A stretch of 64,000 nt of DNA from Mesostigma viride (Eukaryota > Streptophyta > Mesostigmatophyceae > Mesostigmatales > Mesostigmataceae): NCBI GenBank assembly GCA_009746045.1, contig RPFO01000026.1:3343108-3407107 (forward strand). The letters are read 5' to 3'. The position numbers and the translations under genes are program-made. Positions 1 through 64,000 of this stretch are shown here, piece after piece. Positions within the stretch are counted from its first letter, which is position 1. Each line of letters starts with the position of its first letter. A model generated the notes under the pieces. The model saw nothing but the letters and a program-made list of their open reading frames with translations. It made no database searches and was not told the DNA's origin.

Positions 1-2999
1 CCAGATGGATATCCAGCATATCAGGGGCTTGTATATATTGGTGGGGGTGGACAGGTTCAGCAGATACAGGCTGATAGACGTTCTGCCTGGTATGCAGGAG
101 CACCACTTGTTGTTGGGTATGAAGGCCCTGATCCCAGGCTTTGGGGTGTGCAAGAGTGTGCAGGCAGACTTGCAGTTTGACTGTTTGCTCAAGCATCAGG
201 ACCAGCTGCCTTGTAAGCTGGTAGTAGTCCCCAGGGAGAGTCATGGGCAGCAAGGGGCTGTAGAGAGATCCATACGTGAAGTGAAGACAGTGGTGCTAGC
301 AGCAGAGTCAGTGCCACTTGTGGCATCTGCCTTAGAGAGGGCAGCCTGGTGTAAGGGGATAGAAGAGCAGCTGAACCACAGGGTTAACTATTACTTTGAT
401 GGTGTGGCTGTCTCTCCCCTGGCCCTGCAGTATAGCTTGTTGCCTGAGAACGTGGTGCAGGCCAGTCTTAGGAAGGCAGATAGGTTATTTGCCCAGCTGA
501 GACGTAAGGACAAGAACTGGAATGTGCTGAGGCCTCAGGTGGGGCTGAAGGTCAGGATGTGGAAGGAACCATCTATTCCAGGCAAGCGGGGGAAGTGGCA
601 GGATGGGGTTGTCACTCGTGTGGAAGAAGCTAACAGATCTTGCCTGGTGGCTTTGGAAAAGGATCCAAGGCACGTGTACAGGTTGTCCTGGGCTCATGTC
701 AAGGAAAGAAGGCCACATGCAATCTGGCCTGCAGACGGGCCAGGCCCTCCCAGCTGGGTTGAGGAGCCAGGCCAGAGCCAGGCAGCAGCAGCTAACAATC
801 CTCTGGTGGTGGATGATGGTCTGTCCCTGCTGGAAGATGACGAGCAGGAGGCTGCTGAAGCAACTGTCACAAGGCCAGAGGGGACGGGGCAGCCACCTAA
901 GGCCCGGGGGCCTCTCATGGCGGACGTCATCCGAGCACTCATGCGCAGCAAACATGATCCCAAGGTATCCAAGCTCACGGGGTGGGGGTCGTGCTGGGCA
1001 GCTACAATGGAGGTAGATACCAACTCACAGGTGTCTGTCATCAGGGAAGAGGATGCTGTAGGCTTACAGATGTCCCATCCCAGTTGCCTTGCTGTGTCTG
1101 ATTTCTCAGGAAAGGTGTCCATGAAGATCCTTGGGGAAGTGAGTGTGCCTATCTTAGGGGTGCCCACCACGTTCTGTGTGGTAGAGGGCTATCAGGGGCC
1201 TGCCATTCTGGGTCAGAACTTCTTGTGCATGCCAGGGGTTACTTTGACCTCTGATGAGTTGGCACTAGAAGGCAGGGGCAGCCTCCCCCTTGAAAGATAT
1301 CACTATTCCCAGGGTCTTGCAGTGAAGGCGGAGTCAGCCAGCTGAGGGTCCTCAAGGTCAGGAGCCCATAGCTGAGGACTGTTGATAATCCCAACCACCT
1401 TTGATCCAAGGCAGTTAGGGGTAAACAGGTACCAGATAGCTGCTCACAGTCCTATTCCCTGGCGCCAGCTAGTCGAGATGATGCAAAGCCCCAAGATGGC
1501 TAAGGCATGGACTCTTGGCTTTGTTGCTTCTGGGCATGAGTGGATAGTTTCCAACTGTGCAGAACCTGTGGATGAGCTGCCAGAAGTTCACCAGCTGCTC
1601 AGATTGATGTTTGTCCTCAAGCTCAAGGAGGTGATGGTGTCCAGGTGCCACATGTCAGACCAGTTGTAACCGAGTATCATGGCACTGGCCAGTTGTTAGA
1701 TGAGGAGCTCTATACTCCAGGGATGCTGCATGACACGTGGAGGATTCTGCTGTGTATATTTCTGTCTTTTCTGGTTAAGGGTGTGCCCTATAGCTCTGTG
1801 CTGATTGATTTCAAGAGGGCTTTTCTCAAGGGTGACCAAGATCAGGCTAGGCAGACTTGGAGAGATATCCCTCCTTTCTTTGTGACTGTACCTGCTGTAT
1901 GGAGAGCAGAGATAAAGGCCAGGTACCTGAGAATTCTGAAAGGGTTGGAAGGTCTCAGGTCCAGTCCCATTATCTCTGGAGAAAGAGCCTAGAGAAATTC
2001 TTGAAGAATACTTGTGGGTTTTCTGTGTCTCCAGTGGATCCCTGTTTGTTCCAAGGGTCCCACAATGGCCTTCCTGTCTTTGCCTCACTGCATGGTGATG
2101 ACCTGCATCTCATAGGTCCACCAGACTGGGTTGAGGCTGTCTTGGCTAAGATCCAGAAGCGGTTTGAGCTGGGTAAGATACAGCACATGGTGGAGAATGA
2201 GCCTATGGTCTTCTGTGGCATGCAGGCTACGTTGTTCCAAGCCAAGGGCTCGTGGTTCATCAGGATGGAGGGTGGTAAGGACTACCCACAGCAGATTGTA
2301 GATGCATTGCAGGAGCCCATCACGCAGGCTAGGTGTGCTACCATCAGGGGCATGCTGGCATGGCTTGCAAGTATATGTGCCCCTGACTTGCTGGTTCTGA
2401 GTCGACTTACTGATTCCCAGCTGGTTGAGGTGGGTGCTGAGAGTGTGGTGCAGGCTGTCATGATGTCTCCCCCTCTCATACTGGGTCCTGTGGATTTGTA
2501 CAAGCCCCTTGACATGGTTCTCTATGTGGACAGTTCTATGGACAATAGGAAGGTCACAGAGGTCAGGGGCAGGGCAGCAGCATTAGTTACCCTGGAGCAA
2601 GATCACACCTCACTTGTTACCTGGTACAGTCGGTTGCAGAACAGGGTTACACCCAGCAGTGATATTGCTGAGTGCAGGGCAATCTGTGAAGGGCTGCATA
2701 CTGCTCTTTACTTGAGGGAGCTCTTCTACCAGCTATGTCAAGTGGCTTCCTGTAGGTTGCAGCTGCACACACTGGTGAGGACTGATAGCATGGGCATGGT
2801 GCAATTTGTGCACAGGCAGCTGGCCAGAAGCAGGGACCTTGACTACTTGTTGCTCAAGGAGATGTCCTACCTAGCTCACATTGAACATGTGCCTGGTGTG
2901 GACAACCCTGCAGATGCCCTCACCAAGCTGGAGGAGTCGGCGGAGAGGCAGTACCCCCTGCTCCGTGGGCTCATGGACCCCTTACACGGGCGGCCATAG
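1..2999 (+). pseudogene. pol of element A: integrase, retropepsin-like, RT, RNase H (frameshifted)
   Basis: The first segment (to 1345) starts inside the integrase core. The catalytic triad is D in DIQHIRG, D in QADLQF (about 167) and E in GAVERSI (about 265). A retropepsin-like domain follows, with VDTNSQVSVI near 1012 and AILGQNFL near 1205. RT continues from about 1380: copia-like FKRAFLKGD near 1810, DPCLF near 2040 and the catalytic HGDDLHLI near 2093. RNase H follows (YVDSSMD near 2525, AECRAICEG near 2670, TDSMGMV near 2785, NPADALTKL near 2910) and ends at the TAG at 2997-2999. Frame breaks occur near 1335, 1390, 1640 and 1972, mostly one-base losses plus one two-base gain (CT). The domain order differs from both copia and gypsy. 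Confidence 0.85.
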
Positions 3000-4013
3000 A
3001 GACCAGGCCTTGCTTCAGCTTGGGTGTCCCCAGTGGGCTGCTTGACCAAAGTACCAAGTGGTGACTGGTGCTTACTGGTTGACAGCCGGTCCTTCAGGGT
3101 TAGGTACACCCTCCTGGACAGGAGTTGGTGTGGAATGTCACTCCTACCAGCTGAGAATCATGCCTGGCCCTCCCCATGGGGTTCAGAAGAGTCGCCAGGA
3201 CTTAAGTCGACGCCTTTGGCCTCAAACAGTTAGGCCATGCAAGGGCAACCCGAATGCTGGTTCTTACAGGTTGCTGTATATATGTTTTCTAGTGCTTGTT
3301 TCCAACCTGTTGCTAATAAAGAACCTGGTTGTGTGACCATGTGGAACATGGTTGCCAGGGAGCCACATTCTGGGTTATATAATGCTTGATGAATAAAACA
3401 TAATCATGTCATGTCATTCTCATGTTGTTCTCATGGTTGTACTGTTTCTCTTGTGTAAAGTTCCAGGTCACCTTTAAACCTGGAGGTTGGGGTGGGGTTC
3501 AATTCCCCAGCAGAGCCACAGCCTGGCATGAGTGATTCCTGGGCTTAACACCCAGTGAAGACATGGGCTCCCCAATAAGGCAGTATTTGTATAGGTGCTA
3601 CCTGAGTCTCTTTGAGCTTAAAAGGGACAGGCTGGCCAAGGCGGGCGCCATAAGAACGGGCGCCTGTGATAACTGTGAAAGATCAGGAACTCACAATAGT
3701 ACGTTCTTGGCATCCTGTAATCCCAGCCATTGGACTAGGTAATGTGCCTTGACTTTAATCTAGCACCAAGTTCCCAAGGAAAGGTTGGGAGCTGACCAAG
3801 GGGTCAGGGGATAACCTGGGGTGACCTCTGATTCACTGGCCAGTACACCTAGCCTGGTCCAAGGGCAGATATGTTGTTACCCAAAGGAGGCAGGAACCTG
3901 GGCCCTCAAAGGTCTGATCAACCTCAAGGGACCAAGCGGTCTGTGGCTGAGTGGGCACAAGCAAGGTTAGGCTTGTTTCAAACTGGTCCAGCTCCAAAAG
4001 AAGAAAGGGTTGG
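3000..4013 (+). other. 3' UTR and polypurine tract of element A
   Basis: Non-coding. It holds AATAAA-type signals near 3315 and 3390, and a tRNA T-arm-like stretch at 3496-3506 (GGTTCAATTCC inside paired G and C runs). Two GGGCGCC motifs lie at 3643 and 3658. A purine-rich tract, AAAAGAAGAAAGGG, precedes TTGG and the LTR. The same order of motifs is seen in the 3' UTRs of A2 and I. Confidence 0.7.
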
Positions 4014-4635
4014 AGTTAGCATTTTGGGCAACCAATATGCTAAGTGGATGCAGTTTGGAAAGACCTTTCCAACGCCGTGCTGACCGCCTGAAACAGACAA
4101 GGGACGAGAAAGATATGAGGTCCCGAAGTCCTAGCCGTCCGTGGCCGACTAGGGTACAGTCCTCTGGTATAGTGGACAGGACACGTGGCAGGCCGTGCCT
4201 GCACAGGCTTAGCCTGACTATCACGTGACTGTGGTCCACGTAGACCAGAGGAGCAGCAGCCTGTGGCTGGTGGAATACAGGACTGGCACAGGTCTGCAAG
4301 GATACTAGGCCTTGCAGGCTTGTGACAGGTCCTGTACTTCCTAGGTTGCAGAGTCTAGGCAAATCCAGTTCGTCCTGGCTCTGCACTGATGCCAGTGGAC
4401 GTTGAGGATTTGCTTGCCTGCCTGCACGTGCCTCGTCACGCCGATGGGAACGAGGAACAACGCAAAGGATATAGCTTGGTCATGGGGGATGACCAGCTAT
4501 CTTGGCAAGCACGAACCGAGGCTCCCACATTGGACGTGGAAACGCTCACCGTGGTCGTGGCTTGGTGCACGGGTTAAAAGGTTGCTGCCTTGCAACTTTG
4601 GCTCATCCCGTTGTGTGCGTGAGAGACCAGGAACT
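4014..4635 (+). repeat. 3' LTR of element A
   Basis: 622 bp, starting AGTTAGC and ending GGAACT, so the termini are AGTT/AACT. It aligns over its whole length with the A2 LTRs, for example the shared CAGGACACGTGGCAGGCC block near 4170. The 3' border is inferred from that alignment; the first bases beyond it still weakly resemble A2, so it is uncertain by about 20 bp. Confidence 0.75.
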
Positions 4636-4825
4636 CACAGTTCTGGCTGGTTGCTAACTCTCATAACTTTTACATCCGGGCATGAAATTTGGTCGGGTAA
4701 ATTGCAGTAGATGCGCCTTTTGATGACGAACACGATGATATAATTTTCAGCCGCCATCGCCCAAGATTTAGCGCAATATCAAAAAACGCAGCACAGGCAG
4801 GGTTCGTATTTTCCCGGAACCAGCT

Positions 4826-6154
4826 ATGGCAGAAACTCCGTCAACCGCCTCCCATACTCTCTCCGAGGGGGAGGCTTCAGCGCCCGACACGATTACGCAA
4901 CTAATTGCAGATGCGGAAACCATGGCGACGCAGCCCCCGGCCAGCGAGGCAGCCATTACCGCCTCCTCCAAGCGGCTTTGCGTCAACCCAGCCGACGAGA
5001 TGGATCGCCAGATCCTTCCGCCATCGTCTTCTATCGACACCCCCATTGACGACGCCACCGACGACGCTACCGACGACGCTGAGTTCGACCCAGCATCCTT
5101 CATGCCTGGCCAGGTTGTCGCCGAGCACCGGTTCTTTTCGCTTACCGCCGAGGAGGCGCAGGCTATCCTGCACCACCTGAAAACCAACGACATTCCAATC
5201 TATTTTCCCACGTCTGGCGATACCATTTCAGTGGACGAGCTTGCCGACATGGACGAGCCAGAGCTTCGACTTTCTGTTTTCCTGAGCCACGCGCAGGCCC
5301 CTTGCCTCCGGGCACTCTTTGCCGCTTTCAAGGACGCCGAGCACGGCACCGCCAACACCCCCGATGCTTCCCCGGAAGCAGACCTGCACAAGCTCAATAA
5401 GAAAGTCGCAGACATGGCTGCCCAAATCGGCGCCTTGTCCACCGCTATCCGTCGAGACACTGCTGAGCTCCACTCCAGCATTGCCGAGGTCAAGGCCGCC
5501 CTGACCAGCCAGTGCCCCAGCCAGCCGCCCCCGCACCCACCATCTACGCTAACATGGTGAAACAGACAGACATTGCCAACCTGATGGAGGATGCTGCACG
5601 CAGGGGGGCTGCAGCCCACAAGACTGCTGTCGAGGAGGACCAGCGCTCACGCAGTATAGTGGTCCGGTATTTCCAGGTCGCGCAGCAGCCAGAAACGGAC
5701 CTGATGCTAGCGCAACGCCTGTACCACAGCCTCATCGTGGGCCGGCTGCATGCATCTGGGCAACGAACGCATCCGCATTGAGTCGGCAGCCTGGATGGCG
5801 GGCCAGCCTGGCCCCATCCGGGTGACCTTCGCGAATGTGGCCAGCAAGGTGAAGGTACTCCAGGCCCGCAAGCTCCTAGGTGGGAGAAACGCGCCGAGCC
5901 TCGACGACCTCCTCTCCCCGGCCCAGCTAGTAATCAAGAACGGTCTGCTGGGCAGCGACGTGGCGATCCAGCCCAGGCATGAAGGCCAGAAGGTCTACGT
6001 CCGCCTCGTCCACGACACCCCCGTGCTCTTCATCAACGGCAAGCGCACGGATGTGCAGGCTCCTAACAAGCGGCACAAGCCGGGCCATACCAGGCCCGCC
6101 CCAGCTGCGTCATCATCGTCTACGCACGTCCCGGGTATGGATGGCGCCCGGTAA
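4826..6154 (+). pseudogene. LINE ORF1 (coiled-coil RNA-binding protein, frameshifted)
   Basis: It starts at ATG 4826, after a leader that is also found inverted at 18605-18960. The first frame runs 244 codons: a Ser/Thr/Ala-rich N-terminus, an acidic TDDATDDAEFD stretch, then a heptad-like segment around residues 185-225 (LHKLNKKVADMAAQIGAL), a probable trimerising coiled coil. It continues in another frame (about 5512-5781) and then 5750-6154, where IRVTFANVASKVKVLQARK resembles the C-terminal nucleic-acid-binding region of L1-type ORF1 proteins. A one-base loss at the proline-coding C run near 5520 and another indel near 5745 break it. L1-like identity is inference; no CCHC knuckle is visible. 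Confidence 0.65.
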
Positions 6155-6229
6155 GGGCACACCCTCGCGGCCTCGCGGTACAATAGGCTTTGGGCATAGC
6201 CTTTAATAAACAAGCCCCTTTCCATCCTC

Positions 6230-7630
6230 ATGTCGCACCGTGCGAGCATGATTAGGATGCAAGGTCGCCAGGCACGCCACGGTCAACCTTCCCGCCAATT
6301 TACCAGCCACACACGCCTCTTGGCCCGCCTTGAGCGGGATGAGGCCCTGTCGACACGCCGGCGACCCCAGCCAGGACGGAGACGACGCATATCCGCCCTG
6401 AAAGAAAGACTCCATGCGTTGACAAGCATTAGCCCCAATCGCCACCCTCCCCCTCCCTCCCCCCCACCCCCCCCACCCCCACCTCCAGCACTACCCTTCT
6501 CCACCCCCACCCCCACCCCCACCCCCACCCCCCCGCTAATAGGGCAACGGCCCATTCTGGGTATTGCAAGCCCAGTTCTGGGTATTGTGCGCACCCTCCC
6601 TGCAGATCCTTCTACGAGCGGCGGCACCCCAGCACGCCAACGCGTCGACGAGCTGATCGCCTTGTGCGCGGACAACAAGATCGCCGTCCTCGGGGTCCAG
6701 GAGCACCGACGCACCGTTGACCCTCAGCACGGGGTCAACACTCTGCTGGTCGACGACCTGCGTGCGGGCTGGCGGTTCCACTATGGTGGCGGCGACGCGC
6801 CGGGCCAAGGTGGTGTGGGCCTCTTGTGCTCGCCGGCAGCATCAGAGCAGCTCCAGTCCATCGTGCTGCGGTCCCCGCGTGTGCTAGTGGCCACTTTTTC
6901 GGCCACTGAGGGCCATTGACACCACACGCTAACCGTTATCGTGGGATATGCACCACATGCGGGTCGAGCTCAGGCGGAACGTGAGGCCTTCTTCGACGCC
7001 CTCAAGGAGGAGGAGGCTAACAATGATCCCAGCTCGGCACTTCCTGCATGGTTATGCTGCTCGACGCCAACGCCACGCTGCCAGTTGGCACTGGGGGCGC
7101 TCAGTATTCCCCACCCAACACGACAGCCAACGGTAACACGCCTTTATTTGCGAATCTGCTGGCAGAATCTGCGCTGGTTGCATGCATTGAATGCTTCTTT
7201 CGCACGCCCCGCTGAGCAGCTGGCCACCTTTTTTGGGCCGTCGGATCGGGTGGTGTGCCTTGACTATGTCTGCATACGTCGGGCTCAGCGCCCCTCAGTT
7301 GTCGATGCTCGCGTCCTGCAAGATTCTGTCAGCACGGTGGAATCTGATCATCGTCTCGTGCTCGCTCGCATCAGATTGCGGTTTCCTGGGGCGAAACCGT
7401 CGCGACGGCTGGCACCTCAGCCAGATCTGAAGGTGCTCTGGATTGTGCTGAAGGATGCCGACAAGATGTCAGCAGCAGAGCAGGCCGCTATGTCGCACAG
7501 GGATGATTTCCTGGCCGTATTCGACGCTTGGGGCAGCCGACAGCAGTTACACGCCATTCCGCCGCCGGGGGATATTTCAGTGATCCTCCGTGGTGTCGCC
7601 GCCAAGTATCGCCTGGCTGCCCGCACCCTC
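6230..7630 (+). pseudogene. LINE ORF2, endonuclease half
   Basis: Encodes the apurinic-type endonuclease that nicks target DNA. After a basic N-terminus and a Pro-rich, Thr/Pro-repeat linker (6440-6530) come RVDELIALCADNKIAVLGV followed by QEHR (catalytic Glu region), then GGVGLLCSP. A stop at 6919 breaks the frame. The next segment, from 6941, has YAPHAG with EREAFFDAL and, near 7345, SDHRLVLARI, the catalytic SDH box. The frame is then cut by LTR element B at 7631 and resumes at 16253. Confidence 0.75.
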
Positions 7631-8115
7631 AGTTAGTCTCCATGCTTTGCTGTAGACTAAGTCTCAAAGGCATTGTGAATACAGCGTATGAATAAGCCTT
7701 GTAAACCTACGTTGGTATGTGAATATAAATACCACGTGGGCTATGCAGATAGGAATGCTAGTCGAGTCGCATACGTTTCCCTAGATAGGTACTTTGGGTA
7801 CTGGGGTACGTGACAGATGTCAGTACCCAGCATACGTAGTGTCCTGTCATTGGACAGTACTAGAGTATCCTAGATATAGGGACCGTACTGCAGCGTGCAT
7901 TGATCTGTGATCACACGATGCAGTGACTAGACTGCGACCTGTCATCGTGCGGCCTCGGGCCAACGGTCTGCACCCAACGGTCACTGGCGGCGCAGCCAGT
8001 GAGAGGAACGTTGATAAAGGGTAAACCTATTTTCTAATGAACCAAGCAATTCATTGCTCACAGCATACAGTGTTCTCAAGCAATATATCACGTCGTTCAT
8101 TTCTCATTCCTAACT
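7631..8115 (+). repeat. 5' LTR of element B
   Basis: Starts AGTTAGTCTCC and ends TTCCTAACT. A TATA-like TATAAATA lies near 7724. It repeats at 15267-15751 with the same length. No TGG-type primer site follows; the next bases are TGAATTTTATAAACGCTC. Confidence 0.92.
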
Positions 8116-9372
8116 TGAATTTTATAAACGCTCTTCAGCAACATCAAACTCAACAACGGTTCAAACCGGCACTGGAAAAAAAAAAAAAAAAAAAAGAAAA
8201 GAGAAAAAGAAACTATATCTTGGGGACGACGATGATGATCAGCGTCGTCCGCCAGACAACAGGGCACCGGCTGATGTCGGTGCGCCTGCATGCAATAACA
8301 ACAAAACAAAAAGAAGACAAAGAAAAAGAAAACAAAAGAACAATTAACCATGACAATACCAGCCAGGTGGAGGGTCCGGCTGCCGCGAGGCAGTCCGAAC
8401 AACCCCCCTCCCCTGTGCGCCAGCCGGTGGCGGAGCCGGTTCCCCTACGGGGCACCGACCAACCCTCTTCCCCGGCGGCTGCGACAGCAGCACCCACTGC
8501 TGGAGCAGCCATGGCGGCGGCAATGCGGCAGGAAAACAACCCCCCAGGAGGCACCGGCCCGCGCCGGCCCCTGGGGCTTCCAGCGTAAGCAAGTCCGTTG
8601 CTTTCTTTCCTCATGCATGCTCTGATATAATGCTCAAGAGCGGTGGCTATCTTTTAAACATATCATAACCAAACAGAAAGCTATCGCTGCAGCATGAGGA
8701 GCATAGAAACGCTCCAGCTGTTATGTGATAAAAGCACTCCTGGCCTATCCCCATCGCCGGCGGTGGGCGGCCTGGGCTGGACGGCATATGCAACGATACA
8801 AGTATCACAGTCCACCCCAACGTGAGTTATCTGAATGAATGTCATGTCTTTTGAACGCAGATCTCCCCATTTTATTTGGGATGAGTGTAAGGGTATTGTT
8901 GCTTTCTATGGCAGCACAGCCTCTACCCTCTATGGAGACTGTTGATCCTCTCTATGTCAGGGCTGAGGGCCCTTAATCAAACCCACTGCTGTCAACTCCC
9001 TAGACATGGAGCTTGCCAAGCAGCCGCACGTAATCAATAACGCATGCAGTAGTGGCAGAAGCCATTACCAAACGCATGTACTTGCGGGTAAAGACCTGGC
9101 TGGTGCTGACGCTCACCGGGAGGCAATAACAAGAAACACTAACAGAAAACAAACAAACAAACAAAACTGTTACCAAACCATGGTTGGTGTTGAGGCAGCA
9201 CAGAGAGATACTGTCCTCTCACTACAAACAAACAAACGAAACGGTTCCCAAGCCATGGTTGGTGTTGAGGCAGCACAGCTACTGTCCTCTCATTACAAGC
9301 AAACAAACGAAAATGTTACCAAACCATGGTGGGTTTTGAGGCAGCAAAGATACTGTCCTCTCAATCAATACA
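8116..9372 (+). other. Leader and pre-gag/gag remnant of element B
   Basis: No intact gene. It includes an 18-A run near 8176, an Ala/Pro-rich open stretch to 8588 that may be a decayed pre-gag ORF, and then, at 9165-9370, three imperfect tandem units of about 75 bp (ACCAAACCATGG, GAGGCAGCA, ACTGTCCTC). Part of that unit, GAGGCAGCAAC...ACTGTCCTC, recurs within coding sequence near 9755. The main Gag domain is not recognisable. Confidence 0.4.
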
Positions 9373-10049
9373 ATGAACAAACAAGAAAAGCTGCGATTAA
9401 TTAACAATAACAATACCAACAACATGCCCTCACAGGGCAATAACAACAACAACAACCGGCCCCAACAGGGCAACAACAACAACAACAATAGGCAACCTGG
9501 CAACCCTGGAAGGGTCAGGTGCCTGAGGTGCTTCCAGACGGGGCACAGCCGCAACCAGTGCAACCACAACCCTACACTGGTCAACAATGTGGATCTCTGC
9601 CCAGGCTGCCACTACACGAGGCACAACCTGGCCAGCTCCAGGCAGCCGTGCAACAGGCCTCGCTACCCAAACAATGTGAGTTCTCTCACCTTGCTTACTC
9701 TGAGGATGATGATCTCATTACCATTGGGGATGGCAGCCAGGGCATAATTGATTTTGAGGCAGCAACCTTACTGTCCTCCCAACACCCTGTACTGGAACCT
9801 TACATAAAAGCACTAACCCCTACTGTTGACAACTCCATAGATATCAAGGAGCTTGCTCATCAGCTGCACCTAGCCATGGGTCATGAAACAGTGGCTGAGG
9901 AACTGGCCAGACGGCTGGGGGGTAGTAGCATGGGAAAACAACTCAGGAATGCAGTAAAACTGGCTAGACAACACTGTCAAGAATGTCAGTTCAATAGCCC
10001 CAAACCTCAAAAATGGCATACTGCAACTCCTTCCACCACTAGGGCATGA
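9373..10049 (+). pseudogene. Gag zinc-knuckle tail and INT zinc finger of element B
   Basis: An Asn/Gln-rich stretch (AAC repeats) leads into two cysteine motifs near 9515-9645: CLRCFQTGHSRNQC (CX2CX4HX4C) and a second CPGC...H...C. The frame then shifts near 9680 to EFSHLAYSEDDD, followed by an HHCC integrase finger (HLAMGH near 9866 and CQEC near 9977). It stops at 10049, just before the integrase core. Element C has the same double-knuckle layout in one unbroken ORF. Confidence 0.7.
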
Positions 10050-13000
10050 TAGTGGGGGATGTGATGCACATCAACAAAGATGTCCAACCCTACCTGATCC
10101 TAAAAGATTCATGGTCCAGGTTCACAGTAATGGAACCCCTACCTGGCATGTCTGCAGGGCAGCTACGTGTTGCACTCATGATTGCTTTACCCAGATTCTA
10201 CCCAGTTGACAGAATTTTGCTTGATCAACAATTTTCTTGTCTGACTGACCTGGAAGGGTGTGAAGCAATAGAGATTGCTGGGCTGGAAGATCATGAGGGT
10301 CAGGGGGTCATTGAAAGAACCATCAGATCTGTCAAAACCCTACTAGCCAAAATCCTTCCAAGGATGCTACTTCAGGGGTCTATTGTGACAGGGCACTCTG
10401 GTGTCATGAAATGTGCACAACCCTAAACATGAGACCTGTCTTGCATGCCAAGTGGGGTGAAGTAATCCCAGCAGGCCTGCAGGCAGGTGTATATCCCCCA
10501 GAGGTGATAGCACTGTACAACACTGCACGTGCACAAACCTCAGCAAAACTGGCAGAAAAAGATAAAACCCATCCCAGGCCAGTATTCCAAAAAGGTGATC
10601 AAGTTCTCTATTACAAGGAAAACAGCTTTGGTAAGGTTGGAACTTGGCTAGGTCCAGTTACCATCCGTGGATTTACCAAAAACAGCAAGACCGTGGAGGT
10701 CAAGCACAATATCAATGGGAAGCGTCACAGGGTGAGCTGTCATAGAATTAAGAAGTATTATTCTCCCATGGCAGACGTGCCTGGGGAAGAGTCTTTAAGC
10801 ATGGACTCACTACTTCTATCTGGCAACTCCAGCATGCCCAGCAGTAGCCCTGAGCCACCAATTACTGCTGTTGACAGCACCACAGCACCCTCTGTGAACC
10901 CTTCCACCCTCAGTGAAGCCAGGCCCACTTCACAACCTGGGGATTGCTTAACCAGGCACGAGGTAGCTGGGTTGGAAGCATTAGCTCAGCCCCAAGGCAC
11001 CAAATTGTCTGCCAACCCTCCCGCTCTGAGGTCAAGATTGGCAGTCGCCTTGCAAGCATTACACAGGTCACATAAGCAACAAGCTGCTGTGGCCGAAGGG
11101 TTGGCAAAAGTCTCAGCTGTGTGCACTAGTCAGGACCCCTGGACCCTGGCAATAGACACTCAGGCACAGGTCAGTGTGATCAGTGCACAAGCCATCCCTG
11201 GTCTTGAGATTGCACCTTCATTTTGGGCACGGGTGCAGGATTTCTCAGGCCAAAGCTCACTGGATGTAGTGGGACAGGTGATGCTCCCTATACTTGGTAT
11301 TCAGACACCCTTCCAGGTGGTGGAGGGGTACTCTGGTAACACCTTGTTGGGGGAACCTTTTGTATCCTATCCTGGGGTGCTTATCTCAGCTAATGAGCTC
11401 AGTGTCACAGGGGTGGGTGCAGTTCCTCTGGACCACTTTAAAATCCCTCTCTCCAGTATTGTCCCTGGTATGGATGCTGTCATCAAGGCAGTCAACACTC
11501 AGTATGCACCAGGGGAGATCCCTGATCTGGACAAGTTAGTGCACAGCCAGTTCCTCCATCCCTCAGCCTTTGGGCTGGGTAAGTGGGACATAGCCATGCA
11601 CTCACCCCACCAAATCTCCCACGTCATACAAGAATGCAAAACACAAAAAGGGTTTACCAAGTGGCTGATGGCCATTGTCCACCAAGCCAGGCAGGAATGG
11701 GTCCTGCCCAACCCCAAAAACCCTCAATACAAACCTCCTGTCACCCCTTCATGGGACGTGCCAGAGGGAGCCAAAAAGCTCAGATTAAAATTTGTTCTCA
11801 AACAAAAACCACAAAAAGTGGGCTCCCCAATCTTCCATGCCAGACCATGTGTCACAGAATTAAAGGGGACATCCACACTGCCAAAAGGGGAAACCTACAC
11901 ACCTGGGCTGCAACAAACCTCACTCAGGATCATGCTCTCCCTATTCCTCCACAACCTCAATGCAGGCCAAGACTATGTCTGCAAAGCCACTGATATTAAA
12001 AGGGCCTTCCTCAGGGGGGACCCAGAAAAGGCTGAATCTGTGTGGAAAGGGAAGGTGTACGTGGTAGACACCCCAGCTGTGTGGAAACCTTACATTGATG
12101 AGCCCCACCTTATCATCAACATTGGGGTGGAAGGGCTTGTCAGTGCCCCAAAATTTTCAGAGACTCAGCAGAGGAAGTATTCAAAAAGCTCAAGGCCACG
12201 TATGATGACCTGGACCCATGCTTTTTTGTTGTACCCACCCCCTCTGGACTGCTGCTCTTTGTGTGGCATGGAGATGACCAACTCATTTGTGGGCCTAGAG
12301 CTGAGGTGGAAACATTTATTCAGCAGGTCCAGGAATCATATGAGATTGGCAAACAGGTGGAATTGAGCACAACCCCCATCCAGTTCTGTGGCATCATGTT
12401 GCAGCTGCATAGGCAGCCAGATCAGTGGGTCTGCTCTCTCTCCCCTCCTGCAGAATATATCCAAGATTGTCTAGATCTGCTGCAGGACAACTACCTCCCC
12501 TTACACATGTGTGCCACTGTTCAGGGCAAACTGGGGTGGTGGTCAGCCATCTGTGGGGCTCCCTTAGCTGTCATCAGCAGGGTCACCCATGATGTTCTAG
12601 TCAAGATAAAATGCAGTCACATCAGGAAGTTGGTCAATGACTGTCCCCCCCTCATCCTCCATGGCCTGAATCTGATGGAAGACATCCACATCCAATGTGT
12701 CATGGACAGCTCCATGGAGAGCAGAACAATCAATCAGATGGGGGCACGGGAATCAGGGCTGTTTTTTCTCACCAACAGGTCAGATTACATGTCCCTCACT
12801 TCCTGGTACAGCAGGCTACACCGCAGAAAACCTGGCAGCAGCAACTCAGCTGAATGTCGTGCTGTGGTGTCTGCTGCATTGCATGCTCGTTCCCTGCAGC
12901 ACATGCTCACCTGGCTACAAACCCAGGCAGGCAGCACATGCAATGTCATCTCACATCTCTACACTGACAGCTTTTCAGTGATCAGTTTTCTAACCAAGAA

Positions 13001-13199
13001 ATCTGTTTCTGCTGCTGTCCACACTGACTTGGATTGGGTGATCCTCAAACAGGAGGCCACCTATTTTTCCAGCTGGACTCATGTGGATGATGAGGACAAC
13101 CCAGCAGACGCTCTAACGAAGCTGCGGGATGCTGCTGGCCAACAGTACCAGCTCCTCTTTCAGAACATGAACCCCTATGATATCAGAGTCAGTGTTTGA
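10046..13199 (+). pseudogene. pol of element B: INT core, retropepsin-like, RT, RNase H
   Basis: Integrase core: GDVMHI (about 10055), LLDQQFSC (about 10216) and GVIERTIRSV (about 10304), giving a D-D(29)E spacing. A second segment from 10411 holds the INT C-terminal region (QVLYYKEN...VTIRGFTK), then a retropepsin-like domain (AIDTQAQVSVI near 11150, TLLGEPFVSYPG near 11340), then RT with TDIKRAFLRGD near 11985. After a frame break near 12150-12250 come VWHGDDQLICG (12258), RNase H (MDSSMESR near 12700, SAECRAVV near 12845, YTDSFSV near 12960) and NPADALTKL near 13100. It ends at 13199. Breaks lie near 10045, 10400 and 12200. Confidence 0.85.
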
Positions 13200-13420
13200 A
13201 TAAATGACTGGCCATAGCACAGTACACAACCACCACACCCCCTTACCACAGCGATAGCTGCTGGGCGCCATAAAATTCAACACATTCGTTGTGGGGTGTG
13301 AGTGCTGGCTAGGTCAGATTTGTATCCATTTGCAGCTTGAGGACACAAGCTTTGTATACACTTACTTAATGTGTGCTCCAATAACTGGCCAAACCAGCCA
13401 GCTGTGTACACCTTATTTAA

Positions 13421-15109
13421 CCCCTAAATGGTCTTGCTGCCGATTTTCCGCCAAAAATCGAGTTCCAGCCGATGCATCGGCCCCTTCTCGGGGGACCAGA
13501 TGCCGCGAAATCTATTGAGAATTAGGAAAAGTTTAGCTGAGAAGATCGAAAGTTTATAAGCTTCTTCACAGCATGGTATATGGGTTTGCATACTTCTGAC
13601 AAAGTTATAGAGGTGTTCTGGCCGGTCAAAGTACAAGGGGTCAGGGTACTTTTTCACGTACAACGTGCATTCCGGAAAACGACGACCTGGCCATGGCGGC
13701 TTGCGCCCACGCATGGCATTTACGTTTTCGTTCGAATTTTCTGACCAAACTTAGGATATTGATTTTATACGTCCTAAAGATCATACAGGCCAATTTTTGG
13801 TTCGCGGGAATGCCATTTGATAGGTGTCGGCAGCGTTCTTGCTGGAAAAAACTGCGATCAGGCCGGACGATAGAAACGTTGACAGCAATACCTTTCCGGC
13901 GTATTTTAAAGGATATATCGGTTTCTTTGTACTTTTTATGATACATAGTGGTCGTAAACGTGCAAGGGTGGCCAGAAATCGCCGAATCCAGCGACCATGC
14001 TGCACAACTTTGGTGTGCCGAAATGCGCCATTTTGCGGCCACCGCCTGGGCCAAGGTAACGCCATCCATGCCTGGTAAAGCTTAAGCATCGTTTTCCTAT
14101 CGATGTTTGACGTTTATATGTACGTTCTAGCTTGTGTAGCACATTCTTTTTGCATTATTCATGCTCTTTCTTGACCCTGGCCTGGCCCCTTTCTAAAACA
14201 CCCTTCTTAGATGCTTCCCTCAGTCAGTTGACCTGCCACAGGGTGATGGTGATAAGTTTTAGAGGCTGTATGGGTTTGAATACCTCCATATATGTTTGTT
14301 ATACATTTCCCATACACATATTGCATGAGTGTGAGGCAGTTGGCTGGTCTCTGTGGCATCATCAAGCACGTAACTGGTGAGTAAAAGCTTCCCATGGACA
14401 GCATGTGCCACCAGGTGTGCTGGCCATCACCTGGCAAGCTATAGCAGCTTAGGCCTAGTTTATCCTTGCTAGGGCAGGCTGAAATAGGCTCAACATCACT
14501 AGTTTGTTGGTGGCTGCCTCCTAGAATGCATGCCTTGCGTAGGGTATCCGTACCACGTTACCTACGTGCATGGACAAGGTAGCACCTGCACATAGGTGCC
14601 ATGTAAGGGCAGTGTGATGATGCAGTTATGTTTTCCCATCATTGTGGAAGGGAAATGTATTGTTTGGCATGGTTGGTGGCCATATTAGTAGGTAGTATGC
14701 CCACCCCTACCCCCTTGGTTGCTTTTTACCAACGGTACCCCTAAGGGCTGTACTGGGTGTAACTGCTGGTATACCCACCCAAATTATGACCCCAATGGCT
14801 CAAACTGTTCAGCAACTAATTGTTTATCATCCCTGAAGTGGTAGGTGCCTAGGTCTTATAACATAATTCAAAATGCACATTCTACCAAAAATGAAAACGC
14901 GCGTCTTGACCCCCCTGACTTTGACGGCAGTTATATATGGCCTACCCTGCATATATGTGAGGTTGTGATATACCAACCCGAAGGGCAACTCATGGACATG
15001 CTTGGCCCCCAAGGACAGCCATTGGATATGGGTAGGTTGGATGGCATCTGGTTTGCAAAATTGTGAAGATCCAGCCGATTTATCGGCAGGATCTCAGACC
15101 ATTTAGGGG
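13421..15109 (+). mobile_element. TIR element E, copy 1 (in 3' UTR of B)
   Basis: 1,689 bp with 11-bp terminal inverted repeats CCCCTAAATGG / CCATTTAGGGG, flanked by TTAA on both sides (13417-13420, 15110-15113). Subterminal near-palindromes, CCGATGCATCGG on the left and CCGATTTATCGG on the right, add structure. The sequence is about 95% like copies 2 and 3 by eye. All three copies keep a 142-codon frame on the minus strand (13641-14069 here), but it matches no transposase I know, so it may be chance or part of a spliced gene. Confidence 0.85.
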
Positions 15110-15266
15110 TTAATGTGCAATATAACACCTGGCCAGAACAGCCAGCTGTAACCAACCTGGCTCAACCAGCCATGTCTCTTTTGTACCCCTAATCAACTTA
15201 AAAACAATAACAATAATGTTGGGGGTGCAGACCTGCATTAAGAAATAAATAATAAAACAATACTGG

Positions 15267-15751
15267 AGTTAGTCTCCATGCTTTGCTGTAGACTAAGTCT
15301 CAAAGGCATTGTGAATACAACGTATGAATAAGCCTTGTAAACCTGCGTTGGTATGTGAATATAAATACCACGTGGGCTATGCAGATAGGAATGCTAGTCG
15401 AGTCGCATACGTTTCCCTAGATAGGTACTTTGGGTACTGGGGTACGTGACAGATGTCAGTACCCAGCATACGTAGTGTCCTGTCATTGGACAGTACTAGA
15501 GTATCCTAGATATAGGGACCGTACTGCAGCGTGCATTGATCTGTGATCACACGATGCAGTGACTAGACTGCGACCTGTCATCGTGCGGCCTCGGGCCAAC
15601 GGTCTGCACCCAACGGTCACTGGCGGCGCAGCCAGTGAGAGGAACGTTGATAAAGGGTAAACCTATTTTCTAATGAACCAAGCAATTCATTGCTCACAGC
15701 ATACAGTGTTCTCAAGCAATATATCACGTCGTTCATTTCTCATTCCTAACT
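15267..15751 (+). repeat. 3' LTR of element B
   Basis: 485 bp matching 7631-8115. An A-rich tract (AAATAAATAATAAAAC) and TACTGG precede it, in the place of a polypurine tract. FB1 abuts its last base. Confidence 0.92.
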
Positions 15752-16247
15752 CCGGTGTGAACTTGAGTGTCCGGCGAGTGGTGTTCGCCGGTAATATTGT
15801 GCGGAACCTGAGTAGCCCAAGTGGCAAAAAGGTTTCCGCACAATATTAACCTAACTAAGACCTGGATCCTTGCGGGGCGCAGGTTCGAATCCACTCGGAA
15901 GCGAATTATTTGGGGAATAATTCGTTCCGATTTGGCACCCGGCTCTAATCATATGCGCACCAAGGAGATGCTCATATTCGATCATATTCATATCGATATT
16001 TGCACCAACGAGATGCTTATATTCGATCATATTCATGCATACGGGTGTTCCGAGCCTAGTGATTCGTCCTCGCCCCAAGAGGCTAGGTTTTAGTTAGGTT
16101 AATATTGTGCGGAAACCTTTTTGCCACTTGGGCTACTCAGGTTCCGCACAATATTACCGGCGAACACCACTCGCCGGACACTCAAGTTCACACCGGTGTA
16201 GTAGCCCAAGTGGCAAAAAGGTTTCCGCACAATATTAACCTAACTCC
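15752..16247. mobile_element. Foldback FB1 (partial palindromes around a tRNA box-B-like spacer)
   Basis: Made of a right half-palindrome (15752-15856), a 235-bp spacer (15857-16091), a full left arm (16092-16196) and a shortened right arm (16197-16247). Intact arms run AGTTAGGTTAATATTGTG inward to a centre of ACACCGGTGT. The spacer starts AAGACCTGG, has GGTTCGAATCC (exact Pol III box B) near 15883, and two copies of a 44-bp unit around GAGATGCTYATATTCGATC. The left half of the first palindrome is missing exactly where the B LTR ends. Confidence 0.75.
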
Positions 16248-16252
16248 CTCCC

Positions 16253-18393
16253 CACCTTGCCTCCGCGCCGGCAGCTTGCTGTCCACCGTCACGCACCGAC
16301 AGTGGTCGCCGCCAGGCAGATGCTCCGCCGCAACAGAGATCCGATCGCCAAACCTGGGCTGCAAGCAGCTCTGAGAGCCGCCTACGAGCAGGCTGAGAAG
16401 GCAGATGCTCAGCAGATGGTCAAGGACCTGCGCAGCTGCCAGCAGAAGCATGACGGCAAGGGGGCCTGGTTCTGGTACAAGCGCCTCGGGCACCCGGACG
16501 GCCTCGGCCGGCCCCACCACCACGACGTCCCCGGCGCCCCAGCCAAGCGGCTTCGTACCTGGGCCACGGCCACGGCCGAGGTCGTGGGGACAGCTGCGCC
16601 GCCCCCACCCCTGCTCCCAGCCGCCGCCGCCCGCCCGGCCGCCCTGGCCGGCCCCGCTAGGCCCCCCGCCCCGCCTAGGTCAGCGGCGGACTACCTAGTC
16701 CCCCCGCTGGTCGGCCCACTTGGCGACCCGTCTGACATGCCTCCTTTCACCTCTCGCGAGGTCACGGAGGCGGTCCAGCGCCTGCGTTATGACGCAGCCA
16801 CCGGCTCTGTCGAGATAATTTCCGGCCGCAGTTGTAAAACTTGCAGCCGAATTCGAGGACACAGGTGTTATGCTGCTCTTCCGGGACATCTGCAACCGCC
16901 TTCTGCTGTCGTCGCAACCACCTCCAGCGGCCTGGCAACACAGTTTTCGCACGATGCTGTACAAGAACAAGGGGTCGCCTGCCGACCCCGGCAACTACAG
17001 AGGGGTGTGCATTCAAAGTGCCCCCCTCAAGCTTCTTATGCGGCTCATCCTGAACCGCCTGCGCACGGCCCTGGACGGTCACCTCAGCGAGACTCAGCAC
17101 GGCTTCCGTTCAGGTCGCAACACAGTACAGGCGCTCTTCGCTACTCGCCGACTGGTGGAGGAACTGCAACGCCTTCAGCCTGGTGAGTCCCCTTTGCACC
17201 TTGTGCTGGTGGACTTCATCAAAGCTTTCGATTCGGTTTTCTGGCCTGCGCTTTGGGACATCCTCGAGTTGTTCCGGATCCCCCGCCCCCTGATTGCTGT
17301 CATCCGCAACCTGTATGAAGGGTCCACCACTTCGGTGCGCACTTCTTACGGGACCACGCCCCCATGCCCTCTACAGAAAAGTGTGTGGCAGGGCTGCGTG
17401 CTGTCGCCCTACCTGTTCATAATTATTGTTGTCGAATACGTAATGATTCAGGCGCGCAAGCGATTTACCCGCATCGTGGGCAGGGAAGCAGGCGTGCAGG
17501 TTGCTAACAAATTCTGGCATGGCGGTGCGGACACGGAGATTCGGCTGGCAGACATCATCTACGCAGACGACACCACCCTCTTCGAGGACACTGAGCACGT
17601 GCAGACATGGGTTGACTGCCTGGCTCTCGAGGCCCGTGCAGTGGGGCTTGAGGTCAGCAAGAAGACAGAGGCCCTGGCGGTTGGGCTCACCAACTCACCG
17701 CCGCCCCTCTATCTCCTAGACGGCTCTCGAGTCCTGTATCGGGACCGCGTTAAGCTGCTGGGCAGCGCCTGCTCCCCAGCTGCGAGGTTGATGTGGACCA
17801 TCGCATCTCCCTCGCCTGGCACGCTTTACGCCAGTACCGGGCCCTGTGGCGCAAGCCCCTGGGCAAGATCGAGAAACAGGACCTGTTCAAGGTCCTCGTC
17901 CTTCCTGTTCTCACGTATGGGGCCGAGACGTGGACCCTCACCGCCGACCTGGCCCGCAAGCTGGACGGCGCGGTCACCAGCATGCTGCGTTCCATTTTCA
18001 GAGTAGGATATGCTGCTCATGTCCGCAATGAGGACCTGTACCAGGGCATGCCCTATATCACCAGCACCATTAAGCAACGACGCCTGCAGCTAGTAGCTAG
18101 GGCACCTAGCTCGCACCAACCAGGTAGACACCTCACGTGGCCCCCCCGCAGGGCTGCGACCAGCCCAGCCTGGCCGGCACCTCCTGACGTGGGCTGGGCC
18201 CAGTGATGTTAGACGCCGCAAGGCCCGCACCTTCAAAGAACAGCTAGTAGAGGACATGGGGGGCCTAGGCCTCTCTGTGATTTGGAAGAAGATGATGGAC
18301 AAGGCCAAGTGGGCCCAGGTCATAGAGGACAACGAGCCCCCCCCAGTGGGGAAGCGCCCGCGTGTGCAATCCCGTGGGAGGCACGCCAGATAG
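16253..18393 (+). pseudogene. LINE ORF2, reverse transcriptase half
   Basis: Continues ORF2 after the CCCTC duplication. There is a basic and Pro-rich linker, then PPFTSREVTEAVQRLRYDAATG-type pre-RT sequence, broken near 16830-16900. The RT core follows: PADPGNYRGVCI (about 16980), HGFRSGRNT (about 17100), LVDFIKAFDSVFW (about 17210), GCVLSPYLF (about 17395) and catalytic YADDTTLF (about 17560). A frameshift near 17770 leads to LPVLTYGAETWTL (about 17905), typical of the thumb or post-RT region. The last codons end at TAG 18391-18393. GC content is clearly higher than in element B. Confidence 0.8.
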
Positions 18394-18604
18394 CTCCCCT
18401 AGGGCAGCGTGCGGCTGCCTAGATAGATGTTGTAGTTAGAATGCTGTTAGATAGATGTAGTATGTAGCCGATGTAGATATAGATTAGACCGGTACTAAGG
18501 ACTGTTTGCACCCATCCATCCATCCATCCATCGGGGTTAATGCTCCGTGACTCCCCAACGGGAGCACGAGTCTAATTAATTAATTAATTAATTAATGCAT
18601 TCTT

Positions 18605-18965
18605 TAAGCCGTCTTTAGCGGTCATGCATTCTTTAAGCCGCTTGGAGGAGGCGGTAATCATTGGCTGCCGCGTTTGCCGGTGGCTGTGTCGCAATGGTGT
18701 CCACACCGTCGACTAGTTGCGTAATGGTGTGAGGCGCTGAGTCCTCCCCATCGGCGGGGGAATGGGAGGCGGCTGACGGTGATTCCGCCATGGCTAGTTT
18801 CCGGAAAATACGAACCCTGCCTGTGCTGCGTTTCATGATATTGCGCTAAATCTTGGGCGATGGCGGCCGCAAATTATATCATCGTGTTCGTCATCAAAAG
18901 GCGCGTCTATACTGCAATTTACCCGACCAAAGTTCATGCCCGGTTGTAAAAAGTTATGAGCATTC
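18605..18965 (-). repeat. Inverted LINE 5' end fragment
   Basis: The minus strand matches the LINE leader and first ORF1 codons (compare 4655-4980): the AGGGTTCGTATTTTCCGGAA block and an ORF1 start reading MAESPSAASHSPADGEDSAP. It is a diverged second copy lying tail-to-tail with the LINE, after two TGCATTCTTTAAGCCG repeats at 18596 and 18625. Confidence 0.75.
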
Positions 18966-18994
18966 TCGGCATCCATAGCTCGTCACACCGTAAA

Positions 18995-18996
18995 CC

Positions 18997-19033
<37 letters not shown>

Positions 19034-19036
19034 GCT
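18995..19036. repeat. Short GGGCAT hexamer array
   Basis: About six tandem GGGCAT units, next to the first SINE-like copy. The same hexamer builds the larger array at 19390-19945. Confidence 0.85.
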
Positions 19037-19045
19037 ATTCTGATC

Positions 19046-19323
19046 ATTCTGATCAGGCACTCCGCAAAGGTGAAAACCGTTTGCGTTCAGGGCCGGGCCG
19101 CGGAAAACGCGGAAAAACGCGATCTGCAAATGAATCCGACCGTAATCGAACTGGGGACCTCTCGCACCAACTTTCGCTGACTATAGGACGGACGTCTCCG
19201 GTTACCATGGCATCGCCAACTTACACCTACAGTCATCCGCAAAAGTTCTCCTTTCCGGGGAGTGATGCAAGCCTTTCGGATTTGGTACTAGATAAATCAC
19301 TCGAGATCTGTGTGTAGGAGTAC
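19046..19323 (-). repeat. SINE-like repeat R, copy 1
   Basis: 278 bp, repeated at 20175-20452 with few differences. On the minus strand, GTCCG ... AGTTCGATTAC ... CGGAT resembles the acceptor stem and T-arm of a degraded tRNA. No intact tRNA or poly(A) tail is seen. The ORF-like frames inside are not convincing. Confidence 0.5.
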
Positions 19324-19389
19324 TACACACGTGTCCACTCGAGACTTGTTCAGTCTCGAAACGTGAGACGGGCTGAACACGGCTGGGCT

Positions 19390-19764
19390 AGTATGGCTAT
19401 GGCTGGCATGGGCGGCGGTGGCATGGGCATGGGCGGTGGCATGGGCATGGGGCTGGGCATGGGCATGGCTGGCATGGGCGGCGGTGGGATGGGCATGGCC
19501 GGGGCTGAGCTGCGGTGGCATGGGCATGGACGGTGGCATGGGCGGTGGCATGGGTAGCCCTGGCATGGGCATGGGCGGTGGCATGAGCGGTGGCATCGGT
19601 GGCGCTGGCATGGGCGGCACTTGCATGGGCGGCACTGACATGGGCATGGGCGGTGGCATGGGCATGGGCATGGGCATGGGCGGTGGCATGGGCATGGGCA
19701 TGGGCATGGGCGGTGGCATGGGCATGGGCACGGGCGGTGGCATGGGCATGGGCATGGGCGGTGG

Positions 19765-19798
<34 letters not shown>

Positions 19799-19807
19799 GG
19801 TGGTGGC

Positions 19808-19838
<31 letters not shown>

Positions 19839-19945
19839 ATGGGTGGCATGGGCGGTGGTGGCATGGGCATGGGCGGCGGCATGGGCATGGCTGGCATGAA
19901 TCAATGGTGGCATAGGCTGCCATGGGCATGGGCATGGGCATAGGC
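19390..19945. repeat. CATGGG minisatellite, about 550 bp
   Basis: Tandem GGCATG/GGGCAT hexamers with interspersed GGTGGC units that form 18- to 30-bp higher-order repeats. All six frames stay open because of the hexamer (Met-Gly, Ala-Trp, His-Ala and similar dipeptides), so the long reading frames here are artefacts. Confidence 0.9.
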
Positions 19946-20175
19946 GGAATGGGAGGCACAGCCGAGCCTAGCTTGAACCTTAATGGCCTTGTTGGGCTTC
20001 ATCTCATGGGCGTTCTTCGTTAGATTGTGACATTGGTATTGTAACGACTAAAAAGTAACGTAGTGGAGCTGCGGTCTTAACACGTCGTACACGTGTGCAA
20101 ACTCAGTCCTAAAAATAGGACTGAGTATGCCAACTTTGAGATCATGTAGCGGTAAGGGTAGGGGGGTACCCCATA

Positions 20176-20452
20176 TTCTGATCAGGCACTCCGCAAAGGT
20201 GAAAACCATTTGCGTTCAGTGCCGGGCCGCGGAAAACGCGGAAAAACGCGATCTGCAAATGAATCCGACCGGAATCGAACTGGGGACCTCTCGCACCAAC
20301 TTTCGCTGACTATAGGACGGACGTCTCCGGTTACCATGGCATCGCCAACTTACACCTACAGTCATCCGCAAAAGTTCTCCTGTCCGGGGAGTGATGCAAG
20401 CCTGTCGGATTTGGTACTAGATAAATCACTCGAGATCTGTGTGTAGGAGTAC
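20176..20452 (-). mobile_element. SINE-like repeat R, copy 2, with 8-bp target duplication
   Basis: Second copy of the repeat at 19046-19323. It is flanked by ACCCCATA at 20168-20175 and again at 20453-20460, a probable target-site duplication. That supports a mobile unit rather than a segmental duplication. Confidence 0.55.
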
Positions 20453-20499
20453 ACCCCATATGTTTGATATGCATAATAGCAATCAATATCATGCTAATG

Positions 20500-21840
20500 C
20501 TTGGGCATATGCATAAAAAATCATACATTGACCAAATCATGTATAATTTTACTGGGGTGTGGACCCTTACTCGCGATTTTGCATTTTTGTGTGGAAGCAC
20601 GATTGGGAAAAATTGAATAAATTCCATATGCATGTTGAAAAAATATAGGCATGTAAAAAATATAGTTCTTGACCTGTAGAAAAAAACTGGACTCAATTTG
20701 GCCACAGGCACTGCCTGAAACACACAAAATACTGCCAGTCCTATAGTAGGACTGGGCCTTGCTAGCAAAATGCTAGCATGTAAGTGCGGTCATACTACAC
20801 ACCACCGTGGCAACCAACCATGCCAATCAACTCATTTCCCTTCTAGCATAATAGGACAACATGCTTGCATCATCCTATTGCAGTTATATGATACCTTATT
20901 ATGTGTGAGAGCCTATGCACGCGTAGGGAATGGGTATGGATACCTACCTACAAAGGGTTGTATTATAATGACCAAGATGATGGGTAGGTTGAGCATATTT
21001 CGATTGTTTCTAACAAGAATAGACATGGCTAAAGCTGTTTTGCTTTGCCATGACATGGCCAACATACTTGCTGGCACATTATGACAGTGGTTTGTCACCA
21101 AGACTTTTCACTCACAAGTGTAAGCTCGAAAGCACGCTTGATGCCGCCCATGGCCACACAATCATGCAGTATGAACGTAGCAAAAGAAGAAATAACATCT
21201 ATGAAGGTATTTAAACCCATTAAGCGCCTAAAAACCTGCACAACTACACTAGGGTAAGGCAAATGCCTGGTAACATCATCAAAAAAGGGGGGTTTAGAGA
21301 GGGGCAGGCAACGGTCAAGAAAGCGCTTCAAGACTCGAAACTGACAACGCCTCGCAAGCTTACACTCATTCAAGAACATCAAAAAACGATGAGGCAACAT
21401 TATTTCAGCTTTACCGTTCACGGATGGCGTTACCTTGGCCCAGGCGGTGCCCGCAAAAGTGACACTTGCCGGCACACAAACCATGACGTGACAGAGTGGT
21501 TGAAATAATCAAATCTTTACTGACACTGACTTTATTCTACGAAAATGCATGATACTTAGTAGAAAGAAGCATATAAACCCTTCGACCTGCGCCGGAAAGC
21601 AGTTTTAGTCATCAATTCCGTCAACCTGCCTGATCGCAGTTTTTTCCACCAAGAGCAGTGCCGACACCTGGTAAATCGTATCCCCGCGAGCTAAAAATTT
21701 GCTTGTGTCATCTTTAAGACATAAGAAATCCATTTCCTGAGTTTTACCAGCTAAATCGTCCGCAAACGTAAACTGCATGCATGGGCGCAAGCCGCCATGG
21801 CTAGGTCGTGAATTTCCGGAACTCACGTTTCACGTGTACA
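20500..21840 (-). mobile_element. Diverged relative of TIR element E (minus orientation)
   Basis: Conceptual translations match E copies in reverse orientation: PLSKPPFFDD...GLNTFIDVISSF against PLSKTPFLDA...GLNTSIYVCYTF, and HGWRYLGPGGARK against HGWRYLGPGGGRK. DNA near 21610-21720 (GATCGCAGTTTTTTCCA, GCCGACACCTGGTAAAT) aligns with the E middle region. Ends are not clear. Retention of short peptide blocks at this divergence hints at coding function. Confidence 0.5.
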
Positions 21841-22550
21841 AGTACCCTTACCACCTGCATGCACGCACGCACGTTGCGCTGACAGTCATTTGAATTCGGA
21901 ACTTGCATTCGTCAAAACCTGTGTTTCCCGCAGAAATGCGAAAATCCCGGGCGGGAACCGGTTACAGGAGGGTATCAGGTACTTGATTCTATTTGTAACC
22001 ACCGTTGGCGCGGCAGCCGCGGCTACAGTACTGTACGCTGTAGTAACCGCGAAATTTCCCCAACCCGGCCAGTTCGCCCGTGAGTTTTGCCCGTGTGGAC
22101 CCGGCCTTAAGGCGAAATGCATAAAATTAAAACGTCAGCCTCAGAAAATCGGGAGCGTCCGATGATGGATCCAACGGCCGTGATAAACCCGCTAAGCTGT
22201 AGGCTCGGGTCGTCCGTCCAAATACTACACATAAACAACCAATACAAAACAAGCAAACAATACGGAAAACAAACGGCCTTCGGCCGCAACGGTCACAAAT
22301 CCAACGGAAACGACCCGAAATCGATAACTGACACCACTGAAACGACCGACTGACGCAGCCGCATGCCACTCCACGCCGACAGCCACCATGTCTGACGACG
22401 AGGAAACCCCCCAAGAATGATACCTCACGCCCACCAAGCCTGCCAGCACGCAGGCGGACTTTGGAGGGCAAACGCCTCGCACGCCACAAGATGAACTGAA
22501 ATTGACAGTCTCGTACTAGTAGACGTCGGGAGGTGCGCAAAGAGCGCACT
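21841..22550. other. No recognisable gene
   Basis: Mixed-composition sequence with no long frame and no repeat shared with the rest of the window. It could be flanking sequence or a promoter of the small frames that follow, but nothing shows this. Confidence 0.3.
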
Positions 22551-22554
22551 AGAA

Positions 22555-22821
22555 TCAATAACAAAGAAAAGGCAGAGGGACGATGACGGCATTCTGGTTG
22601 AGATTGCCCTGGCAAAGAAGAAGATGGAGGATACTAAGACCCAAATTCAAGTGATCGCGACCGAGGTTCACAACCTCCAGTTGAGGCGTAACTCGTTCAA
22701 TATACAAAAACGATATAAGGCAGAGGTTGAGGAGGTTGAGCGCCTGAAAGCAGAACACAAAAACAAGCGCCTCGCGGCTGCGGACAAACTTTACCAAGTG
22801 CTTCCCCTCCGTCCTGATTGA
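22555..22821 (+). other. Coiled-coil fragment ORF, function unknown
   Basis: An open frame to TGA 22821 encodes a basic, heptad-rich segment (LQLRRNSFNIQKRYKAEVEE and on) likely to form a coiled coil. It looks like the C-terminal end of a larger protein with the upstream part unclear. Not recognised. Confidence 0.35.
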
Positions 22822-22851
22822 TGCAGTCGAGGGCATCACTTACCTGCAGCA

Positions 22852-23056
22852 ATGAGCATTTTCATCGATGATGAAGCGGAGCATTCCAGTGAAAGCGACG
22901 ACGACGAACAAGAAGAACAAACACGAAGCGACCAGGACTTTATTGACGACGCAAGTGTCAGCCAGGGCTCGCCGCCGCCGAGGGAGCAGACGCCACCTCC
23001 CGGCACAAGCACTAGTCATGCAGCTCCCGGCACAAGTGCTAGTCATGCAGCGGCAC
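22852..23056 (+). pseudogene. Acidic N-terminal ORF truncated by gypsy LTR
   Basis: ATG 22852 opens a frame with an acidic cluster (SIFIDDEAEHSSESDDDEQ, then DFIDDASV) followed by a Pro/Ser/Thr region with a 26-bp tandem unit (two and a bit copies). It runs into the gypsy LTR at 23057, so the original C-terminus is lost. FIDDEAE-type acidic N-termini occur in several transposon replication proteins, but that link is only a guess. Confidence 0.4.
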
Positions 23057-23639
23057 TGTTACGTCCCAGCCCAGACACACCTTGTCTGAGCTACGTAGCG
23101 AAAGACCCTCCTTGCCGGAATTAGGAATAATTCAAGGTAGCATAATGTAGGTTGCGCTTCACGACGTGAGTCGTGAGATATCTGGCATCACGGCTTGATA
23201 CCAAGCTAATTTGTACACACTTATAATGGCTAGCAAGACCAATTACAAATGGATAATTGCCCTGGGCTCAATGTGTAGGCGTAATCGCACTTATCATTCA
23301 TCAAACCAAGAGGACGAGACTCTCGTCCTTGGACTAATTTAACCTAGGTTGGTTGCGGCGCAGATACACACCAAATCCTACTGGACAATCCAAGTCACTC
23401 ATTCCGCGTAGGATCCGGGCCGACATCGACCCCCAACTACAGGATCCACGCCTAGAACTATAGACAGACCCAGAACTGGCGCGGCGCCACGGCACCGGCC
23501 CCTAAAAGGTCAACCTAGGACCAAAATAACTAGTCCAATTCACACAATAGTCAATATTCATAAAACCCAGTACAACGGCCACAAGGCCTTAGTAATTTAT
23601 TCCATTGTTACGTCCGACTAAAAGGGCCGGGACGTAACA
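23057..23639 (-). repeat. 3' LTR of the gypsy element
   Basis: 583 bp with long inverted termini: minus-strand start TGTTACGTCCCGGCCC, end GGGCTGGGACGTAACA. Minus-strand bases just upstream (23640-23655) form the polypurine tract GTGGGGGGGGAGGAG. Confidence 0.8.
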
Positions 23640-23863
23640 CTCCTCCCCCCCCACGGGGGTCGGTAGTCCCTACCGTACAAAGATAGGATAAGGGAGCAAA
23701 ACAATACTACTATAAGAGTACTATGTCCCGACCTCGGTTCACCCGCAGGTCAGCAATACCAGTTCCTCTAGAGGTTGATACACGTGACCAACCCTGACGT
23801 AGTAGCCAGAACTCCGTGGACTGGATCATTCCGCTATCCGTCCCAAAAACTGAAATATCCACT

Positions 23864-26556
23864 CTAGCGTCCGCCGCTAGTGGGCCGCCGCTGCTGCTGG
23901 GCCTCAAGGAGAGCCCGTCGCCCCACGGGGGTCAATTGACGGATCATCACCCCGGGGTTCGCACATAGATCCCACTCGAAGGCCATCTGATAGGGAGACA
24001 TCTTATGCCGACCCATCCTGGATAGCTCCACCCACGTACCCCGGGGCCACATGGACAGGAACCCAGCAAGGTACTGGGGGTGGGTAAATAGAAGAGTCAA
24101 CGCCGACCGATCCACCACCCCACAGCGGTGCTCGCGAACAAACTGCACCCCCATCATAAAAACCTCTGTGCGCACGTGATCATCGATGATAGTCACCCTC
24201 GGAGCCCCTGCAATATCAGGCACCACCCGTTCCAGGAAGGCACGCCCTTCCGTTGGGGCCACCTTTGGCGGCGTCACCACGTGCCCCACCCCATCCACCT
24301 GATATCTCCAGTCCCACCAATCTTCGGAACCGAACCGCACAGTGTGCCCCACCACCTGAGGAAAACGAAGATCGTCGGGTTGCGGTAGGGGCAGTGGAGC
24401 CTGTGGGAAGAAGGTGATTTCTAGTTGTTCCCAGTAAGCACCGCGGTCTACCGCGCACCAGGGACCCGCTTGAAACACCAAAGGAGCGGGCAGATGCATG
24501 CCAGGAGGGACCGGGAGAGACAGAGGTCCCTCGAGCACCACACACAACTTCTCCGTACGAGGCCCCGGCCCACCGTGCCTTACTGCCCTTCCCGGAACCG
24601 CCCGTATGAAATCCCCCATGCATCGACCACTCCTCGTGGGAAGACCCCGGAGCCCTGGAAGCTGCATCATGGCCCACGGAGGTGGCGGCGGACTGATCGC
24701 CCTGGCGCCCGAGCTGGTCCAACATACGCTGTATCAGACCCTGCCCTGATTGCACCGCTGCCACGAGCGCCTCAATGGTTACCACGGGCTCCGCTGGCAC
24801 CATGAGGCCCGTCACGCTGGGACCTTCCGCGGCAATCCGTATGGTATGTAGGCACGGTCCCTCCGCGGGACGGTGCGAGGGTCGATCCGACGTGGTGGGT
24901 CTGCTGGGTCCCTCCGCGGGACGTGACATCGACGAGCCGGCTTGGGCAGGCCGGGGACGTGGCTCCAAGGAGACCAGGAAATTAGGCTCCGGTGGAACCA
25001 CTTCCGACCGGGAACGAGGCTCCAGGGAAACATGGAAGGTAGGCTCCGGTGGATCCGCTTCCGATTGGGAACGAGGCTCCAGGGAGACATGGAAGGTAGG
25101 CTCCCCGTGGCCCACATCTGGCGGAGTGCCCGCGGGGACCACACCAGAGGGCCCCCCCCTGGCCGGCTGTACTGTCCTGGCCGCAGCGGTCTCCGTCGTA
25201 TCCGTTCGCGGTCGCTGACTCTCTCGCTCCAACTCCAGCACGGACCCCCACGTGCGCTCCCAGTGACGAGCATCCGGGCGACGAGGTGGTGGTGACGCTC
25301 GGCGAGCGGTTCGTACCTCGGTCCCTAGCTGAGTCCGAGCGGGAACGCGAGCGCGAGGGCGGTGATGGCGAGCGACGACGTGCAGGTCGCTCCGGAGCAC
25401 GTCGAGAGGCGGGTTGACTGCCCCCACCCCATCCGGTAGCCCTCGGAAGACTCCGCGTCTCACGCCCGGGAGGTCGCCCCCAGCCCGTCGCCGGCGGTGG
25501 CGCCTCATAACGCGGCACAGGACGGGGTCCTGCGCCGCCCTCCTGGGAGCCCCGAGAGGGCGGATCCCGCGGAGGGGAACGAGGGAGAGGACGTGGAGGA
25601 TGGTCGTCGGAATCGGAGTCAAACCCCTCACTCCCATCGTCCTGGTCCTCATCATCCATGGCCACGATGCGATCCAGAGCCTGCCGTAACGAATACTGCC
25701 CCTCACGCAGACATTTTTCGCCCCGGATCGCCCCCTCTGCAGCGGAAGATACCGGGGAAAGTAGCGTTCCAGCAGTTTCCGCACAGTCTGCGGGTGGAAG
25801 TAGGAGGAGCAAGAGCCGTGGGAATGCCAGACCCGCTTCCAGCGTGTTCATGCACGCGTGACAGGAGCACTCCCGCTCATGGGTTTCCCAATCTGTGCCG
25901 ACCACCACGCCGTCGCGCGCTGCGGTGCGGGTCTCGATCTTGAACCCCACGTTGCGCCGCACGAACCCTCGAAAAGTATCCATCTGCACAGGGCCGACCC
26001 GCGCCATAATGGAATCAGCGCGGAGTTCCGAAGGCATCCGGTTACGGCGCCGACGTCGTCGTTCCAACAAGGCTTCACCCTCCCGACCATAGTCGCGCAA
26101 GAACACTCGGGGATTAAACGTCTCCTCGTGCAGCTCCTTCACTAGCTGCAACGTACGCGTGTCCGGTGCTCCGGGTCTGGACGAGGTTTCTTGCCGGCGC
26201 TCGCGGCCAGATGAAGGCCCCGTCTGCCAGCCACCACCTCCCGAGCCCCCGGCCCCTGGCGCACCCCCTCGAACTGCAGGCTCTCCGCGAGCTATCTGCG
26301 TCCTCGCCCCTGCTTCTGGTTGTGGGACCTCAGGTTGGTCGGGTATGTCCATGGCAACCAGATCTTCATCGCTGGACTCCCCGTCTGCTTCCCGGATTTC
26401 TGCGTCGGCAGCCTCCGCGGCGCCGACGGAAGTCTGGCCCATGGGAAGCGCCTCCGCGGCGTCCCCCTGCACAGCCCACACACAAGATGCCAGGGCATTA
26501 GTCGGCGTGTACCTGGTACCCAGCTCACGCACCACTCTCACCCTACACCCTACCAA
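23864..26556 (-). pseudogene. Third ORF of the gypsy element (unknown protein, about 900 residues)
   Basis: Three overlapping minus-strand frames (26556-24982, 25784-24216, 24670-23864) appear to be one protein broken by two frameshifts. The N-terminal part has an acidic patch, a CSCHAC cysteine motif and an LLLLLL run. The middle is Arg/Ser/Pro-rich (RSPSPPSRSRSRSD) with three repeats of a FHVSLEPR-type unit near 24955-25110. The C-terminal part is globular-looking (WWDWRYQVDG, HVRTEVFMMGVQF). It starts 11 bases after the integrase stop. Position matches env of retroviruses, but I see no signal peptide, fusion motif or clear membrane anchor. Function unknown. Confidence 0.6.
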
Positions 26557-26566
26557 ATGTGGCCTG

Positions 26567-27906
26567 CTAACGCAACTGGTGCGTCTTCTTATATGCTTCT
26601 AGTAAGCGGGCGCACCCGGCTAACTCAGTAGCGGTGCGCCAGGAGTCCTCAGACTCATGCTGTGCGAATCGCCATCGCACCCGGTATTGTCGCTGGACCC
26701 CTCGTCCCCGTCTGACATCCCGGTGTCCCACGATCGCTGCCACCTCGTCCTCCTGTTCCCCCGTGTCCGGATTGAACTCCAGCGGGGCTGGGGGATTGAC
26801 CCTGCCCTGGATGGTGTTCTGGTGATACAACTTGAGCTGGTCACGGTGGAAACGGTTGGACGTGAGGTTCCATGACACTGGGATGTCCACCTGGAACATG
26901 ACATCGTCGAACTTGGTGAGGACCTTGTAGGGACCCAGGAACATGGGACGGAGCTTAGTCTTCAGCTCCTTCTCCACCTTGTGTGAAAATCGCCCGATCT
27001 GCGGGCCCTCAACCAGGACCCAATCGCCCACCTCGATGGACGGCGTCCGGTGATCCCTCTTGCCGGCTGTCCTCTCCAGATACCGCTCGTCGCTGCGCGG
27101 TAGCCCTGGACTGCGCGCTGTTATGCGCCTGGTGCATCCGCTGCAGCAACCGCTCAACCCCCTGAAGGGTGTCCAGCTTGACCTGATCCTCTCCAAGTCC
27201 GGGGCTCATAAGCAAGTCGAGCGGTGTGAGGGGTGTCGGCCGGAGTTGAGGAAAAAGGGAGTAAACCCATGGGCGGCCTGGGGGGCATTGTTCAGGGAAA
27301 ACTCCACCAAGCCCAGAAGTTCTTCCCAATTGCTGCCCACCGTGTCGGTGTAGTGTCGCATGGTCTCTTGCACTGTGCGGTTCAACCGCTCCACCAGGTG
27401 CGACGACGAGCTGTGGTAGGCCGTGCCCAGCGACACCTTGGTGCCCAGCCGCTCGAAAAACTCCTGCCAGAATTTGGCCGTGAAGAGCTTGTCGCGGTCA
27501 GAGATGAACTGTCGGCTGAGCCCGTGAAACCGAAACACGTGCGTCAGGTATATCTTGGCGCACTCCTCCGCTGTGAGGTCGACCGGACACGGGGCCAAGT
27601 GACACATGCGCGTCAGGCGGTCCACGAACACCAAGACCATGCTGTTGCCCTCTTCGTCTTCTTAAACGGGCCGATGAAGTCCATCATGATAGAATCCCAA
27701 GGACCCATAGGATCCGGCAGCGTCTTAGGGACGGCTTGAGAGCCCGTGTTCCTGGACTTCATGATCTGGCACGAGGGGCACTGGCGCACATACGTCTCGA
27801 TATACTCCTTCATCCCTGGCCAGTAGAAATGCTTGCGGGCCCGGGGAAGGAGGCGGTGGCTTCCTTGATGTCCGCCTAGGAGGGAATCATGGAGCTCGTG
27901 CAGCAA
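26567..27906 (-). pseudogene. Gypsy integrase with C-terminal chromodomain
   Basis: Zinc finger: HDSLLGGHQG and CPSCQ near 27790. Core: MMDFIGPF (first D), ISDRDKLFTAKFW (second D, near 27500) and SSHLVERLNRTVQ (E, near 27375). A GPY-like segment follows (FLGPYKVLTKFDD near 26930). The C-terminus, VAAIVGHRDVRRGRG...YRVRWRF...EDSW, has the aromatic and acidic residues of a chromodomain, which in chromoviruses targets insertion to heterochromatin. Frameshifts lie near 27625 and 27200. Confidence 0.85.
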
Positions 27907-27958
27907 GCGGCCCTACAAAGCTCAGGGACATACAGCCGCCATTCCTCCGGCTGGACAC

Positions 27959-29383
27959 TCACGAACAGGCGCCCTCCTGGAACTTGCAAGGGTAGGCACC
28001 CATCTGCTGGGGGTGCGCCCGGATGGCTTCAAGCGCCGCTTCCTCCGTGACCGTGAAACGACTGATCATCGTCTCCAGGTCCGACGTGACTGTGAACGCG
28101 TCCGCAGCCGGTTCCGCCGCATCCGTACTCGCCTGGTTGACGAATTCTGAGAAGACTGTGGGAGGGCCGAGCGGCTGAAGCTGAAAAATTCCCTGGGGCG
28201 GCACCACGTGACTAAGGGGCACGCGCGTATGCGACCCCTCCCCCTCCCCGGGGGTGTCCACGTCCTCGTGGGCGCTTGGCCGAACCGTCTCCTCCAGGAG
28301 GGGTGACAAGTCATCCATGGTGGTGTGCCCAAGATGAAACAGGTGGCGGGCCTGGGGAGACCGTGGTTCCACACCGTAGGCGGTCCCCGGGGCGGCCACT
28401 GGTACACAGGTGGTATGCAGCACGTCCATGTCCTCGTAGAACCAATAGTCCGCCCGTCGCGAGAGGGCGTCGGGCACCACGTTGTCCGCGCCCTTGACAT
28501 ATTGGATCTTGAACGGCGCAAACTGTGACAAGTACTCCATCCCCGCGCCTGGCGGGGCGTCAGGTTGGGCTGCACCAGGAGGTGGGTGAGCGGCCGGTGG
28601 TCCGTGTGGATTACCAGGCGGTGGGGGTCGAGATCCCCCTGCTCACTAATGGCCACCGAAAACTGGGCCCCCAGGAGATGATGACGCCACGTGTGGCAGC
28701 TGTAGACTACTGCCAGGAGTTCCTGCTGATGCACTGGATAATTCCGCTCCGCCGGAATCATTGTGCGTGAGATGTACTCGATGGGCTGAAGGCCCTTGCC
28801 TTGGTCCTGCAGGAGAACACCCCCGATGGCCACCTTGCTGGCGTCAGTAGCCACGACGAAAGGAAGGGACGGGTCCGGCAGGACAAGGACCGGCGCTGTG
28901 GTGAGGTGGCGCTTAAGTGCCTCGAAAGCCTGTTGGCACTGCTCAGCCCAAAGGAACGGGGTACCCTTCTTGAGAAGAGCGTTGATCGGGGCGGCGATGG
29001 TGGCAAACCTCGGGATGAACCGCCGGTAGTAGGATGCCAACCCCAGGAAACTGCGCACCCCTTTCACGTCCGTAGGGACCGGCCATTGCTGGACAGCCTC
29101 GATCTTCTCCGGGTCGGTCGCGATGCCGTCCGCGGACAGGGTATGGCCCAGAAACGGCACACAGCGACCGGCGCGCACCTTGGCCTTCCGCGCCGACAGG
29201 TGCTCGTCTTCCATGATCTGCAGCACTGCGTCAACATCCTCCAGGTGCTCCTCGAACGTCTTGGAGTACACCAGGATGTCGTCCAGATACGCCAGCGCGC
29301 ACGTGCGCTTGTAGGTCCAGGGCGGGCGCGCCCCCTTCTGCGGGTCCGTCAGATCCTTGGAGACCTGCGGCAGGTGGGCTGTG
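27959..29383 (-). pseudogene. Gypsy RT (C-terminal half), RNase H and linker
   Basis: Reads on from the RT half at 32521-33022 once the copia-type insertion is removed. The catalytic AYLDDILVYS is near 29280, followed by PFLGHTL, RSFLGLASYYRRFI and the connection domain. RNase H: VVATDASKVAIGG, HQQELLAVVYSC and VIHTDHRPLTHLL. A frame change near 28540, at CGGGG, leads into the linker VPDALSRRADYW and on to the integrase. PR-RT-RH-INT order identifies Ty3/gypsy. Confidence 0.85.
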
Positions 29384-30126
29384 TGTCAGCCGTAGTGGGC
29401 CAAGGCAGTCTCGGCACTAGTTTTTGGCTGTGAGTTAGCCTAATTAGTGGGACGACACAACTGTACTTATCCAGACTATTTAATTCGTGCTGCGGATTTT
29501 TAGTGCTGCGTTTCAGGTCCGAGATACTGTACGGATCATACTTTTGAGACCCGTTGTAATTGTTTTTGGGTCCGGACTATATGTGGAGTGCTACAAAATA
29601 TTGTACCGGTGCTGGTGTGGCACCGACGGTACATCTTGGATTGCTTATGCTGCCACCGTACGTTATGCAGCAGGATCCGCGCTTCGCGCAGATCTTAGGG
29701 ACGTTGGTACTGTTTCTGGTTTTTCACCTATGTGAGTGATTTTGTCTAAGTCCGAGCTTGTGGCGCATGTCTGAGAAAGAAATCATAAGAATGGTAGAGT
29801 ATCAGACGCGGCGCAATTTTTCAGTCCTTTGTGCATGTATGCATGCACATGTGTGCTTGAATGCATCCGACCACCTAGAACGCGCCGCCACGTATCATAC
29901 GGCTGTGATCTGTTTGTGTCGTGACCTGTCCTTTGGGCGGCGTAGCATTTAGCCTAGGCACTGCTCCTTGGCAACTCACGCTCATGCCTTATTTTCACAC
30001 GTTTTTCACCATAAAAGACGTGAAATGTGGGCGTCGGCATTTGTGATTTAATGCTTGTCTTTTAAGCGTTATTTAATAACCAAGATCAATTTCCTCCGAT
30101 CACCTTGGTTCAGTGCAAATGCAACA
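29384..30126 (+). repeat. 5' LTR of the gag-only element
   Basis: 743 bp, apparently identical to 31778-32520 in the stretches compared. A TATA-like CATAAAAG lies near 30010. Confidence 0.93.
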
Positions 30127-30138
30127 TGGTATCGAGCC
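30127..30138 (+). promoter_or_regulatory. Primer-binding site (tRNA-iMet type)
   Basis: TGGTATCGAGCC directly follows the LTR. It resembles the plant Ty1/copia site TGGTATCAGAGC that pairs with the 3' end of initiator tRNA-Met. Confidence 0.8.
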
Positions 30139-30496
30139 AGAAAGTGACAGGCAAAATCTGGTGAAGCCAAGCTCCATCCACTTCACCTTGTCCAAGACTG
30201 TGAGGGGGACGCCCCACATTTACGTTGCAGTCTTTGGATGCGCCTTTTTCGCTTCTTCTTGTTGAAATCGTGCCACCCAAGTTGTGGGAGGTGTTCTTCT
30301 TGAGGGAACTGCAGTGTTCTGCTGAAAGTGTAAGACCCTTGGCATAAGGGCCACTTGAGTATTGGGAAGTTTGTCTTTATTCTTGAAGCATCCTTCCTGT
30401 GGAGACGTTTTTTGAGATAAAACGTTTTTCTGTTCTTCCTGGGCAGTAAAGAATCTGGTTTTTTCTGCAACATTTTTAGTGGGGAGAAACTTGTCT

Positions 30497-30775
30497 ATGC
30501 AAAGGGATTTGACCACTGCTTTGTGGTGTCCTAGAGCTGCTGGAGATCCTATTGTTATTCCGAATCCTGATTACAACACCGGCCATCAGGGGGTATCCCC
30601 TTCTCCAAACAGAGCATCTGTGGAAGTACAGTATAGGGGTACCTGTTTTAACTGGGAGATTGTGTGCACCCCTAGAACTCTGCGCCGTTTGGCGGAGTTT
30701 TTAGATCAACTCATCCCTGAGGAGCCCACAGTTGTTCCTGAGAATCCTACAGTGAGACCTACCGGCGAGGAGTGA
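30497..30775 (+). CDS. Small upstream ORF of the gag-only element, unknown
   Basis: ATG 30497 to TGA 30775, about 92 residues, ending two bases before the gag start, so translational coupling or reinitiation is possible. Visible blocks: VQYRGTCFNWEIVCTPRTLR and a Pro/Glu-rich tail (EEPTVVPENPTV). No family recognised. Confidence 0.5.
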   Translation: MQRDLTTALWCPRAAGDPIVIPNPDYNTGHQGVSPSPNRASVEVQYRGTCFNWEIVCTPRTLRRLAEFLDQLIPEEPTVVPENPTVRPTGEE

Positions 30776-30777
30776 CA

Positions 30778-31689
30778 ATGGCAGCCAACGCAGCAGTAGC
30801 AGCAGCTACCAGCATCGGGGCCTTCATCAGTGCTGCTGATAAGTTACCAAAGTTTGATGGTGTGGATCCCCGTAAGTGGGAGGCAACGAATGTCCGCTTT
30901 ACCCGTTTGCTGAAAGCCTTTAACCTACATGGGGTAATCACGGGTGAGATCGAGGACGATGGCAAGGACGCGGCAGTTCAGGCCGCGATGGGCATCTTTT
31001 TAGATGGCCTGGCTCTTATGCTGGTCAAGAATGTGACCAGTGCAAAACAGGCATGGGAGCTCCTGATGAAGAGGTTTGGTCACCACCGTACGACTGAGAC
31101 CTATCAGGATGAACTGCGTCGCAAGCTTCGTTCCAAGGAGCCTGCACCAGTGGACAAGCCCCTCAATGAGTTTCTGGCAGCGAGGGAGCTGACGCGCGAG
31201 GAGTACGTCCAGGAGCTGGACGGGCGTTTTGACGACCAGGACATGGTCCTCTCTACTCATGATCTCATGCCCGCTGCGATCCGGGTGATGATGGCAGCAC
31301 AGGATGTACGCATCACCACACTCACGTGGGATGAGTACAAGGCACGTGTGCTGAGGATTGAGGACAGCATCAAGGCCCAGGCGGCCATCATGCGCAACAC
31401 AGGCGGGGGGAAGCAGGGAGACACCAGGGACACCAGTTCTCTGGCTGGCGTCTTTGCTACCATGGCGATGGAGGACGGGAAGAAGGGTGGCTGTTTTCAC
31501 TGCGGCAAACCGGGCCACAAGGTCGCAAACTGTTTCAAGAAGCACCCTCACCTTCGCAAGGGGGGGAAGGACGGAGAGGCCAAGGCGCAGGCCAACTTGA
31601 CGTCCACCCCTGCTCAGCAGGAGGCACTGGACGTGCCCCCTGGTTTTGTTTTCCACACTGGGGTGGAGGCCCCCGCTGACCAACTGTAG
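30778..31689 (+). CDS. gag: Gag (UBN2-type with CCHC zinc knuckle)
   Basis: About 303 residues from ATG 30778. The N-terminal region KLPKFDGVDPRKWEA...TRLLKAF is the usual start of plant copia Gag (UBN2). The middle has SAKQAWELLMKRFGHH and later LTWDEYKARVLRIED. The zinc knuckle CFHCGKPGHKVANC near 31495 binds RNA in the virus-like particle. The frame is intact, unlike the pol genes around it, which suggests recent activity. It forms the particle shell; enzymes must come from an autonomous relative. Confidence 0.9.
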   Translation: MAANAAVAAATSIGAFISAADKLPKFDGVDPRKWEATNVRFTRLLKAFNLHGVITGEIEDDGKDAAVQAAMGIFLDGLALMLVKNVTSAKQAWELLMKRFGHHRTTETYQDELRRKLRSKEPAPVDKPLNEFLAARELTREEYVQELDGRFDDQDMVLSTHDLMPAAIRVMMAAQDVRITTLTWDEYKARVLRIEDSIKAQAAIMRNTGGGKQGDTRDTSSLAGVFATMAMEDGKKGGCFHCGKPGHKVANCFKKHPHLRKGGKDGEAKAQANLTSTPAQQEALDVPPGFVFHTGVEAPADQL

Positions 31690-31777
31690 TATCTGTTCAG
31701 TGGTGCGTTGCTCCAGGGGCGCCCTGGCCACCATACTTTTTCGAGTCATTGTTTCCAGCTTGTCCCACTAAGGGGGG

Positions 31778-32520
31778 TGTCAGCCGTAGTGGGCCAAGGC
31801 AGTCTCGGCACTAGTTTTTGGCTGTGAGTTAGCCTAATTAGTGGGACGACACAACTGTACTTATCCAGACTATTTAATTCGTGCTGCGGATTTTTAGTGC
31901 TGCGTTTCAGGTCCGAGATACTGTACGGATCATACTTTTGAGACCCGTTGTAATTGTTTTTGGGTCCGGACTATATGTGGAGTGCTACAAAATATTGTAC
32001 CGGTGCTGGTGTGGCACCGACGGTACATCTTGGATTGCTTATGCTGCCACCGTACGTTATGCAGCAGGATCCGCGCTTCGCGCAGATCTTAGGGACGTTG
32101 GTACTGTTTCTGGTTTTTCACCTATGTGAGTGATTTTGTCTAAGTCCGAGCTTGTGGCGCATGTCTGAGAAAGAAATCATAAGAATGGTAGAGTATCAGA
32201 CGCGGCGCAATTTTTCAGTCCTTTGTGCATGTATGCATGCACATGTGTGCTTGAATGCATCCGACCACCTAGAACGCGCCGCCACGTATCATACGGCTGT
32301 GATCTGTTTGTGTCGTGACCTGTCCTTTGGGCGGCGTAGCATTTAGCCTAGGCACTGCTCCTTGGCAACTCACGCTCATGCCTTATTTTCACACGTTTTT
32401 CACCATAAAAGACGTGAAATGTGGGCGTCGGCATTTGTGATTTAATGCTTGTCTTTTAAGCGTTATTTAATAACCAAGATCAATTTCCTCCGATCACCTT
32501 GGTTCAGTGCAAATGCAACA
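31778..32520 (+). repeat. 3' LTR of the gag-only element
   Basis: 743 bp matching the 5' LTR. AAGGGGGG precedes it and CTGTG follows it. Confidence 0.93.
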
Positions 32521-33022
32521 CTGTGCCCATCACCGGACGGAGGATGTCGTTCATCAGCATCTGGAAGGACGCAGGCGAATTACACAGCCCCATTGCCGCC
32601 ACCCGAAACTGGTAGTGACCGAAGGGCGTGGCGAACGCGGTCTTGTGGCAGTCTTCTGGCGCGATGCGCAGCTGCCAAAACCCGTCCGCACAGTCGATGA
32701 CGGTGAAACACGTAGCCCCTTGGACACGGTTGAAGATGTCGTCGATTCGCGGTAGAGGATACCGGGACTTGACAGTGATGGCGTTCAGCTTCCGGTAGTC
32801 AGTCACCAAACGCCACTTGCCCCCTGGCTTGGGAACGAGCAGCACGCCCGCTGAGAAGGGGCTGTTGCTGGGTTCAATGAGCCCGGCGTCGAGCAGCGAA
32901 ATGAGGATCTTCTTGAGCTCCACCAGCTCGACTGGGCCCATGCGGTACATGGGAGACGCTGTCGGCCCGGAACCCTCCTGGACCTGGATACGGTGTAGCA
33001 CCGATCGATTGGGAGGGAACTG
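32521..33022 (-). pseudogene. Gypsy RT, N-terminal half
   Basis: Minus-strand reading has SPFSAGVLLVPKPGGKWRLV, DYRKLNAITVKSRYPLP, FTVIDCADGFWQL and GLCNSPASFQMLM, the fingers and palm of Ty3/gypsy RT. It is cut at 32521 by the gag-only element and at 33028 by FB2. Both joins are in frame after removal of the inserts and one duplication copy. Confidence 0.88.
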
Positions 33023-33027
33023 GGGGA

Positions 33028-33908
33028 GTTACGTTAAATAGTGCCGGAACCTTTTGCCGCCTGAGGCAAATCGGGCCGGAACACTATTTTGCCCGGAATA
33101 ACCACTTCCGAGCACCCAAGTTAATTCGGCCGAATTAACTTGGGTGCTCGGAAGTGGTTATTCCGGGCAAAATAGTGTTCCGGCCCGATTTGCTTCAGGC
33201 GGCAAAAGGTTCCGGCACTATTTAACGTAACTAAAACCTGGCCTCGTGGAGGGGGGACGAAGAGCCCGAGACATCCGCCTAGGCCGCTGAGCACGCACCA
33301 CTAAATGCGCCGGAGCTGCCTCAGTGAGGATTCGAACCCCTGACCTCCAAGGTGCACAGGTTTTAGTTACGTTAAATAGTGCCGGAACCTTTTGCCGCCT
33401 GAGGCAAATCGGGCCGGAACACTATTTTGCCCGGAATAACCACTTCCGAGCACCCAAGTTAATTCGGCCGAATTAACTTGGGTGCTCGGAAGTGGTTATT
33501 CCGGGCAAAATAGTGTTCCGGCCCGATTTGCCTCAGTGGGCAAAAGGTTCCGGCACTATTTAACGTAACTAAAACCTGTGCACCTTGGAGGTCAGGGGTT
33601 CGAATCCTCACTGAGGCAGCTCCGGCGCATTTAGTGGTGCGTGCTCAGCGGCCTAGGCGGATGTCTCGGGCTCTTCGTCCCCCCTCCACGAGGCCAGGTT
33701 TTAGTTACGTTAAATAGTGCCGGAACCTTTTGCCCACTGAGGCAAATCGGGCCGGAACACTATTTTGCCCGGAATAACCACTTCCAAGCACCCAAGTTAA
33801 TTCGGCCGAATTAACTTGGGTGCTTGGAAGTGGTTATTCCGGGCAAAATAGTGTTCCGGCCCGATTTGCCTCAGTGGGCAAAAGGTTCCGGCACTATTTA
33901 ACGTAACT
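33028..33908. mobile_element. Foldback FB2: three palindromes and two inverted spacers
   Basis: Palindromes P1 (33028-33232), P2 (33365-33570) and P3 (33703-33908), each about 205 bp with termini AGTTACGTTAAATAG and centre AATTCGGCCGAATT. They alternate with a 132-bp spacer (33233-33364) and its inverted copy (33571-33702). The whole block is also an inverted repeat about P2. Each spacer holds GGTTCGAATCC, an exact Pol III box B, near one end. GGGGG flanks both sides (33023-33027, 33909-33913). Excision restores the gypsy frame (RTPQ + FPPNRS). Confidence 0.9.
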
Positions 33909-34503
33909 GGGGGGTGCGATCCGCGAAGAGAGTAGCGCGCTTCTCCAGGACGGCGTTGAAACGCGCCAGCTCGTCCGGAGTGAAGCCGGCACCGATCTCG
34001 TTAAGCATGGCCTGAGTGCTGTCCAGGTCTATACGGTACATCGCATACTCCTTGCCCTTCCGGAGCTGGCGCGCCAGCGTCTTGCTACTCATCAGGATCT
34101 GGGACGCTGGTCGAGGCCCGTCCGCCGAGCGCTCGTGTGTAATGTTATGGACCTCAGCGGCCTGTGCCCTGTACTCGCTGTCGGGGCACCAGAAGGAGCC
34201 GTCCGGGAACCAAACTACCCGTCGGCGCACGCTGATGTCCACATCCTGCTTGTCCAACCAGTCCACTCCAATGATGATGTCGGCAGCGCCCAACGGCGCA
34301 ATAGTCGCCACCAGGTCCACTGGCGTGCCCTGCAGCACACCCTTGATGTCTGCTAGGCCCGGCGATTGGTGTCGCCGGCCGTCCGAATAGGTGACATACA
34401 CTGCCGTGGTGTGCGGTCGTGGTACCAGGCCCAGCCGGCGCACCAGGGCCTCGTTGATGAAGGACGTGGAGGCACCGGTGTCGACCAGAAACTTCACGTC
34501 CAT
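33909..34503 (-). CDS. Gypsy aspartic protease (retropepsin)
   Basis: Minus-strand ATG 34503: KFLVDTGASTSFINEAL has the catalytic DTGA, and ADIIIGVDWLDK is the conserved C-terminal ILG-D block. A linker to RT follows. Upstream, the gag-side frame (VVLDPYLKEKL...) ends in a different frame, so PR-RT would need a frameshift or the assembly has an indel. This orthodox DTG protease is a useful contrast to the DTN/DTQ domains of the INT-first clade. Confidence 0.85.
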
Positions 34504-34519
34504 GACCGTTTAATTTCTC

Positions 34520-35404
34520 CTTCAAATACGGATCAAGGACGACCGTGGGAGGAACCAGTAACCCTCCACTGAAAAGAAACAAATGTCGCGAGCCTCCTTG
34601 AGGTGCACGCGCCGCCGGTTGAGTGGACGCGTCTGAGGCCACGTTGTTGACTTCTACCTCTACTCTAGTTGACTCCGCGTCTGGACTACCATCTGATTTT
34701 TCTACCCTATCCCCTACCCCGGGGCCCAAGCCCACGGGCAAGGCTACTACTCCCGAGGAGCGGTGGGACGGGAGGCCGCCTCGCCCGACCGCCCGCCCTC
34801 TTCCCCCCCCTCCTCCTCTTCGTCAGCCTCCTCCTCGTCGTCATACTCGTAGCCCGCCACTGCGTGCGCCTGGCCGGAAGAGGAGGACTGTCGCCGCGCC
34901 TCAATCTCGTTGACCGCGCGCAACACGCCCTTGGTAGAGAGCTCTGGTCGCGGGTGGTCGCGGCTGCTGGTACTGAGTCGGGACCTGTCTGGCATTCTGC
35001 AGGCGAGCCGCACGCTCACCCGCGTTGCGGGGTCGGTTCCGGGGACCGGAGGAGTCGGGGCGGCTGCCGAAGGTTGGACCAGAGAAGCGAACGCTGGGTT
35101 CCACGTCCCCTGCACCACGACTGGCGTGCTTGCCCCAGAGCTTGGGGCAGTCGCGCTTGAGGTGTCCCACCTCGCTGCACATGAAGCACCGCGCCTTGCT
35201 AGCGTCGATCGCGTTGACACCCTGGTCAGTGTAGCCATCATCAGGGTCGTCGAGGTACTCGTCCTCCTCCTCGCCGGCGAACTCAGTGGAGTACATCTGA
35301 TTCACCCGTCGCGGGGGAGCTGGCCTGAAGAAACGGCGCACTGAGGGTGCGCGCCCGCGAGTCACCACATCGGCCACCTGCAGAAGATACCTCTGCATCA
35401 AGTT
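34520..35404 (-). pseudogene. gag: Gypsy Gag, C-terminal zinc-knuckle part
   Basis: Minus-strand frame from 35404: LMQRYLLQVADVVTRGRAP, then an acidic EEEDEYLDDPDDG, and CFMCSEVGHLKRDC near 35180 (CX2CX4HX4C). An acidic Glu-rich stretch (DDEEEADEEEEGGEEGG) and Pro-rich tail follow in shifted frames. It is separated from the Gag N-terminal part by the 768-bp insertion at 35405-36172. Confidence 0.75.
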
Positions 35405-36172
35405 TCGTTTAAGTGGCCAGCCGGAGCGGCTGCTTAGGTTTTAGCGGGCAAGTGTTCGAAGCGCGTCATTGGTGAATTACTGGGGAACTTGGGTTTCCCC
35501 GCGAAACTCCAACCGCACGTTCAGATTTCCAAATCTCAAGTAAAGTTCGGCGCAACTTTCTGAACGGGGGCAGTTGACGAGCAGCATTCCTCCGGACGAA
35601 TGAATTGCGTTCCATACTTGCGCAAAATTTTGAAAGGTAGCTTGCGTGCAGCCCTACTAAAATTTGCGCGGACGTTCAGATTTCCAAATCTCAAGTAAAT
35701 TTCGGCGGAACTTTCTGAACGGGGGTAGTTGGCGGGCAGCGTTCCTCCAGACGAATGAAATGCGTTCCATACTAGCGCAAAATTTTGAAAGGTAGCTTGC
35801 GTGCAGCCCTACTAAAATTTGCGCGAAGTGTGGGACTGAAAATTCGTAACGGAAACTTTTTGGTAGTTGCCGTCACTTCCTCTTGTGCAAACGTGTGGGA
35901 GTGAAAATTCGTAACGGAAACTTTTTGGTAGTTGCCGTCACTTCATTTTGCGCGAGTGTTGGGCTGAAAATTCGTAACGGAAACTTTTTGGTAGTTGGCG
36001 TCACTTCCTTTGGTTCGACTGAAAATTCGCTGAAATTCGCTGAATTCGTACCGTAGCCTAATTTTTAGTACCTCGAAGTGACGGGGCACCTAAAAATTTG
36101 CCCACAAGTACACTTGGCAGCGCGCTCACTGGGAAAAATTGTACAGCCGCTCCGGCGGGCCACTTGAACGAA
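35405..36172. mobile_element. MITE-like TIR element with internal tandem repeats
   Basis: 768 bp with about 28-bp terminal inverted repeats: left TTCGTTTAAGTGGCC and on, right ending GGCCACTTGAACGAA, two mismatches. Inside are a 155-bp unit twice (35518, 35673) and a 63- to 65-bp unit three times (35828, 35893, 35956; core GAAAATTCGTAACGGAAAC). No ORF. A clean target duplication was not found. It splits the gypsy gag. Confidence 0.7.
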
Positions 36173-37899
<1,727 letters not shown>

Positions 37900-38029
37900 G
37901 GTGCTCGTACCGGTACCTTACACAGCAGGCAACACCTCCCCAGGAAGAAAGAGAGAGAGAGAGAGAGCAACCACGTGCTATAGATCTATAAATATAGAGC
38001 CTAGTATTACTCCCTAGTAATAGTCTCCT

Positions 38030-38371
38030 CTACTGTTTGCTAGGGCCAATGGTCAGCTGAGAGAAGGTAACTGTAACTGCTGTCCCCTCCCCCTGACTGC
38101 TGAGCGTGGGTGGCTTAGGGCATTCACGAGTGGTGTGCATCCCCTCAGGCAATGGCATGTGTTCCCTAACAAACCTATCTGCATCAGTGATGTTATCAAA
38201 CCCCTTCCACTTAGCACTAGAGTCTCTGGACATTATCTTATCCTTGATGTGTTCTTCACATGCCTTCCAACTATAAAATATGGCTGGTCTACCCTCGCCC
38301 CCATCATGGGCCACGGCATAGTAAGGAAAGCCAGATTGACCACCCTTATTTATTCTGTTGCGTCTAGGCAT
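38030..38371 (-). CDS. Viroplasmin / RNase H1 N-terminal-like domain protein
   Basis: 113 residues on the minus strand from ATG 38371. PYYAVAHDGGEG...IFYSWKACEEHI...AKWKGFDNITDADRFV matches the small alpha/beta fold that binds RNA-DNA hybrids (Cauli_VI / RNase H1 HBD): YYAV, SW..C, KGF and A..FV are the hallmark positions. It ends 131 bp upstream of the gypsy gag on the same strand, so it may be a leader ORF of that element or an independent gene. The C-terminal tail is disordered. No RNase H catalytic domain is attached. Confidence 0.6.
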   Translation of the reverse strand: MPRRNRINKGGQSGFPYYAVAHDGGEGRPAIFYSWKACEEHIKDKIMSRDSSAKWKGFDNITDADRFVREHMPLPEGMHTTRECPKPPTLSSQGEGTAVTVTFSQLTIGPSKQ

Positions 38372-39275
38372 GTTACATCATAAGCTGGCAGAAGCTTGCA
38401 AGCAGGAGAAAAAGGGGAATCCCAGGCTACCTCTAAATGCAGTGACCTTAAACAAACGAGGAAAGAGCACGGAGTCTAGCACAGCACACGCCCCAGCCTT
38501 CCGCGGCAGAGGGCTATACAATAAGCACACGGAGGTAAACACCGTCAACACAGTCGGCAACAGCCAGACGGTATCCACCCCCACGACAGGTCAAACAACG
38601 ATGGCCGTCTCCGCGACGTCCATAGGCACCAACGACATTCACAACCTATAGAGGTACAACGTATAACAAGAACCCCCTACGCGTGCGGACCCGAAGAGAA
38701 AGCGAGCACGCCAGCTAGCCTTCCACAGGCATAGCTTGCAAAGAAAGAATCCTAACTAGGGGACGTACCATCTTCGATGACGTTAATCCCTCCTGAGCTG
38801 GCCGCCACCCGGTGTCGTTGAAGGCAAGCCCTGGCCGCCACTAGGTGTCGTTGAAAACAGGAGAGCTGAACGCTATCGTTGACAGCACCTCACCACAGGA
38901 CTATTGCTAGCAGTTGAGTAACTCTAGAGCCCTAGGATCTGGCTCTAAGTTCCCCATGTCCGTCCGCACGCCTTCCGCTAGCGTCCGCTAAGCCGCCGGC
39001 TATAATCCGGCGGTCCGATGCGGTCGACCGGTCTAAGGGCGGCGCCTAGGGCCGGCGCCACCTAGGCCCCAGTCCGGGGCCTTATCCGGGTCGGTACGGA
39101 CAGCTAGCTTGTCCCACGGTTACGGCTAACCGGATAGGGTTTGCTGGCTAAGACATAAACCAGTGGTTGGCCAGCTCCGACAGCAGTTCTCTGTGTTCAC
39201 CTTATCCCAAGCTCAACGTGACCGACCGCCATAGCTGAGCCGGTCGGGCTTTAACTTGTATTCATAAAAATCCCG
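38372..39275. other. No recognised gene or repeat
   Basis: It should contain the 5' LTR of the minus-strand gypsy and/or the 5' LTR and leader of element C, but I found neither. There is a two-copy 35-bp repeat, TGGCCGCCAC..GGTGTCGTTG, near 38800-38860. Confidence 0.4.
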
Positions 39276-41209
39276 ATGGCTTCCGGTACACGGGGCCGCA
39301 CGGGCGAACACACAGATACGCCAAGTGGCGAGGCCGCCGGGACCGTCCTGCCACGCTTTAGTGCGGACGAGGCCACGAGGTTGATGCAAACCCTCGTGGC
39401 GCAACCGGAACTGGCCAAGCAGTTCAAGCATTTGATGCTTGCTGCTGACGACGCACTGAATCGCGGCCCTCTGAAGCAAACGGAGGTGCCCGCTGATCTA
39501 CCTGCCGACTATACGGCGGACGACGCAGCAGATTTTCTGGCTGCTCTCAAGCGTCTGCGCGATGGACGCGCGGACAAAGATTCGGAGCTGATTGGCAAGT
39601 TCCGTGCAGTATTCTGCAGTACTACCAAGCACCCAAACATTGCCAATCTAGTTCGCATTGCGGACGACAACAAACAAACCTGGGAAGTTTTTTACAACGG
39701 TCTAGACGCCCACTTGTCGCGGTCTAAGGAAGAGGCCGACGAGCAAGCCTTCAACGATTTCGAGGGCTATGCAGTTAATAAGGCAAATTTGCCCGGGGCT
39801 GCACGTGATTTCCAGGTCTTCGTGCACAAGCACAAGCTGCTAGATACTCTCAAGCCCATTTTCCTGTGCAATCGATTTCTCAAGAAATGCGACCTCTCGT
39901 CGGATGTGCATCTGACCATAGCGACGGAACTCAAAAAGAAGAGTGCCGTCAGTTTCGACGAGGGCATGCTGTATTTGATCTCATGCTTCAAGAGTGCGCA
40001 GTCCAAGCCGACTGCCTCGGCCGCTCTGCCATCCCTGCGCAAGGTGGATACCGGCGCGTCTTCTTCTTCAGGCGCAGAGGCTCCAATCACGCGGTCGGAG
40101 CTTACGGCCATCCTGAAAAAGGTCGTCGGCCACGGCAACAACGGGGGCCAGCGAGGGCGCAAGCGCGGGCATGGTGGCGACGCCAAGCAGGGTGATAATC
40201 CCCCGGCCAAGCGGCAGCAGGGGGCGTCTACTGACCGCAAGCAACGCTGTGAGCGCTGCTTCGGACGTCGCCATGTCCGGGATGACTGCCGAGTTCGCCC
40301 GGACCTGGAGCTCGAGGACAACCTTTGCCGCAAGTGCCACGACGTTCTGCGTGGTCACAGCGTGGAGGCGTGCAAGGCCAAGCGCATCGTCGTCCACGGC
40401 ACACGCGAGGAGTGGGCAGAGCGACGGGCAGCACGAAAGTCAGGTGAGAGCACGCTCGATACCCCTTCTTTTGCTCAATGCGTCACGCTGAACCGGGCCG
40501 TCGTAGAGCCTGACGTCGTTCCTAAAAGCAACGTGACTGCATCCTCTGTCTCATTCCGTGATGTGCTCACGCAATCCGTTGATGCTGCTCTGGCTCTGTC
40601 GCGCCAGGATCACGTGCTTCCTGAGCACGGGTCTACAATGCGTGACCTAAGCACTGTGGTGTCTTCTAGGTCGGGTGTGTACAACGCCGAGCGACCAAGC
40701 ACTACTGCAGCACCCCAGCTAGATACTGGGGCGGTTGGGCCTATGAGGAATGTTGTGACAGTGCAAGAGAATGCTGGGCGGGCAGATGTTCTCGGTACAC
40801 ACCACCCTAGTGTGGATCTTCACATTGGCAAGGTGCTCACACGGGCGGCCTTTCGTGCAGCTTCTGAAGCTGCCCAGTTAGCCAATGTCACTACCCCAGC
40901 AGTCACCCCACCTGTTGAGAATCCTGACAATGCCACTGCACCTCAGGCTGTCACCCTGAAACTGTTAGCATACCAGATGCACAGTGCATACGGGCATGAG
41001 GCCCAAGCCGAGGTAGAGGGGGCACACATGTTGGGAGCACCTTTATACAACGAGCTGAAGAATGTGCGTGCTCAGTGTCCTGCCTGCATCAAGATCAGGA
41101 AGAAGTCGCGTAGGCGGCATGCCAAGACTCCACCCTTGGAGCGAGGGTACCTTGTGGGGGATGTCATGCACATGGAAGGGGGGGACACCTATTTCATAGT
41201 CAAGGATAG
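39276..41209 (+). pseudogene. Element C: fused Gag-integrase ORF, truncated by LTR D
   Basis: One unbroken frame of about 645 residues from ATG 39276. It has a helical Gag-like region, a Gly/Arg/Lys-rich linker, two zinc motifs near residues 321-370 (CERCFGRRHVRDDC and CRKCHDVLRGHSVEAC), a spacer, the HHCC integrase finger (HSAYGH and CPAC, residues about 568-605) and the integrase core start GDVMHMEGGDTYFIVKD. It then reads into a foreign LTR at 41210. No functional-looking protease lies between Gag and INT, which supports the INT-before-PR order of this clade. Confidence 0.8.
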
Positions 41210-41783
41210 TGTTACGTCGCGTAACTTTTGTTGTTGTTACGGACGTAAATTAGGTCCCTTGTTGCCTCAGCCATTCCGGAGCAGTTCGCTGACTTTCCTA
41301 GGCTTACGTGTAGTAAGGACCTTTTGGCCGGTCGGTACCGGGCCTTGTGACGTGGCACTTGTACAGTATGGTGGTTCGGTGCAGTCGCGCCGCGCTGCGT
41401 ACTTTAGTAGTGGTCCTTTTATCCTGCGTGTGAACCTTGTGGACGTGCGTTGGTCCTGTGTGCGAGGGTCGATGTCGGCCCGAGCATACACGCCTGTCGG
41501 CGATCATTTATGCAGCAGTTGTCCTTCGTGAATGGCACTCGGCGTGTGTTAAATGAATTAACACATATAGGCTTGGGTCACGGCAGTGTAGTATTGTTTC
41601 CTTCGTAGTACCCTGGTTTTATTCGGTATATGGCGTATTATAAGGGAATGCATTGAGAAGCAGCGTCGTCGCGTCCTAGGTCTTATAGCCAATATAGCTC
41701 CTCACTCCTCGGTAGGTGCCTCATCACTAGTTTAGGTAAGGTTAGGCGAGATGTTTGGGATAGAGTCGAGCCAGGACGTAACA
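41210..41783 (+). repeat. LTR D (gypsy-type), inserted in element C
   Basis: 574 bp bounded by TGTTACGTC and GACGTAACA. The TGTTACGTC/GACGTAACA termini are the same style as the gypsy LTR at 23057, but the body differs. TGGTAGCGG follows one base later (41785), a plausible primer site, so this is a 5' LTR. The interior stops at 41988, where A2 begins. Confidence 0.7.
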
Positions 41784-41988
41784 ATGGTAGCGGAGGTTTA
41801 GGTAGACGCGACGAAGTTCCCTTGCAACCCTATACGCCAGAGGCCTTCCGCGGCCAGGGCACAGAAGAAGACAACCTCTTGACAGGTAATGGGCGGGTCG
41901 CCGTCAAGCTAGGGGGGTAGTGCTGCCCGATTCGGGACACGCCCTGCCTAGAAGTTAGACCTGCTCAAAGCGGATGAACTCCTCACGT
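41784..41988 (+). other. Leader fragment of element D
   Basis: Short non-coding stretch after the primer-like site, cut by the A2 LTR. The rest of D is not in the window. Confidence 0.5.
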
Positions 41989-42610
41989 AGTTAGCATATT
42001 GGGGCACCAATGTGCTAGATGGATGCAGGTTGAGGAGACCTTTCCAACGCCGTGTCAACCGCCTAGAACAGACAAGGGACTAGAAAGTTATCAAGTCCCG
42101 AAGTACTGCCGACCGGTGGGCGAGGGCGGGGCACACTCAGGGCATAGTGGACAGGACACGTGGCAGGCCGTGCCTGCACAGGCTTAGCCTGTACTCTCAC
42201 GTGACTGGGACACAGTGTACTGAGGGCTCAACGGTACTGTGGCTAGTAGAAGCCAGTAAACAGCCAGCAGGTCTGCAAGGATGTAAGTCCTTGCAGGACT
42301 GTGGCAGGTCCTGTGCTGTCCTAGACACAGGATAGCCAGAGATTCCTGTATGCTGCCTGCAACGAGGATGCAGGGCAGCGATACGAGGCTCTGGCAATGT
42401 AGCGTTGCCCAGCGTTGCTCATGACCGAGGAACAAGGATGGAACGAGGTTGCATATAGCTCGAGGCTCAACGAGGCAACGAGCGTCTTCACACACGAACC
42501 TTGGTCGTCACGACGAGTGGCGAGCCTATCGAGGGTCGTAGGCCTGGTGTGAGGATAAAGGTTGCTAGCCAGCAGCCTAGGGTCATTCCAGCCGGCAAGG
42601 ACCAGGAGCT
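41989..42610 (+). repeat. 5' LTR of A2
   Basis: Starts AGTTAGCATATTGGGG and ends CCAGGAGCT. No TGG primer site follows (next CACAAGCTCTGCTG). Confidence 0.88.
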
Positions 42611-42659
42611 CACAAGCTCTGCTGACGAGTTGCTGCGCAAATCGTACTATTGCTTCCAC

Positions 42660-43802
42660 GCTTTCATGTCTGGTTCATCGTCAAGCAGCCACGGTGCTGG
42701 TGAGGCGAACGAGCAGAGAGAGACGCGCAAGCGTTTTTCCCCTACCGTAACCAAGCAAACGCTCCAACATTCGTGCAAGCGGCCTACGTAGCGAGGCACT
42801 TGGCAGAAGAGGGGTGGGTGGCGGTGAGTGGGGGAGGCAACAGGCCAGCGGCGGCGGACCCGATTATTCAACGGGCTCGCGTCGTGATTTCTCCAGGTGA
42901 GACGGGGCGAGTGGCGGTGGAAGAGTTGGTGCGCTACGAGACGCGCTAGCTGAAACTGCTAATCGTGTGGAGGTCGCTTATCAGGGCGCCCATATAACAC
43001 TTGCCGGTCTCGACCTAGCCAGGGAGGCGCTTAGCCAGATTGTGGCAACAGCGCTCGGCAGCACCCGGCTGTTTAACCACTGGGTGGCGACAGCGGTGCT
43101 AGGAGAGGGGGTACCAGACGCCGACATCATCCGGAACGCGCGTGCTCGGGAGACGGTAAATCCTTGGAGCACGGCAGAGGTGTTTGCCCAAACCATTGAG
43201 AATCTTGTTGCTGTCCTTTTGCAAGAGTCGAGAGGGTACGCAGACAGGTTTTATATTACCACGCAGCCTTTCGGGGTATACTCAAGGCTTGATACACCGA
43301 GGCCGGAAACCACCACTGCGTGGGGTCCGGAGGTGGAGATTGTCGCAGGGGTCGAGAAGACGCCTGAAGACGTCCATTTGAGTGGACTGACAAGCCAGAG
43401 GGCTCCGTAAAGCGCTCAGCCCAGCAGATAAACGAGGGCGACGGCACTACCGAGACCTACGAGGCAAGGCAGAGAGCTGATCTGCATATACCTCGTGAGG
43501 CGACTCACGAGTACGACCGTTACGGCCGAGGCGAGCAGAACGAGCTGGTCGGCGGCGGTAAGCGGTGGTTGCGCAATCTTGCTTGGCATCGCAACCCAGG
43601 CGAGACACAACATCCAGTCGAACGCAAGGAAGACGGGCGACCTGTGACCTGCGTGCTGGGAGAGTTTAACCCAGACCTCCAGATTGTCGCAGAGGCAGCA
43701 GCAGCCACATCGGTTGCTGAGGGTGTTGAGCAGCGTCCAGACCGTGAGGAGGGGCAGGCGAGTGCAAGCCAGGAGGCGGCCTCGTCTGGAGTAAGTGCGT
43801 GA
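42660..43802 (+). pseudogene. Pre-gag ORF of A2 (unknown protein)
   Basis: Open segments in shifting frames between LTR and gag. The clearest runs from 42967 (VEVAYQGAHITLAGLDLARE, NPWSTAEVFAQTIENLVAV) to 43410, then in another frame 43416-43802 (EYDRYGRGEQNELVGGG, VTCVLGEFNPDLQIV). Element I has an ORF at the same place, so a protein encoded before Gag seems to be a shared feature. No family recognised; helical content and an acidic tail are visible. Confidence 0.45.
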
Positions 43803-43856
43803 GCCTGAGTGGGTTCCAGCGGCCATATCTGCGTGTGTTTTCTGTGGTATTCTATA

Positions 43857-45206
43857 ATGCTTCGTAACACGCGCGGGGGCGGCAGCGGGAGCGGGGCGGG
43901 AGCGGGGGATGGCGGGGGTGAGGCAAGGGCAGACACGGGAAGCCCCGCCAACGTCGTGCCAGAGGGACAGGCAATCCCAACGGCAGAGGGCGTCAATGGC
44001 AGGAGGGCGTCCAACCGGAAGAGGAAAGAGGTGGCACAAGGGGAGGAGCGTGCAGGGTGGCCAACCGACGGCGTGGTGCTGACGGGGGAGGGCCAGACTG
44101 ATGCTGAACGGCAAGCACCTGGTAAGAGACCATGTGTGCCTCCGTCTGGTGTTCCTGCAGCTCATGTTCCTGCGCCATTAGCACCAGTAGGAGCTGCTGT
44201 CATTGGCAGTGACCCTCGTGCTTTGCCTGGGACTAGACCTCATATGAGTGCTGTGGCTGTGATGAATGGCCAGAAGCCTCTCAAGCCTCCTGTGGGACAG
44301 GAAGAGCTAGACAAGTGGTTGGAGGATATGGAGCTAGTTTCATGCTCTGTAGATCCCACTGTCAACCTTGTGCAGGTATTCCACACATCCACGACTAATA
44401 GGGATTCAAGTGAGAGGGTGAGGGACAAGGCTAGGCAGGCTGTCAAGGACAAGCTGACTTGGTCTCAGTTCCTAGAGGGCCTACGTCAGGAGTTTTCTGA
44501 TAAGGTACTCAACCTCACTAATCACTATAAGCTCAGCTATGATACCTTTGAGATCAAGGGCACAATAGCTGAGGAGCTGCAGCGGCTCACACGCATCAGG
44601 GAGAAGGGGGCCAAGCATGGCTTCAATCTGACTGATAGAGCAGTGGCAGATTACTTCCTGGATCGCATGGGGCTGAGTGTGGATGGGAGAAATGCAGCTA
44701 GGATGTTTGCTGATCAGACAGATGGGACGTGGCCAGCCTTGCAAAAGGTTATTTTCAATATCCGTCCATCTGACAATGCTGCTTGTAAGGCAATCCAGGT
44801 GACTGGTGCCCCTTCAGCCTCCGCTCATCAGGTCCATGGTGACGCCCCTGGGCAGGGTGCTCAGGGAGAAACCAGACCTAGTAGGCGTCAGAGGGCTAAC
44901 AGGCGCAGGCAGAATGGTAACCAGGGTGGCAAGGGCCAGCAGCAGGGATCCAAAGGCAAGGGTCAGCAGCAGGCTGGTGGTCACCAGGGTGGTCAGCAGA
45001 ACAAGGGTGGCCAAGGGCAAGGCAAGAGCCAGGGCCAGGGCACCCAGGCCAGTCAGAGCAGCCAGAACCAGGGTGGCCTGAAGAAGGCTGCTGCTGGGAA
45101 GGATGACAAGTGCTTTGGATGTGGCAGGACGGGTCATTGGCGACGTGACTGCCCAGACCAGGCCAAGTCTGCTGGAGCAGGTTCTGGCCAGGTGGGTAAG
45201 CCATGA
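43857..45206 (+). CDS. gag: Gag of A2
   Basis: 449 residues from ATG 43857. A Gly-rich start and a central helical region: PVGQEELDKWLEDMELVSC, VKDKLTWSQFLEGLRQEFS and TIAEELQRLTRIREKGAKHG, similar in layout to the Gag of element I. Then comes a long Gln/Gly/Lys-rich basic segment (44900-45080) and the zinc knuckle CFGCGRTGHWRRDC near 45112. The frame is intact. It ends at UGA 45204-45206 followed by CUU, and the pol frame continues in phase behind it. Confidence 0.88.
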   Translation: MLRNTRGGGSGSGAGAGDGGGEARADTGSPANVVPEGQAIPTAEGVNGRRASNRKRKEVAQGEERAGWPTDGVVLTGEGQTDAERQAPGKRPCVPPSGVPAAHVPAPLAPVGAAVIGSDPRALPGTRPHMSAVAVMNGQKPLKPPVGQEELDKWLEDMELVSCSVDPTVNLVQVFHTSTTNRDSSERVRDKARQAVKDKLTWSQFLEGLRQEFSDKVLNLTNHYKLSYDTFEIKGTIAEELQRLTRIREKGAKHGFNLTDRAVADYFLDRMGLSVDGRNAARMFADQTDGTWPALQKVIFNIRPSDNAACKAIQVTGAPSASAHQVHGDAPGQGAQGETRPSRRQRANRRRQNGNQGGKGQQQGSKGKGQQQAGGHQGGQQNKGGQGQGKSQGQGTQASQSSQNQGGLKKAAAGKDDKCFGCGRTGHWRRDCPDQAKSAGAGSGQVGKP

Positions 45207-45209
45207 CTT
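45204..45209 (+). promoter_or_regulatory. Candidate readthrough stop UGA CUU between gag and pol
   Basis: gag and the next open frame (to 45596) share phase, separated only by this UGA. Element I has UGA CUG at the same place. UGA followed by CU is a known leaky context. Confidence 0.6.
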
Positions 45210-45580
45210 GAGATGTTGTCCCCTGTAAATAGTCAATCACCCCTAGTGGGACGAACAGTTGTACATAGTAATGGGGGTGTCCCTCTTGTACAGCAGCAAG
45301 GGGTTGGGAATGATGAGGTGCTTCCACTCAATGATTGCAATAACGCTGCTGCAGCAGTGGAATTCCCTGTGCCTGTGGCAGGTGCAGGGTCTCCAGTTGT
45401 TGGGGTTGACTCTGGGAGTCAAGCCGCCAGACTGGAAGGACCTGCAGCTTCTGTGGGAACCGGGGCTGGCTCTGGGAGCCGAGCTACCTTGGAGGAGGTC
45501 CCTGGAACAAGAGAACAGCAGGTGGGTCGTGCTATCCCAAGCACACAGTCTTTGTCACGTTCCTCTCTTGTCCAAAAACC

Positions 45581-47323
45581 AAATGTCCTCATTTGAGGAC
45601 ATAGTCCTCGTTTGAGACGGGGGGGGTCAGGGGGGCGGTTTTGGCGCCAAAGTTGGTCCTGAGGATCCCTGGTGGGTTTGGGCACGAAACTGGGATAGGT
45701 ACTGAGCGCGCCAAGCCCCCGGGGTCGACAGGGGCCGACCGTACCTGGAAAATATGAGGCGAGGAAAAGTACCTACTACAGCAAGAACATTGCAATGTAA
45801 TCGAGCATTTTGTCGAGTGACGGCTATGGGGTCGTTCCAGTTCTGAGGCTTGCCTGAACGTTATAGGCCATTATTTTGCCCCGAATGAAGACAGAACTTT
45901 AGATCATCATCTAGTCATTTCGAAGATGCTGCTTTTGACGTGCAGGTGCTTTGTATATGTCGAAAATATTGTTCATGAACGGATTTTGGCATCGTTGAAG
46001 AAAATCTGGAAGCTACGTAGATGGCATGATAGGTCAGTATGCAGTTCGGCTTTACAATTTCTTTTTCCGCCCAGGCGCTGCGGATATCGCGAGTATGGGT
46101 TATGGTACGCTTCTGGGTTAATGGGCGACCCGGGCAACAGAGGGACCTGGGCAGTTAGATGGGTCAAAGAGTCTCCATTTTTTCGTCGTGATATCGCAGT
46201 CACGCCTGGCGAAAACCACGGCGAGCGCGAGCCATATTTTACTTTTGCCGCAAGGCTGGGTGCTTCCCGGGCGTCACCGTCCTTTAATATATATTTCTTG
46301 AGCTGTCCCGCGCAGCTGGCGGCCTGGGCGCACGTCAAGAACAAGGTTCCGGATGTCATCCGCAACCGCATCGTTCTAAATAAGCGTGTCAAGAGTATCG
46401 TAGCTTATAACCCCCGCAGACTTAATGATTCCGGTTCTTTTCAATGCCCAACGTCGTGGTTGTGATTACGCCTATGTCCGGGGAACTTAAAGGAAGTTTG
46501 CTGGGTAATGCTTTCTTTTCCCGTGGTGTCACTGAAAAGGTAAACGGCCTTGCGTCGTCAAAACAGCAGCAAGTAGAAGTCACTGTGCTTAGTTGCAATG
46601 TGGTAGTTTGATTTAACACATATACTGCCTTGTTGCTGAAAACTTTTTCAAGGCTTGCTGGGATGTTGCCCATCTGTTTCTAACGCTTAACCTCATGTCC
46701 AAGTGAGCTAGACTGGCTTGGAAACTTGAGCTTGTCATGCTTACATTGTGCTTGTATTGCTATTTGTGCCTCTTTGCAGTATCTGCTTCATATATGATTG
46801 AAGGCTTCAGCATCATTGTCGAGCACCGTGGTGGCAGCCAAGCCTCCAATAACGATCACGGACCTAACCTTGGCAAGTATTTGCTTCTTATTTCATTCTT
46901 TGGACTGAGCTAGCTTTGAGCTAGCTTTACACCTGCTATTTGGCCTGCACCATGGTCCCTGGCTGCCAGTTACATTTTGTGCCCCCCCCGGCAGGCTGCA
47001 GGGTCTAGGATAGCGAGGGTGTAATGTAGACATGTTGTGGGCACCTTGGGTGCATTTTCAGGACCAGCCATGACCTGGCCCTGCCTTCTTTCTGGGCATA
47101 TTGTTGACTTGAGTGCTTGTTGGTCACTCGCGTAGCGACCCCCCTGCATTCATAAATCGTAAACCATTATACCATGAGCATATTTCATGGATGTTAAGCA
47201 TTGCTACTCTTGAACATATCATAAATGAACATGGTTTCATGCCGTACCCATGGATATGTTGAAATGTGTGAGTTATTACAAATGGTATCCATGCTTAAAA
47301 ATGTCCTCATATGAGGACATTTT
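45581..47323. mobile_element. Element F with palindromic ends, in pol of A2
   Basis: About 1.74 kb inserted between the pol start and the integrase finger. The left end carries ATGTCCTCATTTGAGGACAT (45583-45602); the right end carries ATGTCCTCATATGAGGACAT (47301-47320). Each is a near or perfect palindrome, so both also act as an inverted pair. The exact edges and target duplication are unclear. Inside is one 540-bp frame (45926-46465) of unknown function. Confidence 0.65.
45926..46465 (+). other. ORF inside element F, unknown
   Basis: 179 codons with blocks such as SLKKIWKLRRWHDRSV, GTWAVRWVKESPFFRRD and PDVIRNRIVLNKRVKSI. No DDE or other transposase motif is recognisable, and the opposite strand is also open for 139 codons, so coding status is doubtful. 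Confidence 0.3.
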
Positions 47324-48833
47324 CTTGGTGATTAGACACTCTGTGCAGCCAGGCTGACAGGGGGTTGAGCTATGCTCAGGCTGGAAACACACTACACCAT
47401 ATCTTTGGTCACTCTAAGCAGGCAGAGATGTTTGCTTGGAAGATTGGCAAGGAGCCTTTGCTAGAGGCCTGCAGTGCAGCTGCTCAGAATTGTGTCTCAG
47501 TGTCAGGAGAATGCTGTTCGCCTCCCACAGTCCCATGCCAGAGAACCTGCTAGAGAGCGGGGGGATATCCAGGTGGACATCCAACACATCAGGGGCATGT
47601 ATCTGTTGGTGGGGGTGGATAGGTTTAGCAGATATAGGTTGCTGACCATTCTTCCTGGAATGCAGGAGCATCAGCTGTTGATGGGTCTCCAGTCTTTGTT
47701 GCCAGGCTTTGGGGTGTACACCAAGGTGCAAGCTGACTTGCAGTTTGACTGCTTGATCAAGCTGGCTGACCAGCTTCCTTGTAAGTTGGTAGTGGTCCCT
47801 AGGGAATGCCATGGGCAGCAGGGAGCTGTAGAGAGATCTATACGTGAAGTAAAAACAGTGGTGCTAGCCGCTAAGAGTGTGCCTGTTGTGGCATCAGCTC
47901 TAGAGAAAGCAGCTTGGTGTAAGGGGATTGAGGAGCAGCTTAACCACAGGGTAACCTATTACTATGATGGTGTGGCAGTCTCTCCCCTGGCATTGCAGTA
48001 TGGTATGCTATCACAGGACGTGGTGGCAGCCTGCCTGAAGAAGGCAGACAGGGTGTTTTCCAGATTGAGGCGTAAGGACAAGGGTTGGAAAATGCTGAGG
48101 CCCCAGGTGGGACTGAGGGTCAGGATGTGGAAGGAACCGTCATTACCAGGCAAGCGTGGCAAGTGGCAAGATGGGCAGGTAACCCATGTTGAGGAAGCTA
48201 ACCATTCTTGTCTGGTGGCTTTGGAGAGTAATCCCAAGCACGTGTACAGGCTATCCTGGGCTCACGTCAAGGAGAGAAGGCCAACTGCAATCTGGCCTGA
48301 AGACGGCCCTGATCCTCCCTTGGAGGGAGATGAGCAGGATGAGAGCCAGGCAGCAGATGCTAACCCACCATGCTTGGATTATGGTCTGTCCTGGATGGAT
48401 GAGGGTGAGCAGGAGTCTGCTGAGACGTCTGTCACAAGGCCAGAGGTGGCCAGGGCTGCACCACAGTCCAGGGGGCTGCTTATGGCGGACATCATTCGAG
48501 CTCTGCAGAACAGCAAGCGTGATCCCAAGGTATCTAAGCTCACGGGATGGGGGTCATGTGGGGCACCAGCACTAGAAGTGGATACCAACTCACAGGTGTC
48601 CATTCTAAGGGTAGAGGATGCTGCAGGCTTGCAGTGGTCATCCCCTAGCTGCCTAGCTGTGTCTGATTTCTCTGGGAATGTGTCCATGAAGATCTTGGGA
48701 GAAGTGAGTGTGCCTATCCTGGGGGTGCCCACCACGTTTAGTGTGGTTGAAGGGTATCAGGGGCCTGCCATTCTAGGACAGAACTTCTTGTGCTTACCAG
48801 GGGTGAGGATATCCTCTGAGGAACTAGCATTAG

Positions 48834-50532
48834 CCCCTAAATGGTCTTGCTGCCGATTTTCCGCCAAAAAGTGACTTACAGCCGATTTGTCGGCACCTAC
48901 TCGGGGGACCAGTTTGCGAGAATACTATTGGGAATTAGGAAACGTTTAGCTGAGAAGAATGAAAGTTTATAAGTTTCTCCAGAACATGATACTAGGGTTT
49001 GCTATATTTTGACCAAGTTTAACAGGTGTTCCAGACCGTCAAAGTACAAGGGGTCAGGGTACTTTTTCACGTACAACGTGCATTCCGGAAAACGACGACC
49101 TGGCCATGGCGGCTTGCGCCCACGCATGGCATTTACGTTTGCGTTCGAATTTTCTGGCCAAACTTAGGATATTGATTTTATACGTCCTAAAGATCATACA
49201 GGCCAATTTTTGGTTCGCGGGAATGCCATTTGATAGGTGTCGGCAGCGTTCTTGCTGGAAAAAACTGCGATCAGGCCGGACGATAGAAACGTTGACAGCA
49301 ATACCTTTCCGGCGTATTTTAAAGGATATATCGGTTTCTTTGTACTTTTTATGATACATATTAGTCGTAAACGTGCAAGGGTGGCCAGAAATCGCCGAAT
49401 CCAGCGACCATGCTGCACAACTTTGGTGTGCCGAAATGCGCCATTTTGCGGCCACCGCCTGGGCCAAGGTAACGCCATCCATGCCTGGTAAAGCTTAAGC
49501 ATCGTTTTCCTATCGATGTTTTACGTTTATATATACGTTCTAGCTTGTGTAGCACATTCTTTTTGCATTATTCATGCTCTTTCTTGACCCTGGCCTGGCC
49601 CCTTTCTAAAACACCCTTCTTAGATGCTTCCCTCAGTCAGTTGACCTGCCACAGGGTGATGGTGATAAGTTTTAGAGGCTGTATGGGTTTGAATACCTCC
49701 ATATATGTTTGTTATACATTTCCCACACACATATTGCATGAGTGTGAGGCAGTTGGCTGGTCTCTGTGGCATCATCAAGCATGTAACCGGTGAGTAGAAG
49801 CTTCCCATTGTCAGCATGTGCCACCAGGTGTGCTGGCCATCACCTGGAAAGCTATAGCAGCTTAGGCCTAGTTTATCCTTGCTAGGGCAGGCTGAAATAG
49901 GCTTAAAATCACTAGTTTGTTGGTGGCTGCCTCCTAGAATGCATGCCTTGCGTAGGGTATCCGTACCACGTTACCTACGTGCATGGACAAGGTGGCACCT
50001 GCACATAGGTGCCATGTAAGGGCAGTGTGATGATGCAGTTATGTTTCCCCATCATTGTGGAAGGGAAATGTATTGTTTGGCATGGTTGGGGGCCATATTA
50101 GTAGGTATTAGTAGGTAGTATGCCCACTCCTACCCCCTTGGTTGCTTTTTACCAACGGTACCCCTATGGGCTGTACTGGGTGTAACTGCTGGTATACCCA
50201 CCCAAATGATGACCCCAATGGCTCAAACTGTTCAGCAACTAATTGTTTATCATCCCTGAAGTGGTAGGTGCCTAGCTCTTACAACATAATTCAAAATGCA
50301 CATTCTACCAAAAATGAAAACGCTCGTCTTGACCCCCCTGACTTTGACGGCAGTTATACATGGCCTACGATGAATATATGTGAGGTTGTGATATATCATG
50401 GCTTAGGGCAACTCATGGACATGCTTGCCCCCCAAGGACAGCCATTGGATATTGCTAGGTTGTACAGGGGCTGGTTTACAAAATAGGTGAGTTACTGCCG
50501 ATTTATCGGCAGCATTTCCGCCCATTTAGGGG
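48834..50532 (+). mobile_element. TIR element E, copy 2 (in PR-like domain of A2)
   Basis: 1,699 bp, termini CCCCTAAATGG / CCATTTAGGGG, flanked by TTAG on both sides (48830-48833, 50533-50536). Removing it with one TTAG restores the pol frame: ALEGQGRLPLQRYRYSQGL, matching ALEGRGSLPLERYHYSQGL in element A. The minus-strand 142-codon frame is at 49054-49482. Confidence 0.92.
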
Positions 50533-51382
50533 TTAGAGGGGCAGGGCCGCCTTCCCTTGCAGAGATATCGCTACTCCCAGGGTCTTAGTGTGGCTGTAAG
50601 GGCTGTGAGGGGTCTAGAGGCAGAGGGTCCTGATACAAAGGAGCCCATTGCTGGGGACCTGCTGATCCTCCCTACTACGTTTGACCCACGTGAGTTGGGT
50701 GTGCAGAGGTACCAGATCCCAGGAACGAGTCCTGTACCTTGGCGCAAGCTAGTGGAGATGATGCAAAGCCCCAAGATGGCTAAGGCATGGACTCTTGGCT
50801 TTGTTGCTTCTGGGCATGAGTGGATAGTTGCCAACTGTGCAGAGCCTGTGGATGTCCTCCCTGAGGATCACCAGCTGCTCAGATTGATGTTTGTCCTCAA
50901 GCTCAAGGAAGTAGATGGCGTGCAGGTGCCACATGTCAGACCAGTTGTGACTGAGTACCATGGCACTGGACAGTTAGCAGATGAGGAGCTTTACACACCA
51001 GGGATGCTGCATGATACATGGAGGATTTTGTTGTGCATTTACTTGTCTTTTCTACAGAAGGGGATACCCTATAGCTCTGTGTTGGTAGATTTCAAGAGGG
51101 CTTTTCTTAAGGGTGATCAGCAGGAAGCACAGGATACTTGGCGCACAATACCCCCTTTCTTTGTTAAGGTGCCTGCAGTGTGGAGGGCAGAGCTGAAGAC
51201 GAGGTATTTGCGGATTCTCAAAGGCGTAGTAGAAGGCCTTAGATCGAGTCCCATCATCTGGAGGAAGAGCTTGGAGAAGTACCTCAGATCTGTCTGTGGT
51301 CTCTCAGTCTCTCCAGTTGATCCTTGTCTGTTTCAGGGTAGCTATGAGGGGCTGCCAGCATTTGCCTCCCTGCATGGTGATG

Positions 51383-51999
51383 AGTTAACGTAAAGGATTT
51401 ACGTTAGATGGATAGAGATTGTTACGCTCTTTCCAACGGCACCTTGAACGCCTCATTTGGTTAAGGAACGTAAAAGTTATGACGTTTCCTAGGCTGTGCC
51501 GACAGTACCCGGCGCGCCACTGTGGGCGCGTACGGACACAGGATGTACAAGTGTCACTTTGATAGTCCGCAGGACGTTGACAGGACTTGTACAGGACTTG
51601 ATGGTCAATTGATAGGTAGGCGTGCTGTAGCGCGCCAGGACCTATGAGACAATTGATGCTGACTAGTGTACGGATAGGTCCACAGGACTAGCCGTATGGA
51701 CAATTGATAGATCTGCGCGCCAAAGGCGTGCCAGAGTCTGTGTAATCAATTGATTGACAGTTCAGCTGTGACAGTGCAGCTGAATACTTGGACGCGTCCC
51801 TAGCAAGCTATATGAGTGACTTGGTCACACCGGGACGCTAGTTCTTGCGTGCACGTTCTCTTGGCACTGCGACCCTGTCGTCTGTGCTGCGTGCAGTCTT
51901 GGAAGTGACGTGACTTACGTCTGTGTTTCCTTGTTATTAATAAAGGCAACTTCCTGCAAGAACCATGGCGGAATTCGTGGCATTCTCACCCTCACAACT
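51383..51999 (+). repeat. 5' LTR of element I
   Basis: Starts AGTTAACGTAAAGG and ends CCTCACAACT. AATAAA near 51949. The next internal bases are CGTATTACACGCTCTG, with no TGG primer site. Confidence 0.95.
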
Positions 52000-52023
52000 C
52001 GTATTACACGCTCTGTTAAAAAG

Positions 52024-52650
52024 ATGCCAAATTCTGAAGAATTCCGGATTCCCGATGACGAGGAAATAGCCGCTCCGCCGGCTGGTCCTTCGTCAAGACC
52101 GACTGCGCCGTCGTGGCAGCAATTGCTCGACGAAGTTACGATCTCGCTCGACGAGCTTCATCGTCAACAGCGCGCAGCTCATCCATTGCTCGGGGATAAC
52201 CCCGAGGACCCCGATTTGCCAGCACTGGTGCCGGCAATCCGCAACCTGTTGGACCAGATTCGAAACATTTTATCGACATTTACGGTCCAGGTGCGGGGAG
52301 GTTTGCGGTCGGTGACCGAAGTCACGACTGCCATTGAGGAGTTGGACAACGTCCTCTCTTCACTCACCGGTTACCAGAGAAACCTGCAAAACTGGGCATC
52401 GCTACGCACGGGGGGCGCGCCGGCGGTGTCAACAAATTTGTTTCAAGATCTTGCGCTGCTATCGCTGCTCACTCGCGGCGTACGCAGTCGTGAGCGCCAG
52501 GTTTTAATTAACCTGGTGGCATTTCTCGCATCTGTGCGAGAGTGGATTCCCGCGGGGTGGGAATTGTTGACGATCTTTACACATCCTCTGCGCCTCGTCG
52601 CGCGTCGGCGCGTCGCAACTTACGCGGCGGGGAGCACACCGGTTGACACG
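52024..52650 (+). pseudogene. Pre-gag ORF of element I, truncated by E copy 3
   Basis: ATG 52024, about 209 residues: PNSEEFRIPDDEEIAAPPAG, an acidic/Pro start, then helical blocks (WQQLLDEVTISLDELHRQQ, IRNLLDQIRNILSTFTVQV, EELDNVLSSLTGYQRNLQ, VLINLVAFLASVREWIPAG) ending in a basic stretch. Its frame runs into the E copy. A frame after E (54294-54380, ELDMEDREFVYTYCDFRG) may be its tail. It is helical and possibly oligomeric; no family recognised. Confidence 0.6.
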
Positions 52651-54293
52651 TCGGCCCCTTCTCGGGGGACCAAATGCCGCGAAAACTATTGAGAATTAGG
52701 AAACGTTTAGCTGAGAAGATCGAAAGTTTATAATTTTCCTCACAGCATGGTACTAGGGTTTGCATACTTCTGACAAAGTTATAGAGGTGTTCTGGCCGGT
52801 CAAAGTACAAGGGGTCAGGGTACTTTTTCACGTACAACGTGCATTCCGGAAAACGACGACCTGGCCATGGCGGCTTGCGCCCACGCATGGCATTTACGTT
52901 TTCGATCGAATTTTCTGACCAAACTCAGGAAATTGATTTTATACGTCCTAAAGATGATACAGGCCAATTTTTGGTTCGCGGGAATGCCATTTGATAGGTG
53001 TCGGCAGCGTTCTTGCTGGAAAAAACTGCGATCAGGCCGGACGATAGAAACGTTGACAGCAATACCTTTCCGGCGTATTTTAAAGGATATATTAGTTTCT
53101 TTGTACTTTTTATGATACATAGTAGTCGTAAACGTGCAAGGGTGGCCAGAAATCGCCGAATCCAGCGACCATGCTGCACAACTTTGGTGTGCCGAAATGC
53201 GCCATTTTGCGGCCACCGCCTGGGCCAAGGTAACGCCATCCATGCCTGGTAAAGCTTAATCATCGTTTTCCTATCGATGTTTGACGTTTATATATACGTT
53301 CTAGCTTGTGTAGCACATTCTTTTTGCATTATTCATGCTCTTTCTTGACCCTGGCCTGGCCCCTTTCTAAAACACCCTTCTTAGATGCTTCCCTGAATCA
53401 GTTGACCTGCCACAGGGTGATGGGGATAAGTTTTAGAGGCTGTATGGGTTTGAATACCTCCATATATGTTTGTTATACATTTCCCACACACATATTGCAT
53501 GAGTGTGAGGCAGTTGGCTGGTCTCTGTGGCATCATCAAGCATGTAACCGGTGAGTAGAAGCTTCCCATTGTCAGCATGTGCCACCAGGTGTGCTGGCCA
53601 TCACCTGGCAAGCTATAGCAGCTTAGGCCTAGTTTATCCTTGCTAGGGCAAGCTGAAATAGGCTTAAAATCACTAGTTTGTTGGTGGCTGCCTCCTAGAA
53701 TGCATGCCTTGCGTAGGGTATCCGTACCACGTTACCTACGTGCATGGACAAGGTGGCACCTGCACATAGGTGCCATGTAAGGGCAGTGTGATGATGCAGT
53801 TATGTTTCCCCATCATTGTGGAAGGGAAATGTATTGTGTGGCATGGTTGGGGGCCATATTAGTAGGTATTAGTAGGTAGTATGCCCACTCCTACCCCCTT
53901 GGTTGCTTTTTACCAACGGTACCCCTATGGGCTGTACTGGGTGTAACTGCTGGCATACCCACCCAAATGATGACCCCAATGGCTCAAACTGTTCAGCAAC
54001 TAATTGTTTATCATCCCTGAAGTGGTAGGTGCCTAGCTCTTACAACATAATTCAAAATGCACATTCTACCAAAAATGAAAACGCTCGTCTTGACCCCCCT
54101 GACTTTGACGGCAGTTATACATGGCCTACCCTGCATATATGTAAGGTTGTGATATACCAACCCGAAGGGCAACTCATGGACATGCTTGGCCCCCAAGGAC
54201 AGCCATTGGATATGGGTGGGTTGGATGGCATCTGGTTTGCAAAATTGTGAAGTTACAGCCGATGCATCGGCAGTATTTCTGCCCATTTAGGGG
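52651..54293 (+). mobile_element. TIR element E, copy 3 (left end lost)
   Basis: Matches copies 1 and 2 from the TCGGCCCCTTCTCGGGGG block onward. About 55 bp of the left end, including its TIR, are missing. The right TIR CCATTTAGGGG is intact and followed by TTAA. It interrupts the pre-gag ORF of element I. The 142-codon minus frame (52815-53243) is kept. Confidence 0.88.
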
Positions 54294-54553
54294 TTAATAC
54301 ATACCGGTGCAGGTCCGGAGCTGGATATGGAGGATCGTGAGTTCGTATACACGTACTGCGACTTCAGGGGCCTTGACTACTAGTCGGCCTAATTTTCTTT
54401 TGCAGTACTCGTCGACATTTTTTTTGTCGAATTTTCAGCGGCAATTCGCGGGGGCGGCAGCGACACCGGCGCAGGCGGCAGTGACGACACAAATTTTGTA
54501 CATAATTTTCTGCTGCTTTGCTAAGGTGTTCTTTGAATAGCTTGTAGTGCAGG

Positions 54554-55672
54554 ATGGCTGAGGGACGCCGTAGCAAGGGCCCAGCCAGTGGGAATAATAA
54601 TGGGGGTGCTGGTAGTGGAACCGCTCACGTAGATGACGTGGGGCTTACCGGAGAGATTACCAACCTTCCTCACAATATTAATAATGCACAAGCTGTTCAT
54701 GGCTTTGATCTTACCACACAGGGTCTTTTAATTGTCAATCAGCTGCAGCCTGTAACCTCAGACTCCAAGCCTAAGCAGGCTGAAGAGTTTGTGGAAGGAT
54801 TGGAAGGGTTCCCTAGCTTGTACGGTGGTACAAATTACTATCAAATCTGGATAGGAAGTAGCACTTTTGGCAAGTGTACTGACCAGATTAAGGACCTAAC
54901 CAGGGAGTGCAAAAAGGCCAATAAGGCCTGGGCACTGTACGTGGCTGAGCTGAAGGAGCTGCTGGAAGACCAACGCAAGAAGGTCGGCATCCATTGGCAG
55001 GACAAGTATCAAGGGTGGGAGGTCAAGGGGGACCTGATCCAGAACTTTCTCAACTATTGTAAGATGGTTGAGGAGGGCAGGGCTCACGGCTTTAATGTCG
55101 CTGATAACATAGCCCTAACCAACTGGCTCAAGGTTTCTGGGCTGGATAAGGCGACACGTGGCTCCTTAAAAGTCATGTGTGCCCCACACTCTACCCTGAA
55201 GGCCTACAAGGTCATCATTAAACAAGCACTCGAGGCAGAGGAGCTGTTTGAGGGTGGAGTGCCAGCAGTGAAGGCTACCCAGGCAGGCGGGCGTACCCAG
55301 GGTGGCTCCAAGACGTCTGAGGCTGACCGAAGCCAAGGAGGGCGTAGGGGCAACCATAACAAGCGCAAGGGAGATCATTCACCTGATTCTGACAGGAGGT
55401 CACACTCCAAGTCGGTGTTCAGGCGGGTGGGTGGTCAGCCCAAGCAGGGCAACGCGTCTGACAATGGGGGCAGTGGCCAGGGCAAGTCCAAGATACAATG
55501 CTACCTGTGCAAGGGGTGGGGGCACATCAAGAAGGAGTGTCCCAGCTTCAAGAAGTCCCAGGGCCAGGGCAGCAACAAGAATAACAACAACAACAACAAG
55601 AAGAACAACAACAAGTCCCAGGCAGGCCAGCCTTCAAAGGGCAGTCAGCAAGAAGACAACAAGGAGCAGTGA
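54554..55672 (+). CDS. gag: Gag of element I
   Basis: 372 residues from ATG 54554. The N-terminal part has VHGFDLTTQGLLIVNQLQ and QAEEFVEGLEGFPSL. The helical core includes NKAWALYVAELKELLEDQRK, QNFLNYCKMVEEGRAHGFNV and LKAYKVIIKQALEAEELFEG; the HGFN(V/L) block is shared with A2 Gag. A basic Arg/Gly/Ser-rich region then leads to the zinc knuckle CYLCKGWGHIKKEC near 55500 and an Asn/Lys repeat tail. It ends at UGA 55670-55672, followed by CUG and an open frame in the same phase. Confidence 0.9.
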   Translation: MAEGRRSKGPASGNNNGGAGSGTAHVDDVGLTGEITNLPHNINNAQAVHGFDLTTQGLLIVNQLQPVTSDSKPKQAEEFVEGLEGFPSLYGGTNYYQIWIGSSTFGKCTDQIKDLTRECKKANKAWALYVAELKELLEDQRKKVGIHWQDKYQGWEVKGDLIQNFLNYCKMVEEGRAHGFNVADNIALTNWLKVSGLDKATRGSLKVMCAPHSTLKAYKVIIKQALEAEELFEGGVPAVKATQAGGRTQGGSKTSEADRSQGGRRGNHNKRKGDHSPDSDRRSHSKSVFRRVGGQPKQGNASDNGGSGQGKSKIQCYLCKGWGHIKKECPSFKKSQGQGSNKNNNNNNKKNNNKSQAGQPSKGSQQEDNKEQ

Positions 55673-55675
55673 CTG
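55670..55675 (+). promoter_or_regulatory. Candidate readthrough stop UGA CUG between gag and pol
   Basis: The 47 codons from 55673 to the next ATG at 55814 are open and in phase with both gag and pol. A2 has UGA CUU here. The conserved UGA CU context suggests a Gag-Pol fusion made by readthrough. Confidence 0.65.
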
Positions 55676-58600
55676 TCTGAGGCAACCCCTACACACCTTA
55701 ATTCACCCAAGGGGGAGGCCAGGTGCTCCAATGCAGATTTTATATCTGGGCAACAAGAGGGTGATCTCCAGGTTCAGTGTGGCCCCAGGTCACCTGGAGA
55801 GGTACAGGTTCCTATGAAGACGTCCTTGACAGCTGGTGCAGCTGTAAGAATGTCTGACCCCATGCATCCTCGTGCTGGGCACGAGGGTGGACCTCTCATT
55901 TTGAGAGAAACCAATGTACAACCACAGAGGGGTGTGAAGGCCTCTGGTGGTATGCATGTGGTCCCTGCTGGCGGTCCAGGTGTTGGGCATGAGCAGGGTG
56001 ACTCAGGCTCTGAGTCAGAACAGGATGGAAGTCAGCATGGTGATGCTGGACAACCTGACAGCACAGTCCTGACTGTGCCAGGGACTGCTTCCTCTGTGTA
56101 CCAGGAGTTGGGTGCCCGAATCCACAACATGTTTGGGCATGCCACTTCTCTGTCAAACAACTTTGCCTTCCGTATGGGCAGGGCACCCCTTCTTAAGGCG
56201 TGTCAGCAAGCTGCCTCACGGTGTAAGTGCCAGTTGTCCTCCAACAAGCCCAGGAAATCACATGCCAAAGCTCTACCTCAGAGCATTGGTGATCTGCAGT
56301 GTGATATCCAACACATCAGGGGCATGCAACTGTTGGTGTGCGTGGACAGGTACACGAAATACAAGGTGCTGGAGCATTTACCTTCTATGAAGAACAGGTA
56401 CTTGCTGGCTGCCCTGCAGAATGTAAGAGCCAAGTTTCCTACCACAAGGATCCAGGTGGACATGCAGTTTCAGCATCTCAAGGGTGATCCTACCCTTCCT
56501 GAGTTGCTGGTTACACCTAGGGAGGCTCATGGGCAGCAGGGTGCTATCGAGAGGGCAATCCAGGAGGTCAAGAAATTGATCATCTCTGAAGACTGGGTAC
56601 CCTTGTCTGCACCTGCACTTGTCAGGAGTGCATGGCTGAGGAACGTGGAGCAGCAGCTGAACAGCAGGGTTAACTTCTACTATGATGGAGTTGCTGTCAG
56701 CCCAATGGGTCTATATCATGGCCTGTGCCCACCACATGTGCTGGAGGGCTGGAAACATGCTGCACATGTCACCTTTGCCAAGCTGAGGGAGAAGGACCGG
56801 GGTTGGAAGATGCTGGAGCCACAAGTGGGTCAGAAGGTCCTAGCTTGGAAGGAACCTAGCCTTTATGGCAAACGTGGTAGCTGGAGTCCTGGGGTGGTTA
56901 CCCAGGTTGATGAAGCTAGCCACGCATGCTTGGTCAGCATGGAGGACGAACCAAAGCATGTACACCGGCTGAGTTGGTCATATGTCAAGCCTAACCTGAT
57001 GAATGAGGGCAGTCAGGCACAAGGCTCACAGGATCTGCAGGATTTTCAGGTCCCAGGTGACATCACTGACGCAACGACCACATCTGTTGCAGGGGAATCT
57101 GTCAGCCCTGGCCAGGTTGCAGAGGTACTTGTTGAACAGGCTGCAAGGTCAACAGCTGGGGAGTCAACTGTCAAGCCCAAGGCACTAACCAAGCCCAGGG
57201 GGACAAGTTTGGCTGGATTGATTGGGGCTCTACAAAGGGCCAAGAAGCAGCCCAAGGTAGCCAAGCTCAGGTGGCATGGCAATCTGGGGCTGGACACTGC
57301 CTTAGAGGTAGACACTAATTCTCAGGTTTCCATCATTGGGACCAGGGCTGCAGCAGGGTACAGCATGTCTGAACCCAGCTATCAGTTTGTGTCTGACTTC
57401 AGTGGCGGGGTACACGTGAAGGTACTGGGTGAGGTATTCATTCCTATCCTTGGACAGGACACTGCTTTTTGTGTCTTGGAGGGCTATCAAGGACCTGCTC
57501 TTCTGGGGCAGAATTTCCTATGCCAGGATGGGTAGTGATCACGTCCTCTCTCCTGACTAAGGAAGGGGCTGGTCAGGTCCCACTGATTAATTTCAGGACC
57601 ACTCACCTATCACGTGCAGTAACCAGGTCGGTTAAGCGTGTGCAAGTGTGCCAGGGGCAGGAGCCCTTGGTTGATGACCTCATACTGCCAGCTGCTAGTC
57701 ATCCAAGCAGTTTGGGCATTGGTCCTCACTCACTTGCTGGACACAGCCCTATCAACTACCAAGGCCTGGTGAAGCTCATGTCCTCTCCCATTATGTGTCC
57801 CCAGGTCACACTGGGTCTGATTAAATCTGGGGAGGACTGGATCTCCAAGAAATGCGTGGAACCTGTCAATGACCTGCCTCCTGCACGACGTCTACTCAAG
57901 CTCAAGTTTGTCATCAAGATGAAGGAGGTGGACGGGGTCAAGGTACCACATGTCAGGCCAGTGCTGAATGAGTTCAAGGGTACTGGTGAGTGCACTGCTG
58001 AGGAGTTGTATACCCCTGGCATGCTGCATGATACTTGGAGGCTGCTGCTGTGTGTATTTCTAGGCCTTCTCAACAAGGGCTTGGACTATGGCTCAGTGGT
58101 GGTAGACTTCAAGAGGGCATTTCTGGAGGGGATGCAGATGTGGCACAGGAAAAGTGGGAGGGCAAGACGCCTTTCTATGTTAGGGTGCCTGCTGTATGGA
58201 AAAGGGACATCCACACGGAGTTCCTTAAAATCCTCAAGGGCCTGGAGGGCCTGAGGTCAAGTCCAATAATCTGGAGGGAGACTCTCAACCGTTTCCTGAA
58301 GGAGCATTGCAACTTGAAGGTCTCTCCTGTAGACCCCTGTCTGTTTCTGGGGCAATGGGAAGGCCTGCCAGTGTATGCTTCGCTGCACGGGGATGACCTA
58401 CATCTGATAGCTCCCACGTCGTGGCTTAAGGAGCTGATCTCCATCATTAAGTCCAAGTTTCCTCTGGGTAGGGAGCAATGGCAGGTGGAGAATGAGCCTC
58501 TGCTGTTTGTGGGCATGGAGGCCACACTGGTGAAGAAGGGGGGGAGTGGCGTATGCTGCTGGTGGGGGGCAATGATTATCAAGAGACCCTCATTAGCAAG

Positions 58601-59296
58601 CTTCCTCCAACCATCACACAGGCACTGTGTCCCATGGTGAGGGGCATGGTTGCTTGGGTGGCAGGCATTTCCAGGCCAGACCTTATGGTCATAGCCAGGT
58701 TGCCTGATGACATGCTGGTGGAGCTAGGGTCTGCCAAGGTGGCTGATCAGGTCAGGGCTTCATCTGGCATTCTGTTGTCTGCAGTGGATTTATCACAACC
58801 CATTTGCATGGAGCTGTATGTGGATAGCTCAATGGACAGCAGGCAGGTCTCCAAGGTCAGGGGCAGGGCTGCAGGGCTCTTTGTGCTCAGACAGGAAGGC
58901 CTGGGGAGTTTGGTGAGCTGGTTTAGTCGCCTGCACAAACGGGTGGCTGTCAGCAGTGATGTGGCAGAATGCAGGGCTATTTGTGAAGGCATTCACACAA
59001 GCCTTTATCTGAAGGAGTTGCTTCATCAGATGACTTCTAACACTCCTTGGCCACTTCAGGTTACCACTCTTCTAAAAACAGACTCCATGGGGATGGTGCA
59101 GTTTGTGCACAGGCAGATGGCCAGAAGTAGGGACTTGGATTATCTCCTTCTTAAGGAGTTGTCCTCCTTGGCCAATATTGAGCATATCCCTGGGGTTGAC
59201 AATCCTGCTGATGCTTTGACCAAGCTAGTGCAGAAGGCAGCAGTGCAATACAAGGTTCTTCAGTCTCTGATGGACCCATCTCAGCAAGCTGTCTAA
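55673..59296 (+). pseudogene. pol of element I: INT, PR-like, RT, RNase H
   Basis: Frame one (to 57535): a spacer, HHCC finger (IHNMFGH near 56119, RCKC near 56220), INT core (CDIQHIRG near 56300, VDMQFQHL near 56456, GAIERAIQEV near 56540; D-29-E), an INT C-terminal region (LEPQVGQKVLAWKEPSL), then PR-like (VDTNSQVSIIG near 57310, ALLGQNFLC near 57500). RT: VDFKRAFLEG (about 58105), DPCLFLG (58330), LHGDDLHLI (58384). RNase H: YVDSSMDSR (58815), AECRAICEG (58970), TDSMGMV (59082), NPADALTKL (59205). It ends at TAA 59296. Three breaks (near 57525, 58130, 58543) are each one missing G. Confidence 0.88.
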
Positions 59297-60246
59297 GCTG
59301 GTGCATGGTTATAGGGCATTGGAGAGCAGATTGTGTGGTAGTGTCAGCATTGTGACTGGCATAATACCTGTATTTTAGTCTGTACTAAGGCTCATGGACC
59401 ATGGTACACTCACTCTGATTTTAATCAGGATACAGCCAGGTTTTGGCTGGGGTTCATGCTGTTGACTACACAAGGTTGACAGGTCCATTACAGACCATGT
59501 ATTCTATTTTAAAAGAAATGTATATTTGTACATACTTCTCACAATGGTCTGGGAACCTTTATTCTGGGGTTTATAGGGCGGGGTTCGATTCCCTGGTATT
59601 ATGTTTCTACAAGCTGGCCTGTTCAGGTGTTTGCCTGTTCAGACTTCCCTAGTTCCCCAGGGCAGGATTTAATTGTTGCCTATGTGTTTCATTTTGTCAT
59701 TTGTTTGCTGTGGCAGTTTACCATCTGGCAAGTAGACGGGCGCCGTAAGACGGGCGCCAATAGACCCCTGTTGAGAGAATGACAGGCAAACTATTGTAAT
59801 ACGCCTTACTTTGTCAAGTGGTATTTTAATTGTCATGGATTTATTGTACTTATATTGAATATGTACTGGGTTTTATGGGATTAGTATCTGGGATTAATGT
59901 AACTCACCGCCAGAAGGTCATTGTACTGGAGGCTCTACCGAGGTGATGGGATTAATTCCTGGAGAAGACCTCATAGAATTAACCTGTATGTATTTAATTT
60001 TGTGTGCTTCTAATATCTGGTGGTACTCTGTAATGCCACTTCCATAGGTTTTTATCCATTTCTCATGGAATGGTTTTCCCTGTGGCAGATCTGTTTCTTT
60101 TCCAGTTCCTTAAAAGAAAGGGCTGGGGGAATGGCAATGGCCATTAAAGACATCTGTTCAAGCTTCAAGCTGGAGTGAAGGACATTTCAAGCTACTTCAA
60201 GGGTCCCTGGCAGGGGATGTGATCCCTAAAGAAAAGAAGGGATTGG
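59297..60246 (+). other. 3' UTR and polypurine tract of element I
   Basis: Holds the T-arm-like GGTTCGATTCC at 59582-59592 and two GGGCGCC motifs at 59738 and 59752. AAAGAAAAGAAGGGATTGG abuts the LTR. Otherwise non-coding. Confidence 0.7.
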
Positions 60247-60863
60247 AGTTAACGTAAAGGATTTACGTTAGATGGATAGAGATTGTTACGCTCTTTCCAA
60301 CGGCACCTTGAACGCCTCATTTGGTTAAGGAACGTAAAAGTTATGACGTTTCCTAGGCTGTGCCGACAGTACCCGGCGCGCCACTGTGGGCGCGTACGGA
60401 CACAGGATGTACAAGTGTCACTTTGATAGTCCGCAGGACGTTGACAGGACTTGTACAGGACTTGATGGTCAATTGATAGGTAGGCGTGCTGTAGCGCGCC
60501 AGGACCTATGAGACAATTGATGCTGACTAGTGTACGGATAGGTCCACAGGACTAGCCGTATGGACAATTGATAGATCTGCGCGCCAAAGGCGTGCCAGAG
60601 TCTGTGTAATCAATTGATTGACAGTTCAGCTGTGACAGTGCAGCTGAATACTTGGACGCGTCCCTAGCAAGCTATATGAGTGACTTGGTCACACCGGGAC
60701 GCTAGTTCTTGCGTGCACGTTCTCTTGGCACTGCGACCCTGTCGTCTGTGCTGCGTGCAGTCTTGGAAGTGACGTGACTTACGTCTGTGTTTCCTTGTTA
60801 TTAATAAAGGCAACTTCCTGCAAGAACCATGGCGGAATTCGTGGCATTCTCACCCTCACAACT
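60247..60863 (+). repeat. 3' LTR of element I
   Basis: 617 bp, apparently identical to 51383-51999. Followed by TGATG and then the rest of the A2 RT. Confidence 0.95.
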
Positions 60864-61772
60864 TGATGATCTGCATCTCCTGGGCCATCCCACTTGGCAA
60901 GAGTTGACTCTGGCCAGGATCCAGAAACGGTTTGAACTGGGTAAGATCCAGTACATGGTTGAGAATGAGCCCATGGTGTTTTGTGGAATGCAGGCGACCT
61001 TGGTCCAACAGCAGGGTACATGGTCCATCCAGCTGGAGGGTGGTAAGGATTATCCTCAGCAGATCATAGATGCCTTGCAGGAGCCCATCACCCAGGCCAG
61101 ATGTGCAACAATACGAGGTATGTTGGCATGGCTGGCCAGCATTTGTGCTCCTGACCTGTTGGTCCTGAGTCGGTTGACCGATTCCCAACTGGTTGAGGTG
61201 GGTGCTGAGAGAGTGCAGTAGAGGCTGTTCGCATGTCTCCCCCTCTCATGCTGGGTCCTTTGGATTTGTACAGGCCTTTTGACATGATGCTCTATGTGGA
61301 CAGTTCTATGGATAGTAGGAAGGTCACAGAGGTCAGGGGCCGTGCAGCAGCATTAATATCCCTGGTGCAGGAACAGTCCTCTCTGGTCTGCTGGTACAGT
61401 CGGTTGCAAAACAGGGTAACTCCCAGCAGTGACATTGCTGAGTGCAGGGCAATCTGTGAAGGGCTTCATACTGCTCTTTACTTGAGGGAGCTATTTTACC
61501 AGCTATGTCAAGTGGCTTCCTGTCGGTTGCAGATGCACACACTGGTAAGAACTGACAGCATGGGCATGGTGCAGTTTGTGCACAGGCAGCTGGCCAGGAG
61601 CAGGGACCTTGATTATTTGTTGCTCAAGGAAATGTCTTGCTTAGCTAACATTGAACATGTGGCTGGCGTGGACAACCCTGCAGATGCTCTCACCAAGCTG
61701 GAGGAGAAGGCTGAGCTGCAATACCCTTTGCTTCGTGGGCTCATGGCCTCCAAGGGGGGAGGGCCAGAGTAG
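60864..61772 (+). pseudogene. pol of A2, second part: RT thumb and RNase H
   Basis: Continues from the interrupted HGDD box: DDLHLLGHPTWQELTLA, ENEPMVFCGMQATLVQ and AWLASICAPDLLVLSR. A frame break near 61210 is a two-base AG gain in GAGAGAG. RNase H then reads LYVDSSMDSRKVTEV, SDIAECRAICEG, RTDSMGMVQFVH and NPADALTKLEE, stopping at 61772. Confidence 0.88.
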
Positions 61773-62707
61773 ACCAAACAGCCTTGCTCTAGGTGGGAGG
61801 TATCCCAGTGGGCTGGGCAGCCACGTGGTGGCTGACAGCAGGTCCTTCAGAGTTCAGACACACTCTGCTGGACAGGGGTCAGGGTGGAGTCACTCCCCTG
61901 GCTGAGAATTTCGCCTGGCTCTGTCATGGAGCTGCAGAAGAGTCTTAAGGACTTTGTAATGGGCCTTGGGTCTTCATGGAATGGACCCTGCAAGGGCAGC
62001 CCAAGTGTTGGCTCTAACAGGTTGCTGTACATTTGTATATATTCTCTGTAACCAACCTGTTGCATGCTAATAAAATCCCTGGTTGTGTGACCATGTTGGA
62101 CATGGTTGCCAGGGGCCTCACTATGGGTTATACTCCTTTATAATAAAACATAATCTTGTTATTGTCATGTTTTGTTGTTTGTGATGCTCAGTTCCAGGAG
62201 CTGATCCAAACCTGGAGGATATGGGGTGGGGTTCGATTCCCCAGCTGACCTCAGCCTGGCATGTATGAATCCTGAGTGAGACTCAGTGAGGACATGGGCT
62301 CCCCATGTGTTGGCTAACATTTGTCAGGGCTCTCTCAGTCTTTGGAAGGATTTAAAAGATAAAGGAGGCTCCGTGGCGGGCGCCATATGAACGGGCGCCT
62401 GTGATAACTGGATGACCAGGAACTCACAATAGTACGTTCATGGACTCCTCTATCCAAACTCCTCTGACTAAGTGAAGACCTAACTTTCATCTACACCAGG
62501 TTCCCAAAGAAAGGGTTGGGATGTCATGTGGGTCAGAGGGCAACCTTTGAACCAATGAGCAGGCCTAGCTAATATTTGGAGGCACCTCAGGTTCCAACAG
62601 AAAAGGCAGGTCTGGTCTCTGGGAGGGATCAGATGTCTAAAGGCTTGTGGGGACAGTGGCTGATAGGTTCTCAGGCTGGTCCAAGCTCCAAAACAAGAAA
62701 GGGTTGG
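61773..62707 (+). other. 3' UTR and polypurine tract of A2
   Basis: AATAAA-type signals near 62070 and 62143, GGTTCGATTCC at 62230-62240 within GGGG/CCCC, GGGCGCC at 62378 and 62393 and the following GTGATAACTG. The tract CAAAACAAGAAAGGG and TTGG precede the LTR. Similar throughout to the 3' UTR of element A. Confidence 0.75.
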
Positions 62708-63329
62708 AGTTAGCATATTGGGGCACCAATGTGCTAGATGGATGCAGGTTGAGGAGACCTTTCCAACGCCGTGTCAACCGCCTAGAACAGACAAGGGACT
62801 AGAAAGTTATCAAGTCCCGAAGTACTGCCGACCGGTGGGCGAGGGCGGGGCACACTCAGGGCATAGTGGACAGGACACGTGGCAGGCCGTGCCTGCACAG
62901 GCTTAGCCTGTACTCTCACGTGACTGGGACACAGTGTACTGAGGGCTCAACGGTACTGTGGCTAGTAGAAGCCAGTAAACAGCCAGCAGGTCTGCAAGGA
63001 TGTAAGTCCTTGCAGGACTGTGGCAGGTCCTGTGCTGTCCTAGACACAGGATAGCCAGAGATTCCTGTATGCTGCCTGCAACGAGGATGCAGGGCAGCGA
63101 TACGAGGCTCTGGCAATGTAGCGTTGCCCAGCGTTGCTCATGACCGAGGAACAAGGATGGAACGAGGTTGCATATAGCTCGGGGCTCAACGAGGCAACGA
63201 GCGTCTTCACACACGAACCTTGGTCGTCACGACGAGTGGCGAGCCTATCGAGGGTCGTAGGCCTGGTGTGAGGATAAAGGTTGCTAGCCAGCAGCCTAGG
63301 GTCATTCCAGCCGGCAAGGACCAGGAGCC
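62708..63329 (+). repeat. 3' LTR of A2
   Basis: 622 bp. Same as the 5' LTR except one internal base (G for A near 63181) and the last base (C for T). Confidence 0.88.
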
Positions 63330-64000
63330 CTGCCAGCCGTTAAGAATGTACTCCAGCACAAGTACATTTTGAGTTTTTCCAAGTTTCTTGTTTTTTGCTT
63401 GTTTCAAGTTCAGTTTTGCATAAAAAGTGTCCCCATAGCCCCTGGATCTCATCTGGAGGTAGTTGAACTAGTATATGCTACAATATACTAGGTTGTACTA
63501 TTTTCTACTACATTTATACTATAATGTACTAAATTGAACTACATCTGAACTAAATGTAACTGTGATTGATGCCCCTGTAACGTCTCCCAATGCTCAATAA
63601 CAGGTCTGGCCACCATTGGTGACCTCCTAGAGCCATTCACAGCTGCATTTCGTGGATCACCGCACAAAAAAAAAATGTTTTACTTAGCCTTATCAACATG
63701 GGAATGAGGGCTTTGGTGTGCAAACATGCATGTGTGCTAAAAATTGGACATTCTGACACTGCACGAGAGTCTGGTAATACTTAAGCACTTCAGGTCATGA
63801 TCGAAGTATAGAATGAACTGATGCAAGCAATCAAGCATTATGCAAGGAATGGAATGCTGCAATGAATTTTAGCAGTAATACTTGCAACTAGGGAACACAC
63901 GATAAAGTCACGAATCTGACATGCATTGTGCCGTCATGGCACATGCATGAACATGTACACGAACAGAGGATCACGCGGACGCCCACGTGCACGCGCATGG
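63330..64000. other. No recognised gene
   Basis: AT-rich stretch with short TACTA/AACTA quasi-repeats near 63460-63560. No long frame, and no repeat shared with the rest of the window. Confidence 0.4.

What the first reader, a model, noticed from the sequence alone, without database searches (positions are those of the whole stretch)
54554..59296. LTR retrotransposon clade with the order Gag - INT - protease - RT - RNase H
In elements A, A2, B and I the integrase core comes first, a retropepsin-like domain follows it, and RT and RNase H come last. Copia is PR-INT-RT-RH, gypsy is PR-RT-RH-INT, and gmr1-like gypsy moves INT but keeps PR before it. Element C shows Gag running straight into INT in one frame with no credible protease between. 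Four copies with protein-level divergence (B is distant) make rearrangement of a single copy unlikely. I do not know of a described clade with this order.
Basis: partly seen in the sequence, partly recalled or inferred. Interest (0 to 1): 0.88.

Follow-up and report, generated by a model that had tools for sequence, protein, structure and literature searches.

The report
Retrotransposon clade with rearranged enzyme order
In what is very probably the green alga Mesostigma, several families of copy-and-paste DNA elements carry their protein-cutting domain after the integrase instead of before it, an enzyme order that I found described for no other group of such elements.

Summary
Elements A, A2, B and I read integrase (INT), retropepsin-like domain (PR), reverse transcriptase (RT), RNase H (RH), with no credible protease between Gag and INT. 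It is not decay: the same order lies in one unbroken frame in a genomic copy of another family (J, locus L050, 1,336 aa) and in a database protein from another genome (P0010, 1,214 aa). In P0010 Pfam places rve, gag-asp_proteas and RVT_2 in that order, all below cut-off. The INT model matches retroviral integrases. The low-confidence PR model matches retropepsins in all 50 listed rows, none at E<=0.001. PR is under purifying selection. RT is Ty1/copia-type (RVT_2 above cut-off in J). PR reads DTN (A, A2, B, P0010) or DTQ (I, J, P0008), never DTG. The host is very probably Mesostigma viride. Seven text searches found no paper with this order; a large plant survey says it discarded elements with unexpected order. 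I read it as a new lineage of copia-type LTR retrotransposons with PR moved or replaced. Open: whether DT[N/Q] is active; no RT tree against references was made; element C cannot place PR.

The parts
51383..51999 (+). 5' LTR of B (ends AGTT...AACT); 5-bp target duplication TGATG at 51378-51382
52024..52650 (+). first ORF of B behind the LTR, interrupted by a 1.7-kb repeat; possibly the N-terminal part of Gag (inference)
54554..55669 (+). B Gag with zinc knuckle at 55499-55540
55670..55672 (+). in-frame TGA between Gag and Pol of B; TGA in 29 of 30 loci, the 30th not covered
56120..57000 (+). B integrase: zinc motif, DDE core, C-terminal domain (end approximate)
57290..57532 (+). B retropepsin-like domain, DTNSQVS...ALLGQNFL
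57840..58750 (+). B reverse transcriptase, in two frames; HGDD at 58386 (limits approximate)
58800..59296 (+). B RNase H (start approximate)
60247..60863 (+). 3' LTR of B; target duplication TGATG at 60864-60868
41989..42609 (+). 5' LTR of A (3' LTR 62708-63328; 620 of 621 nt identical; 3' LTR end unclear)
43809..45203 (+). A Gag, zinc knuckle 45111-45152
47395..48400 (+). A integrase (zinc motif and core in different frames)
48570..48832 (+). A retropepsin-like domain (DTNSQ 48578, GQNFL 48776)
50540..51384 (+). A reverse transcriptase, first part, resumed behind a 1.7-kb repeat and cut by B
60864..61772 (+). A reverse transcriptase, last part, and RNase H, resumed behind B
1..2999 (+). A2: part of INT 1-577, PR 962-1273 (DTNSQ 1013), RT about 1555-2363, RH to 2999; contiguous at the DNA level, several frames
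7631..8115 (+). 5' LTR of I (3' LTR 15267-15751; 483 of 485 nt identical)
9864..10900 (+). I integrase (zinc motif 9864, first Asp motif 10052), in three frames
11130..11412 (+). I retropepsin-like domain (DTQAQ 11152, GEPFV 11350)
11668..13196 (+). I reverse transcriptase (HGDD 12267) and RNase H, in two frames
39255..41528 (+). C: Gag running into an INT zinc motif and core start in one frame; later domains not in the window

Best explanation
These elements are a lineage of LTR retrotransposons with a Ty1/copia-type RT whose polyprotein order is Gag - INT - PR - RT - RH. The retropepsin-like domain most likely does the job of the usual protease: two Gag-Pol chains bring two PR domains together, and the dimer cuts the polyprotein on both sides, INT upstream and RT-RH downstream, inside the assembling particle. 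In family B, Pol would be made by reading through an in-frame TGA after Gag; in family J, the last part of Gag and Pol share one frame. Shown here: the order, its presence in several families, the INT fold, the PR fold (weakly), selection on PR, near-identical LTRs of A, B and I. Inferred: that PR is active with DTN/DTQ in place of DTG, dimer formation, cleavage sites, TGA read-through. The origin is inferred too: either the copia-type protease was lost and a gag-asp/Ddi1-like retropepsin gained between INT and RT, or the original protease moved.
For: Order in four window elements. One unbroken natural frame in J, L050:1-4008, no stop: zinc knuckles at aa 100 and 128, INT zinc motif 223-262, D 281 region, D 334 region, E 361 region, PR 652-724, RT 862-1031, RH 1167-1305; RVT_2 37.8 bits, cut-off 31.6. 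P0010: rve 214-265 (E 0.15), gag-asp_proteas 557-628 (E 0.086), RVT_2 751-923 (E 0.014) in one protein, with no D[ST]G anywhere and its single D[ST][NQ] in PR. P0010's best match in this genome is 63% identical; 38 scored places (of 10,017 first-look candidates), each in a 1,196-aa open frame without stops, 37 covering residues 12-1213 and 1 covering 38-1213. PR fold; INT fold. dN/dS A-A2: PR 0.17, RH 0.23, INT end plus linker 0.35. No D[ST]G in the J Gag stretch L069 or in the about 70 residues from knuckle to INT of L050. LTR identity 618/618, 620/621, 483/485; 89 of 89 scored B INT-PR stretches 100% identical.
Against: PR matches are weak: Pfam gag-asp_proteas in 3 of 6 members of the PR alignment (best E 0.016) and in P0010 (E 0.086), all below cut-off; no PR hit in A or B. 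PR model pLDDT 55.6, no Foldseek match at E<=0.001; no PDB sequence match at E<=10; hhalign to the window's gypsy protease not significant. The glycine of DTG, conserved in known retropepsins (recalled), is missing in all 7 members read. D[ST]G triplets do occur before INT in A (3), B (1) and C (2); I judged them not credible by eye. Element C is uninformative. No RT tree. The 89 identical copies are one burst. rve is below cut-off in all members scanned.
Confidence: 0.75

Rival explanations
1. The order is real, but the PR-like domain is a retropepsin fold that has lost catalysis and serves as a scaffold or dimerisation module; the polyprotein is cut by a host protease or by another, unrecognised element protease.
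For: The triplet is DTN or DTQ in 7 of 7 members read; in other retropepsins the glycine is needed (recalled).
Against: Asp and Thr are invariant in the six aligned sequences, the domain is under purifying selection, and no other protease was recognised in the pieces scanned with Pfam.
Confidence: 0.27
2. Several independent rearrangements of ordinary copia elements inside one genome, or mis-assembly, rather than one clade.
For: The elements differ strongly: I is 29-31% identical to the A/B pieces; the assembly is from PacBio reads and the window is a nest of insertions.
Against: The same order in A, A2, B, I, J and in P0010, which is only up to 63% like anything found in this genome; the linker, PR motifs and RT start align between all of them; unbroken frames in many copies.
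Confidence: 0.08
3. A known but, to me, unfindable family (for example in Repbase or a subscription paper) already has this order.
For: Repbase and most subscription journals could not be searched.
Against: 0 papers for seven forms of the order against 15 for three canonical forms; the plant survey discarded unexpected orders.
Confidence: 0.15
4. The PR-like region is no protease-derived domain at all, and the elements simply lack a recognisable PR.
For: Weak Pfam and Foldseek scores, low pLDDT.
Against: All 50 listed rows in two structure comparisons are retropepsins with the Asp in register; the only retropepsin-type Pfam family that comes up does so in 4 different sequences over nearly its whole length.
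Confidence: 0.05

Closest known systems
Ty1/copia (Pseudoviridae), incl. the Osser lineage of plant classifications
   Same: LTRs, CCHC Gag, RVT_2-type RT, INT upstream of RT, RH last
   Different: copia is GAG-PROT-INT-RT-RH (PMC6317226, passage); here PR follows INT. RT motif HGDD rather than YxDD and LTR ends AGTT...AACT rather than TG...CA (usual forms recalled).
gmr1-like Ty3/gypsy (recalled, not tested)
   Same: INT upstream of RT
   Different: gypsy-type RT and PR still before INT (recalled); here RVT_2-type RT and PR after INT
Ty3/gypsy, BEL/Pao and Troyka
   Same: retropepsin, RT-RH and INT modules
   Different: PR-RT-RH-INT order (PMC12440569, passages); the window's own gypsy element on the minus strand (PR 34509-33901, RT 33028, RH 29385, INT 27661) shows that order
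Ddi1 / retroviral retropepsins
   Same: fold of the PR-like domain by model comparison
   Different: DTN/DTQ instead of DTG (usual form recalled); position behind INT in a transposon polyprotein

Membership tests
Ty1/copia (Pseudoviridae) | RVT_2-type reverse transcriptase | tested here: met
   J copies 37.8 and 38.0 bits, cut-off 31.6; below cut-off in A, B, I, P0006, P0010
[quoted passage not shown]
   PR-like domain lies between INT and RT in A, A2, B, I, J, P0010; no credible protease found before INT
Ty1/copia (Pseudoviridae) | RT phylogeny inside copia | not tested
   no reference set at hand; the RVT_2 search of the genome did not complete
Ty1/copia (Pseudoviridae) | LTR ends TG...CA (rule recalled) | tested here: not met
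   B and I read AGTT...AACT; in A only the 5' end AGTT is clear
Ty3/gypsy incl. gmr1-like | RVT_1-type reverse transcriptase | tested here: not met
   no RVT_1 match at E<=1; control: window gypsy RT 1.6e-21
Ty3/gypsy incl. gmr1-like | PR upstream of all other Pol domains | tested here: not met
BEL/Pao | PR-RT-RH-INT order | tested here: not met
   INT comes first
Retropepsin (clan AA) | retropepsin fold | tested here: met
Retropepsin (clan AA) | D[ST]G active-site triplet | tested here: not met
   DTN or DTQ in 7 of 7 read: A, A2, B, I, J, P0008, P0010
Retropepsin (clan AA) | Asp-dependent peptide cleavage | not testable with these tools
   needs purified protein
DDE integrase of retroelements | HHCC zinc motif plus DDE core and fold | tested here: met
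   motifs in alignments; 407 Foldseek matches at E<=0.001, all 50 listed retroviral integrases; Pfam rve only below cut-off

The most novel reading that the evidence does not exclude
A superfamily-level lineage of LTR retrotransposons in streptophyte algae in which the copia-type protease was lost and a different, gag-asp/Ddi1-like retropepsin with an unprecedented DT[N/Q] active site was gained between INT and RT. It would be an active aspartic protease without the canonical glycine, and it breaks the rule that in LTR retroelements the protease comes first in Pol.
Probability: 0.4. Interest if true: 0.85.

Novelty: new variant of a known kind. Interest (0 to 1): 0.74.

Why it matters
Domain order in Pol is the textbook criterion for sorting LTR retrotransposons, and annotation work uses it as a filter; one large plant survey says it removed elements with unexpected order. 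An abundant, recently moving lineage that breaks the protease-first rule would show that the order is not fixed by polyprotein processing, and would be a natural test of where a retroviral-type protease can sit. The DT[N/Q] triplet makes the need for the DTG glycine testable in elements that have evidently moved recently.

Tried and rejected
Single-protein homologue search with B INT-PR: none of 7,994 scored candidates at E<=0.001. The profile search gave 4 hits, all in transcriptome or genome sets of EukProt. The J-RT search (322 candidates) gave 2; P0011 had no Pfam hit, is unlike the elements except for an RH-like stretch near its end, and was dropped. PDB sequence search with the PR profile: nothing at E<=10. 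With the INT profile: 6 weak hits (best E 0.039), 5 of them integrases. hhalign of PR against the window's gypsy protease: probability 0.6, E 0.1, not significant, although it lined up IDTQ with VDTG. The viral structure library gave no match at E<=0.001; a Ddi1-type peptidase came first (E 6.5e-3). IMG/VR scan with P0007: 4 stretches matched a pattern, none a relative.

My first protease pattern was too strict: it found only I and missed A, A2 and B. The plain D[ST]G scan of the same spans (frames of 80 aa or more) gave 7 hits: 3 in A, 1 in B and 2 in C before INT, and 1 in I in another frame. I judged them non-credible by eye and folded none. The nearest to a real motif is C at 40722, LDTGAVGP. 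L050 has two D[ST]G triplets, at aa 387 and 502, both behind the DDE core in INT, and a stray DTQ at 564; the Gag stretch L069 has a DTQ in a helical-looking part. A primer-binding site was looked for by eye only, without result. No target duplication was found for I, and the 3' LTR end of A is unclear. An RT tree was planned and not made. Whether P0008 occurs in this genome, and what follows INT in family C, could not be tested: the searches did not complete.

P0006 and P0009, filed under Prorocentrum lima and Alexandrium andersonii transcriptomes, match element I at 86-100% by piece. I take that as likely cross-contamination and do not count them as evidence for other hosts.
Full report
WHERE IT IS. 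The window is G000:C887:3343108-3407107 of a 439.9-Mb, 2,243-contig genome. A protein that its source names jgi/Mesvir1 (P0007) matches this genome at 100% over all 343 residues. The published Mesostigma viride NIES-296 assembly is 442 Mb in 2,363 scaffolds from PacBio, Illumina and optical data (PMC6947507, passages seen). That paper reports 60,339 LTR retroelements as the largest part of the repeats (27.9%); a term search found neither 'copia' nor 'gypsy' in its main text.

ANATOMY. Self-comparison resolves a nest. Element A spans 41989-63328 with 621-nt LTRs (620 identical). Inside its RT sits element B, 51383-60863, with LTRs identical over 618 aligned nt and a 5-bp duplication TGATG. 1.7-kb repeats sit in A between PR and RT (48830-50535), in B behind its first ORF (52650-54298) and in I (13417-15112). 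Element I spans 7631-15751 (LTRs 483 of 485 nt identical); no target duplication was found for it. A2 is a relative of A from 1 to at least 4344, cut by the window start. In A2, INT, PR and RT are contiguous at the DNA level, so the repeat in A is secondary. LTR ends are AGTT...AACT in B and AGTTA...TAACT in I; A's LTR begins AGTTAG and its other end is unclear.

ORDER IN THE WINDOW. B: Gag 54554-55669 with CCHC; in-frame TGA; then one frame, 55673-57532, with the INT zinc motif, DDE core, C-terminal domain, a linker and the retropepsin-like domain; then RT and RH to 59296 in other frames. A, A2 and I have the same order. Pfam hits of single domains are weak: rve E 0.017 (B) and 0.049 (A); RVT_2 E 0.0013 (B), 0.0021 (A), 0.25 (I); gag-asp_proteas E 0.077 (A2) and 0.18 (I), none in A or B; RVT_3 for RH, 0.033 (A) and 0.17 (A2). 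So the lineage is divergent. The same library finds the window's ordinary gypsy element on the minus strand at once, PR 3.1e-10, RVT_1 1.6e-21, RNase H 4.4e-35, rve 6.1e-9, in the order PR-RT-RH-INT.

IT IS NOT DECAY. In the genome, the B INT-PR stretch was scored at 89 places, all 100% identical over 481 residues. Only the best candidates of 6,801 are scored, so this is a lower bound, and it is one recent burst. By my count 36 of the 89 lie in a 1,208-aa open frame. P0007 belongs to a second family, J: 118 scored places at 97-100%, open frames up to 1,826 aa. The J copy L050 gives 1,336 aa without a stop, from the zinc knuckles (aa 100 and 128) through INT (zinc motif 223-262, DDE about 281-369), PR (652-724) and RT (862-1031, RVT_2 37.8 bits, cut-off 31.6) to RH (1167-1305). 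P0010, a 1,214-aa protein from an ENA contig of 6,224 bp, shows rve, gag-asp_proteas and RVT_2 in that order in one chain, all below cut-off. Its best match in this genome is only 63% identical. That family, K, was scored at 38 places, all in 1,196-aa frames without stops, covering P0010 residues 12-1213 (37 places) or 38-1213 (1 place); I did not read K's letters. So P0010 very likely comes from some other genome, source unnamed.

NO PROTEASE BEFORE INT. In J the gap from the last zinc knuckle to the INT zinc motif is about 70 residues. Neither that gap nor the Gag stretch of another J copy (L069) holds D[ST]G. P0010 has no D[ST]G at all and one D[ST][NQ], in PR. D[ST]G triplets do occur in frames of 80 aa or more before INT in A (3), B (1) and C (2); none is followed by retropepsin-like sequence in my reading, and none was folded. 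C has the only LDTGA.

THE INTEGRASE. AlphaFold2 model mean pLDDT 59.7, most core blocks 74-86. Foldseek gives 407 PDB matches at E<=0.001; the 50 listed are retroviral integrases and intasomes, best E 2.6e-10.

HOW IT WOULD WORK. Gag-Pol packs into a particle; PR domains of two chains dimerise and cut INT off upstream and RT-RH off downstream; reverse transcription and integration follow. Family B separates Gag and Pol by TGA in one frame: 29 of 30 loci read CAG TGA CTG there and the 30th was not covered. These copies were picked as best matches and are nearly identical, so they are one observation. Read-through is inferred. In L050 no stop lies between the zinc knuckles and INT. The PR-active reading is the likelier one because the elements move and PR is constrained; an inactive scaffold is the main rival.

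COMPARISON. [quoted passage not shown] That survey says elements with unexpected order were in every case removed as likely mispredictions, which may be why such a lineage stayed unseen. PMC12440569 (passages) gives RP, RT, RH, IN for gypsy, BEL and Troyka. PMC3248453 (passages) puts INT between protease and RT in copia. Searches for the new order: searches gave 0 papers for seven hyphenated forms, as control, gave 15 papers for three canonical forms; searches listed nothing that describes it by title and start of abstract. By RT the elements are copia-type; by order they fail the copia definition. I therefore call them a new variant of a known kind.

LIMITS. No RT tree against named references; no canonical copia from the same genome (the RVT_2 search did not complete); C unresolved; PR activity untested; Repbase not searched.

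Noticed in passing
13417-15112, 48830-50535, 52650-54298: 1.7-kb repeats (94-96% alike) that look like non-autonomous DNA transposons: inverted ends CCCCTAAATGG...CCATTTAGGGG, flanked by TTAA in the first copy and TTAG in the second; the left end of the third is not seen. Perhaps piggyBac-like. A 68% relative lies reversed at 20808-21852.
   Followed up: partly
29383-32520: A short LTR element (LTRs 29383-30126 and 31777-32520, 744 nt, 100% identical) inside the gypsy element, with a Gag-like ORF carrying CCHC and a weak Retrotran_gag_2 match: possibly a Gag-only, non-autonomous element.
   Followed up: partly
27209-34509: Ordinary Ty3/gypsy element on the minus strand with a DTGAS protease and order PR-RT-RH-INT, used as an in-window control.
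   Followed up: yes
33027-33908: Abutting inverted repeat with 441-nt arms (98% complementary), also a 338-nt tandem array, in the gypsy region; foldback or assembly artefact.
   Followed up: no
51383, 60863, 7631, 15751: LTR ends AGTT...AACT rather than the usual TG...CA, in both B and I.
   Followed up: partly
P0006, P0009 against window 10130-12539: Transcriptome proteins filed under Prorocentrum lima and Alexandrium andersonii are 86-100% identical to element I by piece; probably cross-contamination. P0008 (P. lima) is only 55% alike over 242 columns and its source is unclear.
   Followed up: partly
57532-57535; loci L009, L010, L013, L014, L015, L018, L019, L022: The frame of B ends right behind PR, at 620 aa, in 8 of the 29 loci listed (L019 is the window copy), while others run on: a sub-lineage with a shared frame change, or a recoding site.
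   Followed up: no
L001, L002 (contig C2011): The two best rve matches of the genome lie on contig C2011, in transposase-like and other bacterial-looking ORFs: perhaps bacterial contamination in the assembly.
   Followed up: no
16819-18003: RVT_1 ORF (E 1.3e-23) of non-LTR look (YADDTTLFE), with a 152-nt inverted repeat just upstream (15749-16199).
   Followed up: no
B 58386, A2 2091, I 12267, L050 aa 1023: The RT catalytic motif reads HGDD in B, A2, I, J and P0010 instead of the usual YxDD (usual form recalled).
   Followed up: no
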